A DNA stretch of 64,000 bases. Source: a candidate division KSB1 bacterium (GTDB lineage: Bacteria > Electryoneota > RPQS01). Below, piece after piece: positions 1 to 64,000 of this stretch. The translations under genes and the position numbers were made by a program. Position 1 is the first letter of the stretch. Every line of letters begins with the position of its first letter. The DNA is taken from positions 64,001 through 128,000 of the forward strand of contig JACRMR010000002.1 in assembly GCA_016214895.1 (NCBI GenBank). The letters run 5' to 3'. The notes beneath the pieces are model-generated. The model saw only the letters and a list, made by a program, of their open reading frames with translations. It was not told where the DNA came from and did not search any database.

Positions 1-29
1 CCGCGTAACGTTTGTTCACGGAAGCTTGT

Positions 30-64
30 GACCGGGCCGGCTCAGTGAGCCGGCCCGGTCTTTT
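30..64 (+). terminator. Rho-independent terminator of a gene left of the window
   Basis: A perfect inverted repeat with 15-base arms (GACCGGGCCGGCTCA and its complement around a central G) is followed by TTTT. No coding sequence is visible left of it, so it probably ends a transcript entering from outside the window. Confidence 0.85.
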
Positions 65-103
65 CCATGCAAGTTGAGATTGCGGATTGATTTTTGTCGC
101 GGA

Positions 104-1519
104 ATGCCGTACCTTGGTAACAACGGCCTAAGCAACGGCTTTCCACCCGTGTCGAACTCCTCAATCACTGCTCATCCCCAGCACTTAACCATTCTCGGTG
201 GCGGCCCGGCCGGGCTCGCCGTCGGCTACTTCGCGGCAAAGCAGCGGCTGCCGTTTACGGTGCTCGAAGCCGGCGAGGTCGTCGGTGGAAACGCGCGGAC
301 GATCCGGTACGGCGAGTTCCTGTTCGACACCGGAGCGCACCGGTTCCATGACAAGCATGCAGAGATCACGCGGGAGCTGCTGTCGCTGTTAGGCGAGGAC
401 TTGATCGTGGCTTCCGCGCCGAGTCTGATCTTGTGGCGAAATCGGCGGATCGATTTTCCGCTGTCACCGGGGAATCTATTGAGCAAGCTGGGACCGCTGT
501 TGACGGCGCGCGCGGCCGTGGACTACACGTTCTCGCGGAATGCGAATCGCGGCGCAGGCGGTTCGCTCGAAGCGTTGGCTGTCGCGCGCTACGGCAAGAC
601 CATCGCCGATCTGTTTCTGCTGCATTACTCGGAGAAGTTATGGGGTCTGCCCGCGAACATGCTCTCCCCGTTTGTGAGCGGTCAGCGTCTGAAGGGCCTG
701 AATCTCACGACATTTCTCGTTGAAGCGCTGCGTGGCCGTCGCGCAAAGACCGAGCATCTTGACGGTAAGTTCTACTATCCGCGCCGGGGAATCGGCATGA
801 TCACGGAACGTCTGGCCCAGACCTGCGGCGAAGCGAATATTCGCACGAACGCCCGGGTTACCCGTCTCGTGCACAGCGACCGCCGGATTCGCGCGGTTGA
901 AGTTAATCACCGCGAGCGGATTGAGGTTGACACGGTCGTCACATCGCTGCCGCTCGGATTGAATGCCGGCCTGCTGGACCCGGCACCGCCCGCGCGGGTG
1001 ATCGAACTGGCGTCGAAACTGAAATTCCGGCATGTCGTGATCCTGATCCTGTTCCTGCACCGCGAGCGGGTGAGCCACCACGCATCGTTATATTTTCCGG
1101 AACGCGAGATCCCGTTCACCCGGATCTATGAACCCAAAAATCGCAGCGCGGAGATGGCGCCGCGGAATCAAACGTCGCTGGCGATTGAGTTTCCCTGTGG
1201 AATCGAAGACAATCGGTGGCGGATGAGCGCGCAAGAGCTCGCGGATCTCGCCATTCCCATCCTCGAAAGCAAGCGATTGATCACGCGGGCTGATGTCTTC
1301 GACGCGACGATCCATAGAATCCCGTTTGCCTATCCGATTCTGGCCTGCGGCATCGAAGGTAGCGTTCGCGAACTGGTCGATTATCTGAGCGTTTTCGAGA
1401 ATTTGCAGCCGGTGGGACGCAACGGCCTGTTCAACTACACACACATCCACGACTTGCTCGAAGCGGGGCGGCTGTTGATCGACGCGCCGCGCAGCAAGGC
1501 AACGGTTTCGTCCGGCTAA
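104..1519 (+). CDS. FAD-dependent amine oxidoreductase, protoporphyrinogen-oxidase/UDP-galactopyranose-mutase-like
   Basis: The protein (about 471 residues) opens with a Rossmann FAD-binding motif, GGGPAGL at about residues 32-38, followed by an acidic VLEAGEVVGG segment and the DTGAHRFHD motif seen in NAD(P)-binding amine oxidases. The family covers protoporphyrinogen oxidase-like and UDP-galactopyranose-mutase-like flavoproteins, some of them next to glycosyltransferase genes, as here (a GT39 operon and a methyltransferase/GT2 fusion follow). Substrate cannot be assigned; a sugar or isoprenoid role is inferred from context. The start is uncertain: ATG at 104 is chosen, TTG at 74 and GTG at 149 are alternatives, and no strong ribosome binding site decides between them. 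A terminator follows at 1545. Confidence 0.8.
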   Translation: MPYLGNNGLSNGFPPVSNSSITAHPQHLTILGGGPAGLAVGYFAAKQRLPFTVLEAGEVVGGNARTIRYGEFLFDTGAHRFHDKHAEITRELLSLLGEDLIVASAPSLILWRNRRIDFPLSPGNLLSKLGPLLTARAAVDYTFSRNANRGAGGSLEALAVARYGKTIADLFLLHYSEKLWGLPANMLSPFVSGQRLKGLNLTTFLVEALRGRRAKTEHLDGKFYYPRRGIGMITERLAQTCGEANIRTNARVTRLVHSDRRIRAVEVNHRERIEVDTVVTSLPLGLNAGLLDPAPPARVIELASKLKFRHVVILILFLHRERVSHHASLYFPEREIPFTRIYEPKNRSAEMAPRNQTSLAIEFPCGIEDNRWRMSAQELADLAIPILESKRLITRADVFDATIHRIPFAYPILACGIEGSVRELVDYLSVFENLQPVGRNGLFNYTHIHDLLEAGRLLIDAPRSKATVSSG

Positions 1520-1544
1520 ACGCCGGTGAAAGATCTCGCCTTCC

Positions 1545-1572
1545 AGCCTGAGCGACGCCGCTCAGGCTTTTT
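1545..1572. terminator. Bidirectional terminator between convergent genes
   Basis: AGCCTGAGCG and its exact complement flank a four-base loop and are followed by TTTTTG. It lies between the converging oxidoreductase and membrane-protein genes and can serve the plus-strand gene; the minus side has a weaker T-run. Confidence 0.8.
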
Positions 1573-1584
1573 GTGTCGCGGCGG

Positions 1585-2559
1585 TTAGCGGCGAACCATC
1601 GAGGCGGAGTAGATCCAGAGCGAGACCAACGTGAAGTAAACGGTGTCGAGCACGTGCTCGAAATAGTGGGAGGCGAGCAGGTAGGGAATTGAAAGGCCGG
1701 CTGAACCGGCAAAGGCGGGATGCTGCGCAATCTCGCTCACTCCGGCGCTAAGCGAGTGCTGCACCTGGTAAACGAGGCCGACGCCGAACAGCGCGAGACA
1801 GAGGGCCAATAGCTTCCAGCGGCGCGAATCGCGGACAGAAGTCGTGTTACCGGGCTCGCGGCGGCGATGGAGGAAGTAGAGTGGAAGCGGAAAGAACGTC
1901 AACGGAAACGTCGCGAGTTCGCGGACGCTGTGCGCCAGATAGCGCGGGTCGGACCAGACGCTGTATAGCGTGGAGACCGGCCGCGGAACCACGATTGCCG
2001 AGATGATCAGAAACAGCAAGGCGGCGGCGATGTACAACGATCCGCCGCGCAGAGTAAGTCGCGGGACGGCGGCGGTCAGCAGCCATTCCGTCGCGAAGAG
2101 ATAGAGCAGACAGAACGGAAAGAGGAGCAGTGTGCTGGGAGTGTGCAGCAGCCAGGAACCACCGGCTTCAATTCGATGTACTCCTTGTCGCAGTTGCACC
2201 AGGTACGAGAGCGTGTCGTCGCGGCCGAATAGTACGAAGCTCAAGAGCAGGCAGGCAATCACCCAACTGACGGTCAACCAGGCGTAGCGGCGCGGTGTTG
2301 CTACCACCGCTTCAGAGGGGGCGGGCGACCAGCAGCGCAGCGCGCCGGTGAACAGGAACGCGATGACCGTCAGCGATGGAATGTGGCCGAGGAAATGAGA
2401 TGCATAGAAGACGGATTGCAGAAAGGTCAGAGTTCCGCCTTCGTGTACGACAGTGAAACCGAGCCAGATTCGGCCATGATAGATGGCGAGATAGAGATAG
2501 GACAACGTGTAGGTCAGCGCCGCGGTCCAGAGCAAGGCGCGAGGTCGAAATGGTTTCAC
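1585..2559 (-). CDS. Polytopic membrane protein of unknown function
   Basis: About 324 residues with roughly eight hydrophobic helices, for example near the N-terminus (ALLWTAALTYTLSYLYLAIY) and near the C-terminus (VYFTLVSLWIY). I recognise no catalytic motif or family. The GTG start at 2559 overlaps the TGA stop of the upstream GT39 gene (GTGA), which implies translational coupling; a longer reading frame running back into that gene exists but would overlap it by almost 90 bases. As last gene of a methyltransferase-GT39-membrane protein operon, it may handle a lipid-linked sugar or act as a polymerase/flippase-like partner. That is inference only. Confidence 0.7.
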   Translation of the reverse strand: MKPFRPRALLWTAALTYTLSYLYLAIYHGRIWLGFTVVHEGGTLTFLQSVFYASHFLGHIPSLTVIAFLFTGALRCWSPAPSEAVVATPRRYAWLTVSWVIACLLLSFVLFGRDDTLSYLVQLRQGVHRIEAGGSWLLHTPSTLLLFPFCLLYLFATEWLLTAAVPRLTLRGGSLYIAAALLFLIISAIVVPRPVSTLYSVWSDPRYLAHSVRELATFPLTFFPLPLYFLHRRREPGNTTSVRDSRRWKLLALCLALFGVGLVYQVQHSLSAGVSEIAQHPAFAGSAGLSIPYLLASHYFEHVLDTVYFTLVSLWIYSASMVRR

Positions 2560-4013
2560 GGCGTCTCCGCCGCGTAAAGTGAGACACTGATCTCGGCCTG
2601 CCAGAGCGCCCAGGGATCTTTCGGAGCGTACGGCTCGACCGTGCAATGTGAGACCAAACGGCGTGCTTGCGCTGCGGCCTCGCGAAGCCGTTGCAACAGG
2701 TCCCCCTGTTCGCTGCCATAGGCCGTAATGAGCCAGACACGATCGCGGTTTGACAGCAGCGAATCGAGCGGAGTGGCTCGGCGCGCTACGGCCAGCTCGA
2801 TTCCCGCTGTCGGTTCAAAGTAGTAGCTCATGGGTTCCGCGACATACCCGGGCGACAACACGATTAAGTCCCCGGCCTGCATTTCCCGACGCAAGCGCGC
2901 CGCCGTCTCACGCCACGGATCCTTGTCGGAACCCGCATAGTAGCTCCACAACCCGATGGTGCTGATGACCACCCAAACCGATACCCAAATCACGCGATTG
3001 GGTCGCGGCATCGCCGCGATCGACCATGCGAGAATGATTAGCACTGCGATTGAGGCCGGCAGCGTATATCGCGGAATCAACACCGGAGCAAACGTAACGG
3101 AGATCAACCATGGAATCACTACAAAGCTGACGTAAAGCCCGCTGAGCGCGAGTAGCGGCCGCCACTGCCAATGGACGAGGCGTCCTTGGCCAATGCCCGC
3201 GCGGAGCACGAGCAGCCCCGCTGCTATCGAGAGCACGGGGTACATAAAGTAGTGATGAATCGCGGCCAGGAGCATGAAGAGTGAAGGTCGCTTGATCCAG
3301 CCGCCGAGCGCGTCGCCGGCCATGCGCCCTTCGAGCTTTCCAGCGTATTGCAACACCGCAGGGAGCGACAGCAAAGCAATCAGCGCGCCGATCAAGGCGA
3401 TCTGCTTCCCCAAGCGTGCCCGGTGCAGCTCGCCATTCCGCGACAAGAACGCGAGACACCACAGCAGCGAAGCGAGCAGAAGCAAGGCTCCAAAGGCGTG
3501 TGAATAGATCGCGACCAGCATGCTAACCAGGCAGAGCACCAGAGTCCGAGTCCCGGGTCGCTTAAGCCAGAGCTGCATCGTCCAGCATGACAGGATTACC
3601 GCCAGCAGCAGCAGTGAATAGGGCCGGGCATCTTGCGAATAATGAATCCAGGTCGGATTGATCGCCGCCAGCAGCGCCGCGACTAACGCCGTACGATCAT
3701 CGAACAGCTGCCGCGCAAGCGCAAACAGCGCCGGGATCGCAGCGATGCCGAAGCAGGCGGGCAGAAATCGCAGCGTCCATTCGCTGGCGCCAAACTGACC
3801 GCAGAAAAGCTTCTCCAGCAGAATGAAGACCGGACCCTGCGTCTTGTCATGAAACGCCGACGACCAGCTCTGTGTGATCTCAAAGTAGGTATGCCCTTCG
3901 TCCAGCCAGAGACTTTCCGACGCGAGACCGAACAGGCGCAGCGCCGCGGCCAGCCCAATGATCAGGACGAGGCGGCGGGGCACGGAAAGCAGTGAGAATG
4001 CGTGAGGAGGCAT
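2556..4013 (-). CDS. Family 39-like membrane glycosyltransferase (GT-C, ArnT/PMT_2 type)
   Basis: A 485-residue integral membrane protein with about eleven hydrophobic segments. The first extracytoplasmic loop carries the acidic LDEGHTYFE motif typical of GT-C enzymes of the dolichyl-phosphate-mannose/ArnT superfamily, and the ALLAAINPTWIHYSQDARPYSLLLL stretch near residue 110-130 is characteristic of the PMT_2 domain (quoted in two parts: ALLAAINPTWIHYSQ, then DARPYSLLLL). Such enzymes transfer a sugar from a polyprenyl-phosphate donor on the outer face of the inner membrane. The acceptor is unknown. It starts 15 bases after the methyltransferase stop and overlaps the next gene by four bases, so the three are one operon. 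Confidence 0.85.
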   Translation of the reverse strand: MPPHAFSLLSVPRRLVLIIGLAAALRLFGLASESLWLDEGHTYFEITQSWSSAFHDKTQGPVFILLEKLFCGQFGASEWTLRFLPACFGIAAIPALFALARQLFDDRTALVAALLAAINPTWIHYSQDARPYSLLLLAVILSCWTMQLWLKRPGTRTLVLCLVSMLVAIYSHAFGALLLLASLLWCLAFLSRNGELHRARLGKQIALIGALIALLSLPAVLQYAGKLEGRMAGDALGGWIKRPSLFMLLAAIHHYFMYPVLSIAAGLLVLRAGIGQGRLVHWQWRPLLALSGLYVSFVVIPWLISVTFAPVLIPRYTLPASIAVLIILAWSIAAMPRPNRVIWVSVWVVISTIGLWSYYAGSDKDPWRETAARLRREMQAGDLIVLSPGYVAEPMSYYFEPTAGIELAVARRATPLDSLLSNRDRVWLITAYGSEQGDLLQRLREAAAQARRLVSHCTVEPYAPKDPWALWQAEISVSLYAAETP

Positions 4014-4028
4014 CGCTACAGTCTGTAA

Positions 4029-4871
4029 CTACGTTGCGGCCTTTCGCGCAACAGCCCGCACCACTCGGATCCGATTCGACTCCAGATTGTGCACGAGGTT
4101 CCGTACCTTTTCGGGAGCGCTCGCGCCCATGAGCAGCCGTTGATTGGGCCGCGGAGCGGAACCGACCTCCGCTGGCGCCGCGTGACGGGTGGCGACGAGC
4201 ACAGCGAGAGCTTGTGACGTGACATCCTCAATGGCGCTCAACTCAAAATCTGCTTGACGAAGCAGCCCGCGCAGCTCGTCCGGCGAAACGAGAAAGCTGA
4301 TTTCCGCGGACGATGCCCAGGGAACGGGGTATTTCATCGGTGATGCCGATCCGGCGCATACTTCGTACAGCGCATAGGCGCCGCCGGGAATGAGCACGCG
4401 ACGGATTTCGGCGAGCAGGCGCGGCTTGTCGCGGACATTCATGGTCGTGTGTTGGGTCCACGCAAGATTGAACGTGCAATCCGGAACCGGCAGATCGGTC
4501 ATGTCGCCTTGACGAAACTCCGCCAAACGATCGAGCCCGACCAAGCGCGTAAGCATCGTTGCAGCGGCCGTGTATTCTTCTACGATATCGATCCCGCGGA
4601 CGCGGCAGCCAAACTCGCCGGCGAGGGTGCGCGCCGGGCCGCCGATGCCGCAGCCGAGATCGAGCACATGTGATGCCCGGCCCACACCGGCGAATTGCGC
4701 AAGCTCACGTGTGGCTGCCGCGCCGCCAATGTGGAATTCGTCGAAGCCGGAGAGATCAGCCAGCGTGAGTTTGCCGGAATCAATCCCGCCTGCGGCGAGC
4801 GCCGCGAGGATCGCTGCACTGAGATCGGGCTGGCGATAGTGAGTGATTATTGCCGCGGGGAGGTCGAACAT
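4029..4871 (-). CDS. Class I SAM-dependent methyltransferase (UbiE / dimethylglycine-methyltransferase-like)
   Basis: About 280 residues. SAM-binding motif I is VLDLGCGIGGPARTLA, followed by an acidic residue-containing GIDIVEEY strand, and WTQHTTMNV and LIPGGAYALYEV as later motifs. The DEFHIGG segment before motif I is shared with sarcosine/dimethylglycine-type methyltransferases, but the substrate cannot be deduced. The start at 4871 (MFDLPAAIITHY) is preferred to an in-frame ATG at 4928, because the upstream residues look unstructured and a good promoter ends at 4941. It is the first gene of an operon with the GT39 enzyme. Confidence 0.8.
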   Translation of the reverse strand: MFDLPAAIITHYRQPDLSAAILAALAAGGIDSGKLTLADLSGFDEFHIGGAAATRELAQFAGVGRASHVLDLGCGIGGPARTLAGEFGCRVRGIDIVEEYTAAATMLTRLVGLDRLAEFRQGDMTDLPVPDCTFNLAWTQHTTMNVRDKPRLLAEIRRVLIPGGAYALYEVCAGSASPMKYPVPWASSAEISFLVSPDELRGLLRQADFELSAIEDVTSQALAVLVATRHAAPAEVGSAPRPNQRLLMGASAPEKVRNLVHNLESNRIRVVRAVARKAAT

Positions 4872-5248
4872 TGCAAACGGTTGGAAGGGGCGAGGCCGGG
4901 CGCAGGATTCAGGCGACCGGGTGTCCAAGCGATTCTCGTCAATATAGAAGAATTACGCGAGCAATCAAGCACTCGGGCAGCGGACAGTCTTCGTCCGCTG
5001 CCTCCCGGCGCAAATGCGCTCACCGATAGCAGGCGAGGACCGCTCAGGAGATTTTCGCCGGAGCTGTCGTTTGCCGATTCAGGCACGGCAGGCCGGGTCA
5101 TATTTGCCGAGTCAGCCGGGATCTCGTTGAAACCGTTGCGGATTCGGCCACGCCTACCGAAGGTACAGTTATTGCCATAAGCTATAGGAACCTCAAGGCG
5201 AGCGCAAGTTCGCCATGGCAAAACCGTCTTCAGCGTTGGGAAGCCGAA
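4872..5248. other. Divergent intergenic region, 377 bases
   Basis: This stretch separates the minus-strand methyltransferase operon from the plus-strand methyltransferase/GT2 gene. It contains the minus-strand promoter at 4941-4968. I could not place a convincing promoter for the plus-strand gene. No short coding frame is supported. Confidence 0.6.
4941..4968 (-). promoter_or_regulatory. Promoter of the methyltransferase/GT39 operon
   Basis: On the minus strand TTGATT (4968-4963) and TATATT (4946-4941) are separated by 16 bases, a near-consensus housekeeping promoter about 70 bases upstream of the chosen methyltransferase start. Confidence 0.65.
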
Positions 5249-7330
5249 ATGGAAATTGATCCGAAAACCGGAATCTGGGTGGGCGAAGATCGTCACCGAA
5301 TCTATGATCAGACACTGGCGGCGGAGCTCGTTGCGCTGTGCCGGAACAAACAGTTCGCGACCGTCGTCGATCTGGGCTGCGGTGCCGGATACTACGTCGG
5401 TCACTTGCGCGAGAGTGGCATCCAGTGCAGCGGTTACGACGGCAATCCGCAGACGCCACTGATCACCGATGGCGCGTGCGGCGTGCTCGACCTGTCGAAG
5501 CCGATCAGCATCGGCTCGCACTCATGTGTGATCAGTCTCGAAGTCGGCGAGCATATTCCGCCGGAATTCGAGGAGATCTATCTGAACAACGTATTCGGTT
5601 CGGCGCGAAATTATGTGATTCTGAGCTGGGCGCGACCGGGGCAGGGTGGAGTCGGACATTTCAATGAAAAAGCGCAGAGCCTCGTGATCGAGAGAATCGA
5701 ACGCGACGGCCTGTGGAAACTCGATCCACTTGCCACCTACACACTGCGCAGATCCGCGACGCTACCGTGGTTTCAAAACACAATCATCTGCTTTCAACGC
5801 ACCCAGCGTCCCGCAGCGGATCGCCTGGTGCAGTCCGCGCAAGCCGAGTCGCAGATCGCGCTGCATCAGCAAAACGGCGTCGTGGACAACTCGCGCCGCG
5901 TGCGTGACGCCATGTTTCGCCGCCGAATGAAGAACACACCGCAAGCGCTGTCGCTGGAGTTTTGGAAGGACCATTTCTGCACTCAGGAAGCGCTTCGATC
6001 GCCGGAAGTGCACGGCCGGATTCTCGACTTTGGCAGCGGCACCGGCGAAAGCGATATCTGGATGGCGCGACAGGGGAAGGACGTGGTAGGCTTTGACATT
6101 TCGCCCGTGGCGCTGGATGAAGCGGAGAGATACCGCGCCGCCGAGACGCCGGAGGTCAAAGCGCGCGTGAGCTTTGTGCTCGGAAATCGCGGCGAGCTGC
6201 CGTTTCCCGACCAGTCGTTCGATGCCATCTTCAGCAATCATGCGCTGGAGAACATTCCGCATCTGACGCCGACGCTGAAGGAGCTGGCACGCGTGTTGAA
6301 GCCGGGCGGCGCATTCGTCGCGCTGGTCTCACAGGGGACCGCGTACTACGACATCGCGCGCATGCATTACTTCGAGCGCGCTGCGCTGGAAGAGCGATTG
6401 AGCGATTTCTTCGACGACGTAACCGTCGAAGAGCAAACGGAGTTCAAGCAGTTGAAGGCGGTCTGCCGCAACGCGCGCGCGACAAAGCACCCGCGGATCG
6501 CGTGCATCATGCGGATTCGCAATGAGGAGCGCTGGATCAAGGATGTGCTGGACAGCGCGGCGCGCGTGGCCGATGACATTGTAATCGTGGATGATGGATC
6601 GACGGACAATACGCCGAGTATTTGCAAATACCATCCGGCGGTGTCCGCCTATTACTGGCAAAATGAAGCGGAGACGGATCAACGCCGGGACAAGCAGCGC
6701 TGTCTCGAAATGGCACTCGAACTCAATCCGGATTGGATCATGGGACTCGATGCCGACGAGCCGCTGGAACGCAGCGCCGCGCACCGCATCTTCGAAGCGA
6801 TCCGCAATTGCCCGGCCGACGTGGCGACGCTGAAACTCGAGAGCCTGTTCATGTGGAACGACATGAACCACTTCCGGAGCGATGGCATCTACCGGCGCAT
6901 CTGTCAGGAACGCCTGTTCCGCGTGGCGGGGCAACCGCGCGACCGCTTGATCTATCAGCCGACGACATTCAAGGGCAACGGGCATTGCACGAGGCTGCCC
7001 GGCGGGATCGTCGGCAAGGAGCTCGAGATCGACGCGAAGATTTTGCACATGGGCTACATGTATCCCGATGTGCGAGCGCGCCGATATGAATACTATCGCC
7101 AGCGCGACCCGCGGGAATTCGCCAATGGGGACTACGAGCATCTGCTTGACCAGCCCGGACAGCTCATCGAGGAATGGCACGAGCGGCCCGATCGGCGCGA
7201 GCAGATCGCGACACGATCGCAAACGCCCTTGCCATTGGCGATGGTGAAAGCCGCAGGCGCCGCGGCGCCGGCGAATGCTGATACTCTGCACGCGCCGCGG
7301 CGGGCACGGGACTGGGCCATGGCCGAGTAA
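5249..7330 (+). CDS. Three-domain protein: two methyltransferase domains plus family 2 glycosyltransferase
   Basis: The 693-residue protein contains a class I methyltransferase domain (motif VVDLGCGAGYYVG near residue 40), a second one (RILDFGSGTGESDIW near residue 250, then VVGFDISP), and from about residue 420 a GT2 domain: MRIRNEERWIKDVLD, the UDP-binding IVIVDDGSTD, and DWIMGLDADEP with a DxD-like metal-binding motif. GT2 transfers sugars from nucleotide donors in the cytosol, so the protein may methylate and extend a glycan. The ATG at 5249 is preceded by GGGAAG at suitable spacing. Its first domain has a short, unusual NYVILSWARPG segment and may bind SAM without a known acceptor. Terminator follows at 7352. 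Confidence 0.85.
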   Translation: MEIDPKTGIWVGEDRHRIYDQTLAAELVALCRNKQFATVVDLGCGAGYYVGHLRESGIQCSGYDGNPQTPLITDGACGVLDLSKPISIGSHSCVISLEVGEHIPPEFEEIYLNNVFGSARNYVILSWARPGQGGVGHFNEKAQSLVIERIERDGLWKLDPLATYTLRRSATLPWFQNTIICFQRTQRPAADRLVQSAQAESQIALHQQNGVVDNSRRVRDAMFRRRMKNTPQALSLEFWKDHFCTQEALRSPEVHGRILDFGSGTGESDIWMARQGKDVVGFDISPVALDEAERYRAAETPEVKARVSFVLGNRGELPFPDQSFDAIFSNHALENIPHLTPTLKELARVLKPGGAFVALVSQGTAYYDIARMHYFERAALEERLSDFFDDVTVEEQTEFKQLKAVCRNARATKHPRIACIMRIRNEERWIKDVLDSAARVADDIVIVDDGSTDNTPSICKYHPAVSAYYWQNEAETDQRRDKQRCLEMALELNPDWIMGLDADEPLERSAAHRIFEAIRNCPADVATLKLESLFMWNDMNHFRSDGIYRRICQERLFRVAGQPRDRLIYQPTTFKGNGHCTRLPGGIVGKELEIDAKILHMGYMYPDVRARRYEYYRQRDPREFANGDYEHLLDQPGQLIEEWHERPDRREQIATRSQTPLPLAMVKAAGAAAPANADTLHAPRRARDWAMAE

Positions 7331-7351
7331 TTTCGGGTCGAGTCCAGATGG

Positions 7352-7387
7352 CAGCAGAGCCGCTCGGGTGAGCGGCTCTGCTGTTTT
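7352..7387. terminator. Bidirectional terminator
   Basis: A perfect 14-base stem (CAGCAGAGCCGCTC and complement) with a GGGT loop is followed by TTTT. It lies between the plus-strand fusion gene and the convergent DUF3788 gene. Confidence 0.9.
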
Positions 7388-7406
7388 CGGAATCCGGCCC
7401 GCAGGC

Positions 7407-7820
7407 TCAGGTGGAAAGCTTGATCGTGGCGAGGGTCTCGAGGTGTGTCAGATCAGCGGGCTTAGCGACTTTCACATAGAAGCCGCGACCTTCGGCATAG
7501 GGTCGGGCGGCTTCGATGGAGTTCTTGATGCGACTGGGAAGCTTCGCCTTGCGCGCGGCGGCAACGGCCTTCTCGCCGAAGACGAAAGCGACGGTGAAGT
7601 GGCCGTCAGCGGGGAACAGATAGCAGACGGTACGCGTGCGCCGTTTGGTGACGAGCACCCAGCCCGATTGCATGAACTTCCAGTCCCGCGAGATGGGATC
7701 GAAAAGATCGTCGAGGTAGGCGTTGAATTCGTGCCAGACCGCGGCGGCGTCGCCGAGCGCGCCCCACAGAGCAGCGGCCGTGGGCTTGCGGGATTTCTCA
7801 GTGAAGCAGCAGGCGGGCAT
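7407..7820 (-). CDS. DUF3788 family protein
   Basis: 137 residues, matching the DUF3788 pattern throughout: an N-terminal ALWGALGDAAAVWHEF helix, the WKFMQSGWVLVTKRRTRTVCYLFP strand pair (W-K-F, then RTVCYLFP), HFTVAFVFGEKAV, and the C-terminal AEGRGFYVKV...DLTHLETLATIK end. The family is small, soluble, and without an established biochemical function. The gene stands alone; the next gene upstream on the same strand begins beyond a 57-base gap that is A-rich. The length is normal for the family. Confidence 0.8.
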   Translation of the reverse strand: MPACCFTEKSRKPTAAALWGALGDAAAVWHEFNAYLDDLFDPISRDWKFMQSGWVLVTKRRTRTVCYLFPADGHFTVAFVFGEKAVAAARKAKLPSRIKNSIEAARPYAEGRGFYVKVAKPADLTHLETLATIKLST

Positions 7821-7877
7821 GGTAGAAAAATGCGAAACAGCGAAAAGGCGAAAAGCTAAAGAGCGTGTGCAGCACGA

Positions 7878-8978
7878 TCAGGGCTGGTGCTGGGCGGCCT
7901 GATCGAAGCCGGCAACCAGCGAATCGACCAACTGCTGAACGGTCGTGATCTCATTAACGCGGTAGGCATTGGCACCGGCGAACGGGAAGCCGTGTTTGAG
8001 ATTGCCCTTCTTTGCGTTCATCAGCGCGAGCGCGATGCAGTAGGGACTCCGCTGGTAATCGCAGGTGATGATGCAGTGATAGGGACAGGCAAAGGGCTCC
8101 TTTTCACCGCGACCCATGGCCTCGACGAAGGGGTTGCGGATCACGCGGCCGGGGAGGCCGACCGGACTCTTGATGATCGTGATGTCCGCCTCGCGCGCGT
8201 CCACATAGGTCTGCTTGAATTCGCGTGAAGCATCGCACTCTTCGGTGGCGACAAAGCGCGTTCCCATTTGCACCCCCGCCGCGCCCAACCGGATAAACTT
8301 GTAAATGTCCGCGCCGGTATACACACCACCCGCGGCGATCACCGGGATGGGCCGATCCGGCGTGACGAACGGCTCCACGGCCGCGATGACTTCCGGCACG
8401 AGCTTCTCAAGTGCGAAATCAGGATCAGCGATTTGCTCGGGTTTGAAGCCGAGGTGACCCCCTGCGCGCGGACCCTCGACCACCAGCGCATCAGGCACAC
8501 AATCGAATTTCTCCAGCCAGCGTTTGCAGATCATCGCGGCGGCGCGACCGGAGGAGACAATCGGAACCAGCTTCGTATTCGTTTCGGGCAGGCGGAATTT
8601 CGGCAGATTGAGCGGCAGGCCGGCGCCGGAAAAAATTACGTCGATGCCTTCTTCAATCGCGGTGCGAACCTGATCGGCGAAATTCGACAGGGCCACCATG
8701 ATATTTACGCCGAGCACGCCGTTGGTGGCCGCGCGCGCCTTGCGGATCTCTTCGCGCAGCGCGCGCTTGTTGGCCTCTACGAAGTCGCGGTAGAAATCCG
8801 GCTCATTCATGCCGATGCCAGCCGTCGCGATGACACCGATGCCGCCCGCGTTTGCCACTGCCGCCGCGAGGCCGGAGAGGGAGATTCCCACGCCCATGCC
8901 GCCCTGGATAATTGGAATACGAGCGGTCAGATCACCGATATTCAGGGTGGGAAGCGCACTCTTCAGGCTGAATGTCAT
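7878..8978 (-). CDS. Nitronate monooxygenase-type flavoenzyme (2-nitropropane dioxygenase/FabK-like)
   Basis: A 366-residue TIM-barrel FMN enzyme. It starts with PIIQGGMGVGISLSGLAAAV, continues with GVLGVNIMVAL, VVEGPRAGGHLGF and VIAAGGVYTGADIYKFIRLGAAGVQMGTRF, which are the flavin and phosphate-binding motifs of the NMO family. It could oxidise alkyl nitronates or act as an enoyl-ACP reductase relative; the EGPRAGGH motif favours the NMO group. The C-terminal third carries four cysteines around FACPYHCIITCDYQRSPYC, unusual spacing that may be structural or bind metal. A strong promoter with a palindrome lies about 200 bases upstream at 9178-9206. Confidence 0.85.
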   Translation of the reverse strand: MTFSLKSALPTLNIGDLTARIPIIQGGMGVGISLSGLAAAVANAGGIGVIATAGIGMNEPDFYRDFVEANKRALREEIRKARAATNGVLGVNIMVALSNFADQVRTAIEEGIDVIFSGAGLPLNLPKFRLPETNTKLVPIVSSGRAAAMICKRWLEKFDCVPDALVVEGPRAGGHLGFKPEQIADPDFALEKLVPEVIAAVEPFVTPDRPIPVIAAGGVYTGADIYKFIRLGAAGVQMGTRFVATEECDASREFKQTYVDAREADITIIKSPVGLPGRVIRNPFVEAMGRGEKEPFACPYHCIITCDYQRSPYCIALALMNAKKGNLKHGFPFAGANAYRVNEITTVQQLVDSLVAGFDQAAQHQP

Positions 8979-9177
8979 CGTTTGCGGAGTTTCGGGGGCG
9001 TCAGTTTGAAATGCTTTTGACCAAACAAACCCCGGCAGCGGTTGATAAAGCGGATGTTGGGCCCAGCTTCATGAGCTAAAAAGACCCAAGGTTCGGGCGG
9101 AATGGGATAACGAATAGCAGGGGATGGCGGGTGATAGTTGACCAGAACGGTCCTATTACAGAGGGCACGAATTTTAT

Positions 9178-9206
9178 AATATACGAACATTTGTACAAAA
9201 AGTCAA
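9178..9206 (-). promoter_or_regulatory. Promoter of the nitronate monooxygenase gene with palindrome in the spacer
   Basis: On the minus strand TTGACT (9206-9201) and TATATT (9183-9178) are 17 bases apart. The spacer contains the perfect 10-base palindrome TTTGTACAAA (9190-9199), a plausible binding site for a dimeric regulator. The predicted leader is almost 200 bases. Confidence 0.65.
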
Positions 9207-9297
9207 TAGCTGGAAATTGGAATCCGCTGAGCCAGAGACCCGGGAGGCGTGGATATCCCGACGGCGACGATGGGTGGCACCGGATGGAGCGGCCCCC

Positions 9298-9318
9298 CCG
9301 AGCGGGGCAGCAGAAGAC
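9298..9318. repeat. Short GC-rich dispersed repeat, copy A
   Basis: CCCGAGCGGGGCA followed closely by GAAGAC; the same arrangement occurs at 10719-10740. Both copies are intergenic, in C/G-runs, and include the short palindrome CCCGAGCGGG-like core. Confidence 0.5.
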
Positions 9319-9346
9319 TCATGACAACGGCCGCCTATGGAAACCA

Positions 9347-9374
9347 ACGAACCGAAGCGCGAGCCTCGGTTCGT
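9347..9374. terminator. Candidate terminator of the lipocalin-like gene
   Basis: ACGAACCGA and its complement TCGGTTCGT enclose a ten-base loop. It lies 47 bases past the stop codon of the minus-strand gene. The T-run is poor on both strands, so termination is only likely. Confidence 0.5.
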
Positions 9375-9420
9375 GTTTGTTGGCGATGAAAGCACGCTGG
9401 AGGACGATGGCCGCCGGCGA

Positions 9421-9927
9421 CTATTTCACTTTTTCCCACGTGTCAACGAACACGCCTTCGAGCGTGCCGGTGATTGTGTTGCCATCGAAGACGAGCGCGG
9501 GCGGATCGAACGGGGCACGGAAAGAAACCTTCGAGCCTTCTACGGTTACCGGAACCGTCTTGGTCTCGCCCATCGCATAGACCGGGCCGGTGCCGGGCTT
9601 CGAGCCGGGCATCACGCCTATTTCGTCGTTCATGACGCTGAACACGACCGTCTCCGTATATTCCTTGTCCGTCAGCTTATAGGTCGAGATCATGGAGTAG
9701 GAGAAGTGCTTGCCGCTGGGATCCATCCAGCCGACGTTGAAGTTGCGGTGGCCGTCCACGAGCGTGTAGAGTCCGTGCAGGTCCTTCTCACCGAGCGTCG
9801 TGCCGTCAGCGAGTTTGCGCGACGTGAGTTTGTAGGTGCCTTCAATCGAGGGCAGAGCCGCCATCGCGACCGTACCGAAAGCCACGAGGAGTAGCACAAG
9901 TGTCAAACCGAAAAGCCGTGTTCGCAT
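9421..9927 (-). CDS. Secreted lipocalin-like beta-barrel protein
   Basis: 168 residues beginning with a classical signal peptide (about residues 1-23, MRTRLFGLTLVLLLVAFGTVAMA). The mature part is beta-rich: it opens with SIEGTYKLTSRKLADG and closes with NTITGTLEGVFVDTWEKVK, the GxW/GxY-type start and end strands seen in lipocalin-like proteins, which bind small hydrophobic ligands. It has no cysteines in the mature chain. Assignment to the lipocalin fold is by pattern only. AGGA precedes the ATG by six bases, and a 19-base palindrome lies just upstream at 9962-9980, suggesting regulated expression. Confidence 0.65.
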   Translation of the reverse strand: MRTRLFGLTLVLLLVAFGTVAMAALPSIEGTYKLTSRKLADGTTLGEKDLHGLYTLVDGHRNFNVGWMDPSGKHFSYSMISTYKLTDKEYTETVVFSVMNDEIGVMPGSKPGTGPVYAMGETKTVPVTVEGSKVSFRAPFDPPALVFDGNTITGTLEGVFVDTWEKVK

Positions 9928-9961
9928 GTTTATCCTGTTCCCTGTGAGTGAAAATGGGTAT

Positions 9962-9980
9962 TATGACAATATAAGTCATA
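9962..9980. promoter_or_regulatory. Operator-like palindrome TATGAC-N7-GTCATA
   Basis: Perfect six-base arms separated by AATATAA lie 35 bases upstream of the lipocalin-like start, in an otherwise rare AT-rich patch. It overlaps the region where a minus-strand -10 element would be expected. I infer a repressor or activator site. Confidence 0.4.
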
Positions 9981-10024
9981 TTTACGATTACCTGCAAGGG
10001 GACTCAGTAAGAGACAAAGAAAGA

Positions 10025-10053
10025 GGGGAGGGGTGGGGAGAGGGCGGGGGGTG
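10025..10053 (+). other. G-run tract with quadruplex potential
   Basis: Within this stretch the plus strand has successive runs GGGG, GGGG, GGGG, GGG and GGGGGG separated by one to three bases, which meets the usual G-quadruplex pattern. It lies immediately past the stop codon of the ICMT-like gene, so the transcript would carry the C-rich complement. Confidence 0.5.
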
Positions 10054-10068
10054 GTTTCGGGAGAACAA

Positions 10069-10590
10069 TCAGAACCACGTTCGCGCCCGATAGTCTCGAT
10101 AGAGATCTCCGTATCGCGAGATTAGCGCCTGTTCCTCCAGCCGTCTCCAGAAGAGAATACTTCCGATGCCGAGGATTCCCACCGCCATGCTCAGTCCCGC
10201 GCCGTGAAAAAGACTCCAGCCCACGATCCAGAAGACGAACGCCGTGTACAGGGGGTGGCGGATTCGCGAAAACAAGCCGGTGGTAATCAGACGGTCGATG
10301 TCTTCCAGTCCCCGTAACTGAACAACCGCCCCGATGCCGAGACCCCAGCCCAGGATCACCGCCCCGAGACCTGTCCAGCGGACGAGGCTCGGAATGCGGA
10401 GCGGAAACGGATCGAACGGGCACATGGCAAACCAGCCAACCCAGAGCAGAGTCATCGCGGCAAAGATGCCGGCAAACAGCAACTTGTGCCCCGAACGGAC
10501 GCGACCGGACTGCTTGAGGACTTCATAGCTATCCCGTGTGACCAGCCCCAGCAGGTGAAGCACTAGCAAACTTGAATAAGCACCGCTCAT
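10069..10590 (-). CDS. Isoprenylcysteine carboxyl methyltransferase (ICMT)/PEMT family membrane protein
   Basis: 173 residues with about five hydrophobic segments. The C-terminal half carries the family signature: LITTGLFSRIRHPLYTAF (the RHPxY motif that binds SAM), then a transmembrane hairpin and RRLEEQALISRYGDLYRDY, whose EE and Y residues are conserved in ICMT, phospholipid methyltransferases and related bacterial proteins. Bacterial members methylate small molecules or lipids, the substrate here being unknown. The gene appears monocistronic; the 141 bases downstream carry a G-rich tract and the next gene's regulatory palindrome. Confidence 0.8.
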   Translation of the reverse strand: MSGAYSSLLVLHLLGLVTRDSYEVLKQSGRVRSGHKLLFAGIFAAMTLLWVGWFAMCPFDPFPLRIPSLVRWTGLGAVILGWGLGIGAVVQLRGLEDIDRLITTGLFSRIRHPLYTAFVFWIVGWSLFHGAGLSMAVGILGIGSILFWRRLEEQALISRYGDLYRDYRARTWF

Positions 10591-10718
10591 ACTTTGATAA
10601 CCCTTGCCAGGTGGTACGCGAGGCGATTGCAGACGGCCGGATTGATCAGGTCAGGACTGACGCGCGACGTTGCTCCCGAGCCGGGGGCATGCCGGCGCGT
10701 GCCGCCGAGGGGGGGTCT

Positions 10719-10740
10719 CCCGAGCGGGGCATGTGAAGAC
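10719..10740. repeat. Short GC-rich dispersed repeat, copy B
   Basis: CCCGAGCGGGGCA, then TGTGAAGAC; this matches copy A at 9298-9318. It lies in the 190-base gap between the ICMT-like gene and the HEPN-motif gene; I see no gene in that gap. Confidence 0.5.
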
Positions 10741-10779
10741 GAAAGACACATGCCGCCGCGGGAAAGGAAACTGTTGCTC

Positions 10780-11442
10780 TTAGTGCTCGACATACCTGAG
10801 GCGCGTATCCGCCAGCAAGAATCCGCTATATATGGGTTTCGTATTGCCGTGCCAGCCAATGAGTTGGTTATGCAGAAGGCCAAGTATGAACGACAATCCA
10901 GCAATCTCGAAAATTGCGTTGGCAAATGACCCAAGACGCAGTTCCTCGTTGTCGCAGAATATCTGAGGGCGAGAGTCGACGACTCCCTTGCCTGAATATG
11001 ATCGGATGATTGTTTCGACATGTCCCCCAGCCTCCAAGTGCAAATAGTGTGAATGAACAAGTCTATTGCGATTGCGACCTGCTTCTTGGCATTGTTTCGT
11101 GACTGAACCAATGTCGACAGAGAACTGCTCGATACCATCCAACTGAATCTTCTCCGCGTATCGCACAAGATTGGATTCGATGATCTTGATCAACTCATGG
11201 AACCGCATGCTTACATACCTCGTGCCTGAATTGTGCGCGTGCGCCGGATCATCAAGGAACCAAGCAATTTGGAGAATTTTGCTCTCGAGGTGTTGAAAGC
11301 AGACCACGTACTTGCCTAACTCCGAGTAGATATCCTCAATATCTTCCATCAGCAGTTTATCTGTAATATTGGTCGATTCCTGTCTGATGTAGCACTGTTC
11401 TGGAGGTATCTGCAAGCCAGGCACTTCCTTCGAGCGGTGCAT
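10780..11442 (-). CDS. Uncharacterised alpha-helical protein with HEPN-like RNRLVH motif
   Basis: About 220 residues if the ATG at 11442 is used, 189 if translation starts at 11349 (MEDIEDIYSELGKYV). Neither has a clear ribosome binding site; longer frames run back into the neighbouring gene and are rejected. The chain is mainly helical, and the EAGRNRNRLVHSHY segment contains R-x4-H, the catalytic signature of HEPN ribonucleases, although similar sequences occur in non-catalytic HEPN-like proteins. The last third is hydrophobic (IFEIAGLSFILGLLHNQLIG). GC content here is near 48-50 percent, clearly below flanking genes. It follows a membrane-anchored partner on the same strand; function unknown. 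Confidence 0.6.
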   Translation of the reverse strand: MHRSKEVPGLQIPPEQCYIRQESTNITDKLLMEDIEDIYSELGKYVVCFQHLESKILQIAWFLDDPAHAHNSGTRYVSMRFHELIKIIESNLVRYAEKIQLDGIEQFSVDIGSVTKQCQEAGRNRNRLVHSHYLHLEAGGHVETIIRSYSGKGVVDSRPQIFCDNEELRLGSFANAIFEIAGLSFILGLLHNQLIGWHGNTKPIYSGFLLADTRLRYVEH

Positions 11443-11527
11443 GTGCCGCACGTGCCGCCGCGTGTAAGAGGGAGTTGGATTTCTGCTAATGATGACATTC
11501 TTGCTGGTCCACTGATCGGGCCGAGGC

Positions 11528-12331
11528 TCAAGTTTGCTTTCTAGCTCGGTACCAGCCCGACAAGGAACCTTGCTCGATTCTGCCTGCGTCGAATAACTCA
11601 CCGATCGCACTCTGGACGGCATTTCTCGATTCGACATCATTGCGAAAATCCAAGCCAAGTTCGTCCATGATGCTTTGAGTCGATAATTCCTTGACCGCGA
11701 GAATGCCCAGTATCCGGATAGGAAGGGTAGTGTCCGGCGCTCGGGCTGCGGTCTCATCAATCCGATTGTCCAAAGCTTGCAGTATTCGCGGACCAACCTC
11801 CAGCGCCCAGTCAGCAGCCGCACGATCAACGGATGCGCCATGCACTGCGGAGTTTAGTAGTGAAATGAGGTCAGCAAGGACGTCGCGATCGTCATTGTCA
11901 ATTAGCTCTCGAGTGCTTAGCTCTTTGAGAAGCCGCGTAATACTGCCGCGCTGAGTCCCGACGCCTCCTGCATCCGCAATTTGCATGAGGCGCTTTTCTA
12001 TCTCGATCCGCAAACCCGCGAGAGCGAGATTTGAATCGGTATCGCCAACTATTTGGAAGGGGTAGCGAATAGCCGCGTGGTCATTGGTCTTGGCCGCCAA
12101 AAGTCCGGCTCTTTCTGCCCGTTCCTCTACGCTTTTCAGTTCGGGGAATTCAACCTTTAGACCACCCGGAAGTTCAACGGACTTGAACAGAGGAGTTAAC
12201 CAAGGGATGACAGCAATAGCAATTAGTGTCAGGGTTGCGACATCAACCACGACACTTGGATAGCACAGGTGAGCGAGAGCACTGACGAGCGCAGCGGCCG
12301 TGACGATTGTTCTGAGTCGAGTAGCCTTCAT
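11528..12331 (-). CDS. Membrane-anchored helical protein with HEPN/DUF4145-like core and C-terminal winged-helix-like end
   Basis: 267 residues. Two hydrophobic helices at the N-terminus (about 8-27 and 29-48) are followed by a cytosolic helical region. The LADLISLLNSAVHGASVDRAAADWALEVGPRILQALD region (key parts LLNSAVHG and AADWALEVG) resembles the N-x-x-VHG segment of DUF4145/HEPN-like proteins. The final 60 residues (ELSTQSIMDELGLDFRNDV...AIGELFDAGRIEQGSLSGWYR) look like a winged helix. No known family is certain. It sits upstream of the RNRLVH protein and downstream of a tRNA-Asp terminator, in lower-GC DNA, which suggests a horizontally acquired pair, possibly defensive. Confidence 0.6.
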   Translation of the reverse strand: MKATRLRTIVTAAALVSALAHLCYPSVVVDVATLTLIAIAVIPWLTPLFKSVELPGGLKVEFPELKSVEERAERAGLLAAKTNDHAAIRYPFQIVGDTDSNLALAGLRIEIEKRLMQIADAGGVGTQRGSITRLLKELSTRELIDNDDRDVLADLISLLNSAVHGASVDRAAADWALEVGPRILQALDNRIDETAARAPDTTLPIRILGILAVKELSTQSIMDELGLDFRNDVESRNAVQSAIGELFDAGRIEQGSLSGWYRARKQT

Positions 12332-12383
12332 GCGAATCGCTTTTGGGAGTGATTAATCAGAGGTTCGATTGCAATCATAACAA

Positions 12384-12415
12384 AAGCCCCTGCCGAGCGA
12401 GCTCAACAAGGGCTT
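12384..12415 (-). terminator. Terminator of the tRNA-Val/tRNA-Asp transcript
   Basis: On the minus strand AAGCCCTTG pairs with CAGGGGCTT (one G-T wobble) around a loop of 14 bases and runs into TTTTG. It lies eight bases beyond tRNA-Asp. Confidence 0.7.
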
Positions 12416-12422
12416 GATAACT

Positions 12423-12499
12423 TGGCGGGGCCGACGGGGCTCGAACCCGCGACCTCCAACGTGACAGGCTGGCGTTCTAACCAACTGAACTACGACCCC
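12423..12499 (-). tRNA. trnD: tRNA-Asp (anticodon GTC)
   Basis: A complete 77-base cloverleaf: acceptor GGGGTCG pairs with CGGCCCC, anticodon stem CCAGC/GTTGG encloses CTGTCAC (anticodon GTC), and the T arm contains GGGTTCGAGCCC. The CCA end is encoded. It follows tRNA-Val on the same strand. Confidence 0.97.
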
Positions 12500-12510
12500 A
12501 CGCCAAAAAC

Positions 12511-12590
12511 GCGAAACTTGAAATTTGAAACTTGAAACCTGAAAGCCGAATCCGATTCCGGCAGGGTCGGGAGACACCTGTTCGGGGTAC
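12511..12590. repeat. Composite dispersed repeat between the two tRNA genes
   Basis: An A-rich tract of repeated GAAACTTGAAATTTGAAA-like units is followed by a TCCGATTCCGGCAGGG-type core. The same two-part arrangement recurs elsewhere in the window. It fills most of the spacer between tRNA-Asp and tRNA-Val. Confidence 0.65.
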
Positions 12591-12601
12591 CAGCGACTTT
12601 G

Positions 12602-12676
12602 TGGGCGATGACGGATTCGAACCGCCGACATCCTGCGTGTAAAGCAGGCGCTCTGGACCAGCTGAGCTAATCGCCC
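12602..12676 (-). tRNA. trnV: tRNA-Val (anticodon TAC)
   Basis: A 75-base cloverleaf without encoded CCA: acceptor GGGCGAT pairs with ATCGCCC, anticodon stem CCTGC/GCAGG encloses TTTACAC (anticodon TAC), and the T loop is TTCGAAT. The final codons of the upstream membrane-protein gene overlap its first ten bases. Confidence 0.96.
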
Positions 12677-12963
12677 TTCGGTTGCCCCGCGCCTGCGTCC
12701 ACCGTCCGCTCATGTGCCATGATCGCGTACGGAAAAATCACAACGTACGCCGTCGTCAATAAGATCGGCGCCAACGTCAAACTCAAAAATCCGTCCGCCG
12801 GCGGCTGCGCCAAACAAACATAACCCACCAGCAACACCGCCAACCCGATCCCCAGCCAGAGATAGTTCTTGCGCGTAAACGGAACCTGAAACCGCGGAGC
12901 GGCCTTGGCCTTAGGTTTTTCGCCCGGCACCCCGTGCGACTTCACGCCGGGACGGGTCTTCAC
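12667..12963 (-). CDS. Small two-helix membrane protein, DUF3098-like
   Basis: 98 residues: a basic, proline-rich cytosolic N-terminus, then FTRKNYLWLGIGLAVLLVGYVCLA and a second helix LAPILLTTAYVVIFPYAIM. The F-T-x-K-N-Y start of the first helix and the two-helix layout resemble DUF3098 proteins of FCB bacteria; function unknown. Its stop codon lies inside the 5' end of tRNA-Val, ten bases overlapping, so mRNA and tRNA must be processed from one transcript or made separately. A near-consensus promoter is at 13063-13091 and a composite repeat occupies the leader. Confidence 0.75.
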   Translation of the reverse strand: MKTRPGVKSHGVPGEKPKAKAAPRFQVPFTRKNYLWLGIGLAVLLVGYVCLAQPPADGFLSLTLAPILLTTAYVVIFPYAIMAHERTVDAGAGQPKGD

Positions 12964-12990
12964 TTTGGGAGGAATGGGGAACTCCGAAGA

Positions 12991-13042
12991 GAAATGCAGA
13001 AAATCGAAAATTGAAAATCGAAATTCCGAACCCGACGGGCCC
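12991..13042. repeat. Composite dispersed repeat in the leader of the DUF3098-like gene
   Basis: GAAAATCGAAAATTGAAAA-type units followed by CCGAACCCGACGGGCCCGC. It lies between the promoter and the start codon and so is transcribed. Confidence 0.6.
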
Positions 13043-13062
13043 GCAATTCAATTTAGACACCT

Positions 13063-13091
13063 AATTTACGGAGTTTTCTCACGCGTGTCAA
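13063..13091 (-). promoter_or_regulatory. Promoter of the DUF3098-like gene and tRNA cluster
   Basis: On the minus strand consensus TTGACA (13091-13086) and TAAATT (13068-13063) are 17 bases apart. No terminator is seen before the two tRNAs, so all three are probably one transcript. Confidence 0.75.
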
Positions 13092-13093
13092 GA

Positions 13094-13130
13094 CGCGAGC
13101 GGCGAACCCAGTCCCGGCCCGCCGCTCGCG
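13094..13130. terminator. Hairpin downstream of the SppA fusion gene
   Basis: CGCGAGCGGCG and its exact complement enclose a 15-base loop, 36 bases past the stop codon of the minus-strand gene. No long T-run follows, so it may be an RNA-stabilising hairpin as well as a terminator. It abuts the next gene's -35 element. Confidence 0.6.
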
Positions 13131-13165
13131 ATTTAACGTAATGCTATGTAAACGTTTAGATTACG

Positions 13166-15715
13166 TTACTTGGCCGGCAAACCACCCAGCCCGGCCTCAT
13201 GGTCCTCGACCGGGATATCCTCCGGCGAAACCATGTACAGAGGCTTGCCTCCCGATGCACTCAACTTCCGCCAATAGCTTAGTTCGTAGTCCGGGGAGGT
13301 CGTCCCCTCCGGACGTTCGCGGCCGGTCACGAGAGTCGTTAGCGCGGTCAGCACCGATGGTCCACCGAAGAGCGCAGGGTTGATCCAGGCAGGCTTCGGA
13401 TACTCGACGAGCTTCACGCGTGCGTTTGGTTTCAGCTTCGCATCGGACTTCGCACGGGCAATGGCCGCCTCCATGCCGCCGATCTCATCAACCAGACCGT
13501 TCTCCAACGCGCGTTTACCGCTCCAGACGCGACCCTGACCAATGGAATCCACATAGCTCGCGGTAAGCAGCCGACCGTCCGCGACTTTCTCCGTGAATTG
13601 CTTGTACATGCCGCGAATCAAGCGCTCCACGCGCAAATGCTCGGTGCTGTCGAGATTGCGTTCGGGTACGGTCAGACCCAAGAACGGCAGGGTGATGCCG
13701 AAACCGACTTCCGCGTGCTGACCGACCTTAACGTAATCCGAAGTGAATCCGGTCTTACTGCCGAGGCCGTCATTCCATAGCCAGCCGCCGATCACCCCGA
13801 TGGAGCCGGTAACCGTAAACGGCGAACTGTAAATGCGGTCGGCGTTCATGCTGATCCAGTAGCCTCCGGAGCCCGCGACTCCGCCCTGCGTGACGATCAT
13901 CGGCTTGGAATCGCTGATGTTGTCCATCTCCGCCGCGACCAGATCGGAAGGCAACGCATCGCCGCCGGGAGAATCCGCGCGCAGTACCACGGCCTTGACG
14001 TGCTTGTTGTTGGCGAGCTTGCGCAACGTGCGCGAGGTGCTACGACCCTTGATGCCGGTGTCCATGGCGCACTCGCCGACTGCGTACACGACTGCGATTT
14101 CCGGCGGCTTGCCCCAATCCGGATCGGCATTGCGCGCCTTCTTTAACTCCGCGACGGAGAGCGTGCCGGGTTTGTCTCCGGTCAGGAGTTCGGCGAAATC
14201 CTTCACATCATCCCAGCGGCCCACCGTGTCCACAAGTCCGCCGGCCAGCGCCTCGTCGGGCGTGAAAATGCCCATCGTGTCCACGCCCGCTTCGATCTGC
14301 TCGCGAGTCAAACCGCGGGATGCCGCAATATCCGCCAGCCATTGCTCGTAGAAATCGGTGATCATCGTCAGCCGCTGCTCCTTGTCGGCGGCGGACATGT
14401 CCTTTCGGGAGAACGCTTCGAAGGCGGATTTGTAGGTGAAGAAACGCCACTCCTCCACGCCGAGGCCGATCTTCTCGAAGAAGCCCTTCCAGAACGTGCG
14501 GCCGGCGACGAAACCGGGAATCACGATACCGCCCTGCGGATCGATCCAGACGTAGTCGGCCACGCTGGCCAGATAATAGCCCGTCATCCCGACATTGTCA
14601 AAATAGATGTAAACCTGCTTCCCCGCCGACTTGAAATCGACCAACTTCTCGCGCAGCTCCCAAACCAGCTCGCGACCACCGTTGAAGCCGGAAAGATTGA
14701 GCGCGATGCCGCCGACCGTGGGATTCCGTTTGGCCTGTTCGATCGTTTGCAGCGTGGGCCAGAGCGGGATCTTGTAAGGCGCACCGATCTTCTCTTTCTG
14801 ATACGTCAACACGCCCTTCATACCGACCGTAACGAGTTTGTCATCCTTGGCGAAGTACTTTGCCGGGTCGATGGTGGGTTCCTGCTCGCCCACGCGCGCG
14901 ACGTAGCTGGTCGAGATGTGCTCCTGATCCTTATCGAAGTGCGGAACGACATTGAAGCCGAGGCCGTCGATCGACGCGCCGATACTCAGCGACAGTAGTT
15001 TGTCCTGCGACTCGGCATAGGGCTTCGACATTTTCAGCGCGGCGCGGAGGCCATTGAGCGGCTGCACTTCGACGCCGACGCCGTACTGCATCCGTTCGGG
15101 CGTGTTGAATTCGAAATGCCCCGCGGCCACGTCACCGAAAAAGGTGACACGATGATTGGAAAATGGCCGCAAGCCCACGTCGGCGGTCGCGTTGTAATCC
15201 AGTTTATCGAGCGTCAATGACGACGTGCCGCCCACGGAAACGAAGGGGAAGGGTCGATAGATGGAGCCCACCGTCAAATAGTGATCGCGGACTTCCTGAT
15301 ACGATCCGCCCTTGGACCAGTTGTACGAAAGACCCCAGTAGTTATCGGGGTCGCCGCCGCCCACGCCGAGCGAATAATCGTTCAGGCGATCAAAGAGCAG
15401 CGAATTGCGCGGATGCGGCGTGTATGTGCTGCGCATGGCGAAGCCGATCCCGTCCGTGCCCAGCGCGAGCGACCAGTCGTCGAGGCGCTTGGGATGTACA
15501 TTCCGGTCACTCCACGAGAGCGCGGCCTCCCATCCGCCCATGGCGCCCCACGCCGCGGGATTCCAGAACGCGCCCAGCGCGCCGCCGTATGTTCCCGGTG
15601 TGGACGCGAGAGCGTTCACGCCCGCTGAATAATCGGGAAGATAGGATGATTGGAGTTGCGCGAAGGCTGCCGTCGTCAGCAGCAGCGCGGCGAGGAGGAT
15701 GAGGATGCGATTCAT
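13166..15715 (-). CDS. sppA: Signal peptide peptidase SppA domain fused behind an outer-membrane-barrel-like domain
   Basis: About 849 residues from the ATG at 15715, which opens a signal peptide (MNRILILLAALLLTTAAFAQ); an in-frame ATG at 15805 is less likely. Residues about 20-285 are beta-rich and aromatic (PAAWGAMGGWEAALSWSD, WGLSYNWSKG, VGVEVQPLNGLRAALKMS), like PorV/UPF0164-type barrels. The rest is a full 67K-type SppA (S49) protease with both tandem domains. The catalytic dyad is present: Lys about 429 in FTYKSAF, corresponding to E. coli Lys209, and Ser about 616 in GSGGYWIS, corresponding to Ser409. SppA normally degrades cleaved signal peptides at the inner membrane, where it is held by a helix. 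Here that anchor is replaced by an exported barrel-like domain, so location may differ. Confidence 0.85.
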   Translation of the reverse strand: MNRILILLAALLLTTAAFAQLQSSYLPDYSAGVNALASTPGTYGGALGAFWNPAAWGAMGGWEAALSWSDRNVHPKRLDDWSLALGTDGIGFAMRSTYTPHPRNSLLFDRLNDYSLGVGGGDPDNYWGLSYNWSKGGSYQEVRDHYLTVGSIYRPFPFVSVGGTSSLTLDKLDYNATADVGLRPFSNHRVTFFGDVAAGHFEFNTPERMQYGVGVEVQPLNGLRAALKMSKPYAESQDKLLSLSIGASIDGLGFNVVPHFDKDQEHISTSYVARVGEQEPTIDPAKYFAKDDKLVTVGMKGVLTYQKEKIGAPYKIPLWPTLQTIEQAKRNPTVGGIALNLSGFNGGRELVWELREKLVDFKSAGKQVYIYFDNVGMTGYYLASVADYVWIDPQGGIVIPGFVAGRTFWKGFFEKIGLGVEEWRFFTYKSAFEAFSRKDMSAADKEQRLTMITDFYEQWLADIAASRGLTREQIEAGVDTMGIFTPDEALAGGLVDTVGRWDDVKDFAELLTGDKPGTLSVAELKKARNADPDWGKPPEIAVVYAVGECAMDTGIKGRSTSRTLRKLANNKHVKAVVLRADSPGGDALPSDLVAAEMDNISDSKPMIVTQGGVAGSGGYWISMNADRIYSSPFTVTGSIGVIGGWLWNDGLGSKTGFTSDYVKVGQHAEVGFGITLPFLGLTVPERNLDSTEHLRVERLIRGMYKQFTEKVADGRLLTASYVDSIGQGRVWSGKRALENGLVDEIGGMEAAIARAKSDAKLKPNARVKLVEYPKPAWINPALFGGPSVLTALTTLVTGRERPEGTTSPDYELSYWRKLSASGGKPLYMVSPEDIPVEDHEAGLGGLPAK

Positions 15716-15996
15716 GGCAGTCGTAGGTTCGGGTACTGAAATTGCGAAGTTTGTACGGGCGGAATCAAACGTGGGCCTGATGCGGAAGTGATCTTGCCGA
15801 GACACTCGGTCAGGGTGCCCGGACTGTGAGTAGAAAGTTACATGCTCGATGAAAATCGAAGCGCCACTTGCTCCGATTCCGGCCAGGCGAGGACGCCCGG
15901 CTCGGCGAGCGAAGCGACCCCCCTGCCCCCCTGTGAACGGAGGAGGGACCCGACGCAGATTCCGGCGGACTGAGGGCGGTCCGCTCGGCGAAACGC
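15716..15996. other. Intergenic region, 281 bases
   Basis: It contains a composite repeat (15850-15945) and otherwise nothing I can name. Confidence 0.5.
15850..15945. repeat. Composite dispersed repeat, well-conserved copy
   Basis: GAAAATCGAA, then CTCCGATTCCGGCCAGGCG and GGCTCGGCGAGC, then a C-rich tract. Its 38-base core differs at about two positions from the copy inside the SBBP gene near 54163-54200, direct evidence for a repeat family. Confidence 0.75.
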
Positions 15997-17589
15997 TTAC
16001 GGCAGAGTCAGCACGACGTCAATGCGACGATTGCGAGCACGGCCTTCCTTGGTGGCGTTGTCGGCAATCGGTTTGCTCTCGCCGAAACCCATCGCCGTCA
16101 AGGTGTCTGCCCGGACCTTCAAGGCATCGGCCAGCGCGGCGCCGACCGCCAGCGCGCGTTGTTCGGACAGCGTCTGGTTCACTTCCTCCTTGCCGTCGGA
16201 GTCCGTGTGACCTTCGACCGTGATCTTGGCGCCGGGAAACTTCTGCACCGCCGTCGCGACCTTGCCGATGATCTTGAGCTGTGATTTCTCAACGTCGCTC
16301 TGGCCGGCGGCGAAGTTGACCGCGTACACGCGAATGACCACGCGCCCCCGCTCATCCTGCAGGATCACCGCTTCACCGGGCTTGAACAGCTCCTGGGCCT
16401 GCGCAATGAGCTGCGTAAGCTCCGTGTTCTTCTGCAACGCGCCTTTCGACTCCGAGTGTTGACTCTCCAGCGTCTTGATCCGCTGCTCGAGTTGAATGAT
16501 CCGGTTCTGTGCGTCGGCGAGGCTGGTTTGCGCCTCCTGTAATGAGGCTTCAAGCGACGCATTCGTCGTCGCGAACTGCGCGGCCACGGCCTGTACGGAG
16601 TCGGTCGTCCGCGAGATCATCGTCTCGAATTGATCGTAGGTAGCTGCGCCGCCATGCGAAAAATCAAGCGTGCCGCCCAGTCTGCGCGCGATGCGCTCGA
16701 GCAGATCATCATAGGGGAGCAGCGCCGTCTCCCACGAGTTCTTCTGCCGCTCCGCGGTGTCCACATAACCCATCAGACCGGTGATGTGGTCGGCGACACC
16801 CGTGGCCAGGGTCGCATCGGTGCGGGCCTGATCCAAATTCTCCTGCGCCAGCGCGGCCTCCGCTCGACCCAGCGCTTGATGCGCGCGCAGCACGAGCGTG
16901 GGAACGAGCTTCTCCGCACCGCGCTGCTGCGCCGTCTCGATCCGCGAGCGGGATTCACCGAGAATCTGGGTGCGCATGGCCTCGCGGCGCAGCGCCCGAT
17001 AGGCACCGGCGATCTCCTGGATCTCGCCGTCAGGAATCGACTCGACTCCGCGCTCAATGTCGCGAACCGCGGCATACAGCTTGTCGTCCGCGCGCTTCCA
17101 GCCGTCCGGATTGAGCTGATCGGCATGGACGTCCGCCGCGGCCGTTCGTTCCGCAATGGCGGGACCCAGTTTCGAGCGAACGACCTTGGCGGACTCCCGC
17201 GCTTCCTTGACCTCGTCAAGGCAGCTCATGAGCTTGATGCGAATCAGCTCGCGTTCGCGCTTGCGCTCGATCAGCGAGCGAGCCTCGTCCAGCGCGTCCG
17301 CCGCGCGACCAAAATGCTTCGGCGAATACACGTCGAGTTGATCGGCGCGGCCTTTCTCAACGGCCTGCTCCGCTTGCCCGAGCAACTCCTCCTGGGTCTG
17401 GTCCGACGAGGCAGTCTGGGCGATTGCCGGGGCGTTCGGTCCCGTGGCGAAAAGGCACAGCGCCAGCGTTAGCAAGCCGGCACGCAAAATGAAGCGTGCC
17501 GCAGGACCGGTTTCAGCCACCCGGCGAAAGCTCAGCCCGGTGCGGTAGCAAACTTGAATCCGCGTGAGTCTCAATATGTTAGATTTCAT
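15997..17589 (-). CDS. OmpA-family protein with long periplasmic coiled-coil region
   Basis: 530 residues. An export signal lies near residues 33-58 after a basic N-terminus, so the true start may be downstream of the ATG used. Residues 60-300 are alpha-helical (DUF4398-like: AVEKGRADQLDVYSPKHFGRAADALDEA split across helices). About 340-400 form a coiled coil (AQNRIIQLEQRIKTLE). The last 120 residues are an OmpA-like peptidoglycan-binding domain with NFAAGQSDVE, ITVEGHTDSDGKEEVN and the GFGESKPIADNATKEGRARNRR region (NRRID end). Such proteins tether the outer membrane to peptidoglycan. It starts 15 bases after the preceding gene, so the two are co-transcribed. Confidence 0.85.
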   Translation of the reverse strand: MKSNILRLTRIQVCYRTGLSFRRVAETGPAARFILRAGLLTLALCLFATGPNAPAIAQTASSDQTQEELLGQAEQAVEKGRADQLDVYSPKHFGRAADALDEARSLIERKRERELIRIKLMSCLDEVKEARESAKVVRSKLGPAIAERTAAADVHADQLNPDGWKRADDKLYAAVRDIERGVESIPDGEIQEIAGAYRALRREAMRTQILGESRSRIETAQQRGAEKLVPTLVLRAHQALGRAEAALAQENLDQARTDATLATGVADHITGLMGYVDTAERQKNSWETALLPYDDLLERIARRLGGTLDFSHGGAATYDQFETMISRTTDSVQAVAAQFATTNASLEASLQEAQTSLADAQNRIIQLEQRIKTLESQHSESKGALQKNTELTQLIAQAQELFKPGEAVILQDERGRVVIRVYAVNFAAGQSDVEKSQLKIIGKVATAVQKFPGAKITVEGHTDSDGKEEVNQTLSEQRALAVGAALADALKVRADTLTAMGFGESKPIADNATKEGRARNRRIDVVLTLP

Positions 17590-17604
17590 GGAATACCAAA
17601 TGTT

Positions 17605-18813
17605 TCAACGAACGGGCAGCAGGACCGGTGCCAGACGGCGCGCGGGAATCCAGGCGGCGCGAAAGCCGACTTTTGCTCCAATAGTGTCAAAGCCGATCAG
17701 GGTCAGCGGAGTATCCGTCAGATCCCCTTCGAGATACGCACCTTTGCTCGGAACGCGAACGCGTGCGAAACAGGGCTTTTCACAGCCCCAGTCGGTTTGC
17801 GTCCAGAGGGAGGAATCGGCGACCCACTGGCGCGGATCAACGTATGCCTCCACGCCGTCCGGCGAGCCGACCTCGACCCAGTCCTTGATCCACGCTTTCA
17901 CAATCGTCGGGCGGCCCTTCGGTATCGAAAGAAAGCGCACGGTGTCACCCAGGCCCGGCGCCGTGAACTTGCGCAGGTAGAGCCAATCGGACTGGAGGGG
18001 AGCATACGTTCGCGTCGTCCAGGCGACCGTCTTCGTGGGCCGGTGAACGGCAACCGCTTCATCGGTACTCAGCACGATCAAGCCATGCCATTGCTGCATG
18101 GCGATGATGACCTCGCCCGGAATCCCGTTTTGGGCAAGATCAATCTCGAACAACTCGGGCGCGGTGGCGGAGCAACGAATCCATTTCGTCTTGACACGTT
18201 CACCCTGGCGCGTTTGCTCAAAGAGCGCATGAATTGTATCGCCAATGGCCGCGATCCAGACCGGCTTCAGTCCTTGCAAGGCCGGTGTGTAGATGCGCGC
18301 GAGTTGTTGCGTGGCCGGGTCGATCCAACCGATGCCGCCGGTCATCGCACCGGAACTGCGATCCCGCAATTGCAGGCCGAAGAACACGCGCGAGCGGGCG
18401 GCCGTGATGGGACCGGTCAGTTCGACCGGATCCAGGGCGGGACGATCCTCCGCGCTGACGAGTTCACTGAGCAATCGCATCGACTCCAAACCCGGGCTAA
18501 GCAGCGTGTAGGCAGAATCCGGAGCGGGAGGATGAATCAACAGAATCTCGCTGCCGCGAGCCACGTACTCTTCGCCGTTCAGCAGCACGCTGACGATCTC
18601 CGTGGGGGGGAGCGGAGGCGGCGAGACGGAGTCACGGGGCACGGTCAGCATCGCCTCCAAGCCGACGCTTAGGTAACCGCACCATCGCTCGCCACAAAAA
18701 TAGACGTGGCGGTCATCGTAGGAAATCTCGGGAAAGCGGAGAATCCACGGTTCGGCGGCCAGCGCGGGCCGAAGGGCGAATAAAACCAATAGCGAGCGGA
18801 GGAATCGATGCAC
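17605..18813 (-). CDS. Secreted protein of unknown function
   Basis: About 402 residues if the GTG at 18813 is used; the encoded start (VHRFLRSLLVLFALRPALAAEP) is a signal peptide. A longer reading frame upstream is translated repeat DNA and is rejected. The mature chain is beta-rich, with ISYDDRHVYFCGERWCGYL near its start, repeated tryptophan and aspartate-containing strands, and three widely spaced cysteines near the end (WTQTDWGCEKPCFARV). I recognise no family; a beta-propeller is possible. It is directly upstream of, and probably co-transcribed with, the coiled-coil OmpA protein. Confidence 0.6.
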   Translation of the reverse strand: MHRFLRSLLVLFALRPALAAEPWILRFPEISYDDRHVYFCGERWCGYLSVGLEAMLTVPRDSVSPPPLPPTEIVSVLLNGEEYVARGSEILLIHPPAPDSAYTLLSPGLESMRLLSELVSAEDRPALDPVELTGPITAARSRVFFGLQLRDRSSGAMTGGIGWIDPATQQLARIYTPALQGLKPVWIAAIGDTIHALFEQTRQGERVKTKWIRCSATAPELFEIDLAQNGIPGEVIIAMQQWHGLIVLSTDEAVAVHRPTKTVAWTTRTYAPLQSDWLYLRKFTAPGLGDTVRFLSIPKGRPTIVKAWIKDWVEVGSPDGVEAYVDPRQWVADSSLWTQTDWGCEKPCFARVRVPSKGAYLEGDLTDTPLTLIGFDTIGAKVGFRAAWIPARRLAPVLLPVR

Positions 18814-18826
18814 GGGGAACGGGGGG

Positions 18827-18884
18827 CGAAACTTGAAACTTGGAACTTGGAACTCAAAAACCAATGCAGGTGAGGCGGGCGAGC
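18827..18884. repeat. Composite dispersed repeat upstream of the secreted unknown
   Basis: GAAACTTGAAACTTGGAACTTG-like units (written here only in part: GAAACTTGAAACTTGG) followed by GGTGAGGCGGGCGAGCTCAG. It fills the 71-base gap between two minus-strand genes and extends the reading frame of the downstream one. Confidence 0.6.
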
Positions 18885-20075
18885 TCAGCATTCCTCCGGG
18901 GGGCGCGTATGGCGGAAGGAAAGCCAGAGCAGGATATCGTAAGTAATCTTCATGCCCGCGCCGAAGAATAACGGCGCACCGAGTGTTAGCGATTGCATGC
19001 ACGCCCCCGCGAAGGAGGGTGCCGCCGCCCACGCGCCGAGGCGTACCAGATGGGTGACACCGGAGGCGGTGGCGCGCTCCGCGGGTTTCACTACCGCCAT
19101 CACATAGCTTTGGCGGGTGGGAACGTCCATCTCAACCAAGCCCTCGCGAAGCAAAAAGAGCACGGCGGCGATGGGAAAGGTCGGAGCAATCGCGACGGTG
19201 ACCAGGAGCAGACTCGAAGGAATGTGCGTGAACACCATGGTGTTCACGAGTCCGATGCGCTTCGCGAGCCAGGCCGCGCCGAGATGCGAAACCGCGTTCA
19301 GCCCGCGCGCGGCGAAGAACAGCCCGCCGATGAGCTGCTCGTTGATGCCGAAGCGCTCGTAGAAAAAATACGAAACGAGCGAAGCCGTGAGAAAACCACC
19401 GCCCAGCCCGTCGAGCGCAAAGAGCGCCGAGATGCGAACCAGAATCCGGCGCGATTCCGGCGAGAGCCGCACACGAGTCGGCACGGGTGCGCTAACCGCC
19501 GCCGAGAGCCGCAGGTAGAGCAAACTGGAAATCAGCAGCAGGCAGGCGGCAGCGGCAAGCGCAAAACGAAGCGAGGTCAGTTCATCGAAATCGAAGAGCA
19601 ATCGAAGCAGCGAGGGCAGTCCCGCGAACAGGCTGCCGAGCGCGTGGCCGACGTCCTGATAGACGTTGTACCAGGCGAAGAGCTTCGTGCGACCGCGGTC
19701 ATCCGTCGCCGAGGGCAGCGCCGCCTGCTCGACAATCAGCGCGGCGCCGCGATCGCGGCCCATGCCGTTCAGCATGCCGATAAAGGCCGCGACAGCAATC
19801 AGACCGGGCTGCGAACCGAATGCAACCGCGATACCACCGACCGCTCCGAGCAGCGAGAGCGAGACCAGAAAACGGCGCGCACCGATGGTCCCGGCGGCCA
19901 GCGTCGCAAGCAGCGCCGCAACCGCGGCCCCGGCGAGTCCGCAGGCAATGAGCAGCCCGATCGTGGACGCGCCGAGACCGATCCGCGCGAAGTAAATCCC
20001 CAGCAACACGCCGACCATGCCCGTGGACATCGCACGGAGAAACGCGGTCGCGAGGAAGATGCGGCGGTCAGTCAC
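18885..20075 (-). CDS. Major facilitator superfamily transporter
   Basis: 396 residues with about twelve hydrophobic helices in two halves. Typical features are an N-terminal helix MTDRRIFLATAFLRAMSTG, the loop 2-3 region with GARRFLV, a cytosolic central loop rich in arginine (PVPTRVRLSPESRRILVR), and the second-half start ISALFALDGLGGGFL. The MDVPTRQSYVMAVV segment in the C-terminal half is common in putative drug or metabolite efflux MFS proteins. The substrate is unknown. It starts eight bases after the small membrane protein gene, with which it forms an operon. Confidence 0.85.
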   Translation of the reverse strand: MTDRRIFLATAFLRAMSTGMVGVLLGIYFARIGLGASTIGLLIACGLAGAAVAALLATLAAGTIGARRFLVSLSLLGAVGGIAVAFGSQPGLIAVAAFIGMLNGMGRDRGAALIVEQAALPSATDDRGRTKLFAWYNVYQDVGHALGSLFAGLPSLLRLLFDFDELTSLRFALAAAACLLLISSLLYLRLSAAVSAPVPTRVRLSPESRRILVRISALFALDGLGGGFLTASLVSYFFYERFGINEQLIGGLFFAARGLNAVSHLGAAWLAKRIGLVNTMVFTHIPSSLLLVTVAIAPTFPIAAVLFLLREGLVEMDVPTRQSYVMAVVKPAERATASGVTHLVRLGAWAAAPSFAGACMQSLTLGAPLFFGAGMKITYDILLWLSFRHTRPPEEC

Positions 20076-20083
20076 GCCGCGAA

Positions 20084-20410
20084 TCAGCTAAACATGGCCG
20101 GGCCCGGGGGAACCGCGAAGGCGCGCTCCAGAATCGAGCGCAAGACGAAGACCAGCACCGCGGCGAGAATCGTGCGAAAGAAGCCGATGCCGAGACCAAC
20201 CCAGAGCACGAACAAGTTGAACATGAACAGGATTCCGCTCGTGAGCCAGAAGTCACCGATGACGTACTTGACGCCGCCGGAGACGAACGCCATGAGCAGG
20301 ACCACGAGGAAGATGCGGATCAGGCCCGGAGCTTCCTCGCGACGCTTGGCGACAAAGCTGCAGGCCAGATAATAGAGCAGCGCTTCGACGATGAGTTGAA
20401 GGAAGGGCAT
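20084..20410 (-). CDS. Small membrane protein of unknown function
   Basis: About 108 residues from the ATG at 20410 (MPFLQLIVEALLYYLACSFV). An upstream in-frame ATG at 20464 adds 18 residues encoded by a composite repeat, so it is rejected. Three to four hydrophobic helices are visible, for example GLIRIFLVVLLMAFVSGGV and RTILAAVLVFVLRSILERAF. No family recognised. It is the first gene of an operon with the MFS transporter and could be an accessory subunit. Confidence 0.65.
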   Translation of the reverse strand: MPFLQLIVEALLYYLACSFVAKRREEAPGLIRIFLVVLLMAFVSGGVKYVIGDFWLTSGILFMFNLFVLWVGLGIGFFRTILAAVLVFVLRSILERAFAVPPGPAMFS

Positions 20411-20540
20411 GGGAATAGAAATACGGAAATGGAGAAACGCAGAAATGCGGAAATCCGACTCCAACAGGATCGAGGGACCCTGTACGGCGGCAGCTCGCGA
20501 TTCCGGCAGAGACCGAAGGCTCCGTTCGGGGCGCGCGGAG
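20411..20540. repeat. Composite dispersed repeat upstream of the small membrane protein
   Basis: GAAATACGGAAATGGAGAAA-type units, then CGCGATTCCGGCAGAG and a TTCGGGGCGC end. It occupies the whole gap before the T9SS cargo gene and offers a false upstream start to the next gene. Confidence 0.6.
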
Positions 20541-20551
20541 CGGAAACGTTC

Positions 20552-21805
20552 CTACGGCAGGTAGAGCAACTTGGTGGTTGTGCTGAGTGCTGCGCCGTGC
20601 AGCCGGGCAAAATAGACGCCCGAAGCGAGGCCGCTGAAGTCGAGCATCGTCGTCGTCAAGGCGCTCATAAACCGGTGCTCACTGCTCACGATGCGTCCGG
20701 TGAGATCGAATACATCTAGCGCGTAATCGCCCGGGACCGGCACCGACAATGTGAGCGTCACGCTGGGGTTGAACGGATTCGGAAACGCTTGCAGCGAGAG
20801 AGATTGCGGCAGCGTGGAATGCGGGTTGTCGTCAACCACGAGCGGAGTGTAAGCGAAGATCGATAACCCTGCGGAGGTCGATGCCACAACCAGCGGCTGT
20901 CCGCCGCCGTGCGCGAGCGTCAGTCCGGTGGATGTGGAGGGCAGACCCGCCGCCGCCACAAACTCGGGCGTGTCACCGCGCTGATCGAGATACTGCAAAC
21001 TGCCCGTGGCCAGTGCCACGAACGAAAAGCCGTTGCCACCCGCGACCGCCCGAATCGCCGAAGGAACCGAGTGAATTCCGGCCAGTGAGTAGTTTGACGC
21101 GCGAACAGCAACCGCGTCCGCGCCGCGAGCATAGGTAACGTAACTCCCGGCGATATCATGCGGAGTCATTTCCTGCGAGCCGTACTCGCCCGCCGCCGTC
21201 AACCGATAGCGCGTCGCGCCCGCGCTGTCATAATGCTGCACGCTGAGGGCGAAGGCGCCGGTTTGACTGCCCACGTAGAGCTTTGTGCCTTGCGGATCCC
21301 AGCGGACCGAGCTCGAGATGCGACCGAAAGTGGTCAGGAGATGCGGCTGCAGCGGGTTGCGGACGCCGATCAGCGAAACGTTGGCCGACGTCGCCACGGC
21401 CACGAGGGTGTCGAGGACGACCGCGTCACGGACTTGCCCGGCGAGGGCCAGATTCGTGCGCCAGACCGGATCGGAGGGATCCGTTGATTCAATAATCACC
21501 AACCCGGTGGCACCGCCTGCGCAATAGGCAAAGCCGCCGCTGACATCCACGGTGGCGAGGGCGGGGACGCCCGGCGCAACCTGGCCGATAATCATGGGCG
21601 AGGCCGGATCGCTGACATCCACGACGGCGAAATTGTTGTTTCCTACGCAATACACCCGGTCTGCGACCCCCCGCAACCCGGTTCGCGGGGTCATGTTCAG
21701 GCTGCCCAAGGGCTCCAGCGGCTGCGCAACTGCGAACTGAAGTGCGGTCGTCAGGGCCAGAACTCCGGTCAACAACAGGCGATTGTGGGCGATTCTCCGC
21801 GGCAT
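20552..21805 (-). CDS. Secreted beta-propeller protein with type IX secretion C-terminal sorting domain
   Basis: About 417 residues. The ATG at 21805 has GGAG eight bases upstream and begins a signal peptide (MPRRIAHNRLLLTGVLALTTA then LQFAVAQ, shown in parts). The body has LVIVD-type repeats, recognisable as FAVVDVSDPASPMIIG and GLVIIESTDPSDPVW, which build beta-propellers. The last 85 residues are a sorting domain starting LQAFPNPFNPSVTLTLSVP and containing VFDLTGRIV and ASGVYFARL, which T9SS uses to carry cargo across the outer membrane. Ligand unknown. A well-placed promoter is at 21831-21859. Confidence 0.85.
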   Translation of the reverse strand: MPRRIAHNRLLLTGVLALTTALQFAVAQPLEPLGSLNMTPRTGLRGVADRVYCVGNNNFAVVDVSDPASPMIIGQVAPGVPALATVDVSGGFAYCAGGATGLVIIESTDPSDPVWRTNLALAGQVRDAVVLDTLVAVATSANVSLIGVRNPLQPHLLTTFGRISSSVRWDPQGTKLYVGSQTGAFALSVQHYDSAGATRYRLTAAGEYGSQEMTPHDIAGSYVTYARGADAVAVRASNYSLAGIHSVPSAIRAVAGGNGFSFVALATGSLQYLDQRGDTPEFVAAAGLPSTSTGLTLAHGGGQPLVVASTSAGLSIFAYTPLVVDDNPHSTLPQSLSLQAFPNPFNPSVTLTLSVPVPGDYALDVFDLTGRIVSSEHRFMSALTTTMLDFSGLASGVYFARLHGAALSTTTKLLYLP

Positions 21806-21830
21806 TAGGGGACTCCGTTCGACTACCGGA

Positions 21831-21859
21831 AACGTACTCATTTCTGACGCGAAATGCAA
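21831..21859 (-). promoter_or_regulatory. Promoter of the T9SS cargo propeller gene
   Basis: On the minus strand TTGCAT (21859-21854) and TACGTT (21836-21831), 17 bases apart, lie 26 bases upstream of the start codon. Confidence 0.6.
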
Positions 21860-21891
21860 GCGTAAGGGGTGTGCTCTGCTGAGTTTGCAGC

Positions 21892-21920
21892 TTGCATGCC
21901 GTCACAGCTTTTCGTATATT
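21892..21920 (+). promoter_or_regulatory. Promoter of the DMT transporter operon
   Basis: TTGCAT and TATATT, 17 bases apart. It faces away from the minus-strand promoter 33 bases to its left, so one short intergenic region drives both directions. Confidence 0.65.
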
Positions 21921-22006
21921 CGGCATCACAATGGTGCCTATCCACCGCAAATCAGCAATTCCCAAGCCACTCCGACGGCGCCTCGTGACCAGTCCGATGC
22001 CGAGCT

Positions 22007-22897
22007 GTGCGTGAGTCCGAGCGCGCCCGTGCCGCGCTGCTCCCGGCCGTGATGGCGGTCTCTTCGGCCGCGATCTTCGTGCGGATGGCCGATGCCCCGG
22101 CGATGGCGACGGCGTTCTGGCGAGGTGCGATCGCGGGGGCATGCTTTCTACCGTTATTGCTGCTGCCGAAGTTCCGCGCGGAACTCAGAAATCTGCCGGG
22201 GAAGACCGCGGGACAAATTGCGGCCGCGACCATGGTCATCGCGCTGCATCAAATTTGCTTCATCTCGAGCCTGAAGTTCACTTCCGTCGCCGCGGCCACG
22301 TTTTTGACCTCCATGCAGCCGATGTTCACCGCGTTCTTCGGTTGGGTGTTGCTGAAGGAGGCCGTGAGCGCGCGGGCGCTGCTGGCGATCTGCGGCGCGT
22401 TGGGCGGTGTGGCGCTGATCGCGCTGTCGAGCGGCGGCGAATTCGCCATGACGGGAAATCTGTTAGCGATCGCGGCGGCGATCCTCGCATCGCTGTACTC
22501 GATTGCCGCGAGAAAGCTGCGCCAGAACACGCCACTCGTCCCGTACATGACGACGGTACACATTTCAGGAACCCTCTTCCTGTTCGTGCTCACACAGCTG
22601 TTCGCGATTCCGCTGACCGGGTTCAGCAACGCGAGCTGGACGAGCCTGGCGCTGCTAGGATTGGTGCCGACGCTGATCGGACATTCGCTGCTCACGTATT
22701 CGATCGGGCATCTGCGGGCCTTTGTGGTCAACGCCGCCGTGCTGGGCGAACCGGTGGGGGCGACAATTCTGGCGGCGATCTTCATGCGTGAAATACCGCC
22801 GCTGCTGACGCTGCTCGGCGGGGCCGTCATTGTCGGCTGCATTCTCTGGATCGTGCTCGAAAAGGACGTCCCGGTCGTGGAAACGCAGATGGACTGA
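22007..22897 (+). CDS. EamA/DMT-family transporter
   Basis: 296 residues with ten hydrophobic helices in two EamA repeats. Features are an opening LLPAVMAVSSAAIFVRMADAP, the FWRGAIAG motif, LKFTSVAAATFLTSMQPMFTAFFGWVLLKE (key: ATFLTSMQP and WVLLKE) and, in the second half, LRAFVVNAAVLGEPVGATILAAIFMREIPP (key: VLGEPVGA). Such carriers export or import amino acids, nucleotides or other metabolites. The start is a GTG at 22007, without a strong ribosome binding site. The stop is three bases before the ABC ATPase start, so it belongs to the metal ABC/MtgA operon. Confidence 0.85.
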   Translation: MRESERARAALLPAVMAVSSAAIFVRMADAPAMATAFWRGAIAGACFLPLLLLPKFRAELRNLPGKTAGQIAAATMVIALHQICFISSLKFTSVAAATFLTSMQPMFTAFFGWVLLKEAVSARALLAICGALGGVALIALSSGGEFAMTGNLLAIAAAILASLYSIAARKLRQNTPLVPYMTTVHISGTLFLFVLTQLFAIPLTGFSNASWTSLALLGLVPTLIGHSLLTYSIGHLRAFVVNAAVLGEPVGATILAAIFMREIPPLLTLLGGAVIVGCILWIVLEKDVPVVETQMD

Positions 22898-22900
22898 AAC

Positions 22901-23686
22901 GTGAACGAGACCAAATCCATCATTGAGATTGAAGAACTGACCTTTCGCTACGGCGAGGCTGCCGTGCTGCGGGAGGTCTCCCTGCGCGTGGAAGCGGGTG
23001 AATTCCTCGGGATCATCGGCCCCAACGGCGGTGGGAAGACGACGCTCCTGAGAATTCTGCTGGGACTCGAGACGGAATACGACGGTCGAGTCGAGATGTT
23101 CGGCGAGACTCCGCACCGAAGTTTCGGTTGGCGCGCGCGGACCGGCGTGGTGCCGCAAACGCGCGAATTGCCGCCGCGATATCCCGCGCTGGTGCGTGAC
23201 GTCGTGGAAATGGGAACCACCTCGCGGAAATCGCCCGCGCTCTCACGTGGCGAACGCCGCGAGCGAGTTGACGAGGCGCTGACGCTCGTGGGGATCGAGT
23301 CGCTCGCCAACCGGCCGCTGTGGGAACTCTCCGGAGGTCAACGACAACGTGTGTTTATTGCGCGGGCGCTGGCGTGCCGGCCCCAACTGCTGCTGCTCGA
23401 CGAGCCGACCGTGGGCGTGGATCAACAAGGGCAAGACCTGCTGCTCTCGTGGATCGCGAAGTGGAGAAGCGAACACGGCATGGCGGTCGTACTCGTGTCT
23501 CACGATGTCGGCGTAATCGCACCGCTGGCGGATCGACTGGCCTGCCTCAATATTCTATTGCACTTCCATGATCGCCCGGACAAACTGACGGGCGAGGCGA
23601 TCGAAAAAGCCTACGGCTGTCCTGCCGAAGTGATCTTCCACGATCACGGTGTTCCCCATCGCGTGCTGCGGAAGCATCGACACTGA
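22901..23686 (+). CDS. ATP-binding protein of a zinc/manganese-type ABC transporter
   Basis: 261 residues with all ABC motifs: Walker A GPNGGGKTT, the signature LSGGQRQR, Walker B LLLLDEPTVGVD and the switch histidine in VVLVSHDVGV. Overall layout (EIEELTFRYGEAAVLREVSL start, short C-terminus with VIFHDHGVPHRV) matches the Zn/Mn/Fe importer group (ZnuC/MntB). The histidine-rich tail may contact metal but this is a guess. GTG start. Its stop TGA overlaps the permease ATG (TGATG). No substrate-binding lipoprotein is nearby. Confidence 0.9.
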   Translation: MNETKSIIEIEELTFRYGEAAVLREVSLRVEAGEFLGIIGPNGGGKTTLLRILLGLETEYDGRVEMFGETPHRSFGWRARTGVVPQTRELPPRYPALVRDVVEMGTTSRKSPALSRGERRERVDEALTLVGIESLANRPLWELSGGQRQRVFIARALACRPQLLLLDEPTVGVDQQGQDLLLSWIAKWRSEHGMAVVLVSHDVGVIAPLADRLACLNILLHFHDRPDKLTGEAIEKAYGCPAEVIFHDHGVPHRVLRKHRH

Positions 23687-24492
23687 TGAGTCCGATGGCC
23701 ATGCTCACACTGCCCTTCGTGCAGCGCGCCTTGTTGGCCGCGACGTTGATGGCCTTGACGGGCGGACTGCTGTCCTTCTTCGTCGTGCAGCGCAAACTGG
23801 CCTTCATGGGCCACGGGATCGCGCACTCGATGATTGCGGGCGTGGCGATCGGGCTGGTGTTCGATCTGCCGGTAGTTTGGCCCGCCCTGGCGGTGGCGTT
23901 AATCTGTGCTGCCGGAATCGGCTGGGTTGCCAGAAACGCGAAGGTCTCCGAGGACAGCGCGATCGGCATACTGCTCTCGGCGGCGTTGGCCGGTGGACTG
24001 CTGCTGATTTCGCTCCGACGCGGATTCCTGACGCATCTCGAAAGCTACCTGTTCGGCAGCATCGTCGCGGTCATGCCCGGCGACCTGCTGGTGCTGGGTC
24101 TGCTGGCCGCGGTTACGATCGGTATCCTGGGTAAATACTGGCGAATCATCTCATTCTATGCGTTTGATCCGGAAGGCGCGCAAGTCGCCGGATATCCGGT
24201 CGAGTTGTTCCGGTACGCGCTGCTGGTCTTGTTGGCGGTGACGATTGCCGTGGTCATGAAGATTGTGGGAATTCTGCTGGTGGGAGCGTTTCTGGTGATT
24301 CCCGCCGCGGCGGCGGCCTATTGGTCCCCGCGCGCGATAAGTGTCGTGCTGATTTCCGCCGGGATCGCCCTGGTCTGCGCCGTGGGGGGGATGTTCGCCG
24401 CGATTGCATTCAATCTCGCCGCCGGCCCGGCCATCGTCGCCGCGTTGGTTGCCGGGTTTGCCGTGAGCCGGCTGGTGGGACGGTATCGCTGA
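23686..24492 (+). CDS. Permease of a zinc/manganese-type ABC transporter (ABC-3 family)
   Basis: 268 residues with about eight or nine transmembrane helices. Family markers are LPFVQRALLAATLMALTGGLLSFFVVQRKLAFMGHGIAHSMIAGVAIG (key: RKLAFMGHGIAHS), DSAIGILLSAALAGGLLL and the C-terminal KIVGILLVGAFLVIPAAAA. It pairs with the preceding ATPase to import a divalent metal ion across the inner membrane. The start overlaps the ATPase stop by one base. Metal specificity cannot be decided from sequence by eye. Confidence 0.9.
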   Translation: MSPMAMLTLPFVQRALLAATLMALTGGLLSFFVVQRKLAFMGHGIAHSMIAGVAIGLVFDLPVVWPALAVALICAAGIGWVARNAKVSEDSAIGILLSAALAGGLLLISLRRGFLTHLESYLFGSIVAVMPGDLLVLGLLAAVTIGILGKYWRIISFYAFDPEGAQVAGYPVELFRYALLVLLAVTIAVVMKIVGILLVGAFLVIPAAAAAYWSPRAISVVLISAGIALVCAVGGMFAAIAFNLAAGPAIVAALVAGFAVSRLVGRYR

Positions 24493-24497
24493 CGACG

Positions 24498-25247
24498 ATG
24501 GGCTGGATTTTCAAACGGCTGATCTGGCTGATCGCGATAATGGCGGTGCTGGGGATTGTCGTGACTACATTACAGGTGGCCTTGCTGAAGGTGCAAAATC
24601 CGCGCAGTACGGCGTGGATGAGAATGCGGGCCCGGGAAGCGAAACATGACAATAAGCCGCTCGAAATCAAGCAAACGTGGGTGTCGCTGACGGAGATTCC
24701 CAAGGTAGTGCAACTGGCGGTTGTCGCGGCGGAGGACGACCGCTTCTATGCGCATTCCGGCTTCGACTGGGAGGCGATCCGCACGGCGCTGAAACACAAC
24801 GAAAAGAACGGCAAGGTCAAACGCGGCGGCAGCACAATTACCCAACAACTGGCCAAGAATCTGTTTCTGTCGCCGAGTCGCAGCTATCTGAGAAAAGCTC
24901 GCGAAGCGCTAATCACCTTCAATCTCGAACTGCTGCTGTCGAAGGACCGGATCCTCGAGCTCTATTTGAATGTGATTGAGTTTGGACCGGGCGTCTTTGG
25001 AATCGAGGAAGCGGCGCAGTATCATTACCATGTCCACGCGCGGCAGCTTGCACTCGATCAGGCCTGTCGATTGGCGGCGATCATCCCCTCGCCACGGCGA
25101 TACAAGGTCAATGGACCCTATGTGGCAAGACGGGCCGCGATCATCCGCCGGATCGTTGGCGGACCGGATGAAGACCAAGGACAGAAATCAGAAATGAGGA
25201 ATGAGAAAGCGGAGGCGGAGAACCAGGTACCGACGGTCATTCAGTAA
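24498..25247 (+). CDS. mtgA: Monofunctional peptidoglycan glycosyltransferase MtgA (GT51)
   Basis: 249 residues. One N-terminal transmembrane helix (WIFKRLIWLIAIMAVLGIV) is followed by a GT51 domain that polymerises lipid II into glycan strands on the periplasmic face. Conserved motifs are AAEDDRFYAHSGFDW with the catalytic Glu, RGGSTITQQLAKNLFL, RKAREALI and ELYLNVIEFGPGVFGIEEAA (both parts seen). No transpeptidase domain follows, so it is monofunctional. The ATG at 24498 is five bases past the permease stop. The last 20 or so residues (DQGQKSEMRNEKAEAENQ) are encoded by a composite repeat and are atypical for the family. Confidence 0.9.
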   Translation: MGWIFKRLIWLIAIMAVLGIVVTTLQVALLKVQNPRSTAWMRMRAREAKHDNKPLEIKQTWVSLTEIPKVVQLAVVAAEDDRFYAHSGFDWEAIRTALKHNEKNGKVKRGGSTITQQLAKNLFLSPSRSYLRKAREALITFNLELLLSKDRILELYLNVIEFGPGVFGIEEAAQYHYHVHARQLALDQACRLAAIIPSPRRYKVNGPYVARRAAIIRRIVGGPDEDQGQKSEMRNEKAEAENQVPTVIQ

Positions 25248-25308
25248 ATTGCAGTTGAGTGCTGATTCCGGCGGGGTGGGGGCACCAAGCTCGGCAGAAA
25301 TTAGAAGA
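25179..25308. repeat. Composite dispersed repeat forming the 3' end of mtgA
   Basis: GACAGAAATCAGAAATGAGG-type tract within the mtgA frame, then, past the stop, TGCTGATTCCGGCGGGG and AAGCTCGGCAG. It shows the repeat family extending a coding sequence. Confidence 0.55.
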
Positions 25309-25330
25309 CCCGGTCGATCGACCGGGCCTT
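25309..25330. terminator. Possible terminator between mtgA and the GH57 gene
   Basis: CCCGGTCGATCGACCGGG is a perfect palindrome followed by GCCTTT. The T-run is short; the location between convergent genes supports a terminator role. Confidence 0.5.
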
Positions 25331-25362
25331 TACGCATCTTGGCAACGCGGGTTCGGTGAACC

Positions 25363-28300
25363 TCAGTAGCGCGCGCGAACGGTGTAGAAACCCATCGGCG
25401 CGGGAGTTGGTTCCGTGAATTCGGTTGCCGCGGAGCTGCCGATTTGCACCGGCGTTGACGTCAGATCGGTGGAGCGGTAGATCGAGTAATCGCCGGCACC
25501 AAAGGCCGGGGACCAGCGAAGCGTGATGGCGCCGCCAAGGGCGGATATCGTGAGCGAATCCGGCAGCAGGTTGATGACAGCCCATTCGCCGGACTCCACA
25601 TTGCCATTAGGAAGAACCGCCGCCGGGGCCTGTCCGGTGAGCGCACCGCCGTCGGGGGAATTGTAACTTACCGCGGCGACGTGAATCCGCGGGGGCAAGG
25701 CTCCAAGTTCACTGCTGACATTGATCGTGCATTCGAGCACGGCCCCCGCCGCGCTGCCCACGCTGCCGGTGGCGTCAAACCAGCCGCGCCAACCGTTGCT
25801 TGATTCCTCGGCGAGATAGGCGGCCCAATCGGCGACCTGTCCGGCTTTCGCCCACGGCGCCGCGCGGAGTGAACCCGGAGTTTGCGCGAAGAGCAAGAAG
25901 CGGTCGGAACCCGTGCCCAGCGCGCGCTCGGTGGCGAGATAGAGATCGTTGCCGTCGAAATCTGCCCAGAGCGTGACGGCGCCATTCGTCGCCACCTGAA
26001 CCGCGCTCGAATCCAGCGCTCCGTCGAGCGCAAATCCTGAGGAGCCGGCGGTCACGGAAATGCGCCAGTCCTGCCCGCCGTTGTTGTCCCACAGCGGTGC
26101 CGCCGTGCGGAACACAAAATCCACGGACGTCGCCGAGAGTGGAATAACATAAGTGTAAGTCCAGCGCGCCAGCGAACTATCGTACGACATCGCGGGATCC
26201 GGCGTCACGACTTGCTGCCAGCCGGAGTGTCCGACATGAATGTACACGGGGTCGGTCGCGGGCGGAAGCGGACTCGCGGCCAGATCGTAGAGAATCGTGA
26301 CCGGATCGCCGCCGACTGGACTCTGCGGTGACCAACTCACGCGATCACCCGGCGTCGAGCCACCACTGCCCGTGCCGACGTACGTGTGGTAAATGTCCGA
26401 GCGGGCGATGTTCCCCAGCGAATCCAGCGCTTCGACATAGTAATCCACCAAGACATCGCCGGAGTCGGTGACTTCGCCGTCGGTGAGGTGGTAATAATAC
26501 TCTTCGGCGATGTAGGTCGGCAGGACGTCAAAGTAAACCCCAGCTTCATTGTACACATTGCCGGCGGGAAAAACGCGACGGGTCATCGCGCGCGAACGCC
26601 ACGAGGTCACCTCGCCGCCTCCGGCGAAGGTCTCGTTCTGTGCCGATGCCAGCGGGTTGTCACCATTCAAATCCAGGCGGTAGTTCAGCGTCACGGTTTC
26701 GACGCCGGAGACATCGTGGATAAATGTCCAGACCCAGAAATCGCGGGCCTGCGGACGTTGCTGGTATCCGTAGAGCGGGCCGAAACCGACGCCGCCGGGA
26801 TTGTGCGGAAGCTGCTGCAAGGCCCAGATCGTCGGCGGTATGGGATCGCCACCCTGAGCCAGCACGGCATCGGCGTGCGAGACGGCCGCATTGCAGGCCA
26901 CCGTGGCCTTGACTTCCATGTCGAGCGCATTGCCGTAATACATGAAGCCGGAATTCAACGATCCGAGCAGGAAATGCCAGGCCAATTCGGCGTCGTCCGC
27001 GGGATTCACCGACGGATCCTGCACCGCACCGAGGGTTACGCCCCCTGCGAGGGCCTCGGCGGTGACCACACGATTAGTGGCGGCGGTGATGATCGCCCAA
27101 TTGCGAATATCCAGCGCCCAGCCGCCCGCGATGTCGAACTGCCCGGAGGAATTGTACGGCGGCCAGTTCCAGTTGATGAAATCGGGATCACCAAAATCGC
27201 CGTCCGCATTGATCCACGCGCCGTCTTCAACATGCACCAGATCGCTCCCGGCGAGCGGGTGATCGGCGAGAAATTCGGGAACGGTGGTGGGCTCATAGCC
27301 CGCGCTCACGGCCTGACTGGTCAATGACGGCACGCTCTCCATATAATAGGAGTAACCGCCGCCGAACGCATTGTCGCCGTCATGTCCCAGAGTCACGAGC
27401 ATCGGGTGCGCGGGGTCATTCTGCGAGGCGATTGCATTGATATCGCCGACACCATAGGACTGATAACCGTCCATCCAGCTCATCGCCATGGCGACGGGTA
27501 CGACAATCACTTGCGCCGCCACTCCGGTGGCGGGGTTGATATGCTGTGCGCGATGCGGCTGGAACCCAAAGGGCACCGCATCCGTGGGCGTGCAGCCGCG
27601 ACTGATCGTCAATGAAAACCAATTCGACGACGCCGGATTGACCTGATCGGCAGGATTGGGTGGATTGCAATTCTCGCCGCCGGTCCCGTACACCATCGGG
27701 AAATTGGAACACGCTCGCGACAGGTGGTTGGATGGGACAAAGCACCAGCTGAGCCCGCACTCCGCGAGCACAGGAATGATCCGCTCACTGAAGGCCAGTT
27801 CCGGCGGGAAGAAGCCCGTGGATGGCGCCGGTGTCGAGCCCCATACGAACGGGTAGAGATACTGGTAGATCTGAATCTCTTTCTTCAGTACTTCGCGGTC
27901 AACGAGCGGAGCCAGCGCATGATGATACGGAATCACGGTCAACTCGAGACGCGACCGGCCGCCGCTGGTCTGCCAATCGCGCGCCTGATCGAAGGAACTG
28001 CTCCAGCCCGGGCTGTAGCCGAGCTGATTGGCCGAACCGAGGCTTGCGACGTTTCGAATGAGGCCGCCGGAATAGGTGACCTGCGCCCCGGCATCAACGC
28101 CTGACATCGTCGCAATCGAAGCAGCCGGCCGACTCTGGTAAGCGGCCACGCGGTCGGCGACTGAGAAGATCTCCGTAAGATCATTCTGGGGATGCGAGGC
28201 TCCTGCATTGCGATGCTGAATCGACTCCCAGGCGGTCTCATAGCCGGCATATAGCTGGGACGGAGCCGGCCAATAGACCGGCTGTTCGAGGTGCCAGAGG

Positions 28301-28371
28301 TAAGTCGTATGCACCGGCGCCGCCATAGCGCAAGCCATACCGAAGAGCAAAACGGATAGTATGATCTTCAT
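25363..28371 (-). CDS. Secreted glycoside hydrolase, family 57-like, with starch-binding module
   Basis: 1002 residues with a signal peptide (MKIILSVLLFGMACAMAAP). The N-terminal 500 residues resemble GH57: the opening YLWHLEQPVYWP corresponds to the HxHQP-type first motif, and FFPPELAFSERIIPVLAECGLSWCFVPSNH (key: PPELAFSE, LAECGLSW) to the third, with a candidate nucleophile Glu. Family members cleave or rearrange alpha-glucans. A central region near residues 690-790 (VSWSPQSPVGGDPVTILYD... WQQVVTPDPAMSYD) resembles CBM25-type starch-binding modules, and the C-terminus is fibronectin-like (LRWSPAFGAGDYSIYRS). No T9SS sorting domain is evident, which is odd beside the two cargo proteins. Confidence 0.75.
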   Translation of the reverse strand: MKIILSVLLFGMACAMAAPVHTTYLWHLEQPVYWPAPSQLYAGYETAWESIQHRNAGASHPQNDLTEIFSVADRVAAYQSRPAASIATMSGVDAGAQVTYSGGLIRNVASLGSANQLGYSPGWSSSFDQARDWQTSGGRSRLELTVIPYHHALAPLVDREVLKKEIQIYQYLYPFVWGSTPAPSTGFFPPELAFSERIIPVLAECGLSWCFVPSNHLSRACSNFPMVYGTGGENCNPPNPADQVNPASSNWFSLTISRGCTPTDAVPFGFQPHRAQHINPATGVAAQVIVVPVAMAMSWMDGYQSYGVGDINAIASQNDPAHPMLVTLGHDGDNAFGGGYSYYMESVPSLTSQAVSAGYEPTTVPEFLADHPLAGSDLVHVEDGAWINADGDFGDPDFINWNWPPYNSSGQFDIAGGWALDIRNWAIITAATNRVVTAEALAGGVTLGAVQDPSVNPADDAELAWHFLLGSLNSGFMYYGNALDMEVKATVACNAAVSHADAVLAQGGDPIPPTIWALQQLPHNPGGVGFGPLYGYQQRPQARDFWVWTFIHDVSGVETVTLNYRLDLNGDNPLASAQNETFAGGGEVTSWRSRAMTRRVFPAGNVYNEAGVYFDVLPTYIAEEYYYHLTDGEVTDSGDVLVDYYVEALDSLGNIARSDIYHTYVGTGSGGSTPGDRVSWSPQSPVGGDPVTILYDLAASPLPPATDPVYIHVGHSGWQQVVTPDPAMSYDSSLARWTYTYVIPLSATSVDFVFRTAAPLWDNNGGQDWRISVTAGSSGFALDGALDSSAVQVATNGAVTLWADFDGNDLYLATERALGTGSDRFLLFAQTPGSLRAAPWAKAGQVADWAAYLAEESSNGWRGWFDATGSVGSAAGAVLECTINVSSELGALPPRIHVAAVSYNSPDGGALTGQAPAAVLPNGNVESGEWAVINLLPDSLTISALGGAITLRWSPAFGAGDYSIYRSTDLTSTPVQIGSSAATEFTEPTPAPMGFYTVRARY

Positions 28372-28407
28372 CGATTCAAGTGAGGCATGAGGGGGTATCC
28401 ACTGTAC

Positions 28408-28436
28408 AATTTAGTCAATTGGTCGCGGATACGCAA
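28408..28436 (-). promoter_or_regulatory. Promoter of the GH57-like gene
   Basis: On the minus strand TTGCGT (28436-28431) and TAAATT (28413-28408) with a 17-base spacer, 37 bases upstream of the start codon. Confidence 0.6.
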
Positions 28437-28605
28437 TGCCGAAGTGAACCGGACCCCCGCGGGGACCGTCAACGAGGTTGGCCTCCAAAATGGCGATGAA
28501 CGGCATTCCCGAGGCTGCCGCCACTGGACCTACGGAGGGTACTAAATGGCTGATATTCGACATGTTATAGTTTATCGCAAATGGTAAGGTGAACAGATAT
28601 TCGGC

Positions 28606-28635
28606 TTGACATTGTGACATGATTTACGATAAATT
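28606..28635 (+). promoter_or_regulatory. Promoter of the giant protease gene
   Basis: TTGACA (28606-28611) and TAAATT (28630-28635) with an 18-base spacer, 91 bases upstream of the ATG. Confidence 0.6.
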
Positions 28636-28726
28636 AGGTTCGACGCTCTACTTATCTCTGACTCATGTCTCGTTGCGCCCGCTCGTTCCGGCGCGATGAC
28701 ACTGTGATGCTCTCCTACCCGCTCCG

Positions 28727-31700
28727 ATGACTATACTTCCGCGACATTTTGTCCTGCTTTTTGTGACCGCAATTATCACGTGCTTTTGCGGCCTTGGCGC
28801 CGTCACGTATGCGGCTGAGTTCTCGCCGGAGTTGGACTCTCAACTCTCCTCGCGTGGCGCTGATGACTGGGTCAGCGCCATTGTCGTATTGGAAAGCCCA
28901 CTCGACATCCGCGCGCTGGACGAGCGACTGCATGCGGAGCAGGCGCCATTAGCCAAGCGGCATCGGGAGGTCCTGGAGGCCCTGCGGTACAACGCGGCGA
29001 CCACGCAACCGGCGTTCCTGCGCGAACTCGAGGCGGCCAAGTCCACGGGCGATGTGATCGGTTTCACGACGTACTGGATCGAAAACCTGATCGTAGTCCG
29101 AGCGCGTCCGGCTTTCCTGAATGCATGGCGCGGCCGCGCGGACATTCGCTTCGCAACGGAGAACTTTATCCCCGAGTTGATCGAGGATGAGGTCATCTCG
29201 AGCGGGAGATCCCGGCGCGCGCGGCGCGAAACCCTCGACAGCAACGAAACCACGAGCGGGCTGGACGCGATCGGCGCGACGCGGGTCTTCAGCGAGTTGG
29301 GAATCAGCGGCGAGGGTGTACTGGTGGCCACCGTTGATGGCGGAGTGGATGTCACCCATCCGGCCCTGAATTCCCGATGGCGCGGCTGGAGTGCGCCGTT
29401 GAATGAGTGCTGGTTCGATGCCCTGGGCGCGAGTCCCAACATTCCCGCCGATGTGCAGGGGCACGGCACCCATGTCATGGGTACCCTGTGCGGACGGGAG
29501 TTCCTCGCGGGCGATACGCTGACGGTCGGTGTCGCGCCCAATGCGCAGTGGATCGCCACCAACGCGGTGGGTCAGACCGGAGGCGAGGAATTGGATAATG
29601 ACATCCTGGCGGCGTTTCAATGGCTGGCCGATCCCGACGGTAATTCGCTGACAACGGCCGACGTTCCCGACGTGATCCAGAATTCCTGGGGCGTGAACGG
29701 TGCGCTGGGATATTCACAGTGTTTCGACTTCTGGAACAGCGCGATCCTGAATTGCGAGGCCGCCGGACCCGTCGTCGTCTTCAGTGCGGGGAATGACGGG
29801 ACCTCGGGTTTACGCAGCCCGGCTACTTATGAAATCAGCGAAACCCAAATGTTCGCGGTGGGCGCCGTGGATGTTGAGCATTACCCCGCGCCGTATCCAC
29901 TGGCCAGCTTCTCCAGTCAGGGACCGACGCCGTGCCAGCCGAATCCGGGCGCGATCAAGCCGGAAATCGTCGCTCCGGGTGTCAACGTGTATTCGTCCGA
30001 TCTGTTCGGACAGTACCAGCAGCGCAGCGGGACCTCGATGGCCGGACCCCATGTGGCGGGAACCATCGCGTTGATGCGCGAGGCCTGCCCCGAATGCGAC
30101 CATACGACGCTCAAACAGCTCTTGATGAATACCGCGCTGGATGACGGATACGGCGCGATGGGTCCGGACAACCAGTTCGGGGCCGGATTTCTCGATGCGT
30201 ATGCCGCGGTCGTCGCGACGCTCGGATACGGTCGTGTTCAGGGATATGTGCGGACCGCGTTCGGACAGCCGATCGCCGGCGCGCTGGTAAGAAACCCCGC
30301 CGGGACGGAGAATTCTTATAGCCAAACGGCCGGCGACTATAGCATCGCGTTGCCGCCGGGAGACTACGCGCTGGAGTTCTCGCACTTCGGTTTTGAAACG
30401 CTAACCGGCCCGTCGGTCAACGTGGTCAGTGGCTTAACCACGGATCTGGACGTCACGCTGGTTGGGCTGCCGACGTTTCTTGTGTTCGGAACCGTCACTT
30501 GCTACGAGTACCCGGCCGCGGGCGCCATCGTGGAAGTGATGAATCAGGCGGCGGTCCGCGACACGACCGATTCGCTCGGTCAGTATCAATTGCAACTGCC
30601 CGCCGGAGTGTACGACTTTCGGGCGTGGGCGGCGGGGTGCGACACCATGCTGCTCGCCAATGTGCCGCTCGGCGGCGGAAGTCTGCCGCTGGATTTTCCG
30701 CTGCAACACGATCCGCAATACAGCTGCTCGGCAGCGGACACCGCCGGATACTCGGTATGTGAAGACGGCGACTTTGGCGGTCCGATTTTCAGCTGGCTGG
30801 AAATTTCGCCGATGGCCGGCGGCCCGGGGACGCCGACCGGACTGGTCGGCGATGACCAGGCCTTCGGATTTGCGCTGCCGTTTACCTTCCGCATCTACGG
30901 ACAGGATTTCGAGACGGTTTACATTTCGACCAACGGAATCCTCAGCTTTGATTCCTCCTCGATTCTGCACAACAACCGGCCGTTGCCGGTGGCCGACCTC
31001 GGCCATGCCTGCGTGGTCTATTGGGATGATTTCTACCCGTTGAGCGGGGGCGGCGATATCAGCTACTACTATTTCTCCGCCGCGAACGCCTTCATCGTCG
31101 AGTGGTACAATCTCGAACACTTCCCGGGCGGACCGCCTCGCGAGACGTTTCAGGTGTGGCTCTATAACGTTGCCACGAATCCGGGACCGAATGGCGACAG
31201 TCAAGTCCGCTACCAGTATGCGACCGTCGATGCGGCCAGCTCAACGACAATCGGGCTGCAGAACGGCACGACCCTCGCGAATCAATACTCGCACCTGGGT
31301 GAGCTGCAGGTGAATGCTCAGGGCGTGCGGAGTGGACGTGTGCTGACGTTCGGCGGATTCCAGCCGATCGGCGGTACCATTCAAGGTATCGTGCAAGATT
31401 GCTTCGGTGCGGCTGCGGACTCCGCCATCGTCGTCTTTCCGGGTTCGAGCTTCGGCCCCGTGACCTGCGACGCATTCGGATTCTATTCGATCGGATTGTC
31501 ACCCGATATCTATCAGGTACGCGCCCTGAAGCCGCCGTGCTCCAGTGCCTTGGTCAGTGATGTCCCGGTCAACTCCGCGCAAACGGTCACCGTGAACCTG
31601 ATCTTGAATCCGCCACCGGTGATTCAGGGGATGGTGACGGACTGTCAGGGCGGACCGGCCGCGTTTGCCAGCGTCACATTGCCGGGAACGGAATACCCGG

Positions 31701-34700
31701 TCGCGATCACGGATACACTCGGCTTCTATTCATTTTCGGTGGCCACGGGTGTGTACGTCGTCCGGGCCGACAACGCCTTCTGCTCGTTTGCCCTATCGGA
31801 CACGACCGTGCTCGATGACGGCCAAACGACGACGATCAACCTCAGCTTGGAGGCGCCACCGCGGATTCAGGGACAGGTCTGGCATTGTGCGGGAGGTCCG
31901 GCGGTCAGCGCCGTCGTGTCACTGCCCGGATTCGGCTACATGGATGTGGCAACCGACAGCAGTGGTGCCTATGCATTCACCGTCGCAAACGGTTCCTATC
32001 TGGTCCGCGCCGACAACCCCATTTGTTCACCGACGCAATCCGCGGATTTCTCGATTCAGGATCGCGACACGATAACCATCGACCTGACGTTGGCGCCGCC
32101 GCCGGCGCTGGCGGGCACGGTCACGGATTGCTTCGGAATGCCCGCCGCCTATGCCACGGTCACGTTTCCGGGCAGCGAGTTCTTCGGGGTCATCGCCGAT
32201 AGTCTCGGACAATGGCAGGTCGAAGTGCTGCCGGACACGTATCGCGTGAAGGCGGACAACGACGCGTGCTCGTCCGTCCTGTCCGGTGATGTCGTCGCCG
32301 TTGACGGAGACACTGCGGTCGTCAATCTCATCTTGAGACCGCCTCCGGCCATTGCCGGTTTTGTCAACGATTGCCGAGGCGGACCGGCTACCGGCTGCTC
32401 CGTCGCGATTTCCGGTACGCTGGCATCGTCCGCGTCCACCGACGCTAACGGATACTTCTTCCTGCCGGTGACGGACGATACGTTCACCATTGCGGCGGAC
32501 AACGCCTGGTGCTCAGTCTCGCAGCTCGAAGGCGTGATCGCGTTCGACAATGACACGACACTCGTGGGCATTACGCTGCGCAACCCGGCGGGGATCGGCG
32601 GTGCGATTCTCGATTGCGCGGGTGGTCCTGCCGCGAACGCGGCCGTCGAAATCGTCGCGGATTCGACGGTTTACGCCCTGACCGATAGCGCCGGCCTGTT
32701 CTACGCTGCGCTCTATCCGGGACGTTATGTGGTGACGGCAGACAACGCCGTGTGTTCAAGAATCACTTCGGATACCCTCCTGCTGCAAGACGGTGATTCG
32801 CTTCGCGTAGATCTCACGCTCGCTCCGCCGCCGAGAATCCAGGGGACGATTAGTCTCTGCACCGGCGGACCGGCGGCAAACGCAACGGTGAGTCTGATGG
32901 ACACCAGCTTGCCCGTCATCATGACCAATGTGGCTGGCTTCTATTTCTTCGAAGTACTTCCGGATTCCTACGCGGTCGTCGCGGAGAACACTACGTGCTC
33001 GGCGGTCGAAGCCGCGGCCGTGTATGTTGCCGACGGAAGCACGACCACCGTGGACCTCGTCCTCGAACCGGCCGCGACGATCGACGGCTATGTGCTGGGC
33101 TGCGACGGCCTGCCCGCGGATGGTGCGAACGTCGATTTGAATACCAGTCCACCGCGAAACCTGCTGACTGACTACGCCGGATATTTCAGTTTCGCGCAAA
33201 TTCCCGCGGGAAATTACCGGGTGTTCGCGCAGATGGCGGGCTGTCGGCCGGATTCCGTCGCGGGTCTATTGGTAAGTCCCGGACAGACATTGAGCACGCA
33301 GATTACGCTGGTCGTGGATTCCGGATATCAGTGCTACACTCCCGGCCTGCCCGGTTACGAGGTCTGCGAAGATGTCGATCCCGAGGGGCCGGTATTTAAC
33401 TGGCGCGCGATTACCCCGGCCGAAGGCGGCGCGGGAACGCTTGTGGCCGGACTCACCGACGACAACTACGCGGGGCCAATCCCGCTCCCCTTTGCATTCA
33501 AGCTCTATGGCACAAGTCATACGCAATGCTATGTCGGATCAAACGGCGTCGTGTCGTTTGGCAGCGGAGTGAGCTTCGCTTATGATAATTGCCTGCCCCA
33601 GCCCGCGCTCGCGGCGGGTCTCTATGCCTGTTGGGACGATCTCGATCCGACGGTGGGCAGCCCGCAGGTTGCCACCCGGTACGATGCGACGGAACATGTC
33701 TTTGTCATCGAATACTATCGGGTCTCGCGTTGCTGCGACAGCACGGCGCCCCGGACGTTCGAAATCGTACTGTTTGACGAGGCGGTCTATCCGACGGCGA
33801 CTGGCGATAACGACATATTGTTCCAATACAATTCGCCGCTGAGTTTCCCGGAGTCGATTACGGCGGGCATTCAGAACGCCGGAGGAGCGCAGTCGTTTAC
33901 GCACCTGTGCACGGGTGTGCCCGGGTCGCGCGCCGCCGGAATCGCGCCCGGCCGGGCCATCCGGTTTTCCACCGGCCCCGGGTTTGCGGATGTGGATATT
34001 TCAGTCAGCCCGCTCGACATCTCGCAGGCCGTGCCGCTCGGCGGAGCCGCGAATCAAGTCGTGCAAGTCTGTAATCTCGGTTCGGCAACGCCGCTGACCT
34101 GGACGCTGAACTTCTATCAGCACGAGCCGCCGGTCGTGCTGACGATTCCCGTGCACGAGCCGATTCGCGAGGCCGAGCGCGGGTCGCGGACGATCGACAA
34201 TCAGGGCGGACCGGACGGCGGTGGCTATTCGTGGAAAGACTCTAATGAGCCGGACGGACCGGTCTATCACTGGGTCGAATTGCGCAACCGGGGCGTGAAC
34301 ACCGGACTGCACGACAACAACGCCTACGTGTCCGTGCCGCTCCCATGGCCCTTCCCGCTCTACAACGATGTCTTCACGACTGCGTACATCTCCACGAACG
34401 GAAACGTGCACTTCGCGAATGCATCGACGGAGGCGTTGAATCGCCCGCTGCCGACAGCGGCAAGCCCGAACGCGCTGCTGGCGGTATTCTGGGACGATCT
34501 CTCGGACTCGACGTTCGGTCGGATCTGGTATCTGAATGATTCGTTGAACAACCGCTTCATTGTCGAGTGGGATTCCATCGGCCGGGACCGGCAGGCCGGC
34601 GCGTACACCTTTGAGTGCATGCTCTACCGGAACGGGCAAATCGTGTATCAATACAAGTCGCTGGCTGGTTCCGTGACTTCCGCGTCGATCGGTATCGAAG

Positions 34701-35194
34701 ACCGGTTCGGAACCACCGGGACACAGATTGCTCACAACCAGGCCTACGTGACGGCGAATCTGGCCATTCGTCTGGCAACGTTCGCGCAGTGGTTGCGCAT
34801 CCCCGGTTCGAACAGCGGAACACTGCAACCGGGGCAGTGCGTCGATGTTGCACTGGATTTCCGCGCGGGGACGCTGCCTGCGAACGTGTACACCGGCGAG
34901 GCCGTGGTCGAAAGCAATGATCCGGATGAAAATCCCATCGTGATTCCGATCGAGTTTGCGGTTGGCGCGCTGCCCGTACCGGACCGACTGACTATTTCAC
35001 GCGAAGCAGCGACCGGCCAGATCAGCTTGCGCTGGCAATCAACGACCGCTCCTTACTACCGCGTGTTTTCAGCGGCAATGCCGGATGGGCCGTTTGACAC
35101 GATTGAGGGAACCACGACTTCTACGACCATGACGTTGCCGGATCCGGGAGCCGCAATTCGCTTCTACATTGTCGTCTCGCGGGATCAGCCGTAG
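28727..35194 (+). CDS. Giant secreted subtilisin-like (S8) protease with eight Cys-paired repeat domains
   Basis: 2155 residues. A signal peptide (about 1-29) and a propeptide-like segment precede an S8 domain with Asp204 (TVDGGVDV), His246 (GHGTHV) and Ser437 (SGTSMAGPH), so the catalytic triad is complete. Residues about 500-665 hold two carboxypeptidase-regulatory-like domains. Residues 885-1529 are eight consecutive repeats of about 80 residues, each with a Cys in a DCxGGPA-type start and a second in a ADNxxCS-type turn. Three larger beta-sandwich modules (about 680-880, 1535-1750, 1840-2030) share VYISTNGILSF-like and WDD motifs. A fibronectin-like end closes the chain. No T9SS sorting domain is obvious. 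Likely an extracellular or surface protease on a long stalk. Confidence 0.85.
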   Translation: MTILPRHFVLLFVTAIITCFCGLGAVTYAAEFSPELDSQLSSRGADDWVSAIVVLESPLDIRALDERLHAEQAPLAKRHREVLEALRYNAATTQPAFLRELEAAKSTGDVIGFTTYWIENLIVVRARPAFLNAWRGRADIRFATENFIPELIEDEVISSGRSRRARRETLDSNETTSGLDAIGATRVFSELGISGEGVLVATVDGGVDVTHPALNSRWRGWSAPLNECWFDALGASPNIPADVQGHGTHVMGTLCGREFLAGDTLTVGVAPNAQWIATNAVGQTGGEELDNDILAAFQWLADPDGNSLTTADVPDVIQNSWGVNGALGYSQCFDFWNSAILNCEAAGPVVVFSAGNDGTSGLRSPATYEISETQMFAVGAVDVEHYPAPYPLASFSSQGPTPCQPNPGAIKPEIVAPGVNVYSSDLFGQYQQRSGTSMAGPHVAGTIALMREACPECDHTTLKQLLMNTALDDGYGAMGPDNQFGAGFLDAYAAVVATLGYGRVQGYVRTAFGQPIAGALVRNPAGTENSYSQTAGDYSIALPPGDYALEFSHFGFETLTGPSVNVVSGLTTDLDVTLVGLPTFLVFGTVTCYEYPAAGAIVEVMNQAAVRDTTDSLGQYQLQLPAGVYDFRAWAAGCDTMLLANVPLGGGSLPLDFPLQHDPQYSCSAADTAGYSVCEDGDFGGPIFSWLEISPMAGGPGTPTGLVGDDQAFGFALPFTFRIYGQDFETVYISTNGILSFDSSSILHNNRPLPVADLGHACVVYWDDFYPLSGGGDISYYYFSAANAFIVEWYNLEHFPGGPPRETFQVWLYNVATNPGPNGDSQVRYQYATVDAASSTTIGLQNGTTLANQYSHLGELQVNAQGVRSGRVLTFGGFQPIGGTIQGIVQDCFGAAADSAIVVFPGSSFGPVTCDAFGFYSIGLSPDIYQVRALKPPCSSALVSDVPVNSAQTVTVNLILNPPPVIQGMVTDCQGGPAAFASVTLPGTEYPVAITDTLGFYSFSVATGVYVVRADNAFCSFALSDTTVLDDGQTTTINLSLEAPPRIQGQVWHCAGGPAVSAVVSLPGFGYMDVATDSSGAYAFTVANGSYLVRADNPICSPTQSADFSIQDRDTITIDLTLAPPPALAGTVTDCFGMPAAYATVTFPGSEFFGVIADSLGQWQVEVLPDTYRVKADNDACSSVLSGDVVAVDGDTAVVNLILRPPPAIAGFVNDCRGGPATGCSVAISGTLASSASTDANGYFFLPVTDDTFTIAADNAWCSVSQLEGVIAFDNDTTLVGITLRNPAGIGGAILDCAGGPAANAAVEIVADSTVYALTDSAGLFYAALYPGRYVVTADNAVCSRITSDTLLLQDGDSLRVDLTLAPPPRIQGTISLCTGGPAANATVSLMDTSLPVIMTNVAGFYFFEVLPDSYAVVAENTTCSAVEAAAVYVADGSTTTVDLVLEPAATIDGYVLGCDGLPADGANVDLNTSPPRNLLTDYAGYFSFAQIPAGNYRVFAQMAGCRPDSVAGLLVSPGQTLSTQITLVVDSGYQCYTPGLPGYEVCEDVDPEGPVFNWRAITPAEGGAGTLVAGLTDDNYAGPIPLPFAFKLYGTSHTQCYVGSNGVVSFGSGVSFAYDNCLPQPALAAGLYACWDDLDPTVGSPQVATRYDATEHVFVIEYYRVSRCCDSTAPRTFEIVLFDEAVYPTATGDNDILFQYNSPLSFPESITAGIQNAGGAQSFTHLCTGVPGSRAAGIAPGRAIRFSTGPGFADVDISVSPLDISQAVPLGGAANQVVQVCNLGSATPLTWTLNFYQHEPPVVLTIPVHEPIREAERGSRTIDNQGGPDGGGYSWKDSNEPDGPVYHWVELRNRGVNTGLHDNNAYVSVPLPWPFPLYNDVFTTAYISTNGNVHFANASTEALNRPLPTAASPNALLAVFWDDLSDSTFGRIWYLNDSLNNRFIVEWDSIGRDRQAGAYTFECMLYRNGQIVYQYKSLAGSVTSASIGIEDRFGTTGTQIAHNQAYVTANLAIRLATFAQWLRIPGSNSGTLQPGQCVDVALDFRAGTLPANVYTGEAVVESNDPDENPIVIPIEFAVGALPVPDRLTISREAATGQISLRWQSTTAPYYRVFSAAMPDGPFDTIEGTTTSTTMTLPDPGAAIRFYIVVSRDQP
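31379..33315 (+). repeat. Eight tandem 240-base repeats inside the protease gene
   Basis: Each unit encodes about 80 residues starting IQGxVxDCxGGPA and containing ADNxxCS. Divergence between units is high, indicating old duplications. The pattern is regular across all eight, with Cys pairs conserved and no unit missing one. Confidence 0.85.
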
Positions 35195-35216
35195 AATTCG
35201 CTACTATTTGAGAGGA

Positions 35217-35247
35217 ACAAAGGCCGCAGCGTCGCTGCGGCCTTTGT
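35217..35247. terminator. Bidirectional terminator between the protease gene and the aromatic operon
   Basis: A perfect 14-base stem (ACAAAGGCCGCAGC and complement) with a three-base loop, followed by CTT. The A/T ends of the stem give U-rich tails in both directions. Confidence 0.85.
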
Positions 35248-35270
35248 CTTATCGTCACCCACGATCTGAG

Positions 35271-37418
35271 TCAGCGTTCGAGCAGTGCAAGCACTTCAAT
35301 TGATGCCGTCTGCGGAAAGAAGTCGAACGGCGTAATCTCGACGGGGTGAAAGCCGCTGGAAGTCAGGACCCGCAGATCACGCCCAAGTCGCGCGGGGTTG
35401 CAGGAAAGATAGCAGATGCGCCGGACCGGTGACTTGAGCAGGCGCTCGAGGATCGCGGGATGCACGCCGCTGGCCGGTGGGTCGAGAATCACGAGATCGC
35501 CGCCGCCAATGCGAGCGGCAAAGGAGTTAATGGTGTCGCGGAGATCACCGGGCACGAAATCGGGACCGGTGATTCCCCGCCGCTCCGCGAATTCCATGAA
35601 TGCCGTCCGGGAGTGAGCAGACTGCTCGGCAACGGTGACTGGACAGCGTCCGGCGGATGCGGCAATCCCGAGCGCGCCGTACCCGCCGTAGAGGTCCCAA
35701 ATGCGTGAAAGCCGTTCCGTTGTGAAGCGCTCCGCGATGCGCGCATGAACCAACTCCGCGGCGGCAGCATTGACCTGACAGAAAGCGAGGGGCGGCAGCT
35801 CGATCGGGTCGGCGCCGTGGCGCGTGAGCATCGGGTGCGAGCGCCCGGGCGTGAAACCGGCAAGCGATGAATTCGGAATGCCCGCGGAATTCCCGCGAAC
35901 CGTCCAGATTCCTCCGGACAGCTCCGGCAATTCGAGCCGCGACTCCCACGCGCGATGCGATCGCGCATCGCATCCGCCGGGGAAGACCAGCACCGCCCCG
36001 GCGCCGTCCCGCGTGGCGTGAATCTGGATCCGCTTCGGTGTCGATTCAAGTCTCGCCGGATCGAGTTCGCGCAATCTCGCGGCGAGCGCCGACAACGCGC
36101 GCGATACCGCGGGCAGCGCCAGGCTGCACTCCGCAAGCGCGACGCCGCGAGTCGCGCGTGCCTCCGCGCGAAAGCCGACCGCAAGCCGCCCCTCGTCCAG
36201 CCAAATCGCGGGTGTGATTCGCTGACGGTAGCCCCACCGCTGCGGACTCGGAACCGTCGGCCGAATCTCGACTTCGCCCATCAGTTTTCGTAATGTGCGG
36301 TGAACCAGATCGCGCTTCTGCTCAAGCTGAATCGTGTACTCGAGTCCGCCCCACGGAGAAGCATTGCACTCGTGGTGGTGCGGGCACGGATGAGCGACGC
36401 GATGCGGAGACGGCTGAACCAGCCGCAGGAGCTTCGCGTTCGCGCCCCGCTGACCGGGCGTGTACTCAATCGCAACGCGATCTCCCGGCAGCGCTCCCGA
36501 TATGAAGACCGCGCCGGATGTTGTGTGCGCGACGCCGTCTCCCGTGGTGGCCAGCGCGTCCACTTCGACTTCCAATTCACGACTCGAATCCGGAGTAGTG
36601 CCGGTCCGCGATTGTCGGTAAAATGCGTTCGCCGATGCGAACGCGCCGGCCAGCGTTGACTCCGTGGCGGAAAGCCGAGCGCCGAATTCGCGCAGCGCCG
36701 TGTCAATCTCCAGGCGATTGTGCTGATAGATGTCGCGCCAGAGTTCCCAATCGCTGCCGGCGAGCCGCGTCATGGACTCAAGTCCGGTGCCGCTCAATCC
36801 TCGTGCGAGTCCGGCGTCCAACGATTGCAGTTGCGCTGCCAGCAGCGTGGAAAGTACTTGCGGGAGGTGACTCGTGCGAGCGACGATAGAATCGTGCAGA
36901 CCGAGCGGAATCTCGCGCACGACGGCGCCGAGCTCGCTGATCCACTGCGTTACCGCTTGCGCGCGCTCCTTGTCGGCTGCGTCGTGCCCGCAAATGACCC
37001 AATTGCGCCCGCGAAATAGTTCGGCCTCGGCATTCGCGATTCCGCCGACCTCTTTTCCGGACATCGGATGCGTGAGGATCAGACGGTGCGCGGCGGCTTC
37101 CGCGGTCAGCGGCAAGAGCGACGCCTTCACGCTGGCCACATCCACTATCGTCGCCGCGGCGTGCAACCGGAGAAACTCGCGGGTCACCTCAGCGGCCTGA
37201 CGCAACGGAACCGCGACAACGATCAGTTCGGTTCGCAACTCCGCCAGCGAAGCGACCACGCAATGCACGGCACCGCGCTCCAGCGCCGCTTGCATTACCG
37301 CGCTCGAAATATCAAAGCCAAGGCATTCGACACGCGGCAGCTGCTTGCGCACGGCAAGACCGATCGATCCGCCGATCAGACCAAGTCCCGCGATGCCGAC
37401 CGACTGGATGCGACTCAC
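35271..37418 (-). CDS. Bifunctional fusion: prephenate dehydrogenase plus RNA uracil-5-methyltransferase
   Basis: 715 residues in one frame. Residues 1-280 are a complete TyrA-type dehydrogenase: GLGLIGGSIGLAV for NAD(P), DVASVKASL, THPMSGKEVGG, SHLPQVLSTLL and GTGLESMTRLAGSDWELW. It would oxidatively decarboxylate prephenate (or arogenate) towards tyrosine. From about 283 there is a TRAM domain and then a TrmA/RlmD-type methyltransferase: DLYGGYGALGI for SAM, DPPASGV, and catalytic Cys673 in LSCNPARLGRDL. The iron-sulfur site is CPHHHEC followed by Ser where RlmD has its third Cys; the fourth (ALAEC) is present. The ATG overlaps the DAHP synthase stop (ATGA). No internal stop or frameshift separates the halves. 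Confidence 0.9.
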   Translation of the reverse strand: MSRIQSVGIAGLGLIGGSIGLAVRKQLPRVECLGFDISSAVMQAALERGAVHCVVASLAELRTELIVVAVPLRQAAEVTREFLRLHAAATIVDVASVKASLLPLTAEAAAHRLILTHPMSGKEVGGIANAEAELFRGRNWVICGHDAADKERAQAVTQWISELGAVVREIPLGLHDSIVARTSHLPQVLSTLLAAQLQSLDAGLARGLSGTGLESMTRLAGSDWELWRDIYQHNRLEIDTALREFGARLSATESTLAGAFASANAFYRQSRTGTTPDSSRELEVEVDALATTGDGVAHTTSGAVFISGALPGDRVAIEYTPGQRGANAKLLRLVQPSPHRVAHPCPHHHECNASPWGGLEYTIQLEQKRDLVHRTLRKLMGEVEIRPTVPSPQRWGYRQRITPAIWLDEGRLAVGFRAEARATRGVALAECSLALPAVSRALSALAARLRELDPARLESTPKRIQIHATRDGAGAVLVFPGGCDARSHRAWESRLELPELSGGIWTVRGNSAGIPNSSLAGFTPGRSHPMLTRHGADPIELPPLAFCQVNAAAAELVHARIAERFTTERLSRIWDLYGGYGALGIAASAGRCPVTVAEQSAHSRTAFMEFAERRGITGPDFVPGDLRDTINSFAARIGGGDLVILDPPASGVHPAILERLLKSPVRRICYLSCNPARLGRDLRVLTSSGFHPVEITPFDFFPQTASIEVLALLER

Positions 37419-38440
37419 TCGGCCCCCGCGAGGCGCCGCCCGGTCGCTGAAGCGATGATGCGAAGCTCCACCATCATCCGCGAAAACTGATCGAAAGTCA
37501 GACTCTGTGGACCGTCCGAAATCGCATGGTCGGGATCGGGATGCACCTCGACCAACAAACCGTGCGCCCCGGCCGCGATGGCCGCGCGGGACATGGCCGG
37601 AACTTTGCTGCGCAACCCCGTGCCGTGCGAAGGATCGGCGAAGATCGGCAGATGGGACAGGGATTGAATCACGGGAATCGCGGCAATGTCCATGGTGTTG
37701 CGCGTGTAAGTCTCGAAGGTGCGAATTCCGCGTTCGCAGAGAATGACCTGCTCATTTCCCCCGGCGAGTAAGTACTCGGCGGCCATCAGCCATTCCTCGT
37801 AGGTCGCGGAGTTCCCGCGCTTCAAAAGCACCGGCTTGCGAATCTGCCCGAGCGCCCGCAGCAAATTGTAGTTCTGCATGTTGCGCATGCCGACTTGCAG
37901 AATGTCACAGTAGCTCGCGACCAACTCGATCTGGGAAATCTCCATGACTTCCGTGACCGAGAACATGTCGTGCTCCCGCGCCGCGTCACGCAAGAAGCAA
38001 AGCCCCTGCTCAGCAAGTCCGGTAAACGCATAGGGAGACGTGCGCGGCTTGAAGGCACCGCCACGCAAACCAACCGCTCCGAGCGCTTTCAGAGCTTTCG
38101 CGGTGGCGTGAATCATCTCCTCGTTCTCGATGGAGCACGGCCCCGCGATCACGGCTACTTCGTCGCCGCCGAGCGCGGTGTTGCCGACGTGAAGCACCGT
38201 CCCGGAAGGGTGGAACTCGCGGGCCGCGAGCTTGTACGGCTTCGAGACCCGAATCACCTTGTCAACACCGCCCAGCAGTTCGACTTCGCGCGAGTCAATG
38301 CTCTCGGTCTTGCCGATGACCCCGAGGACGGTCGTGGACTGCCCGGTCGAACGATGCACGGTAAAACCGCGCTTGCTCAACTCCTCAATAATCTGACCGA
38401 CTTGCGCGTCGCCCGCGCCATGTTGCATGACGATAATCAT
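37415..38440 (-). CDS. aroF: 3-deoxy-7-phosphoheptulonate synthase (DAHP synthase) with N-terminal regulatory domain
   Basis: 341 residues. The first 90 (MIIVMQHGAGDAQVGQIIEEL, then IGKTESID) form the ferredoxin-like/ACT-type regulatory domain of Thermotoga-type DAHP synthases. The barrel then shows AVIAGPCSIENEEM, LRGGAFKPRTSPYAF, DILQVGMRNMQNYNLL, KPVLLKRG, ILCERGIRTFE and FADPSHGTG, all substrate or metal-binding motifs. It condenses phosphoenolpyruvate and erythrose 4-phosphate in the first shikimate step. The start overlaps the chorismate mutase stop (TGATG) and the stop overlaps the TyrA fusion start, so the three enzymes are tightly coupled; tyrosine or prephenate feedback is likely but not visible. 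Confidence 0.95.
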   Translation of the reverse strand: MIIVMQHGAGDAQVGQIIEELSKRGFTVHRSTGQSTTVLGVIGKTESIDSREVELLGGVDKVIRVSKPYKLAAREFHPSGTVLHVGNTALGGDEVAVIAGPCSIENEEMIHATAKALKALGAVGLRGGAFKPRTSPYAFTGLAEQGLCFLRDAAREHDMFSVTEVMEISQIELVASYCDILQVGMRNMQNYNLLRALGQIRKPVLLKRGNSATYEEWLMAAEYLLAGGNEQVILCERGIRTFETYTRNTMDIAAIPVIQSLSHLPIFADPSHGTGLRSKVPAMSRAAIAAGAHGLLVEVHPDPDHAISDGPQSLTFDQFSRMMVELRIIASATGRRLAGAE

Positions 38441-38757
38441 CAGGACTCTCCTTGCCCGGTAGGATGCTCTTCGTACCCTTGCAGCAGCCGCATCTCGTCG
38501 ATAATCCGCTCGTAGATGCGGCGCAGGGCGGCGGTCTCAAGCGGTCCGCGATTAGCGCCGCCCAGCTGAGAGTAAATCTGCTGCTCACGCTCCAAATCCA
38601 CGATCGGCAAGCCGCCCTGCCGCTTGAGGTAGCCGATCATGCGGGCGCAGCGCGCGCGCTCATTCAGGAGCCGCACCATGGTCCCGTCGATCGCGTCGAT
38701 CTGTTTTCTCCAGTGATCCATGCTCATCGGAATGGGAGTTGGCGAAGGGACCGGCAT
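38440..38757 (-). CDS. Chorismate mutase, AroQ type
   Basis: 105 residues with the all-helical AroQ fold: WRKQIDAIDGTMVRLLNERARCARMIGYLKRQ (key: RKQIDAID and LLNERARCARMIGYLK) and the C-terminal RRIYERIIDEMRLLQ helix. Arg, Lys and Glu positions expected to bind chorismate are present. It rearranges chorismate to prephenate for the dehydrogenase encoded two genes downstream. The start is uncertain: ATGs at 38757, 38727 and 38721 are possible, the last giving the typical family length. It is the first gene of the aromatic operon. Confidence 0.9.
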   Translation of the reverse strand: MPVPSPTPIPMSMDHWRKQIDAIDGTMVRLLNERARCARMIGYLKRQGGLPIVDLEREQQIYSQLGGANRGPLETAALRRIYERIIDEMRLLQGYEEHPTGQGES

Positions 38758-38887
38758 TGAACATCCGGCCCAGCGTGACTCGGATTGACCTCGAACTTAC
38801 CACATAACATAGGGAAATCCGCGGTGGATGTCAAGCGGCTGCCGACACCGACGCGGATTTCCTCAACGATCGCCGCTCGCGCAGCGC

Positions 38888-41800
38888 TTAGACGCGGACC
38901 AGCGAAGGTTGGCGCCGAGGCGCCCGTGGCGCGAGTGCCGCCGGTGCAGTTCGCCGCGACATGAATTCGGTCAGGTACATAGCCGTTTTGTCGGCGACTC
39001 TTGTCCAGGTGAAGCGCCGGTAATTGCGCCGTCCGCGCTCAATCAACTGGTTGCGCAACTTCGAATCGGAGAGCACAGCGATCGCGGCCCGGGCGATATC
39101 CTCGACATCCTCGGCGTTGACGAGCATGGCCGCGTCGCCCGCGACTTCGAGCTGAGAAGAGTTGTTGCCCGCGACCACTGGGCACCCGGCGGACATCGCC
39201 TCCACGATCGGAAGTCCGAAGCCCTCGTACAAACTGGGGAACAACAGCAGGCGCGACTTCCGGTAAAGCGCCGTGAGATCGTCGTCGACGACGTGCCCGG
39301 GATAGATCACCGCGCCTGGCGGCAGGCCGACGGTGCGCTCGAGTCCGGAGAGCGCGTTCAGCATGCTGGACGGAAGGTCTCCCGCGATGACCAGCTTGAC
39401 GTCACGCTGCAAGACCTCTCGAATGACGTGCAGCGAGTACAGCATGCCGGGCGCGTTCTTGCGCGGGTCAGGGACGCCGACGAACAGCAGGTGCTCGGCC
39501 GACGATGTGACAATTTCGCGCACCGTGACATTGGACGGTTGTGCGACCGGCGCCGTCGCATGCCGCTCCGTAACGCCCGCGTGGATGACCCGCAGTCGCT
39601 CGAGTTTCACGCCGAGCACACGGCGAATGTCCTCAGCGGTCGCCTGCGAAATGCACAGAAAGAGATCGCACTCACGGTTCAGCAGCGTCAATTGCTGCGT
39701 ATAGCGCTGCTTGCCGACGGGATCGTGATTCAAATAGGCCGGAGCGAACAGCGCGGGGATGAGATCGTAAAACGTGCAGGCCAGCGGCACATCCAACTCG
39801 CGGGAATGCTGAACCAGCAGCGGCGTCGTCGGACTTAGCGGGTGAGGACTGTAAACCAGATCGGGGCGAAGCAGCGCGAGGTCCTGATAGGCGCAAGCGC
39901 TTACATCACGAAGTCCCAAATCATGGTCCACCGCCGCGCGAGTGCTCTCCGCGTCGGGTCCGACGAACGTGAACCGCCAATCCGGAAGGCGATGCAGCAA
40001 CGCGGTGAAATGGTCAATCGTGTAACGCCCGATCCCGCGATTCCGTGTCGCGGTTTCAAGCAGCGCGTTTGCATCAACGGCCAAATGCAATTTGTCGGGC
40101 CAGGCGCGGCGATGGGCGCGGATGTCGGCGGCGGCCGGCGTCTCGCGTGCCGCGGATCGGCGCTTGCCAGCGCTGACATCGAGGAGGTAGAACTCGCCGC
40201 CCGATGACACATCAATCTCATAATCTGTTGCCCCGGCCTCGCGCAGCAGCGTTTCCACGGCAGCGCGCGTCACCAGCCAACGATGCTCAAGATTATGCAC
40301 GAGTTCGGGATCGTAATCAGGCTTATCGGAGCTGGGAAGTGTGACCAGGACGCGCCGCCCCACGCGCATGCACTCGCGCAGGGCGCGGATTGCGTCCTCG
40401 AAATCGACATGCTCAAAGATTTCCGGTGCCATGACGCAGTCGAACCGGCCTGATTCATAGGGCAGACCCGCAACCACGTCCCCATAGTTGAATTGAATTT
40501 GCGGTCGAACCGCGCGGCAGACGTCCAACCGGCCACGGAAAATATCCGCGGCGTGGGTCGCGCCCGTGTAAGCGGCGACGTAGCCGTTGGCCGGGCCGAT
40601 CTCCAGGATGTTCCCCGCCGCACGCTGTTTCAACCAACGTACGCGCTCACGCTGCAACGGCTCGGCGTAAATCTGATCCGGGTGCGTCGCATAGTAGCGC
40701 ATGAGATCAGTCGTGGGCTGCTGCTCGGCAGCCTTGACTTTTTGATACACTGCCGACATTTGCTGGCCGACTAATGTCCAACTGAACGCACTTGCATACA
40801 CGCGGACGTTGTCCGCGATGACGCGGGAGATCACCGGATTCGTCAATACATGGCTGATTGCCGCGGCCAGCGGAAAGGATTCGGTCGTCCGCAAGGAAAC
40901 CGCAAACGGCGTATCGAGCGCGGGCGAATCCGACGTGACGACCGGCCGACCGCACGAGAGCGCGGTAACCAGCGCGGCGGACGCCTCATAGCGGCGGCTC
41001 TGGTAGTTCAAGACCACGACGTCCGACGCGCGCAGGAAGTTATCGCGCTGCTCGTCCGTCAGGTAGGTGTCCGCGAAGCGAACGGCAGCTCCCAAGCCCA
41101 GCTCTTCCGCGCGGGCCTTGCACTGTGATTCATAGGCAGGGCCGGCAGGATTGTGCGGATGGGGCCGGCCCAGAATCATGAGGCGGGAGTTCGGATGGGC
41201 CTTACGCACATCGGCGAACGCTTCAATCAACTCGACAATCCCCTTATGCGGGTCCAGAAATCCAACCGTCGAGACTATCTGGATCGCCGGGTCGATGCCG
41301 AGCGCAAGCTTGCTCTCAAATATGTCGGCGACCTTGAGCTCGGGAATTGCCATCGGAATCCAGTCCGTGCGATCCGGCGCGCCGCCCAACGCGACGAGCT
41401 GCAGCTCATTCTGGGGATGGTGAACGATACAACGATCAGAAAGCCGCTGGCGCTCGCCCATTTCGGTCACGGTCGAGTCGGTGGCGTGGAAGGTCGTCAC
41501 GATCCGTGTCCCGAACTTGCGCACTTCGATCATCAGGGGGGTTAGCCAACTATCCGCCGAAAACATCCCGCCGTGGTTGATGTGCAAAACGTCAAAGCGC
41601 TCACGACGCAGGATCTCGTAGAGCTCACGATACCCGTCTTTGTCCCGGGTCCAACAACGAACTACGCCCGACTCATCACCACCATGGATGTCGGTCGCCC
41701 GTTCGGCAAGTACGGTGGGAGAAATCCCCGCCTTCCGCAGTGCGGCGACCAGCGATTCCGCGTACATGGCAAGTCCGCAGGTCTGCCGGTACGTTGTGAG

Positions 41801-43456
41801 CAGCGCGATACGAAGCGAGGTGGGCGCGGTAATGGTCTGTTCTGGCACGGGAGTCTCCATAGTGGTCGTCGGTTGTGCGATAACCGGCTTGCCGTGAGCC
41901 GTGAGCATTTCAGCGGCCGCAAAACCGTCGGCAGCGAAGTATTGCAGATCGTCCTGCTTGAGTTTGGACCGCCAGCGAGCCATAAAGCGCTCATGATTAG
42001 GCCCTTGCTTCGCGTGCCCGCTCACGGTCTTCGACTCAAAGTGCCGGATGCGGCTTTCCGCGCAGTACCAGACCTGCTTACCGGCCTCGCGCGCGCGCAG
42101 GCAAAGATCCGCGTCCTCGTAGGAATTGTGAAAGCCCTCGTCGAAGCCGCCCAACTGCTCGAATAAGTTGCGGACGATCATCAGGCAACTGCCCGCAACG
42201 AATTGGAAGGCGCGGCTGTGCGAGACCGCCGTGTGTGTCGCAGGCAGAAGATCATGATAAATACTGTAGAAATTCCCATCCGCACCCACCACATTGCCCG
42301 CTTGTTGAACGCGATCCGTGTCGGGAAAGACTTGGAGGTTGCCGACGATGCCGATCGACTTGTCGCCGCGCGCGCAATTGAGCATGGCGTCCAGCCAGCC
42401 GGGTTCAACCACCGTGTCGTTGTTCAGGAAGACGATGAATTCGCCGTTGGCTTTCGCCGCGCCGGTGTTGCAGGCAATGGCGAAACCGCGATTGCACCCC
42501 AGCGAAATAGCCGTGACGCGGCCGCCGAGCGAGGGCAAGTACTCCGTGGTACCGTCCGTGGAGCCATCGTCCACGACGATCACTTCATACGCTGCGGCAC
42601 CGGGGGTGGTGAAAATCGATTGCAGGCACTGCTTGGTGAACTCGAGATTGTTCAAGACGGGAATTACAATCGAAACGTCACAGGCTGGCGAAGCGGAGAT
42701 TCGAGGTGGAGGAACTGACACCTGCGCCTTAAGGCTGCCCGTGAATATAAACTGCTGCGCGGTCAGTTCGTTCAAGTCGGCCGGTGCGACCTGCCGCAAG
42801 ACGAGACCGCCCAAGTCCAGATCGAGCGCCGTTTCCGGCGGTGTCTGCATCGACTTCTCAAACAGCGGATCGCGCACGGTCTCGACCAGTGTCGCCTCGA
42901 TGCCCGCGCTCTCAAAGAGCCTGTACATGTCCTTCAGCGCAAAAAACCGCAAATGCGTGCTGTCGAGAATGCCCCACTCCTCATAGGTCCATGAGCCTTC
43001 GAGTAACTTGCCGATAATCCCCAGGTTCCGAATATTCGGGATGCTGGCAATCACGGTCCCGTGCGGTGCCAGACCCGTCGCGAGCTTTTTCAGCGTCGCC
43101 CAGGGATCGATCAGGTGTTCAAGCACGTCGGCAAGGATGATGCAATCCGCGGATCCCGCCGGAATCGGCAGCGGCATGCGCTCAATGTCACCCACGAAAA
43201 CCTCGTCGAGGCATTCGCGCGCGATCTCCGCGACTTCCGGCTGAATCTCGATGCCGATCACGCGCGCGGTTCCGCGCGACTTCAACAGCGCGCCGAGCGC
43301 TCCGCGACCGCAGCCGACATCCAGCACCGTCTTCGCCGTGGTGGGTACTAAGTCAGCAAGATTTGCTCGCGCATTCGCGTAATAATAATCTGGCTTCAAT
43401 GCCTGTTTGCGCGGCGCTGCGGAGTGTTCCGGTGTGGATCGCTGGTCGTTGGTCAT
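38888..43456 (-). CDS. Five-domain glycan enzyme: methyltransferase, GT2, GT4, methyltransferase, GT4
   Basis: 1522 residues. About 20-230: class I methyltransferase (TVLDVGCGRGALG, DVLEHLIDPW). About 260-500: GT2 with IVIPVLNN, VIVVDDGSTDGT, FLNNDTVVEPGW and GGFDEGFHNSYEDADLCLR (two parts). About 555-925: GT4-like with GFLDPHKGIVELIEAF but an EX7E motif reduced to one Glu (YEASAALVTA). About 935-1110: second methyltransferase (ILEIGPANGYVAAY, APEIFEHVDFEDA). About 1145-1500: GT4 with intact EX7E (YEGFGLPIVEAMSAG). Such proteins assemble and methyl-cap polysaccharide chains in the cytosol. No membrane helices seen. Gene order suggests it serves the neighbouring polysaccharide operon. A terminator precedes it, so it has its own promoter, which I could not place. 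Confidence 0.85.
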   Translation of the reverse strand: MTNDQRSTPEHSAAPRKQALKPDYYYANARANLADLVPTTAKTVLDVGCGRGALGALLKSRGTARVIGIEIQPEVAEIARECLDEVFVGDIERMPLPIPAGSADCIILADVLEHLIDPWATLKKLATGLAPHGTVIASIPNIRNLGIIGKLLEGSWTYEEWGILDSTHLRFFALKDMYRLFESAGIEATLVETVRDPLFEKSMQTPPETALDLDLGGLVLRQVAPADLNELTAQQFIFTGSLKAQVSVPPPRISASPACDVSIVIPVLNNLEFTKQCLQSIFTTPGAAAYEVIVVDDGSTDGTTEYLPSLGGRVTAISLGCNRGFAIACNTGAAKANGEFIVFLNNDTVVEPGWLDAMLNCARGDKSIGIVGNLQVFPDTDRVQQAGNVVGADGNFYSIYHDLLPATHTAVSHSRAFQFVAGSCLMIVRNLFEQLGGFDEGFHNSYEDADLCLRAREAGKQVWYCAESRIRHFESKTVSGHAKQGPNHERFMARWRSKLKQDDLQYFAADGFAAAEMLTAHGKPVIAQPTTTMETPVPEQTITAPTSLRIALLTTYRQTCGLAMYAESLVAALRKAGISPTVLAERATDIHGGDESGVVRCWTRDKDGYRELYEILRRERFDVLHINHGGMFSADSWLTPLMIEVRKFGTRIVTTFHATDSTVTEMGERQRLSDRCIVHHPQNELQLVALGGAPDRTDWIPMAIPELKVADIFESKLALGIDPAIQIVSTVGFLDPHKGIVELIEAFADVRKAHPNSRLMILGRPHPHNPAGPAYESQCKARAEELGLGAAVRFADTYLTDEQRDNFLRASDVVVLNYQSRRYEASAALVTALSCGRPVVTSDSPALDTPFAVSLRTTESFPLAAAISHVLTNPVISRVIADNVRVYASAFSWTLVGQQMSAVYQKVKAAEQQPTTDLMRYYATHPDQIYAEPLQRERVRWLKQRAAGNILEIGPANGYVAAYTGATHAADIFRGRLDVCRAVRPQIQFNYGDVVAGLPYESGRFDCVMAPEIFEHVDFEDAIRALRECMRVGRRVLVTLPSSDKPDYDPELVHNLEHRWLVTRAAVETLLREAGATDYEIDVSSGGEFYLLDVSAGKRRSAARETPAAADIRAHRRAWPDKLHLAVDANALLETATRNRGIGRYTIDHFTALLHRLPDWRFTFVGPDAESTRAAVDHDLGLRDVSACAYQDLALLRPDLVYSPHPLSPTTPLLVQHSRELDVPLACTFYDLIPALFAPAYLNHDPVGKQRYTQQLTLLNRECDLFLCISQATAEDIRRVLGVKLERLRVIHAGVTERHATAPVAQPSNVTVREIVTSSAEHLLFVGVPDPRKNAPGMLYSLHVIREVLQRDVKLVIAGDLPSSMLNALSGLERTVGLPPGAVIYPGHVVDDDLTALYRKSRLLLFPSLYEGFGLPIVEAMSAGCPVVAGNNSSQLEVAGDAAMLVNAEDVEDIARAAIAVLSDSKLRNQLIERGRRNYRRFTWTRVADKTAMYLTEFMSRRTAPAALAPRAPRRQPSLVRV

Positions 43457-43643
43457 GGCTACGGTACGTCAGGGTTCAGGTTTCGGGGTACGTTTCCCCT
43501 CGTCCGGCGGCGGAGAGAGTCCATTCCCGACCTGATAACGCAATTCGCATACCAAGCTGCTATGGCGATTAAGTCCCTATATAACCTAACCTATCGAGCC
43601 CGCTCTGGTACTGGTGCGGCACGTTCTTTCCCCGACACGAGCG

Positions 43644-43677
43644 AAAAAAATGCCCCTTCGCAAGTGTCGAAAGGGCA
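43644..43677 (-). terminator. Terminator of the polysaccharide operon
   Basis: On the minus strand TGCCCTTTCG pairs with CGAAGGGGCA (one wobble) around a seven-base loop and is followed by seven Ts. It lies 30 bases past the amylase stop. Confidence 0.9.
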
Positions 43678-43706
43678 CGAAATCCGGCGATGTATGCGGT
43701 CGCGAC

Positions 43707-45110
43707 CTACCGCTTGAACACGCGATATCCCCACGGTTCAATGACTAATGCGGTGGCAGCCTGAATCCGAAGGGGGCTGCCCGTGAAAGCGTTTACGTAG
43801 TCCCCGTCGGCTTCGCGGTCGGTTAGCTTTGCCTGGACCAGTCCCGAGCTGAGGTTCAGCAACACCAGTACCGACGCGCCGTCCTGCTCGCGGCTGTAAG
43901 CGAAGATGCTGGAATCCGCGAGCGTGTGAATTCGCTTGAACCGACCGCCCCGCGCGCCGTTTGCCAGTGCCGGATGTGAACGCTTGAGCTGGAGTAGCGA
44001 GGTGTAGAACGACTCCAGCGGCAGCTTGGACCAATCGACGGAGTCCTTGTCAAAAAACTTCAGGCTGCGATCGAGTCCCGCCTCCTGACCCGTATAGACC
44101 AGCGGCATTCCGGGTGCCGTTGCCGTCAGCACGGCGAACGGCTTGACCGCACGTTGCATGCGCTCTGTAACCGCCGCATTCCACGAGTTCTCATCGTGGT
44201 TGTCCGTGAATAGCATGCGGAACGCGTCGCGCGGATAGGCCGCGGAGTCCGCGGGAAAATAGCGATCAAGATCCGCCACCGCCTTCCGGCCGTGCGCGAT
44301 ATCGCGCATCAAGTGATGCAGCGACCACGCATAGGTCATGTCGAAGGCATGCTCGTGACAGAGCGGATTCTCGTCCTCCGCAAGCATGAACACCGGCTTG
44401 ATCCGGTTCAACTCGCGTCGCGCATGATCCCAGAAATCCGACGGTACCATGCCCGCCACGTCGCAACGATAGCCGTCGATACCGCATTCCGTTACCCAGT
44501 ACTTCAGCGCGTCGGTCATGTAGCTCCGTAGCCCCGGCGAAGCGTAGTTCAGGTCCACCACGTCCGACCAGTCGGCTACCGGCGGAAGCGGCTGGCCCGT
44601 AGAGTCGCGCGTAAACCAATCCGGATGTTCGGCAAGCAGCGGATTGTCCCACGCGCAATGATTCGCTACCCAGTCGAGAATCACGTACATGCCCAGTTCG
44701 TGGGCGCGGTTCACGAGCGCGGTCAAATCCGCGATCGTGCCGAACTCCGGGTTGACCGCGCGATAGTCGCGCACGGAATAATAGCTGCCGAGCGAACCCT
44801 TGCGATTCTGCTCGCCAATCGGATTAACGGGCATCAGCCAGAGGATCGAAACGCCCATCTGCTGCAAGCGCGGCAGGTGCCGCGCAAATGCATTTAGCGT
44901 GCCCTCCGGTGTGTATTGGCGAATGTTGACTTCATAGATCGTGGCCTGGTACGACCAGTCCGGGTGTACGACATCGCTGGCCGCCGGCGCCGCGCCCAGC
45001 AGCCGGGCCAGACCCAACAGCGAACCCACAACCAGCGGCGGCCAGGTCGCCGCGCGGCGCAGGCGGCGGGATGTTGACTTGAAAAAGAACTCAAGCATGT
45101 TCACGATCAT
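43707..45110 (-). CDS. Exported alpha-amylase family glycoside hydrolase (GH13)
   Basis: 467 residues. A hydrophobic export signal follows a basic N-terminus (RRLRRAATWPPLVVGSLLGLARLLGAAPAA, residues 15-44; key: RRLRRAA and GSLLGLARLLG). The barrel carries GH13 regions: region I DWVANH, region II GYRCDVAGM with the nucleophile Asp, region III with Glu in FMLAEDEN, and region IV FTDNHDEN. Active residues are complete, so it should cleave or transfer alpha-1,4/1,6-glucans. It is probably periplasmic or outer-membrane associated. Its ATG overlaps the PepF stop (TGATG). As last gene of a polysaccharide operon it may trim or recycle glycan. Confidence 0.9.
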   Translation of the reverse strand: MIVNMLEFFFKSTSRRLRRAATWPPLVVGSLLGLARLLGAAPAASDVVHPDWSYQATIYEVNIRQYTPEGTLNAFARHLPRLQQMGVSILWLMPVNPIGEQNRKGSLGSYYSVRDYRAVNPEFGTIADLTALVNRAHELGMYVILDWVANHCAWDNPLLAEHPDWFTRDSTGQPLPPVADWSDVVDLNYASPGLRSYMTDALKYWVTECGIDGYRCDVAGMVPSDFWDHARRELNRIKPVFMLAEDENPLCHEHAFDMTYAWSLHHLMRDIAHGRKAVADLDRYFPADSAAYPRDAFRMLFTDNHDENSWNAAVTERMQRAVKPFAVLTATAPGMPLVYTGQEAGLDRSLKFFDKDSVDWSKLPLESFYTSLLQLKRSHPALANGARGGRFKRIHTLADSSIFAYSREQDGASVLVLLNLSSGLVQAKLTDREADGDYVNAFTGSPLRIQAATALVIEPWGYRVFKR

Positions 45111-46861
45111 CAGGCTCCCGCTTTTTCCAGTTCACTTAGCCGGTCGAATTCCTGCTTTACCGCGCGCATCACCGGTGCCACCGTCTGCTCCGTGAAGTCG
45201 AAGCGAATCCCCGCGGCCTCGAACAGCTGCGGCAACGGACGGGAACCGCCGAGCGCAAGTGCCCGCTTGTAGGCAGCCACCGTCCCGCGCGTGTCACGGC
45301 GCGAGTTCAGCCAGAGTTGCAGCGCGCCAAGCTGCGCGATGCCGTACTCAATGTAGTAAAACGGGTACTGAAAAATGTGCAACTTCTCCTGCCAGCGATA
45401 TTCATTGTAAATCTCATAGCCGGAGTAGTCCACGTCGCCATAAAAGCGGCGCCGCAGGTCCAGCCACGCCGCGCGCCGCTGCTCCCGCGTGTGCCCCGGA
45501 TGCGTATAGATCCAATGCTGAAAGGCGTCGATCGACGCGCACCAAGGGAGAAACAACAGAATGCGCGTGAGGTTGTCAAGCCGCGCGCGCGCGGCGTTCG
45601 CGGGCGAATAGAAGACCTGCAGATGCTCCGAGGCGAGCTGCTCCATGCCCATCGACGCGACCTCGCAAAACTCGATCGGCGCCCCGCGATAGAAGGCCAA
45701 CGGTTCGCCGCGCGCGGCGAACGCGTGAAACGCATGACCGCCCTCGTGCAACAACGTGTACAAGTCATCGTTACTGCCGACCGCATTCATGAAGATAAAC
45801 GGCAAGCGCAGCTCCGACAGGTCGTGTTGATAACCACCGGGCGCTTTACCCTTGCGACTGTTGAGATCAAGCAGATCCAGTTCCGCCATGCGCGTAAAAT
45901 AGGCGCCCAGCTCCTCGTCCACGCGTCCGAACATCTCGCGACAACCCGCGATCAACCGGTCACTCTGCTCGTACGGCCGCAGCGGCGGCTGTCCGGTCGT
46001 GTCGCATTCCGTGTCCCACGGGCATAGTCGGTCAAGGTGCAACTCCGCTTTGCGCCTGGCCATAATCTCGCGCTGCATCGGTACCACCTGCGTCTCCACC
46101 GCGCGATGAAACCGCTCGCAGTCGGCCGGCGTGTAGTCAAACCGCTCGTTCCGGCGAAAGATGTAGTCGCGGAAATTGTCGAAACCGGCATTGTTCGCGA
46201 CCTGACCGCGCAATTCGACCATCTGGTCGAACACGTCCTCGATCGCATCCTTGTCCTGCAACCGCCGCGCCCAAATGGCCTCCCACGCGCGTTGCCGTAG
46301 CGCGCGGTCCGCCTCTTCGAGTTGCAGCGCCAGGCGTTGCAGCGTGCACTCTTGCCCGTCCCACAGCACCGACATCGCGCCGTTCAGCTTCTGATACTGC
46401 TGCGAGAGCTTCTCCAGCTCCGTTTCGAGCGGAATGTTCTGCTCGCGAAACAACTCGATGGAATTGCGGAAAGATCGCAGCAGGATCTCATAGCGCGGCC
46501 GGGGCATCCCCTGACAGGCGGGCGCGTCCACCACCTTGCGCGCGAGTTTGTCGCTCCAGGGTTTGATCCGCGGTTCGATCTGCTCGACGAAATGGAGGTA
46601 ACTCCGCTCGAGTTCCGGATCGTCCGTCGCGCAGGTCATGCTGATATAGCGTCGCGCGCTCTCCTCAGATAGCACGGATTGAAGCTCGCCCCAGTCAAGC
46701 AACAGAGCTTCGATGTCCGCGACCGAGTCCAACGAGCGAGCGGCCAGCGCGCTGAACAATTGCTCAAGCGCGGACCAGTTGTCGAGGTCAAGCGAGTTGG
46801 GGACGGAACGGCGCGGAAATTCGCGCGACGGTCGCGCCAGATGATCTAATCGTGTCGCCAT
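45110..46861 (-). CDS. pepF: M3-family oligoendopeptidase F
   Basis: 583 residues, normal for the family. The zinc motif is LLHEGGHAFHAF (HExxH form HEGGH) and the third ligand Glu lies in PIEFCEVASMGMEQL. The all-helical N-terminal half (EKLSQQYQKLNGAMSVLWDGQE region) is typical of PepF. It degrades short peptides in the cytosol. No signal peptide. It starts 54 bases after the DUF362 gene and is coupled to the GH13 gene. Its presence inside a polysaccharide operon is unusual and may be coincidental. Confidence 0.9.
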   Translation of the reverse strand: MATRLDHLARPSREFPRRSVPNSLDLDNWSALEQLFSALAARSLDSVADIEALLLDWGELQSVLSEESARRYISMTCATDDPELERSYLHFVEQIEPRIKPWSDKLARKVVDAPACQGMPRPRYEILLRSFRNSIELFREQNIPLETELEKLSQQYQKLNGAMSVLWDGQECTLQRLALQLEEADRALRQRAWEAIWARRLQDKDAIEDVFDQMVELRGQVANNAGFDNFRDYIFRRNERFDYTPADCERFHRAVETQVVPMQREIMARRKAELHLDRLCPWDTECDTTGQPPLRPYEQSDRLIAGCREMFGRVDEELGAYFTRMAELDLLDLNSRKGKAPGGYQHDLSELRLPFIFMNAVGSNDDLYTLLHEGGHAFHAFAARGEPLAFYRGAPIEFCEVASMGMEQLASEHLQVFYSPANAARARLDNLTRILLFLPWCASIDAFQHWIYTHPGHTREQRRAAWLDLRRRFYGDVDYSGYEIYNEYRWQEKLHIFQYPFYYIEYGIAQLGALQLWLNSRRDTRGTVAAYKRALALGGSRPLPQLFEAAGIRFDFTEQTVAPVMRAVKQEFDRLSELEKAGA

Positions 46862-46915
46862 GGGATGCTGAAAATGAGTGAACGAAGAGGATTTCGCAAA
46901 CAGCAGGCCGCCAGG

Positions 46916-48442
46916 TCAGAGCGTCGGAGGTCCCATGTCGCGCAGCCGCCGCGCCATGGCCGGCGTGAGCGCGGAGCCGCGCCGCAGGTAGTGATGCCAG
47001 CCGAGCGGCTCGACAAATTGCAGATCGATGGCCAGCCAGTCAGGCACCGTGCAAAGCACATCGATCCGGTCGAGGTCGGCGTGACCCAGCCAATACGGTG
47101 CGCGCGATGACTCCGCGCCAAGCAGCAGCCGGATGCGCGCAGGATCAAAACCCATCACGTGCGTCAGCACCGTATCGACCGCCACCGGATCGGTGCTCGC
47201 GGCCAGCACGCCGGCGGGCCGGGTCGTCGGCTTCACCGGCCCGTTGCCTTCGCCCGCGATGATGCCGTCCACGAGCGACAGATAGGCTCGTCGCTGCGTC
47301 GAAAAGGCGCCGCCGGGACGACCGTAGAATAGCACGCGGTTAAGATCAACCAAGGTCCGCCACAGCGTATCGTTGCCGTACCAGCCGCCGTGAATGACCG
47401 TCTTGTCTTTCCGTCCGATCGCGCGCGAGCCCGCATGCTTAAGGTACGCACCCGCGCGGATCAACTGGCGGCCGCCGGGAATTAACGCTATCTGCTTCAG
47501 AATCCGCTCCCGGTTGCGCAAGACCGCGCCCGGATCAACCGGGTACTCATCGCCCAGCGGCGGAAATCCGCTGCGGTGATGCGGCATCCACCGGCGATAG
47601 TGCGTAATTCCCATCAAGTTCTTCAGCGACAGCGTCACGCCGGTCTTCAAATGCGACTTCAGCTTGGGTACGTTGATGAATAGATCGCAGCCGAGAATCG
47701 TATTCGGAATGCAGAACTCGTGCTTGCCCCGGTGGTGATGCCGTTGGGGTTCACCGCGCTGCTCACTGTGATCCGCCAGCGTGAAATAGCGCGCCGGGGG
47801 ATCCGTGTCCAGCGGCGCCAACGCACTGCGGTCCTCGAGATCGAGCACGCTGTTCCCCAGTGGATCACCCTCCAACTTGCGATAGTCACCGGACCAGCGC
47901 GCGAAAAACTCTTCCCGCAGATCGCGTAGCTCGACCGGATAACCGCGTTCGCGGAGCTGGGTGACCATCGCCCGGATCCCCGCCTGCTCGACAACGCCGT
48001 CAAAATCCGCGTGCACGAGCGGCGCATCCGCGATGACGATCAGGCCCTCCGGGCCGACCGCCTTGAAGGCATAATCCGTCAAGGGCCGCAGCACCGATGC
48101 GTGCGTGACCATGTCCAGCACGCGTTCGCCGCCGAGCGCAATCCAACCCTGCTTCAGGTCCACCAGATTCGGCTTGATCACGACGCGTCCGCCGGCGCCG
48201 ACCAATTCACGCAGCGGATTCCATTCTGCTGTGCCGCAATGCGCGGCATCCAGCCCGAGCTGCGCCAGCGTCCAGCGCACCGCATCATAAACGCGATTCT
48301 CCGCGAGCTGCGTCGTTGCCGACGGCCGCTCCGGATAGGCTACCGACGGATCGAACGGCGGATCGTGCGGATAGGTCAGCAGCGTCGGATCGTAATACAG
48401 CGCGACCGGTGACTTCGTACTAATCGCGGGAAGCATCGTCAT
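46916..48442 (-). CDS. DUF362 domain protein
   Basis: 508 residues from the ATG at 48442, which overlaps the upstream stop (ATGA); a longer frame extends far into that gene and is rejected. The DUF362 core is visible as GGRVVIKPNLVDLKQGW, THASVLRPLTDYAF, LIVIADAPL, FINVPKLKSHLKTGVTLSLKN and a C-terminal VDGIIAGEGNGP...ASTDPVAVDTV. DUF362 proteins are often ferredoxin-linked, but no CxxCxxC cluster is present here. Function unknown. Membership in the dehydrogenase/GT4/CapK-like operon suggests a role in surface polysaccharide modification. Confidence 0.85.
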   Translation of the reverse strand: MTMLPAISTKSPVALYYDPTLLTYPHDPPFDPSVAYPERPSATTQLAENRVYDAVRWTLAQLGLDAAHCGTAEWNPLRELVGAGGRVVIKPNLVDLKQGWIALGGERVLDMVTHASVLRPLTDYAFKAVGPEGLIVIADAPLVHADFDGVVEQAGIRAMVTQLRERGYPVELRDLREEFFARWSGDYRKLEGDPLGNSVLDLEDRSALAPLDTDPPARYFTLADHSEQRGEPQRHHHRGKHEFCIPNTILGCDLFINVPKLKSHLKTGVTLSLKNLMGITHYRRWMPHHRSGFPPLGDEYPVDPGAVLRNRERILKQIALIPGGRQLIRAGAYLKHAGSRAIGRKDKTVIHGGWYGNDTLWRTLVDLNRVLFYGRPGGAFSTQRRAYLSLVDGIIAGEGNGPVKPTTRPAGVLAASTDPVAVDTVLTHVMGFDPARIRLLLGAESSRAPYWLGHADLDRIDVLCTVPDWLAIDLQFVEPLGWHHYLRRGSALTPAMARRLRDMGPPTL

Positions 48443-49794
48443 TGCGCAATCCGACAAATCACAAACTGCCGCTTGCCCAACGCGCCAACGGGAATCTCCG
48501 TTACCAACTCCACGCGAATTCGCACTCCCGGGCCCACACGATCGCTCATCAATCGCGTGATTTCCGCGAGCTGACCGCCGGGCGGAGGTCCGACCGGAAC
48601 GATATTCACGACAATTTCCTCCGGCACGTCCTGCACAATCTGAAACTCCTTCACCCACGGCGTTTCCCAGAAGACGTGCGAGAAGAACTCGCCGTGAATC
48701 TGCTTTCCTCCCGCACCGATCAGGAAGCCGGAGATCCGTCCCAGCACGGAAGCAATCAGCGGCAGCCCGCGGCCGCAGGCACAAAGGGTCGCGGTGGCGT
48801 AACTCGCGACGTCACCCACGCGATAGCGAATGATCGGCATGGCATAGCTGAACAAGTCCGTCGCGATCACGTCGCCGCTTGTACCGGCCGGCACCGGCCC
48901 CGACTCGTCACAGACTTCCACGACGGCGTTCTCCACGGCCAGGTGCAGCCCCTGATGCTGCTCGCATTCGAACGCGCTGATGCCGCCGTCGCGACAACCC
49001 CATTGATCGAAGACACGCGTGTGCAATGCCGACTCAATCTGCTTTCGTTGATCGGGGAAGAGCGTCTCCGCTGTCGTGAACACCGCACGTACGCTGCCCT
49101 GCCAGTCCCGGGCTTCGGCATGCCGCGCCAGCGTATGAATCGACGACGCGTAGCCGCGCAAAAATGCCGCTCCGCGCTCGGCGGCGAGCTTCGTGAGTAG
49201 GCGATTCATCGCGGAATCGGTCAGGTCGAAGGCCGTATAATCCTCAAAATGATTCAGCCGCGAATAAAGCTTCGCTTTAGCGCCGGAGACACGTCGCGGA
49301 CGCAGCGCCGCTCCCGCCACGACGTACTGCTTCTCGCCGACTGACCAACCGCCCGCCGACCACCAGCGATACATGTCCCCCCAGGCGACCGAATGCCGTG
49401 CGCGGTCCATCTGAATCACGAGCGGCTCCCCCGTCGTGCCGGCGGATCGATGCGGCCGCGGCTGAAACTGCGCGGCATTGTCCGCGAGCAACCGATCGCC
49501 CGCACGGCGAATAACGTCCTTGGTCAGCAGCGGAATAACCGCGATGTCGGCGAGCGTGTTGCACCGCTGCGCGTCGAATCCGCAAGTCCCGAATAGCTCG
49601 CGGTAATAGGGCACGTGCGTCTGCGCATGGATCAGCAGTAGCTTCAATCGCTCAAATTGCAACGTCGCAAGTCGTTCTGGCGACCACCATTGACTTGCGT
49701 CGAGTTCGCGAAACGCGCGAAGGCTCTCGGTCCGGCGGGCGAGGTCAACGATCGGAATTGCGAGGTGTCGATAGAGGAAAGCGGAGCCGCTCAT
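48439..49794 (-). CDS. Adenylate-forming enzyme of the phenylacetate-CoA ligase/CapK family
   Basis: 451 residues. The ATP motif is HRSAGTTGEP, followed by YRWWSAGGWSVGE, FLRGYASSIHTLA, VFTTAETLFPDQR and the C-terminal IIRYRVGDVA and LGRISGFLIGAGG(K) motifs typical of PaaK-like ligases. Members encoded in capsule clusters (CapK-like) probably activate an acid for transfer to the glycan. The exact acid is unknown. Coupled by ATGA overlaps both to the GT4 gene upstream and to the DUF362 gene downstream, so all are co-translated. Confidence 0.85.
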   Translation of the reverse strand: MSGSAFLYRHLAIPIVDLARRTESLRAFRELDASQWWSPERLATLQFERLKLLLIHAQTHVPYYRELFGTCGFDAQRCNTLADIAVIPLLTKDVIRRAGDRLLADNAAQFQPRPHRSAGTTGEPLVIQMDRARHSVAWGDMYRWWSAGGWSVGEKQYVVAGAALRPRRVSGAKAKLYSRLNHFEDYTAFDLTDSAMNRLLTKLAAERGAAFLRGYASSIHTLARHAEARDWQGSVRAVFTTAETLFPDQRKQIESALHTRVFDQWGCRDGGISAFECEQHQGLHLAVENAVVEVCDESGPVPAGTSGDVIATDLFSYAMPIIRYRVGDVASYATATLCACGRGLPLIASVLGRISGFLIGAGGKQIHGEFFSHVFWETPWVKEFQIVQDVPEEIVVNIVPVGPPPGGQLAEITRLMSDRVGPGVRIRVELVTEIPVGALGKRQFVICRIAQ

Positions 49795-50981
49795 CGGCTG
49801 CGGAGCGAAGTATACGCGGCGAGGAGATTGCGGGTACTGTGTTCCCAGCTCAGTTCATTGTGCAGGCGCTCGTACCCCTGGCGGCCCAGTTCCCGACCAC
49901 GCTCCGGAGCAGCAAGCAGCTCGATGATCTTGCGCGCGAAATCCGTTTCGTCATTATCGGCGGCGAAGACTGCCGCGGGGCCCGCGGAGTAGGCGGATTC
50001 GACCAGGCGATAGGAGACAATCGGTTTCGACATCGCCATGTATTCGAGAATCTTGTTCATCGTAGAGACGTTGTTCAGCGGGCTGACCGGGTCAGGCGCC
50101 ACGCAGACGTCTGCCGTCGAGAGCGTCTCGCACACCACTTCATTAGAGACGCGTCCGGTGAACAGCACGTCGTCGCCGAGTCCCAGATCGGCGGCAAGCT
50201 GCTTCAGATTCGGCAAATTCTCGCCGCCGCCCAGCAGCGTGAACTGAATGTCGGTCCGACCCCATTCGCGCGTGATCACCTTGATCGAGCGCAAGAGATA
50301 GTCAATGCCGTCCTGTTGGCCCATCGTGCCCAGATAGCTCACAAGATAAGCCTTGCCCCGCTTCAACGCCGGATTCGGCGCCGTGGCGACGAACCGTTTG
50401 AGATCCGGCGCGCTGCGCACCACCCAAATCCGGTCCGGTTGGACGCCGCCGCGCTCGCGGGCGACTCGTTGGTACGACTCATTCGTCGCGAGCACGGCAC
50501 TGGCAGATTGGTAGGTCAGCCGTTCCAACCAATTGAGCAGCTTTAGCATCGCGCCGCCGCGCCCGGGAAACTTGGACTGAAACGTCTCCGGACCGAGGTC
50601 GTGCTGATCGAACAGAAACTTCACTCCCACCAACCGAAACGGCAGCGCGACCAGAAAAAACAAGTCCGGCGGATTGCAGCCGTGAATCACATGGAAACCG
50701 CGGCGGAAAAACACGTACACCGCGTAAACAAATGTGAACAACATCGCCCACGGATATTCGACGGCGTAGCCGAGCGCGCCGCGCGCGGTATAGGGCAACG
50801 GGTAACGATAGATCGACACGCCGCTCAATTGCTCATACGGCTTCCGGTCCATCATCCGCGGACAAATTACCGAGACCTGCCACCCGGCCGCGGCCAGCGT
50901 CGTCGATTCCTGCCACACCCGGCGATCGAACGGCACCGACAGATTCTCGACCAGAATCAGAACCTTACCAGCAGAAGCCAT
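49791..50981 (-). CDS. GT4-family glycosyltransferase (WbuB-like)
   Basis: 396 residues, GT-B fold. N-terminal ILVENLSVPFDRRVWQESTTLAAAGWQVSVICP (key: VPFDRRVWQE) is the acceptor side typical of WbuB-like enzymes; the C-terminal half has VSYLGTMGQQDGIDYLL and FTLLGGGENLPNLKQLA for the donor, and YMAMSKPIVSYRL near the EX7E position. A hydrophobic region near residues 80-110 (AMLFTFVYAVYVFF) may bind membrane. Donor and acceptor unknown. Its start lies 17 bases inside the dehydrogenase gene. Confidence 0.85.
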   Translation of the reverse strand: MASAGKVLILVENLSVPFDRRVWQESTTLAAAGWQVSVICPRMMDRKPYEQLSGVSIYRYPLPYTARGALGYAVEYPWAMLFTFVYAVYVFFRRGFHVIHGCNPPDLFFLVALPFRLVGVKFLFDQHDLGPETFQSKFPGRGGAMLKLLNWLERLTYQSASAVLATNESYQRVARERGGVQPDRIWVVRSAPDLKRFVATAPNPALKRGKAYLVSYLGTMGQQDGIDYLLRSIKVITREWGRTDIQFTLLGGGENLPNLKQLAADLGLGDDVLFTGRVSNEVVCETLSTADVCVAPDPVSPLNNVSTMNKILEYMAMSKPIVSYRLVESAYSAGPAAVFAADNDETDFARKIIELLAAPERGRELGRQGYERLHNELSWEHSTRNLLAAYTSLRSR

Positions 50982-52281
50982 GGTAATTCAGGGTCTGCCG
51001 TAGCGGCGGCGGCGGCAGCCGCACCAGGTCGAACACGATCTTGTCGCACGGCACCTGCTCCAGAATCGGAATGAAGTCGCGGTCATGATTGCAGATCACG
51101 ATCACTTCCGCGTGAGCCACCAATTCCTCCGCCGACGGGCTGAGCAACTCCGCGAGATGCGGAAGTGAATTCTCGATAAAGGCTCGATTGGAACCCACGA
51201 GCTTCGCCAGCGAAACATTCTTGTCCAGAATCTTGATTGAATACCCTTTGCCCAAGAGCGTCTCCACCAGTTCGACGGTCGGGCTTTCGCGCAAATCATC
51301 GGTGCCGGCCTTGAACGAGAGCCCGAGGAAACCGAGCTTCTTCTTGCCGAACCCCGCAATCGACTTCACCGCGCGCTGCACGTGCTCGCGATTGGCGTCC
51401 ATCAGTGAAAACAGCAGTGGAGTCTTCACGTTCACGTCGCGCGCGCACCAGCTCAGCGCGCGGACGTCCTTCGGCAAACAGGAGCCGCCGAAGGCAAATC
51501 CGGGCTTGAGGTAGTATGGCGACAGGTTCAGCTTCGTGTCGCTGACAAAGATCTCCATCACGCGATGACTGTCCACGCCCAGGGGCTTGGCGATCGCGCC
51601 GATCTCGTTGGCGAATACGATCTTCACCGCATGAAAAACATTGTCCGCGAACTTCACGATTTCCGCCTCTTCGATCGCCGTCAGAAATACGGGCGCGGAT
51701 ATGCCCTCATAGATCTTCGCGACATTTTCGGCGGTCCGCTCATTCAGCGCCCCGACGACGGTCTTGGGCGGATCATAGAAATCGTGAATCGCGGAGCCTT
51801 CCCGCAGGAACTCCGGATTGTAGCCCAGGTGAAACCCCGCGCCCTCTTGCTTGCCCGATTCGGCTTCGAGGCGCGGTAGAATCTCCCGGCGAGTCGTGCC
51901 CGGCAGCAGCGTGCTGCGCACCACGACGGTGTGCGGGTGGGGGGCCGTCTTCAGCGCGCGCCCGATCTCCACGGAGACGCGCCGAATGTACTCCAGATTT
52001 GGGCCGCCGGATTCCAATGACGGCGTACCGACGCAGATCAGGCTGTAGTCCGTGTGATGAATCGCTTCGGCGACGTCTGAGGTCGCCCGAAGTTTGCCGA
52101 CATCCGCGTATTTCTTAATCAGGACGTCGAGGTCCTTTTCGATGATCGGGCTTTGTCCGCGACGAATGAAATCGACCTTCCCGGGGTCAACATCGACGCC
52201 CCAGACTTCGTGTCCGAGATCGCAGAAGCAGGCTGCCGACACGCAGCCCACATACCCTAAGCCAAAAACGGATATTCGCAT
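50965..52281 (-). CDS. Nucleotide-sugar dehydrogenase, GDP-mannose 6-dehydrogenase (AlgD)-like
   Basis: 438 residues from the ATG at 52281; an upstream ATG at 52383 adds unstructured residues and is rejected. Motifs: NAD-binding VFGLGYVGCVSAACF, ICVGTPS, EFLREGSAIHDF, the catalytic Cys in FAFGGSCLPKDVRAL (AlgD has CLPKD, UDP-glucose dehydrogenases mostly CFPKD), and LGLSFKAGTDDLRESP. It oxidises the sugar C6 to a uronic acid. GDP-mannose is favoured over UDP-glucose but not proven. It is the first gene of the polysaccharide operon; promoter at 52399-52428. Confidence 0.85.
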   Translation of the reverse strand: MRISVFGLGYVGCVSAACFCDLGHEVWGVDVDPGKVDFIRRGQSPIIEKDLDVLIKKYADVGKLRATSDVAEAIHHTDYSLICVGTPSLESGGPNLEYIRRVSVEIGRALKTAPHPHTVVVRSTLLPGTTRREILPRLEAESGKQEGAGFHLGYNPEFLREGSAIHDFYDPPKTVVGALNERTAENVAKIYEGISAPVFLTAIEEAEIVKFADNVFHAVKIVFANEIGAIAKPLGVDSHRVMEIFVSDTKLNLSPYYLKPGFAFGGSCLPKDVRALSWCARDVNVKTPLLFSLMDANREHVQRAVKSIAGFGKKKLGFLGLSFKAGTDDLRESPTVELVETLLGKGYSIKILDKNVSLAKLVGSNRAFIENSLPHLAELLSPSAEELVAHAEVIVICNHDRDFIPILEQVPCDKIVFDLVRLPPPPLRQTLNYHGFCW

Positions 52282-52398
52282 GTGGAGTTCTGTAACTCGT
52301 TCAGTAGTTAGTCTTGGAATCAGCGGGAGCATCCGCAAACCCGGTGCCGCGCCACAGGCACAGCCGCGGACAGGCGGCAGCAATTTGCTCCAGCGATA

Positions 52399-52428
52399 AA
52401 TATAACAAAATCAGGTTATACGGTGCAA
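52399..52428 (-). promoter_or_regulatory. Promoter of the polysaccharide operon
   Basis: On the minus strand TTGCAC (52428-52423) and TATATT (52404-52399) with an 18-base spacer, about 118 bases upstream of the dehydrogenase start. Confidence 0.6.
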
Positions 52429-52549
52429 GCCGGGCCGCCTCCGGAGGCTCTTGCATTTGCCACCACCTGCTACGTTGTGTTCAATCGCCGCCCTGTTTCC
52501 AAATCCCAACCCGGCTGGCAGCCGCCCACGGCACGTCGAACCGATACCC

Positions 52550-52578
52550 TTGATTGCAATCTCCCAGTGCATTATATT
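52550..52578 (+). promoter_or_regulatory. Promoter of the OmpA/thrombospondin-3 gene
   Basis: TTGATT and TATATT separated by 17 bases, 42 bases upstream of the ATG. GGAG eight bases before the start serves as ribosome binding site. Confidence 0.7.
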
Positions 52579-52620
52579 ACATAGCTTGTCTGAACCTGAA
52601 CCTAATATGGAGTACCAGAT

Positions 52621-53640
52621 ATGACAGTCCGATTCCTATTCCTGCTCGTTGTCGCTGCACTTGTCGCATTTGACGCGAAAACATTTGCAATTGAAATGAC
52701 AACCACCGATAATGAGCAACTTGCGTTCCTGACCTGCGGCGCCAGCAAACGCGACAGCGACGGTGACGGCCTCCTTGATCGGGCGGAAAAGAAACTCGGG
52801 ACCGACCCCAGGAACGCCGACACGGACGGCGACGGCCTGAGCGACGGCGCTGAAGTAAATCAGTACAAGACCGATCCGCTGCAGGCCGATACTGACGGCG
52901 ACGGCCTGAGTGACGGTGCCGAAGTCAATACCTATCACACGAATCCGCTCGACAAGGACACTGACGACGATGGCCTGGAGGATGGGGCTGAAGTCGGCCT
53001 GGACACGCCCGGCACGATTGATGTGCTGAAAGCGGTCCACACCGATCCAGCCAAAGCGGATACCGATGGCGATGGCTTGAACGACGGCGATGAAGTGAAC
53101 AACCGGAAGACCGATCCCACCAAAGCAGATACCGATGGCGACACCCTGAGCGACGGCGCCGAAGTCAACACGCACAAGACCGATCCGCTTGTCACCGATA
53201 CGGATAAGGGTAGTGTCGATGACGGCAAGGAGGTCGCCGCCAAAACGAACCCGCTGGACGGCAGCGATGACGTGCCGAAGATCATCATCCCGGAAGTCGG
53301 CAAGTCGATTACGCTCGAAGGCATCGTGTTCGACGTCAGCAAGGCTACGATCAAACCGGAGTCCGAGGAGATTATGACACGGGCCTACAACACACTGAAG
53401 CAGAATCCGGACCTTGAAGTGCGTATCGAAGGTCACACCGACAACAGCGGCAAGCGTGCCACCAACATGAGACTGTCCGAGGACCGCGCCAAGGCCGTCA
53501 AGGATTGGCTGGTCGCCAAAGGTATCGACGGCAAGCGCATCTCGACCAAAGGTTACGGTCCGGACAAGCCGCTCGCCGCGAACGACACACCGGAGAATAA
53601 GCAGAAGAATCGCCGTATCGAGTTTGCGCGCACGAAATAA
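52621..53640 (+). CDS. OmpA-family protein with thrombospondin type 3 calcium repeats
   Basis: 339 residues. Signal peptide about 1-23. Residues 45-215 contain six to seven Asp-rich type 3 repeats (DSDGDGLLD, DTDGDGLSDGAEVN, DTDDDGLEDGAEV), each able to bind calcium and often found in FCB outer-membrane proteins. The C-terminal domain is OmpA-like: IVFDVSKATIKPES, VRIEGHTDNSGKRATNMRLSEDRA (two parts) and GYGPDKPLAANDTPENKQKNRR with the Asp/Arg pair that binds peptidoglycan. Usually an outer-membrane lipoprotein or barrel-linked protein; here no barrel domain is present. Strong own promoter suggests high expression. Confidence 0.9.
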   Translation: MTVRFLFLLVVAALVAFDAKTFAIEMTTTDNEQLAFLTCGASKRDSDGDGLLDRAEKKLGTDPRNADTDGDGLSDGAEVNQYKTDPLQADTDGDGLSDGAEVNTYHTNPLDKDTDDDGLEDGAEVGLDTPGTIDVLKAVHTDPAKADTDGDGLNDGDEVNNRKTDPTKADTDGDTLSDGAEVNTHKTDPLVTDTDKGSVDDGKEVAAKTNPLDGSDDVPKIIIPEVGKSITLEGIVFDVSKATIKPESEEIMTRAYNTLKQNPDLEVRIEGHTDNSGKRATNMRLSEDRAKAVKDWLVAKGIDGKRISTKGYGPDKPLAANDTPENKQKNRRIEFARTK

Positions 53641-53684
53641 CGCGCCGATCGGTGTGAAACTTGGTTGAAGACGGAGGCCCGCAG

Positions 53685-53780
53685 ATGGGCAAACAGAAAC
53701 CGGAGATGAAGCGGCATCACCGCCGCAAGCTGAAGCGTCGCAGAGCCAAAATCAAGGCGGCCCGCGCCGCCAAAGCTTAG
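53685..53780 (+). CDS. Tiny highly basic protein, 31 residues
   Basis: The ATG at 53685 has a perfect GGAGG seven bases upstream. The product is rich in Lys, Arg and His (MKRHHRRKLKRRRAKIKAAR inside it) and has no acidic residue except one Glu. It resembles ribosome-associated or RNA-binding mini-proteins in charge pattern, but I cannot assign a family. It lies 44 bases after the OmpA gene and is followed by a hairpin at 53805, so it can be co-transcribed with OmpA. Too short for confident gene calling by length alone; the ribosome binding site supports it. Confidence 0.6.
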   Translation: MGKQKPEMKRHHRRKLKRRRAKIKAARAAKA

Positions 53781-53804
53781 CGGCAATGGTTGACGGAACG
53801 AAGC

Positions 53805-53833
53805 GCAGGGTTAGCCGCGGTGGCTAACCCTGC
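53805..53833. terminator. Hairpin of the GGGTTAGCC family, copy 1
   Basis: GCAGGGTTAGCC and its exact complement enclose a five-base loop. No T-run follows, so termination would be weak. Same stem core as at 56644 and 58492. Confidence 0.55.
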
Positions 53834-53870
53834 GTCACGTGGAGAGATGTTCTTCGTCAAGGAGCTACCG

Positions 53871-56513
53871 ATGATCATACCAAGGCCGGACCAGGGGATT
53901 CCGCTGTCGCCGTTCACGCTCTGCCTGCTCACGGCTTTCGTGGCGGTGCCGTCGATCAGCGATGTGTTGGGAACTCCCCGCCCGCCGGTCCCTGCCCCTC
54001 CTTCGATCTGCTTCGTGGCCAACGAGGGGCAGTGGGACGAGCCGTTTGCCTTCAAGCTGAGTACCGGTGGCACGACGGTCTGGGTGACGGAGGCGGGGTT
54101 GACGATTGACATTCAAGAAAATCGAAAATCGAAAATTGAAAATCGAAATGCCGAAGTCCGAGACCGATTCCGGCCAGGCGGGGACGCACGGCTCGGCGAG
54201 CTGTACCCCCCCTACCCCCCCAATCGAGTTGGGGGGGAGAAGTCGGGTCTCCCCCCATATTCTCTGGGGGGATTAAGGGGGGAAAAGGAGCCCCAGCCAG
54301 CAAAGGTTCGTGGTCACGTCTTGAAAATGAACTTTGTGAATCGGCTCTCCCCCCACTCTGTGGGGGGACTAAGGGGGGTTGACAAGTTGCCCAGCTACTC
54401 GAACTACTTCTTGGGCCGCGACTCGTGCAAGTGGCGGAGCAGAGTCGGGCATTACCAGCGCGTGATCGCCGAGAATGTGTGGAATGGAATCGATGTGGAG
54501 TTCGTTGCCGTAGGGGCCGTGTCCGCGACCGGCCCGGGCATCAAGACGAACTACCATGTTCATCCCGGTGCCGATGTTTCGCAGATTCAGATCGAGTATG
54601 AGGGTCTCGACGCGCCGCTGCGAGTTGACGGTTCAGGCAATCTCGTGCTCGCAACATCACTGGGTGATCTGCAGGAGCAAGCGCCATGGGCCTATCAGAT
54701 CGATGGCCGTCAGCAGCGCGATGTGGGCGTGCAGTTCGCTGTGCTTGACGCGAATCGGTACGGCGTGATTGCTTCGTTGGTCGACGCGAGCAAGGAATTG
54801 GTGATTGACCCGTTACTTTACGGGAGCTACTTCGGCGGATTCGGACCGGATTCTGGTTACAACATTGAAGTCGGCCCACGAGGATCTATCTTCGTCGGCG
54901 GGCAATCAAGTTCGGACAATTTTCCCACCACTCCGGGCGCTTACGAAGGGACGAACCCGCATGGAGCCGCGTGCTTTGTGAGCAAGTTCACTGGTGATTT
55001 GGATACGCTCATTTACTCAACGTACGTGGGAGCACAAGTTGGTCCCGGCGGCACGCCCGAGTCATTTCAGACTGCGCTGGTTGTCGACAGCAATGGCAGG
55101 GTGTGGGGCGGTGGCGGGACGTCCTCATGGGGCTGGCCGGTCACAACCGATGCCTATGACTCGACGTTTGCAGATGTCTACCGTGAAGGTTACTTATACC
55201 GATTGAATGAGAGCGGAAGCGCGCTGGAGTATTGTTCGTATCTGGGCGGGTCAGGCCTGGACGAAATCATCAGTTTGGCTTTGGATCCGTCGGGTCAAAC
55301 TTTGTGGATTGCCGCCGACGCGGCGGTTTCACCGGACTTCCCCGTGACCGAAAACGCATTGTATCCTAATCCACCGGGAGAAAACGATGTCATTGTCGGG
55401 AGATTTGGCGTGTCAACTCTGTCAATGGAGTACCTGAGTTACCTCGGTGGCGAGAATCAGGACGCGCCAACAGGGATACTGCCACTTACTTCAGAATCGG
55501 CTTGGATTTGGGGATGGAGCCAGAGCGCGGACTTCCCTACGACGCCGAATGCCATTCGTACCGAGGCGGCCGGTCATGATGGATTCGTAACCTTGTGGAA
55601 TACCGCAGCAAATGAGCTGGTGTACAGCTCGTTGGTTGGTGGTGCGGCCTATGATATTGCGTGGGCGCTGTCCCCATTTGACGACGGGCGACTGGCGATT
55701 GTCGGGCAAACCTCTTCGCCGGACTTTCCGATTACGGCCAATGCGCCCGATACAACACTCAATCAGACGGCAAACGCGTTCGTCCTGGTACTTAACCCTG
55801 AGATTGGAATCACGGGCTCCACACTGCTGTCCGGCACAGCGGCCAATGGAGGGGATCTCGCGCGCGCAGTTCGGGTGACGGACGACGAAATCACCGTAAT
55901 CGGCGAGACGTACGATTCTGATTTTCCGGTGACCCCCGGTGCCGAAGACACCGTCCTGAACAATTCGGGAAACTCGGGATTAAGCGATCTGTTCTTTGCG
56001 CGCTTGAACGTCGATGTGACTGAGCTACAGTACTCCACATTTTTCGGCGGTAACCACGTCGAGTATTACGGCAATGCATATTTCGTGACCGCCGACACAT
56101 TCTGGGTAACAGGACAGACCGGCTCCACCGATTTTCCGTGTTCGCCTAACGCATATCAATCAGAGGGTGGTCCGTTGGGCGACGTGTTCATCATGAAATA
56201 CGCGTTTCCGCCGTCCGACGCTGTGTCGGAACGACCCTATCCTGCAATCCTGAGCGATCTGAATCTGCTTGTTTATCCCAACCCGTTTAACGGTCAGGCA
56301 CAGATTGCGTATGGTCTATCGCAGAGCCAGAACGCAAACATAGTCGTTTATGACCTGCTGGGCCGACGGGTGAATTCCGTGAACATGGGCTGGCAGTCGG
56401 CCGGAACGCATCATACATCCCTGTCATTGAAATCAGAACCTTCGGGTATCTACACCATCCGACTTCAAGCAGGCACCCAGGCGGCAATCCAGAAGGCCGT
56501 CTTGGTCCGATGA
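53871..56513 (+). CDS. Secreted SBBP-repeat protein with DUF7948-like N-domain and T9SS sorting domain
   Basis: About 880 residues. The ATG at 53871 has GGAG at good spacing; an upstream frame to 53790 runs through a hairpin and is rejected. The export signal is PLSPFTLCLLTAFVAVPSIS. The DUF7948-like part (ANEGQWDEPFAFKLSTGGTTVWVTEAG, key: EGQWDEPF) is interrupted at about residues 82-170 by repeat-derived sequence, then resumes (YQRVIAENVWNGIDVEF, NYHVHPGADVS). SBBP beta-propeller repeats follow (YSTYVGAQ, YLGGSGLDEI, YLGGENQDAP, FFGGNHVEYYGNAYFV). The end (LVYPNPFNGQAQIAYGLS, VYDLLGRRV, PSGIYTIRL) is a type A T9SS sorting domain. Probably a cell-surface or secreted adhesive protein. Confidence 0.85.
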   Translation: MIIPRPDQGIPLSPFTLCLLTAFVAVPSISDVLGTPRPPVPAPPSICFVANEGQWDEPFAFKLSTGGTTVWVTEAGLTIDIQENRKSKIENRNAEVRDRFRPGGDARLGELYPPYPPNRVGGEKSGLPPYSLGGLRGEKEPQPAKVRGHVLKMNFVNRLSPHSVGGLRGVDKLPSYSNYFLGRDSCKWRSRVGHYQRVIAENVWNGIDVEFVAVGAVSATGPGIKTNYHVHPGADVSQIQIEYEGLDAPLRVDGSGNLVLATSLGDLQEQAPWAYQIDGRQQRDVGVQFAVLDANRYGVIASLVDASKELVIDPLLYGSYFGGFGPDSGYNIEVGPRGSIFVGGQSSSDNFPTTPGAYEGTNPHGAACFVSKFTGDLDTLIYSTYVGAQVGPGGTPESFQTALVVDSNGRVWGGGGTSSWGWPVTTDAYDSTFADVYREGYLYRLNESGSALEYCSYLGGSGLDEIISLALDPSGQTLWIAADAAVSPDFPVTENALYPNPPGENDVIVGRFGVSTLSMEYLSYLGGENQDAPTGILPLTSESAWIWGWSQSADFPTTPNAIRTEAAGHDGFVTLWNTAANELVYSSLVGGAAYDIAWALSPFDDGRLAIVGQTSSPDFPITANAPDTTLNQTANAFVLVLNPEIGITGSTLLSGTAANGGDLARAVRVTDDEITVIGETYDSDFPVTPGAEDTVLNNSGNSGLSDLFFARLNVDVTELQYSTFFGGNHVEYYGNAYFVTADTFWVTGQTGSTDFPCSPNAYQSEGGPLGDVFIMKYAFPPSDAVSERPYPAILSDLNLLVYPNPFNGQAQIAYGLSQSQNANIVVYDLLGRRVNSVNMGWQSAGTHHTSLSLKSEPSGIYTIRLQAGTQAAIQKAVLVR
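54115..54378. repeat. Composite repeat with G/C-palindromes inserted in frame in the SBBP gene
   Basis: Order: AATCGAAAATCGAAAATTG tract, the conserved CCGATTCCGGCCAGGCG / GGCTCGGCGAGC core, then two copies of a palindromic C6/G6 element (CTCTGGGGGGATTAAGGGGGG-like and TCTGTGGGGGGACTAAGGGG). Total length around 264 bases, a multiple of three, so the frame is kept. Confidence 0.75.
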
Positions 56514-56643
56514 GCAGTACGAACATCCCGACTTTCAAAGACTCAGGCCGCCTCATGTGTCAACACATGACCCGCTCGAAAGAATGATTGGCACTGGCTG
56601 AGGTATGGCTGTAAGCGCTTTGCGAATACCGATCTATAGCAAA

Positions 56644-56670
56644 CAGGGTTAGCCACTCCGGCTAACCCTG
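56644..56670. terminator. Hairpin of the GGGTTAGCC family, copy 2
   Basis: CAGGGTTAGCC and its complement around a five-base loop, followed by CTTAATT. It lies between the convergent SBBP and Cys-rich genes. Confidence 0.65.
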
Positions 56671-56706
56671 CTTAATTCCTATGCGACCCTATGACTCGGC
56701 CCGACG

Positions 56707-57150
56707 CTACTGAACGATCGGCGCCATCGCCAGACGATCAGCCGCCGGCGTGAGTAACATCGCTTTGCGGCCGGAGTTGTTGCACTTCGTACCGTTCCCG
56801 CAAGCTCCGCCCGAAGGACAGCCCGGGCACTGCGCGCATGGGCCGTCGCAGTTCATTGACTTCGCACCTTGCATCGAACAGCCGCTCTTCGCCGTCGCCG
56901 TCGCCGTCGGCTGGACGGTAACGGAAGTGGTTCCGAGCTGGCTGCTGGCGCGGACTTTCGACGTCGAGCAACCGGCACCGCCGGGACAGGCTCCGCAGCC
57001 GCCGGTCGGACACGAGGCGCAACTGCCGCACGCGGACTGCAACGACTTCGTCGCGGCGGGTGACGCCGTCCGATCCGCCGCCGACGAGCCGCCGATGAAT
57101 AGCAACAGTGTGACCATGACGGCCGCCGAGATACACATTTTCAGTTTCAT
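56707..57150 (-). CDS. Exported cysteine-rich protein, last gene of an ECF sigma operon
   Basis: 147 residues with a signal peptide (about 1-24, ending GGSSAAD). The mature chain has thirteen cysteines in two clusters (SACGSCASCPTGGCGACPGG at about 39-58, and CDGPCAQCPGCPSGGACGNG at about 100-120), separated by a Thr/Ala-rich linker and followed by a Cys-free tail. The CxxC-dense pattern resembles metal-binding or redox-active small proteins, but no family is recognised. AAAGGAG precedes the ATG by six bases. It starts 35 bases after the anti-sigma factor gene, so it is probably co-transcribed and may be a target or sensor partner of the sigma system. Confidence 0.7.
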   Translation of the reverse strand: MKLKMCISAAVMVTLLLFIGGSSAADRTASPAATKSLQSACGSCASCPTGGCGACPGGAGCSTSKVRASSQLGTTSVTVQPTATATAKSGCSMQGAKSMNCDGPCAQCPGCPSGGACGNGTKCNNSGRKAMLLTPAADRLAMAPIVQ

Positions 57151-57185
57151 GTAGGTCTCCTTTGTGAGAATGAAGGGGGTGGATT

Positions 57186-57896
57186 CTATGGTTTGAGATG
57201 AGTTTCAGGTGTGCATGATTCGATCATGCAGCAGCGGCCGCCCGTAGCCATGCAAAACTTGATCGCCGAATCAACCAGTGCACTGTCGGCGCCGCGCAAA
57301 TCGCAGATGACCGCTCCGAGCATGCCGGATTGTGCATTGCAGGCTCCCGCAAACCGCCGTGCGGCGCCCCGGTCAGTCGGATTGCAGGCCTGAATCTCGC
57401 AAAGCGTGAGTCCATTCTCCTGAATCAGTTCTCTGACCGTGCGGCTGTCAAAGCGACCCAGGCGGGCCGTGAGCACCGCTTCATGCAAGCGGGCTTCCGA
57501 GCGGCGCATGCGCAGATTGCAACGGGCCTGCGGATCGGTGGTTACCATCAGACAAACACGTTCCGTAGCGCGCTTGACAGGATAGAGTACATCACCGGGC
57601 AAACTTCGCTTGGACAAGTTGACCGAGCCCCACGCGCTGAAGCACAGCACAAACATCGCCGCGCCGACCCACGCCCAGCGATGCGAGTGCACACCCCATC
57701 GCGGGCGATCGACCGCCGCGGGTCGCGCCGCTTGTTCAATGGCCTGCAAGCAAGCCACCATCGCGGCCGGATGAGGTTCCTGAACGGGCAACGCGCGCAA
57801 CTGTTCGGCGAGATCAGCCAGTTGCTGGACCGCGAGATCCGCGGATGAAGCTCCGGGACTCTGCAACGAGTGTTCGAGGTCGTCAGGCGCGCTCAT
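57186..57896 (-). CDS. Anti-sigma factor-like membrane protein with Cys-rich extracytoplasmic domain (DUF5667-like)
   Basis: 236 residues. A cytosolic N-terminal half (residues 1-72, helical, LAVQQLADLAEQLRALP) leads to one transmembrane helix (about 74-93, WAWVGAAMFVLCFSAWGSV). The outer part begins LPGDVLYPVKRATERV, the DUF5667 signature found in proteins encoded beside ECF sigma factors. The C-terminal 65 residues hold eight cysteines (LCEIQAC, GACNAQ, VICDL, KFCMATGGRCCMIESC). No zinc-binding HxxxCxxC motif is seen in the cytosolic part. It overlaps the sigma gene by 14 bases. Likely it holds the sigma factor inactive until an envelope signal acts. Confidence 0.75.
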   Translation of the reverse strand: MSAPDDLEHSLQSPGASSADLAVQQLADLAEQLRALPVQEPHPAAMVACLQAIEQAARPAAVDRPRWGVHSHRWAWVGAAMFVLCFSAWGSVNLSKRSLPGDVLYPVKRATERVCLMVTTDPQARCNLRMRRSEARLHEAVLTARLGRFDSRTVRELIQENGLTLCEIQACNPTDRGAARRFAGACNAQSGMLGAVICDLRGADSALVDSAIKFCMATGGRCCMIESCTPETHLKP

Positions 57897-58410
57897 GTTT
57901 AGTGCTCTTTGGTGTTTCCATGATGAACTCCCGCAGTGAGACCAATCCGCGATGCTGCAATGACTTCACGGCCGCGATTGACTTTCCCAGTTGCGCGGCG
58001 ACTTCTTCGAGCGCATAGCCTTCAATGAATCGCAGCATGATCACCTGATACTGCTCTCCGGTTAGCCGACGAAGTCCGTTGACCAGATCAATCCCGGTAA
58101 GTTCTCGATCTGCGCGCGGGTCGGGATCGATCAGCAGCTCAACTTCAGCGTCCCGATCAATCAGGCGCGCGCGGCGCTGGCGGGATCGATAGTAGTCGAT
58201 AATTAGATTCTCGGCGACCTTGTAGCACAGCGCTAATGCCGACAGACGCATGGGGCTTCGATAACCCAGCAGCCGCAAGAACACCTCGCTGCTCAGATCC
58301 TCCGCGTCCTCCCGCGAGGCGAGGCGATAGGCCACATAGCGATACACGCGGGGATAGTAGTCCCGGCAGAGCGCGGCCACCACATCGGGCTTGAGTCGCT
58401 GAAACAACAC
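57883..58410 (-). CDS. ECF-type RNA polymerase sigma factor
   Basis: 175 residues from a GTG start. Region 2 is VYRYVAYRLASREDAEDLSSEVFLRLL (key: EDAEDLSSEVFLRLL), region 4 is LTGEQYQVIMLRFIEGYALEEVAAQLGKSIAAVKSLQHRGLVSLR (key: GYALEEVAAQLGKS and VKSLQHRGL), with regions 1.1 and 3 absent, as in ECF sigma factors. It overlaps the anti-sigma gene by 14 bases, a classical coupled pair. A promoter recognised by itself is expected upstream of 58410 but I could not identify one with confidence. Confidence 0.9.
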   Translation of the reverse strand: MLFQRLKPDVVAALCRDYYPRVYRYVAYRLASREDAEDLSSEVFLRLLGYRSPMRLSALALCYKVAENLIIDYYRSRQRRARLIDRDAEVELLIDPDPRADRELTGIDLVNGLRRLTGEQYQVIMLRFIEGYALEEVAAQLGKSIAAVKSLQHRGLVSLREFIMETPKSTKHERA

Positions 58411-58491
58411 GAATTCTAAGATTTGAGCTTGGTCACGTCCGCCATGAATCTAAGACGTTTGAACCGGCCAAAGGATTCTGTGCCAACAGGA

Positions 58492-58526
58492 AAAGGGTCA
58501 GCGAATCAGGCTAACCCTTTGTTTTT
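58492..58526. terminator. Hairpin of the GGGTTAGCC family, copy 3
   Basis: AAAGGGT-AGC pairs with GCT-ACCCTTT (one mismatch) and is followed on the plus strand by GTTTTT; on the minus strand the stem ends in TTTTCC. It lies eight bases past the tRNA-like sequence. Confidence 0.6.
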
Positions 58527-58534
58527 ATTCTTGT

Positions 58535-58624
58535 AGCGCGTGCGGGATTCGAACCCGTGTTGCCAACTTGAAAGGTCCACAAAAATGGCCTTCTAAACCA
58601 TTGATAATACTAACCTGCTCGCGC
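58535..58624 (-). tRNA. tRNA-like sequence, probably a degenerate class II tRNA
   Basis: A T arm (CGGGTTCGAATCCCG), an acceptor-like pairing GCGCGAG with CACGCGC (one mismatch) and a small variable hairpin (GTTGGCAAC) are present, with length near 90 bases as in class II tRNAs. The anticodon region is disturbed: GGCCATTTTTGTGGACC forms a bulged hairpin with no unambiguous seven-base loop, so no amino acid is assigned. No CCA encoded. It could be a decayed tRNA or an attachment-site remnant. Confidence 0.4.
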
Positions 58625-58638
58625 ACGGTGCGACTGCT

Positions 58639-58711
58639 GGGTCAAATCTGGGTCACGCAAGTGCCGACAAATGCCGACCAAAATGTGACCCAGTCTTCCC
58701 CAAATGGGTCA
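58639..58711. repeat. Cluster of GGGTCA/TGACCC repeats
   Basis: GGGTCA at 58639, 58650 and 58706 and its complement TGACCC at 58686; a direct repeat GCCGAC also occurs at 58663 and 58673. The spacing resembles binding-site arrays of site-specific recombinases next to tRNA genes, but no integrase gene is nearby. Confidence 0.45.
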
Positions 58712-58808
58712 GGGAATGGCTGTTTATGTGGACGGGTTACCCACTGGCGCGCTCGCAGGGTCGGGGAGAGGAATAGCTTGGTCGCACCGGACGATAGTCA
58801 GGATCCCG

Positions 58809-58824
58809 ATTGCTGAGGAGCCTG
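58809..58824. repeat. 16-base repeat, copy 1
   Basis: ATTGCTGAGGAGCCTG, identical at 62574-62589. Both copies lie shortly downstream of minus-strand secreted-protein genes. Here it is followed by a small hairpin (GCCTGC and GCAGGC). Confidence 0.6.
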
Positions 58825-58848
58825 CCTACTCGAAAGCAGGCGAACGCC

Positions 58849-61800
58849 TTACGGATGTATGAGCTCGCGCATCTTCATCCAAGCAATCTGTCCGCGCAGG
58901 AAGTACTGGTGCGCGCCGTTGGGCAGGGCGGAAGCGCCGATCGTGAGCGGCATTTCGTTGTTCGGCGAACTGAATAGCAGCCGTCCGGCGGCGACGACGG
59001 TCCCATCGACCAGCATCAATGACTCGTCGCCGCTGATGATCAGTGTCGCCGTTAACCACTCGCCGAGCATGATCGGTACGACGGATCGCAGCTGATTCCA
59101 GCTGTTGCCGTTCCATGCCATTGCGACGAGCTTTCCATCCGGCTCGATCCGCCACGAGAAGCCTCCGTTCAGTGGAGCATAGCGCGAGTTGCCGATGATG
59201 TACGACGGCGAGCCCGCCGGGAGCTCGTCAATCTTCATGTGCGCGTCAATCTGCAGCGGCGCCATGTAGAACATATCGTGGTTGGCAACATCCGCCCATT
59301 TGTTGTTGCCGAAGCCAAGCCCGAAGCACATGTGGCTATCGACACTGTACTCATACCAGTCGGCGTTGTGCAGCGTGGCCTCATGCCCGTTGCCGGAAAC
59401 GTCCCAAGCGGTTACACCGCTGCCTTCCTCCATCACCCAGTACGCCAGCAAGTCGGTCTGGTCAGGTTGCAGGGTCTCACTTACCGCGCGCTTGGCAATG
59501 ATTTGGTAGAACCCGCGCGGTGATCCGGTGAGGATGCCGGGCGACTCGACCCACGACGTATCGAAGCTGGTTTCAACGGGTTCGAATTGATCAAACTGCT
59601 GGCCGCGAAGAATCTGGTAGAAGTCAGCACCCGGCACGCGCGTCCATTGCAGACGCAATCCGCTCGCGGTCATCGGCGCGGTCAGCGTTGGCGGAAGCAG
59701 CGCGGTGGCCGTGTACGTTTGCGGGGACTGGTCGTTGCAGCTGTTTTCGGCTGGCGGAACGATATCAATGTGATGGCCGCCTTGCGAATCAGAAGCCAAC
59801 TGGAACGGAATCTCGACGGTCCGCCCGATCCACATGGGTCCCTCGGTATAGAATTGTTCGCGCTCGGCGGATTCTGAAGTTCGCATGGTCAGATGGTACA
59901 TGCCCGCTGCAGTCCCTTCCAGCACAATCCGGTATTGCCCATCCTCGGGTTCATAGAGATTGAGCCACTGGGAGTCGGCGTAAGCGAAATAGAACGAGTT
60001 TCCGGTTTCGTCGATCGTGTTGCCTTCGACATTGCCGACTCGTCTGCCCGTTCCATCGACGACGCTTAGGCGGGCGGGGGATCCGAGTGCGAGATCGACC
60101 ACGAAGAGCGGGTGTATCCCGAAGTCACCGAACGGTAGAGGTCTCGGAACGATGAGAAGAAACATCGGATTGCTGTACTCCCATTGGGAAATAGGCCCTC
60201 TCGGTCCGTTGTAGAACGGTCCATGGCCCGCGACAAGGTAAGAGCCCCAGTGTCCTCGCCAGCGCGCCCAGCCGCGAGATTCGTCAAATGGCACTAGATT
60301 GTACTGATCGGGTGAATGCTGGCTGTTGTCACTAATCTGGTCAAGGGGTGCTGTTCGGCTGAACGCATCCCAGAGATCGACAAGCGGTTGAGGCAGGTCG
60401 TTTTCTACCGCTCTTACCAAATGGTTCAGCCCTTCATGGCCGAGCATGACAATCACCTTTGCAATCAGCAACTTCGCTTGGGCCGCAGAGACTGCTATTC
60501 CTACTCGAGCCAGAGTAGCGGCAACCCCCGCACCTACCGTGGCCGGCACCCCGTACGCAATTAGAATCGTGGTAGCTACAGCATCTGGAATGAAGTTGCC
60601 GACAGATAGGGGGCAGGTGTTTGTCAGATAAGATGCGTGACTTCCAGTTGCCACCCACACATTAGGATGAGTCCCAGTCCATGTGATGTCTGCAGGCTGT
60701 TTCTGGTTGAAGAACCAGTGGACACCGGTGACGACATTGAGCACTTGTTGACCAGACTGATCAAGCTCGACCTCGACGAACTCCCAATCGCCTTCATGGT
60801 CCATATCAAATACTGCCGCGAAATAGTAGTCGTTGTAAGGATAGAACAAATAGTACTGAAGCACTATGTTCGACCCGTCCCACTTCTGGGTCCGTCGGCA
60901 ATAAACGGTCGGCGTGTAGTCTGCCGCGCTGGAGTTCTCTGGATCACGCATAACAAGCCACTGATGATCATCGTCGCCATCGCGCACAAGCGAACTCGGC
61001 GAGGGACTTGAGTTGATCACGTCGCAGCTAAGTGGAATCGGATTCCAGCGCGGACACTGTTCGAGTTCTGACGCATCTGTCATCATCTGGACTTCCGTTG
61101 GTATCCAACCATGGTCAAGGTCAGTATTACTGTAATGCAGAATGGGCGCGTACAGGGCCAACAACGGATCGATCGGCGGAGCGTCCGGATGCATCATGAG
61201 CCCCAGATATGGTGTCTGGCCGCAGTCAATCTGCCAATTGGGTTGGTTGATGGTCTGGTAACCCGCCATTTGCACGATGATTGTGTAAGTCCCGGCGATC
61301 ACGCTTGGGAAACTGTAATCGCCGCTCCCATTCGTTTGAACGTTGTAATCGGTCCCCGGTTGATCGGTGCGATGCAGCGTCACATCCGCTCCTACCAGCC
61401 GTTGATGCAGTTCATTCTCGACAAAACCACTCATCGAGCCATTGGGACAGTCACCCCCGATGCACAGGATCGGCATATGCAAGCCCATCCACGAGCCGAG
61501 GGTAATGTGGTTGTTGTCGATGTTTGCATGAATCAGATACCACGGATTCGGGATATGATCGAAGCGTGTGGCGTAATAGTGTCGGTTTCCGCCGCCATAG
61601 AAATGCTGACCATCCCGAGTAACAATCAGTGAGTTCTCCTCGCCTAACTGCCACGAAATCGAGCTGATGAAATCGTCCACCGAATGGCTTGCGCAGTAGG
61701 CAACAATGTCGTTCCAGTCGGCAATGCGGTAGTTGCTACCGAATTCGTTTGACACCGCCTGCTCGAGATTCTCGGTTTCGGTGTGAGTTCCGGACGTCAC

Positions 61801-62313
61801 TCGAAATGGCGATACAATTGAGGTCGTCACCACCAACGTGCCCGTATAGGTCCCGAAATTGTCGTAGTAGAACCAAGCATGATCGTTGATCCCCAGCATG
61901 AGACTCTGGTCGGGATGCAGAACCCGCGATCCACCGCAGCCGATGTTCCAAGTGCCACCGTCGGGATCAATTCGCGCACCCAGCGACATGCAATTGCAGC
62001 CTTCTATGTTCTGAATACCGCAGGGGCCTAAGTTGTCCCCATTTGGATAGGGGCACGGTGGATTGTTGATGAAGTAGCCACACGGGTCCTGAAGACAATC
62101 ATCGTTCGGTGAGTTTGACCAGTAGTGAAGAGCTCCCCCGAGATTCGCGACCGCCACCGTAACATCGGCACCAGTTGAATTGGTGTAGATCGGCGCAGCC
62201 ATCCACGGTCGAGCTTCCTCGCCGGTTACCGCAAAAGGAATCTCCTCCGCGATCGCTTGCAGAGCGACCATCAGCGACAGAATCGCACAGGTGTCGAGTA
62301 ATATTCGTTTCAT
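58849..62313 (-). CDS. Large secreted multidomain protein with Vps62-like, CarboxypepD-regulatory and LamG-like regions
   Basis: About 1154 residues. The ATG at 62313 has GGAGG six bases upstream; the 15 residues before it in frame are rejected. Signal peptide MKRILLDTCAILSLMVAL... to about residue 22. Around 295-360 is a carboxypeptidase-regulatory-like domain (GSMSGFVENELHQRLVGADV, GSGDYSFPSVIAGTY). From about 370 there is a Vps62-like region (YAPILHYSNTDLDHGWIPTE, HEGDWEFVEVELD, WVATGSHASYLT). A fibronectin-like part precedes a C-terminal LamG-like lectin fold (VMEEGSGVTAWDVSGNGHEA, MLVDGTVVAAGRLLF). No T9SS sorting domain. Function unknown; a surface-binding role is plausible. Base composition is lower in GC than in enzymes nearby. 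Confidence 0.75.
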   Translation of the reverse strand: MKRILLDTCAILSLMVALQAIAEEIPFAVTGEEARPWMAAPIYTNSTGADVTVAVANLGGALHYWSNSPNDDCLQDPCGYFINNPPCPYPNGDNLGPCGIQNIEGCNCMSLGARIDPDGGTWNIGCGGSRVLHPDQSLMLGINDHAWFYYDNFGTYTGTLVVTTSIVSPFRVTSGTHTETENLEQAVSNEFGSNYRIADWNDIVAYCASHSVDDFISSISWQLGEENSLIVTRDGQHFYGGGNRHYYATRFDHIPNPWYLIHANIDNNHITLGSWMGLHMPILCIGGDCPNGSMSGFVENELHQRLVGADVTLHRTDQPGTDYNVQTNGSGDYSFPSVIAGTYTIIVQMAGYQTINQPNWQIDCGQTPYLGLMMHPDAPPIDPLLALYAPILHYSNTDLDHGWIPTEVQMMTDASELEQCPRWNPIPLSCDVINSSPSPSSLVRDGDDDHQWLVMRDPENSSAADYTPTVYCRRTQKWDGSNIVLQYYLFYPYNDYYFAAVFDMDHEGDWEFVEVELDQSGQQVLNVVTGVHWFFNQKQPADITWTGTHPNVWVATGSHASYLTNTCPLSVGNFIPDAVATTILIAYGVPATVGAGVAATLARVGIAVSAAQAKLLIAKVIVMLGHEGLNHLVRAVENDLPQPLVDLWDAFSRTAPLDQISDNSQHSPDQYNLVPFDESRGWARWRGHWGSYLVAGHGPFYNGPRGPISQWEYSNPMFLLIVPRPLPFGDFGIHPLFVVDLALGSPARLSVVDGTGRRVGNVEGNTIDETGNSFYFAYADSQWLNLYEPEDGQYRIVLEGTAAGMYHLTMRTSESAEREQFYTEGPMWIGRTVEIPFQLASDSQGGHHIDIVPPAENSCNDQSPQTYTATALLPPTLTAPMTASGLRLQWTRVPGADFYQILRGQQFDQFEPVETSFDTSWVESPGILTGSPRGFYQIIAKRAVSETLQPDQTDLLAYWVMEEGSGVTAWDVSGNGHEATLHNADWYEYSVDSHMCFGLGFGNNKWADVANHDMFYMAPLQIDAHMKIDELPAGSPSYIIGNSRYAPLNGGFSWRIEPDGKLVAMAWNGNSWNQLRSVVPIMLGEWLTATLIISGDESLMLVDGTVVAAGRLLFSSPNNEMPLTIGASALPNGAHQYFLRGQIAWMKMRELIHP

Positions 62314-62360
62314 CACAACCTCCGCGTTAGAGTGGATGACTAACAGACGTTTCAACAAAT

Positions 62361-62389
62361 AATGTATAGAGGCATATACGAATTGTCAA
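62361..62389 (-). promoter_or_regulatory. Promoter of the large secreted protein gene
   Basis: On the minus strand consensus TTGACA (62389-62384) and TACATT (62366-62361) with a 17-base spacer, 47 bases upstream of the start codon. Confidence 0.7.
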
Positions 62390-62573
62390 GTGCGTGTCTC
62401 TGTCTCGTCAAATGGATAATTTCGTTTCAACCCGAGCCAAGTGAAGGTTAAACAGCAATTGAACCTGACAAGGTCTGATTACCTGTGATCGAAATGGCAC
62501 TATGAAAAAGCCGCGATGCCTCGCGCACCAGTTGGTCTATGCTGGCTGATACCGCTCGTGAAACAGGCCCCCC

Positions 62574-62589
62574 ATTGCTGAGGAGCCTG
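62574..62589. repeat. 16-base repeat, copy 2
   Basis: ATTGCTGAGGAGCCTG, identical to 58809-58824; 118 bases past the stop of the partial gene to its right. Confidence 0.6.
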
Positions 62590-62706
62590 TCGAACTCTGT
62601 CACCAAAAGCTATTCCGCTCACACGAGCTATTGCGAGATGGCATTGGGCTTTCGCGCACGAACTTCTTCACCTCGATCACGGACTGTGTGATCGGTTCCA
62701 ATCGCC

Positions 62707-64000
62707 TCATTCATTGCGACCAAGCAGCGCGATCGCGGTCTCGCGTGGAGTGTCCACTTCAATCCGCAAGACAGCCGACATCGAGCCGGAATAGGCCTCG
62801 ACCTGATAGAACATGTTGCTCGCAAATCGGATCACACCATGATGCGCATAGGTGGTATCGCTCGTGTAACCGTGGAAGTAGAATGGACCTTCCACCTGAG
62901 GTGAATACCACACGAGGTAGGCGTCGACAACCGCTGGGCAGGCAGGATGTCCGGTTTGAGCGGGTGACCAGTGAATCTCCGCATCCATACCGTTTGGCAG
63001 CACCACGATCTCTGGCGGAAGTGGAGGGAAGGGAGTGCAATCGATGACTTCGACTTTGATCATGGCCGCCGGAACCCACCATGGGGTGTAGCCTTCCGGG
63101 AACTCGTACTGAGCCAGAGCCGCGTGATTCGCCAGCGTGAACAGGTATTTGTCTATTCCCCAATCGGCGATATCAAGGGCATCGTTCCAGTGCGGTTGCC
63201 CCACGCTCCAGTTGGTGAGTGAGGCGACCTGATCGCCGGTGAATTCTCCGGAATGAGCGACCGTAACGTAGTATGTTCCGGGTTCCTCCGGGGCCGTGAG
63301 ACTCAAAGCGACGTCATGGGTGCTGAGACCAGTGGGAATCCAGTTGCTGATGGTCTGATAACTGGTCGAATTCTCGTCCCATCCCCACACCGCCACGAGC
63401 GGAACTACGGCGCTGCCGTTAAGCCAGTTGTCGGCCTCGACCGTGACAGTTCCGGTAATGGGATGTCCGGCACCGATTGTGATCTCGAGCACATTGTTCA
63501 CCACCGGAGTACCATTGAGCTCCCCTCCTACAAGTTCTACCGTTCCATTCTCCATGGGATGAACCGCCACCAGTTCAACCGCTGAGGAATCGAGCGTCCC
63601 GCAGTTAACGATGGTGCTTCCTCCGCTGATGACCGTTGAACGGTGAATGCTCAGAACTCCCCCGACGCCCCCTTGGCCGGTGCAATTGAGGATCGCCGCG
63701 TTGCCGAAACCGCAGGGCGTCGCGACGCTGACCCGCATGTGCCTGAAGTATGCGGCGCCCTCGCTTTCGATGTTGATACCGCACGGGCAGTGAGGCCCGC
63801 AGTTCCCGGTAATCTGCTGAACGATCTGGGCCTGATTTGCGATAATGGTTCCGCCGGGACGAGCAACCAACCAGCCACCGGCCAGCAGCAGAACCGCTCC
63901 GGGTTCGATCCGCAACGTATCACCGGTGCGAACGTTGATGGCCAACTCCGGAATATACGGACTCATTTCGCGGGTTATCGTACCGCGGCAGCGCAAGCCT
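62707..64000 (-). CDS. Secreted beta-rich protein, 5' end outside the window
   Basis: At least 429 residues; the frame remains open at the window edge, so the N-terminus and signal peptide are not visible. The first part looks like a right-handed beta-helix or filler domain (GDTLRIEPGAVLLLAGGWLVARPGGTIIA, key: EPGAVLLLAGGWL), with repeated short strands and a Cys pair (CGPHCPCGINIESEG). The remainder is Ig/fibronectin-like (NGMDAEIHWSPAQTG, VEAYSGSMSAVLRIEV). No catalytic residues or sorting domain visible. It precedes the large secreted protein on the same strand but is separated by a promoter. Confidence 0.65.
   Translation of the reverse strand, partial: GLRCRGTITREMSPYIPELAINVRTGDTLRIEPGAVLLLAGGWLVARPGGTIIANQAQIVQQITGNCGPHCPCGINIESEGAAYFRHMRVSVATPCGFGNAAILNCTGQGGVGGVLSIHRSTVISGGSTIVNCGTLDSSAVELVAVHPMENGTVELVGGELNGTPVVNNVLEITIGAGHPITGTVTVEADNWLNGSAVVPLVAVWGWDENSTSYQTISNWIPTGLSTHDVALSLTAPEEPGTYYVTVAHSGEFTGDQVASLTNWSVGQPHWNDALDIADWGIDKYLFTLANHAALAQYEFPEGYTPWWVPAAMIKVEVIDCTPFPPLPPEIVVLPNGMDAEIHWSPAQTGHPACPAVVDAYLVWYSPQVEGPFYFHGYTSDTTYAHHGVIRFASNMFYQVEAYSGSMSAVLRIEVDTPRETAIALLGRNE

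Follow-up and report, generated by a model that had tools for sequence, protein, structure and literature searches.

REP elements have been described with the tags GT[AG]G and CGTC, and atypical hairpins are on record for TnpA_Y1 subclasses 2.6 and 3 (PMC3733652, PMC6006769). Contacts of E. coli TnpA_REP to the GTAG motif involve Q95 and R104, among other residues (PMC6006769; PMC8266576). The IS200/IS605 enzymes work on the lagging-strand template (PMC6006769), and hints of a strand preference have come from REP arrays in P. fluorescens (PMC3116915) and from a palindrome in Caldithrix (PMC5317091). Here we analyzed a stretch of 64,000 nucleotides (G000:C2:64001-128000, hereafter the window) from a genome of 3.21 Mb in 26 contigs. 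The repeat cores dispersed in it are very probably REP elements, short hairpin-forming DNA repeats whose spread is attributed to RAYTs, single-strand transposases of the Y1/HUH type related to IS200/IS605 TnpA.

The first-pass annotation had described a dispersed family with an A-rich tract at seven places in the window and a core at most of them. All seven places were present: GAAANTTGAAA at up to 1 mismatch had 13 matches in the window against 2.4 expected, and GATTCCGGC had 11 against 1.7. The 38-base core reported as common to two copies (15873 and 54164) was recovered at 95% identity. Genome-wide, the frequency of the core was not near random, with 89 matches against 0 for a reversed control, and the A-rich repeat had 242 matches against 3 for its control. 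The proposed layout of the copies held in part: a hairpin accompanied the tract at five of the seven places, whereas 12991 and 18827 consisted of the A-rich tract alone, and three further tracts (15850, 20411, and 25179), although present, were short or irregular rather than clean heptads.

The tracts, the hairpins, and the DUF7948 gene listed here all lay on the + strand. Between tRNA-Asp and tRNA-Val, motif matches placed a heptad tract (GAAACTTGAAATTTGAAACTTGAAACCTGAAA) at 12513..12544, next to a GCAGGGTC-stem hairpin, its 3′ arm damaged, at 12554..12587 (covariance model, 26.8 bits). Heptad tracts without a REP were matched by motif at 12999..13023, with no model match nearby, and at 18828..18848. 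A short A-rich remnant (GAAAATCGAAG, motif match) at 15851..15861 stood before a hairpin of stem type GCC(A)GGCG at 15875..15907 (46.7 bits) and a hairpin of stem type GCGGACTG at 15958..15990, which is unit 2 of a direct array and has a canonical hairpin fold (46.0 bits). An irregular tract seen in the sequence (GAAATACGGAAATGGAGAAACGCAGAAATGCGGAAATCC, 20416..20456) preceded a decayed hairpin at 20499..20531 (20.2 bits, E 0.015), whose folding was no better than that of shuffles. Another such irregular tract (25184..25210) lay within a transglycosylase-like gene, at its 3′ end, with a hairpin of stem type GCGGGGTG at 25264..25296 (31.3 bits); the A-rich stretch at 25180-25247 appears to encode a C-terminal extension of the protein. 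The last tract (54117..54148, motif match) and hairpin (54166..54198, 38.1 bits) lay inside a DUF7948 domain gene with a Por_Secre_tail sorting domain (53868..56513, domain matches). This gene is bracketed by a 28-nt inverted repeat (93%; 53805-53832 and 56644-56671), each arm of which is palindromic. Two further repeat families, C-rich hairpins (CCCCCC...GGGGGG) and CCCATCTAACTTCCCC hairpins, occurred among the REPs in these arrays, at 54203-54380 and at many genome loci.

The core proved to be a 33-nt hairpin composed of GATTCCG, an 8-bp stem, a loop of 3-4 nt, the complementary stem arm, and CGGCG, with an unpaired T or G interrupting the 3′ side of the foot. In the window the covariance model matched six such hairpins, each of them on the + strand (E 1.6e-8 to 0.015); its genome-wide total was at least 156 copies, a lower bound given that the search scored a limited number of candidates. 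The pattern TTCCG-stem-loop-stem′-N-CGG occurred 203 times in 600 kb against 2-10 times for seven control motif pairs; these 600 kb are stretches around copies, and the counts are therefore REP-enriched rather than genome densities. The core had been described as varying less than the A-rich unit. In it, only the outer motif was constant: TTCCGG and CGG were invariant across an alignment of 34 variants (3 rows from relatives, with the last unpaired base filled in as G and lying outside the pair counts), whereas the stem took many different sequences. The stem covaried: pairing held in 98.1% of cells, double changes numbered 70 where shuffles gave 19.7, and covariation reached 0.521, whereas slid structures gave 0.132 at most. 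Folded singly as DNA, the window copies were at best slightly better than shuffles, and worse at 20499 and 54166, as expected of short, partly decayed copies, so we relied on covariation instead. In an Rfam search the two tRNAs were the sole matches, and no known RNA family covered the repeats. Of 209 REPs, 31 lay in coding DNA, where 78% were expected, making the family predominantly extragenic. In length, copy number, and imperfect palindromy, these repeats fall within the 20-40 nt, high-copy range of REPs, and a constant foot, covarying variable stems, and an unpaired base are REP anatomy.

No Y1_Tnp gene lies within the window, in line with the first reading that no transposase was visible there. 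That reading had also hinted at a RAYT/TnpA_REP-type enzyme, and four Y1_Tnp genes of RAYT type (Y1/HUH) were found in other parts of the genome, with hairpins of one stem type, particular to each gene, on its flanks. The RAYT on C7 has GCAGGGAA-stem hairpins, inverted on the upstream side and direct on the downstream side; the one on C3 has about 20 GGCACTTG hairpins around the gene, and those on C8 and C12 are flanked by GGCATGTC and GGCAGGTG hairpins, respectively. All four RAYTs of this genome, and many in relatives, adjoin cognate hairpins, with the stem types of the window as the exception. Hairpins of the same stem occurred on both sides of RAYTs in G001, G002, G003, G004, G008, G009, G010, G011, and G012; other RAYTs, such as those of G005 and G007, lacked this arrangement. 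A script counted 40 of 72 RAYT-like proteins with a six-base stem word common to the hairpins of both flanks, which is a raw count without a matched null, and the script missed some pairs visible by eye. The cut-off of NCBIfam NF047646 (REP_Tyr_transpos) was passed by the C7 protein and one G001 protein, one per tested clade, and the RAYT copies of this genome have both the DHLH/DHIH (HUH) and Y...NP motifs. A sequence comparison of the C7 RAYT with solved structures gave no match at E 0.01, and the closest named RAYT relatives were from assemblies that carry the labels candidate division KSB1 and 'Candidatus Puniceispirillum'. For the stem types of the window this genome has no cognate RAYT, so any mobilization of their copies would be past or in trans; stem GCAGGGTC (window 12554) flanks a RAYT of G011. 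With stem types that lack a local RAYT, and with some hairpins decayed, the window copies are largely relics.

In the RAYT tree, 16 proteins from this order and one KSB1-labelled MAG formed a single clade, A (support 1.0), and seven other RAYTs of the family formed clade B (0.956). The clade A signature is mostly W[RQNHL]..[YF][DN]D, together with DH[LIVF]H; the residue after W was variable, and a hand alignment to the motif put P, L, I, or some other residue at the R104 position. The feet of clade A hairpins are of TTCCG type, with CGAGCGG/CGATGGG variants; in clade B hairpins, CTAG or CTAA adjoins the stem. GT(A/G)G is absent at the 5′ foot, which is GATTCCG and lies outside the GTAG superfamily; nor is there a CGTC tag as in the CGTC superfamily, and a RAYT is associated. 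Compared with part of all described REPs, the TTCCG foot looks like a new tag class. Of 61 genomes, 13 had covariance model matches, and 12 of these belong to this order: our genome, G001-G005 and G007-G010 in the family, G011 and G012 in the order, and G018 in the phylum (18 matches). The model had no match in G006 or in the 47 other genomes searched, and G006 has no Y1_Tnp gene either. G007, with seven Y1_Tnp genes but only three hairpin matches, counts against a REP/RAYT reading, as do the missing GTAG tag, the window stem types that lack a cognate RAYT here, and the results below on strand bias in a second genome and on insertion boundaries.

We then compared orientation with strand composition, using the third-position GC skew (GC3) of element-free genes called by a simple script. 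REPs were oriented + and − in 70 and 13 cases where the skew was positive and in 29 and 97 where it was negative; for heptads the counts were 27 and 6, and 2 and 17. Stretches agreed with the skew in 31 of 38 cases in this genome (binomial p=1e-4), a test in which copies in arrays and neighboring stretches are not independent. In a second genome, G011, 9 of 13 stretches agreed, which is not significant. REPs in co-directional gene pairs were antisense in 94 cases and sense in 30, and where gene direction and skew conflicted, REPs followed the skew (47:1 and 30:3). Insertion into single-stranded DNA at replication forks would predict an orientation that tracks GC3 skew. On the assumption that the G-rich strand is the leading one, the REP sequence would lie in the lagging-strand template.

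The copy noted inside a gene at 54115 is in frame in the DUF7948/Por_Secre_tail gene. The insert, of about 100 nt, comprises heptads, the hairpin, and a first C-rich stretch, and is absent from five paralogues in the same genome. A second C-rich stretch, encoding PHSVGGLRG, is probably older, judging from its presence in these paralogues and its absence from the G008 and G009 homologues. No target-site duplication was evident at the 54115 insert, and no precise insertion boundary was resolved. A truncated DUF7948 paralogue on C25 (L280, about 519-737, minus strand) shares the left flank of the window copy, the heptads, and CCGATTCCGGCC; past CCGATTCCGGCC it has a different stem and then unrelated DNA. 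Comparison of this sequence with window 54166 places a rearrangement breakpoint inside the REP, and its origin may lie in recombination, strand transfer, or gene conversion.

The first-pass annotation had suggested that the A-rich tract and the core behave as if they were two modules spreading together. Such a composite element would account for the same-strand arrangement of heptads and REPs within 150 bp (24:3) and for their joint presence in the 54115 insert. It would also fit the position of the heptads, which come before REPs more often than after: among 44 heptad tracts, a same-strand REP followed within 200 nt downstream in 14, lay upstream in 3, and was on the opposite strand in 3. However, intergenic co-occurrence had an odds ratio of 2.1 (p=0.06), with no length class significant, most REPs have no nearby heptad, the hairpins flanking RAYTs occur without heptads, two of the seven A-rich tracts in the window have no hairpin, and the second heptad-plus-REP copy, on C25, is a paralogue with a shared left flank rather than an independent insertion. 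Joint spread was therefore not established, and we regard a composite unit as unlikely. We treat the A-rich heptad as a separate family of 7-bp tandem repeats, often just upstream of a REP, for which growth by replication slippage would be the likeliest mechanism. One heptad array (L079, G000:C20:347953-348383) extends over about 430 bp of mostly perfect GAAACTT units.

If the hairpins were instead immobile terminators or mRNA-stabilizing structures under selection, their mostly intergenic position would follow, and REPs elsewhere do affect mRNA ends (PMC3733652). This is highly improbable given the excess of antisense hairpins in co-directional gene pairs, the constant outer motif with swapped stems, the RAYT genes adjoined by stem type, the occurrence of hairpins in long arrays and inside genes, and the lack of a T-run after the window hairpins. 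It is just as improbable that single hairpins are fragments of a larger MITE. An element of 160-162 bp with CGGGCTTGTTGC...CAACAAGCCCG ends and two inverted REPs 51-52 nt apart does exist at about nine loci, but most REPs, including 6 of 6 in the window, lie outside such units, and neighboring REPs within 150 bp of each other are direct in 77 of 92 pairs. The window copies do not form the inverted REP pairs with a conserved spacer that make up a mobile REPIN, though some copies elsewhere do. In the MITE-like element, the CGGGCTTGTTGC...CAACAAGCCCG ends are terminal inverted repeats and the two REPs differ in stem type; it was located at L065:11404-11565, L066:9255-9416, L071:4678-4839, L075:2448-2607, L082:5965-6126, L086:4981-5142, L087:4333-4492, L093:5186-5346, and L095:8332-8491.

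On the REP/RAYT reading, a RAYT made elsewhere in the genome would recognize the folded hairpin in exposed single-stranded DNA, then cut and rejoin it, copying REPs to new and mostly intergenic sites, where copies would arise singly, as direct arrays, or as inverted pairs. We infer both the enzymatic cleavage and copying of REPs and the use of the lagging-strand template. A more specific scenario, which we put forward only tentatively, is that a lineage-specific RAYT subclass dropped the GTAG guide and reads a GATTCCG...T/G-CGGC frame with swappable stems, that copies are confined to the lagging-strand template, and that REPs serve as breakpoints exchanging stem and flank, as between window 54166 and C25.

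Among known systems, Xanthomonas and Nostoc heptameric repeats (PMC4692102) resemble the A-rich tracts in being 7-nt tandem and mostly intergenic, but their units are rich in G and in Xanthomonas have no preferred strand, whereas the GAAANTT units here follow strand skew. Rickettsia palindromic elements and other intragenic REPs (PMC3733652) likewise add a peptide by in-frame insertion of a palindrome into a coding gene; in the paralogue set described here, a protein has gained a peptide segment from a REP. The Rickettsia repeats have been assigned to the CGTC REPs, which have no dedicated transposase (PMC3733652), and their sequence is unrelated. Inverted REP pairs with a conserved 51-52 nt spacer are shared with REPINs (PMC3116915). 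Unlike REPINs, the paired REPs here differ in stem and sit inside a 160-162 bp unit bounded by additional terminal inverted repeats; most REPs are single or in direct arrays. Among the TnpA_Y1 subclasses of Quentin et al. 2018 (PMC6006769), the RAYTs are most like 2.4, with the Y---NP class 2 signature, yet the clade A signature matches no row of their Table 1 and there is no GTAG tag. A further parallel is with gammaproteobacterial REPtrons (PMC2817692, PMC8266576), which share high-copy, short, imperfect, mostly intergenic palindromes with an unpaired stem base, RAYT genes with inverted cognate REPs at their flanks, and several RAYT-REP pairs per genome. They differ in lineage, in foot (GT(A/G)G, against TTCCG or CGAGCGG/CGATGGG-like here), and in the GTAG-contacting positions of E. 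coli, WQ/WE and R104, which the present RAYT clade does not conserve. The many natural RAYT-hairpin pairs should help in working out how RAYTs choose their targets, and the skew-following orientation offers a genome-scale test of REP entry at replication forks. The finding is a REP/RAYT variant with its own tag and its own RAYT clade, which extends these systems to a little-known, uncultured bacterial lineage with a different recognition tag.
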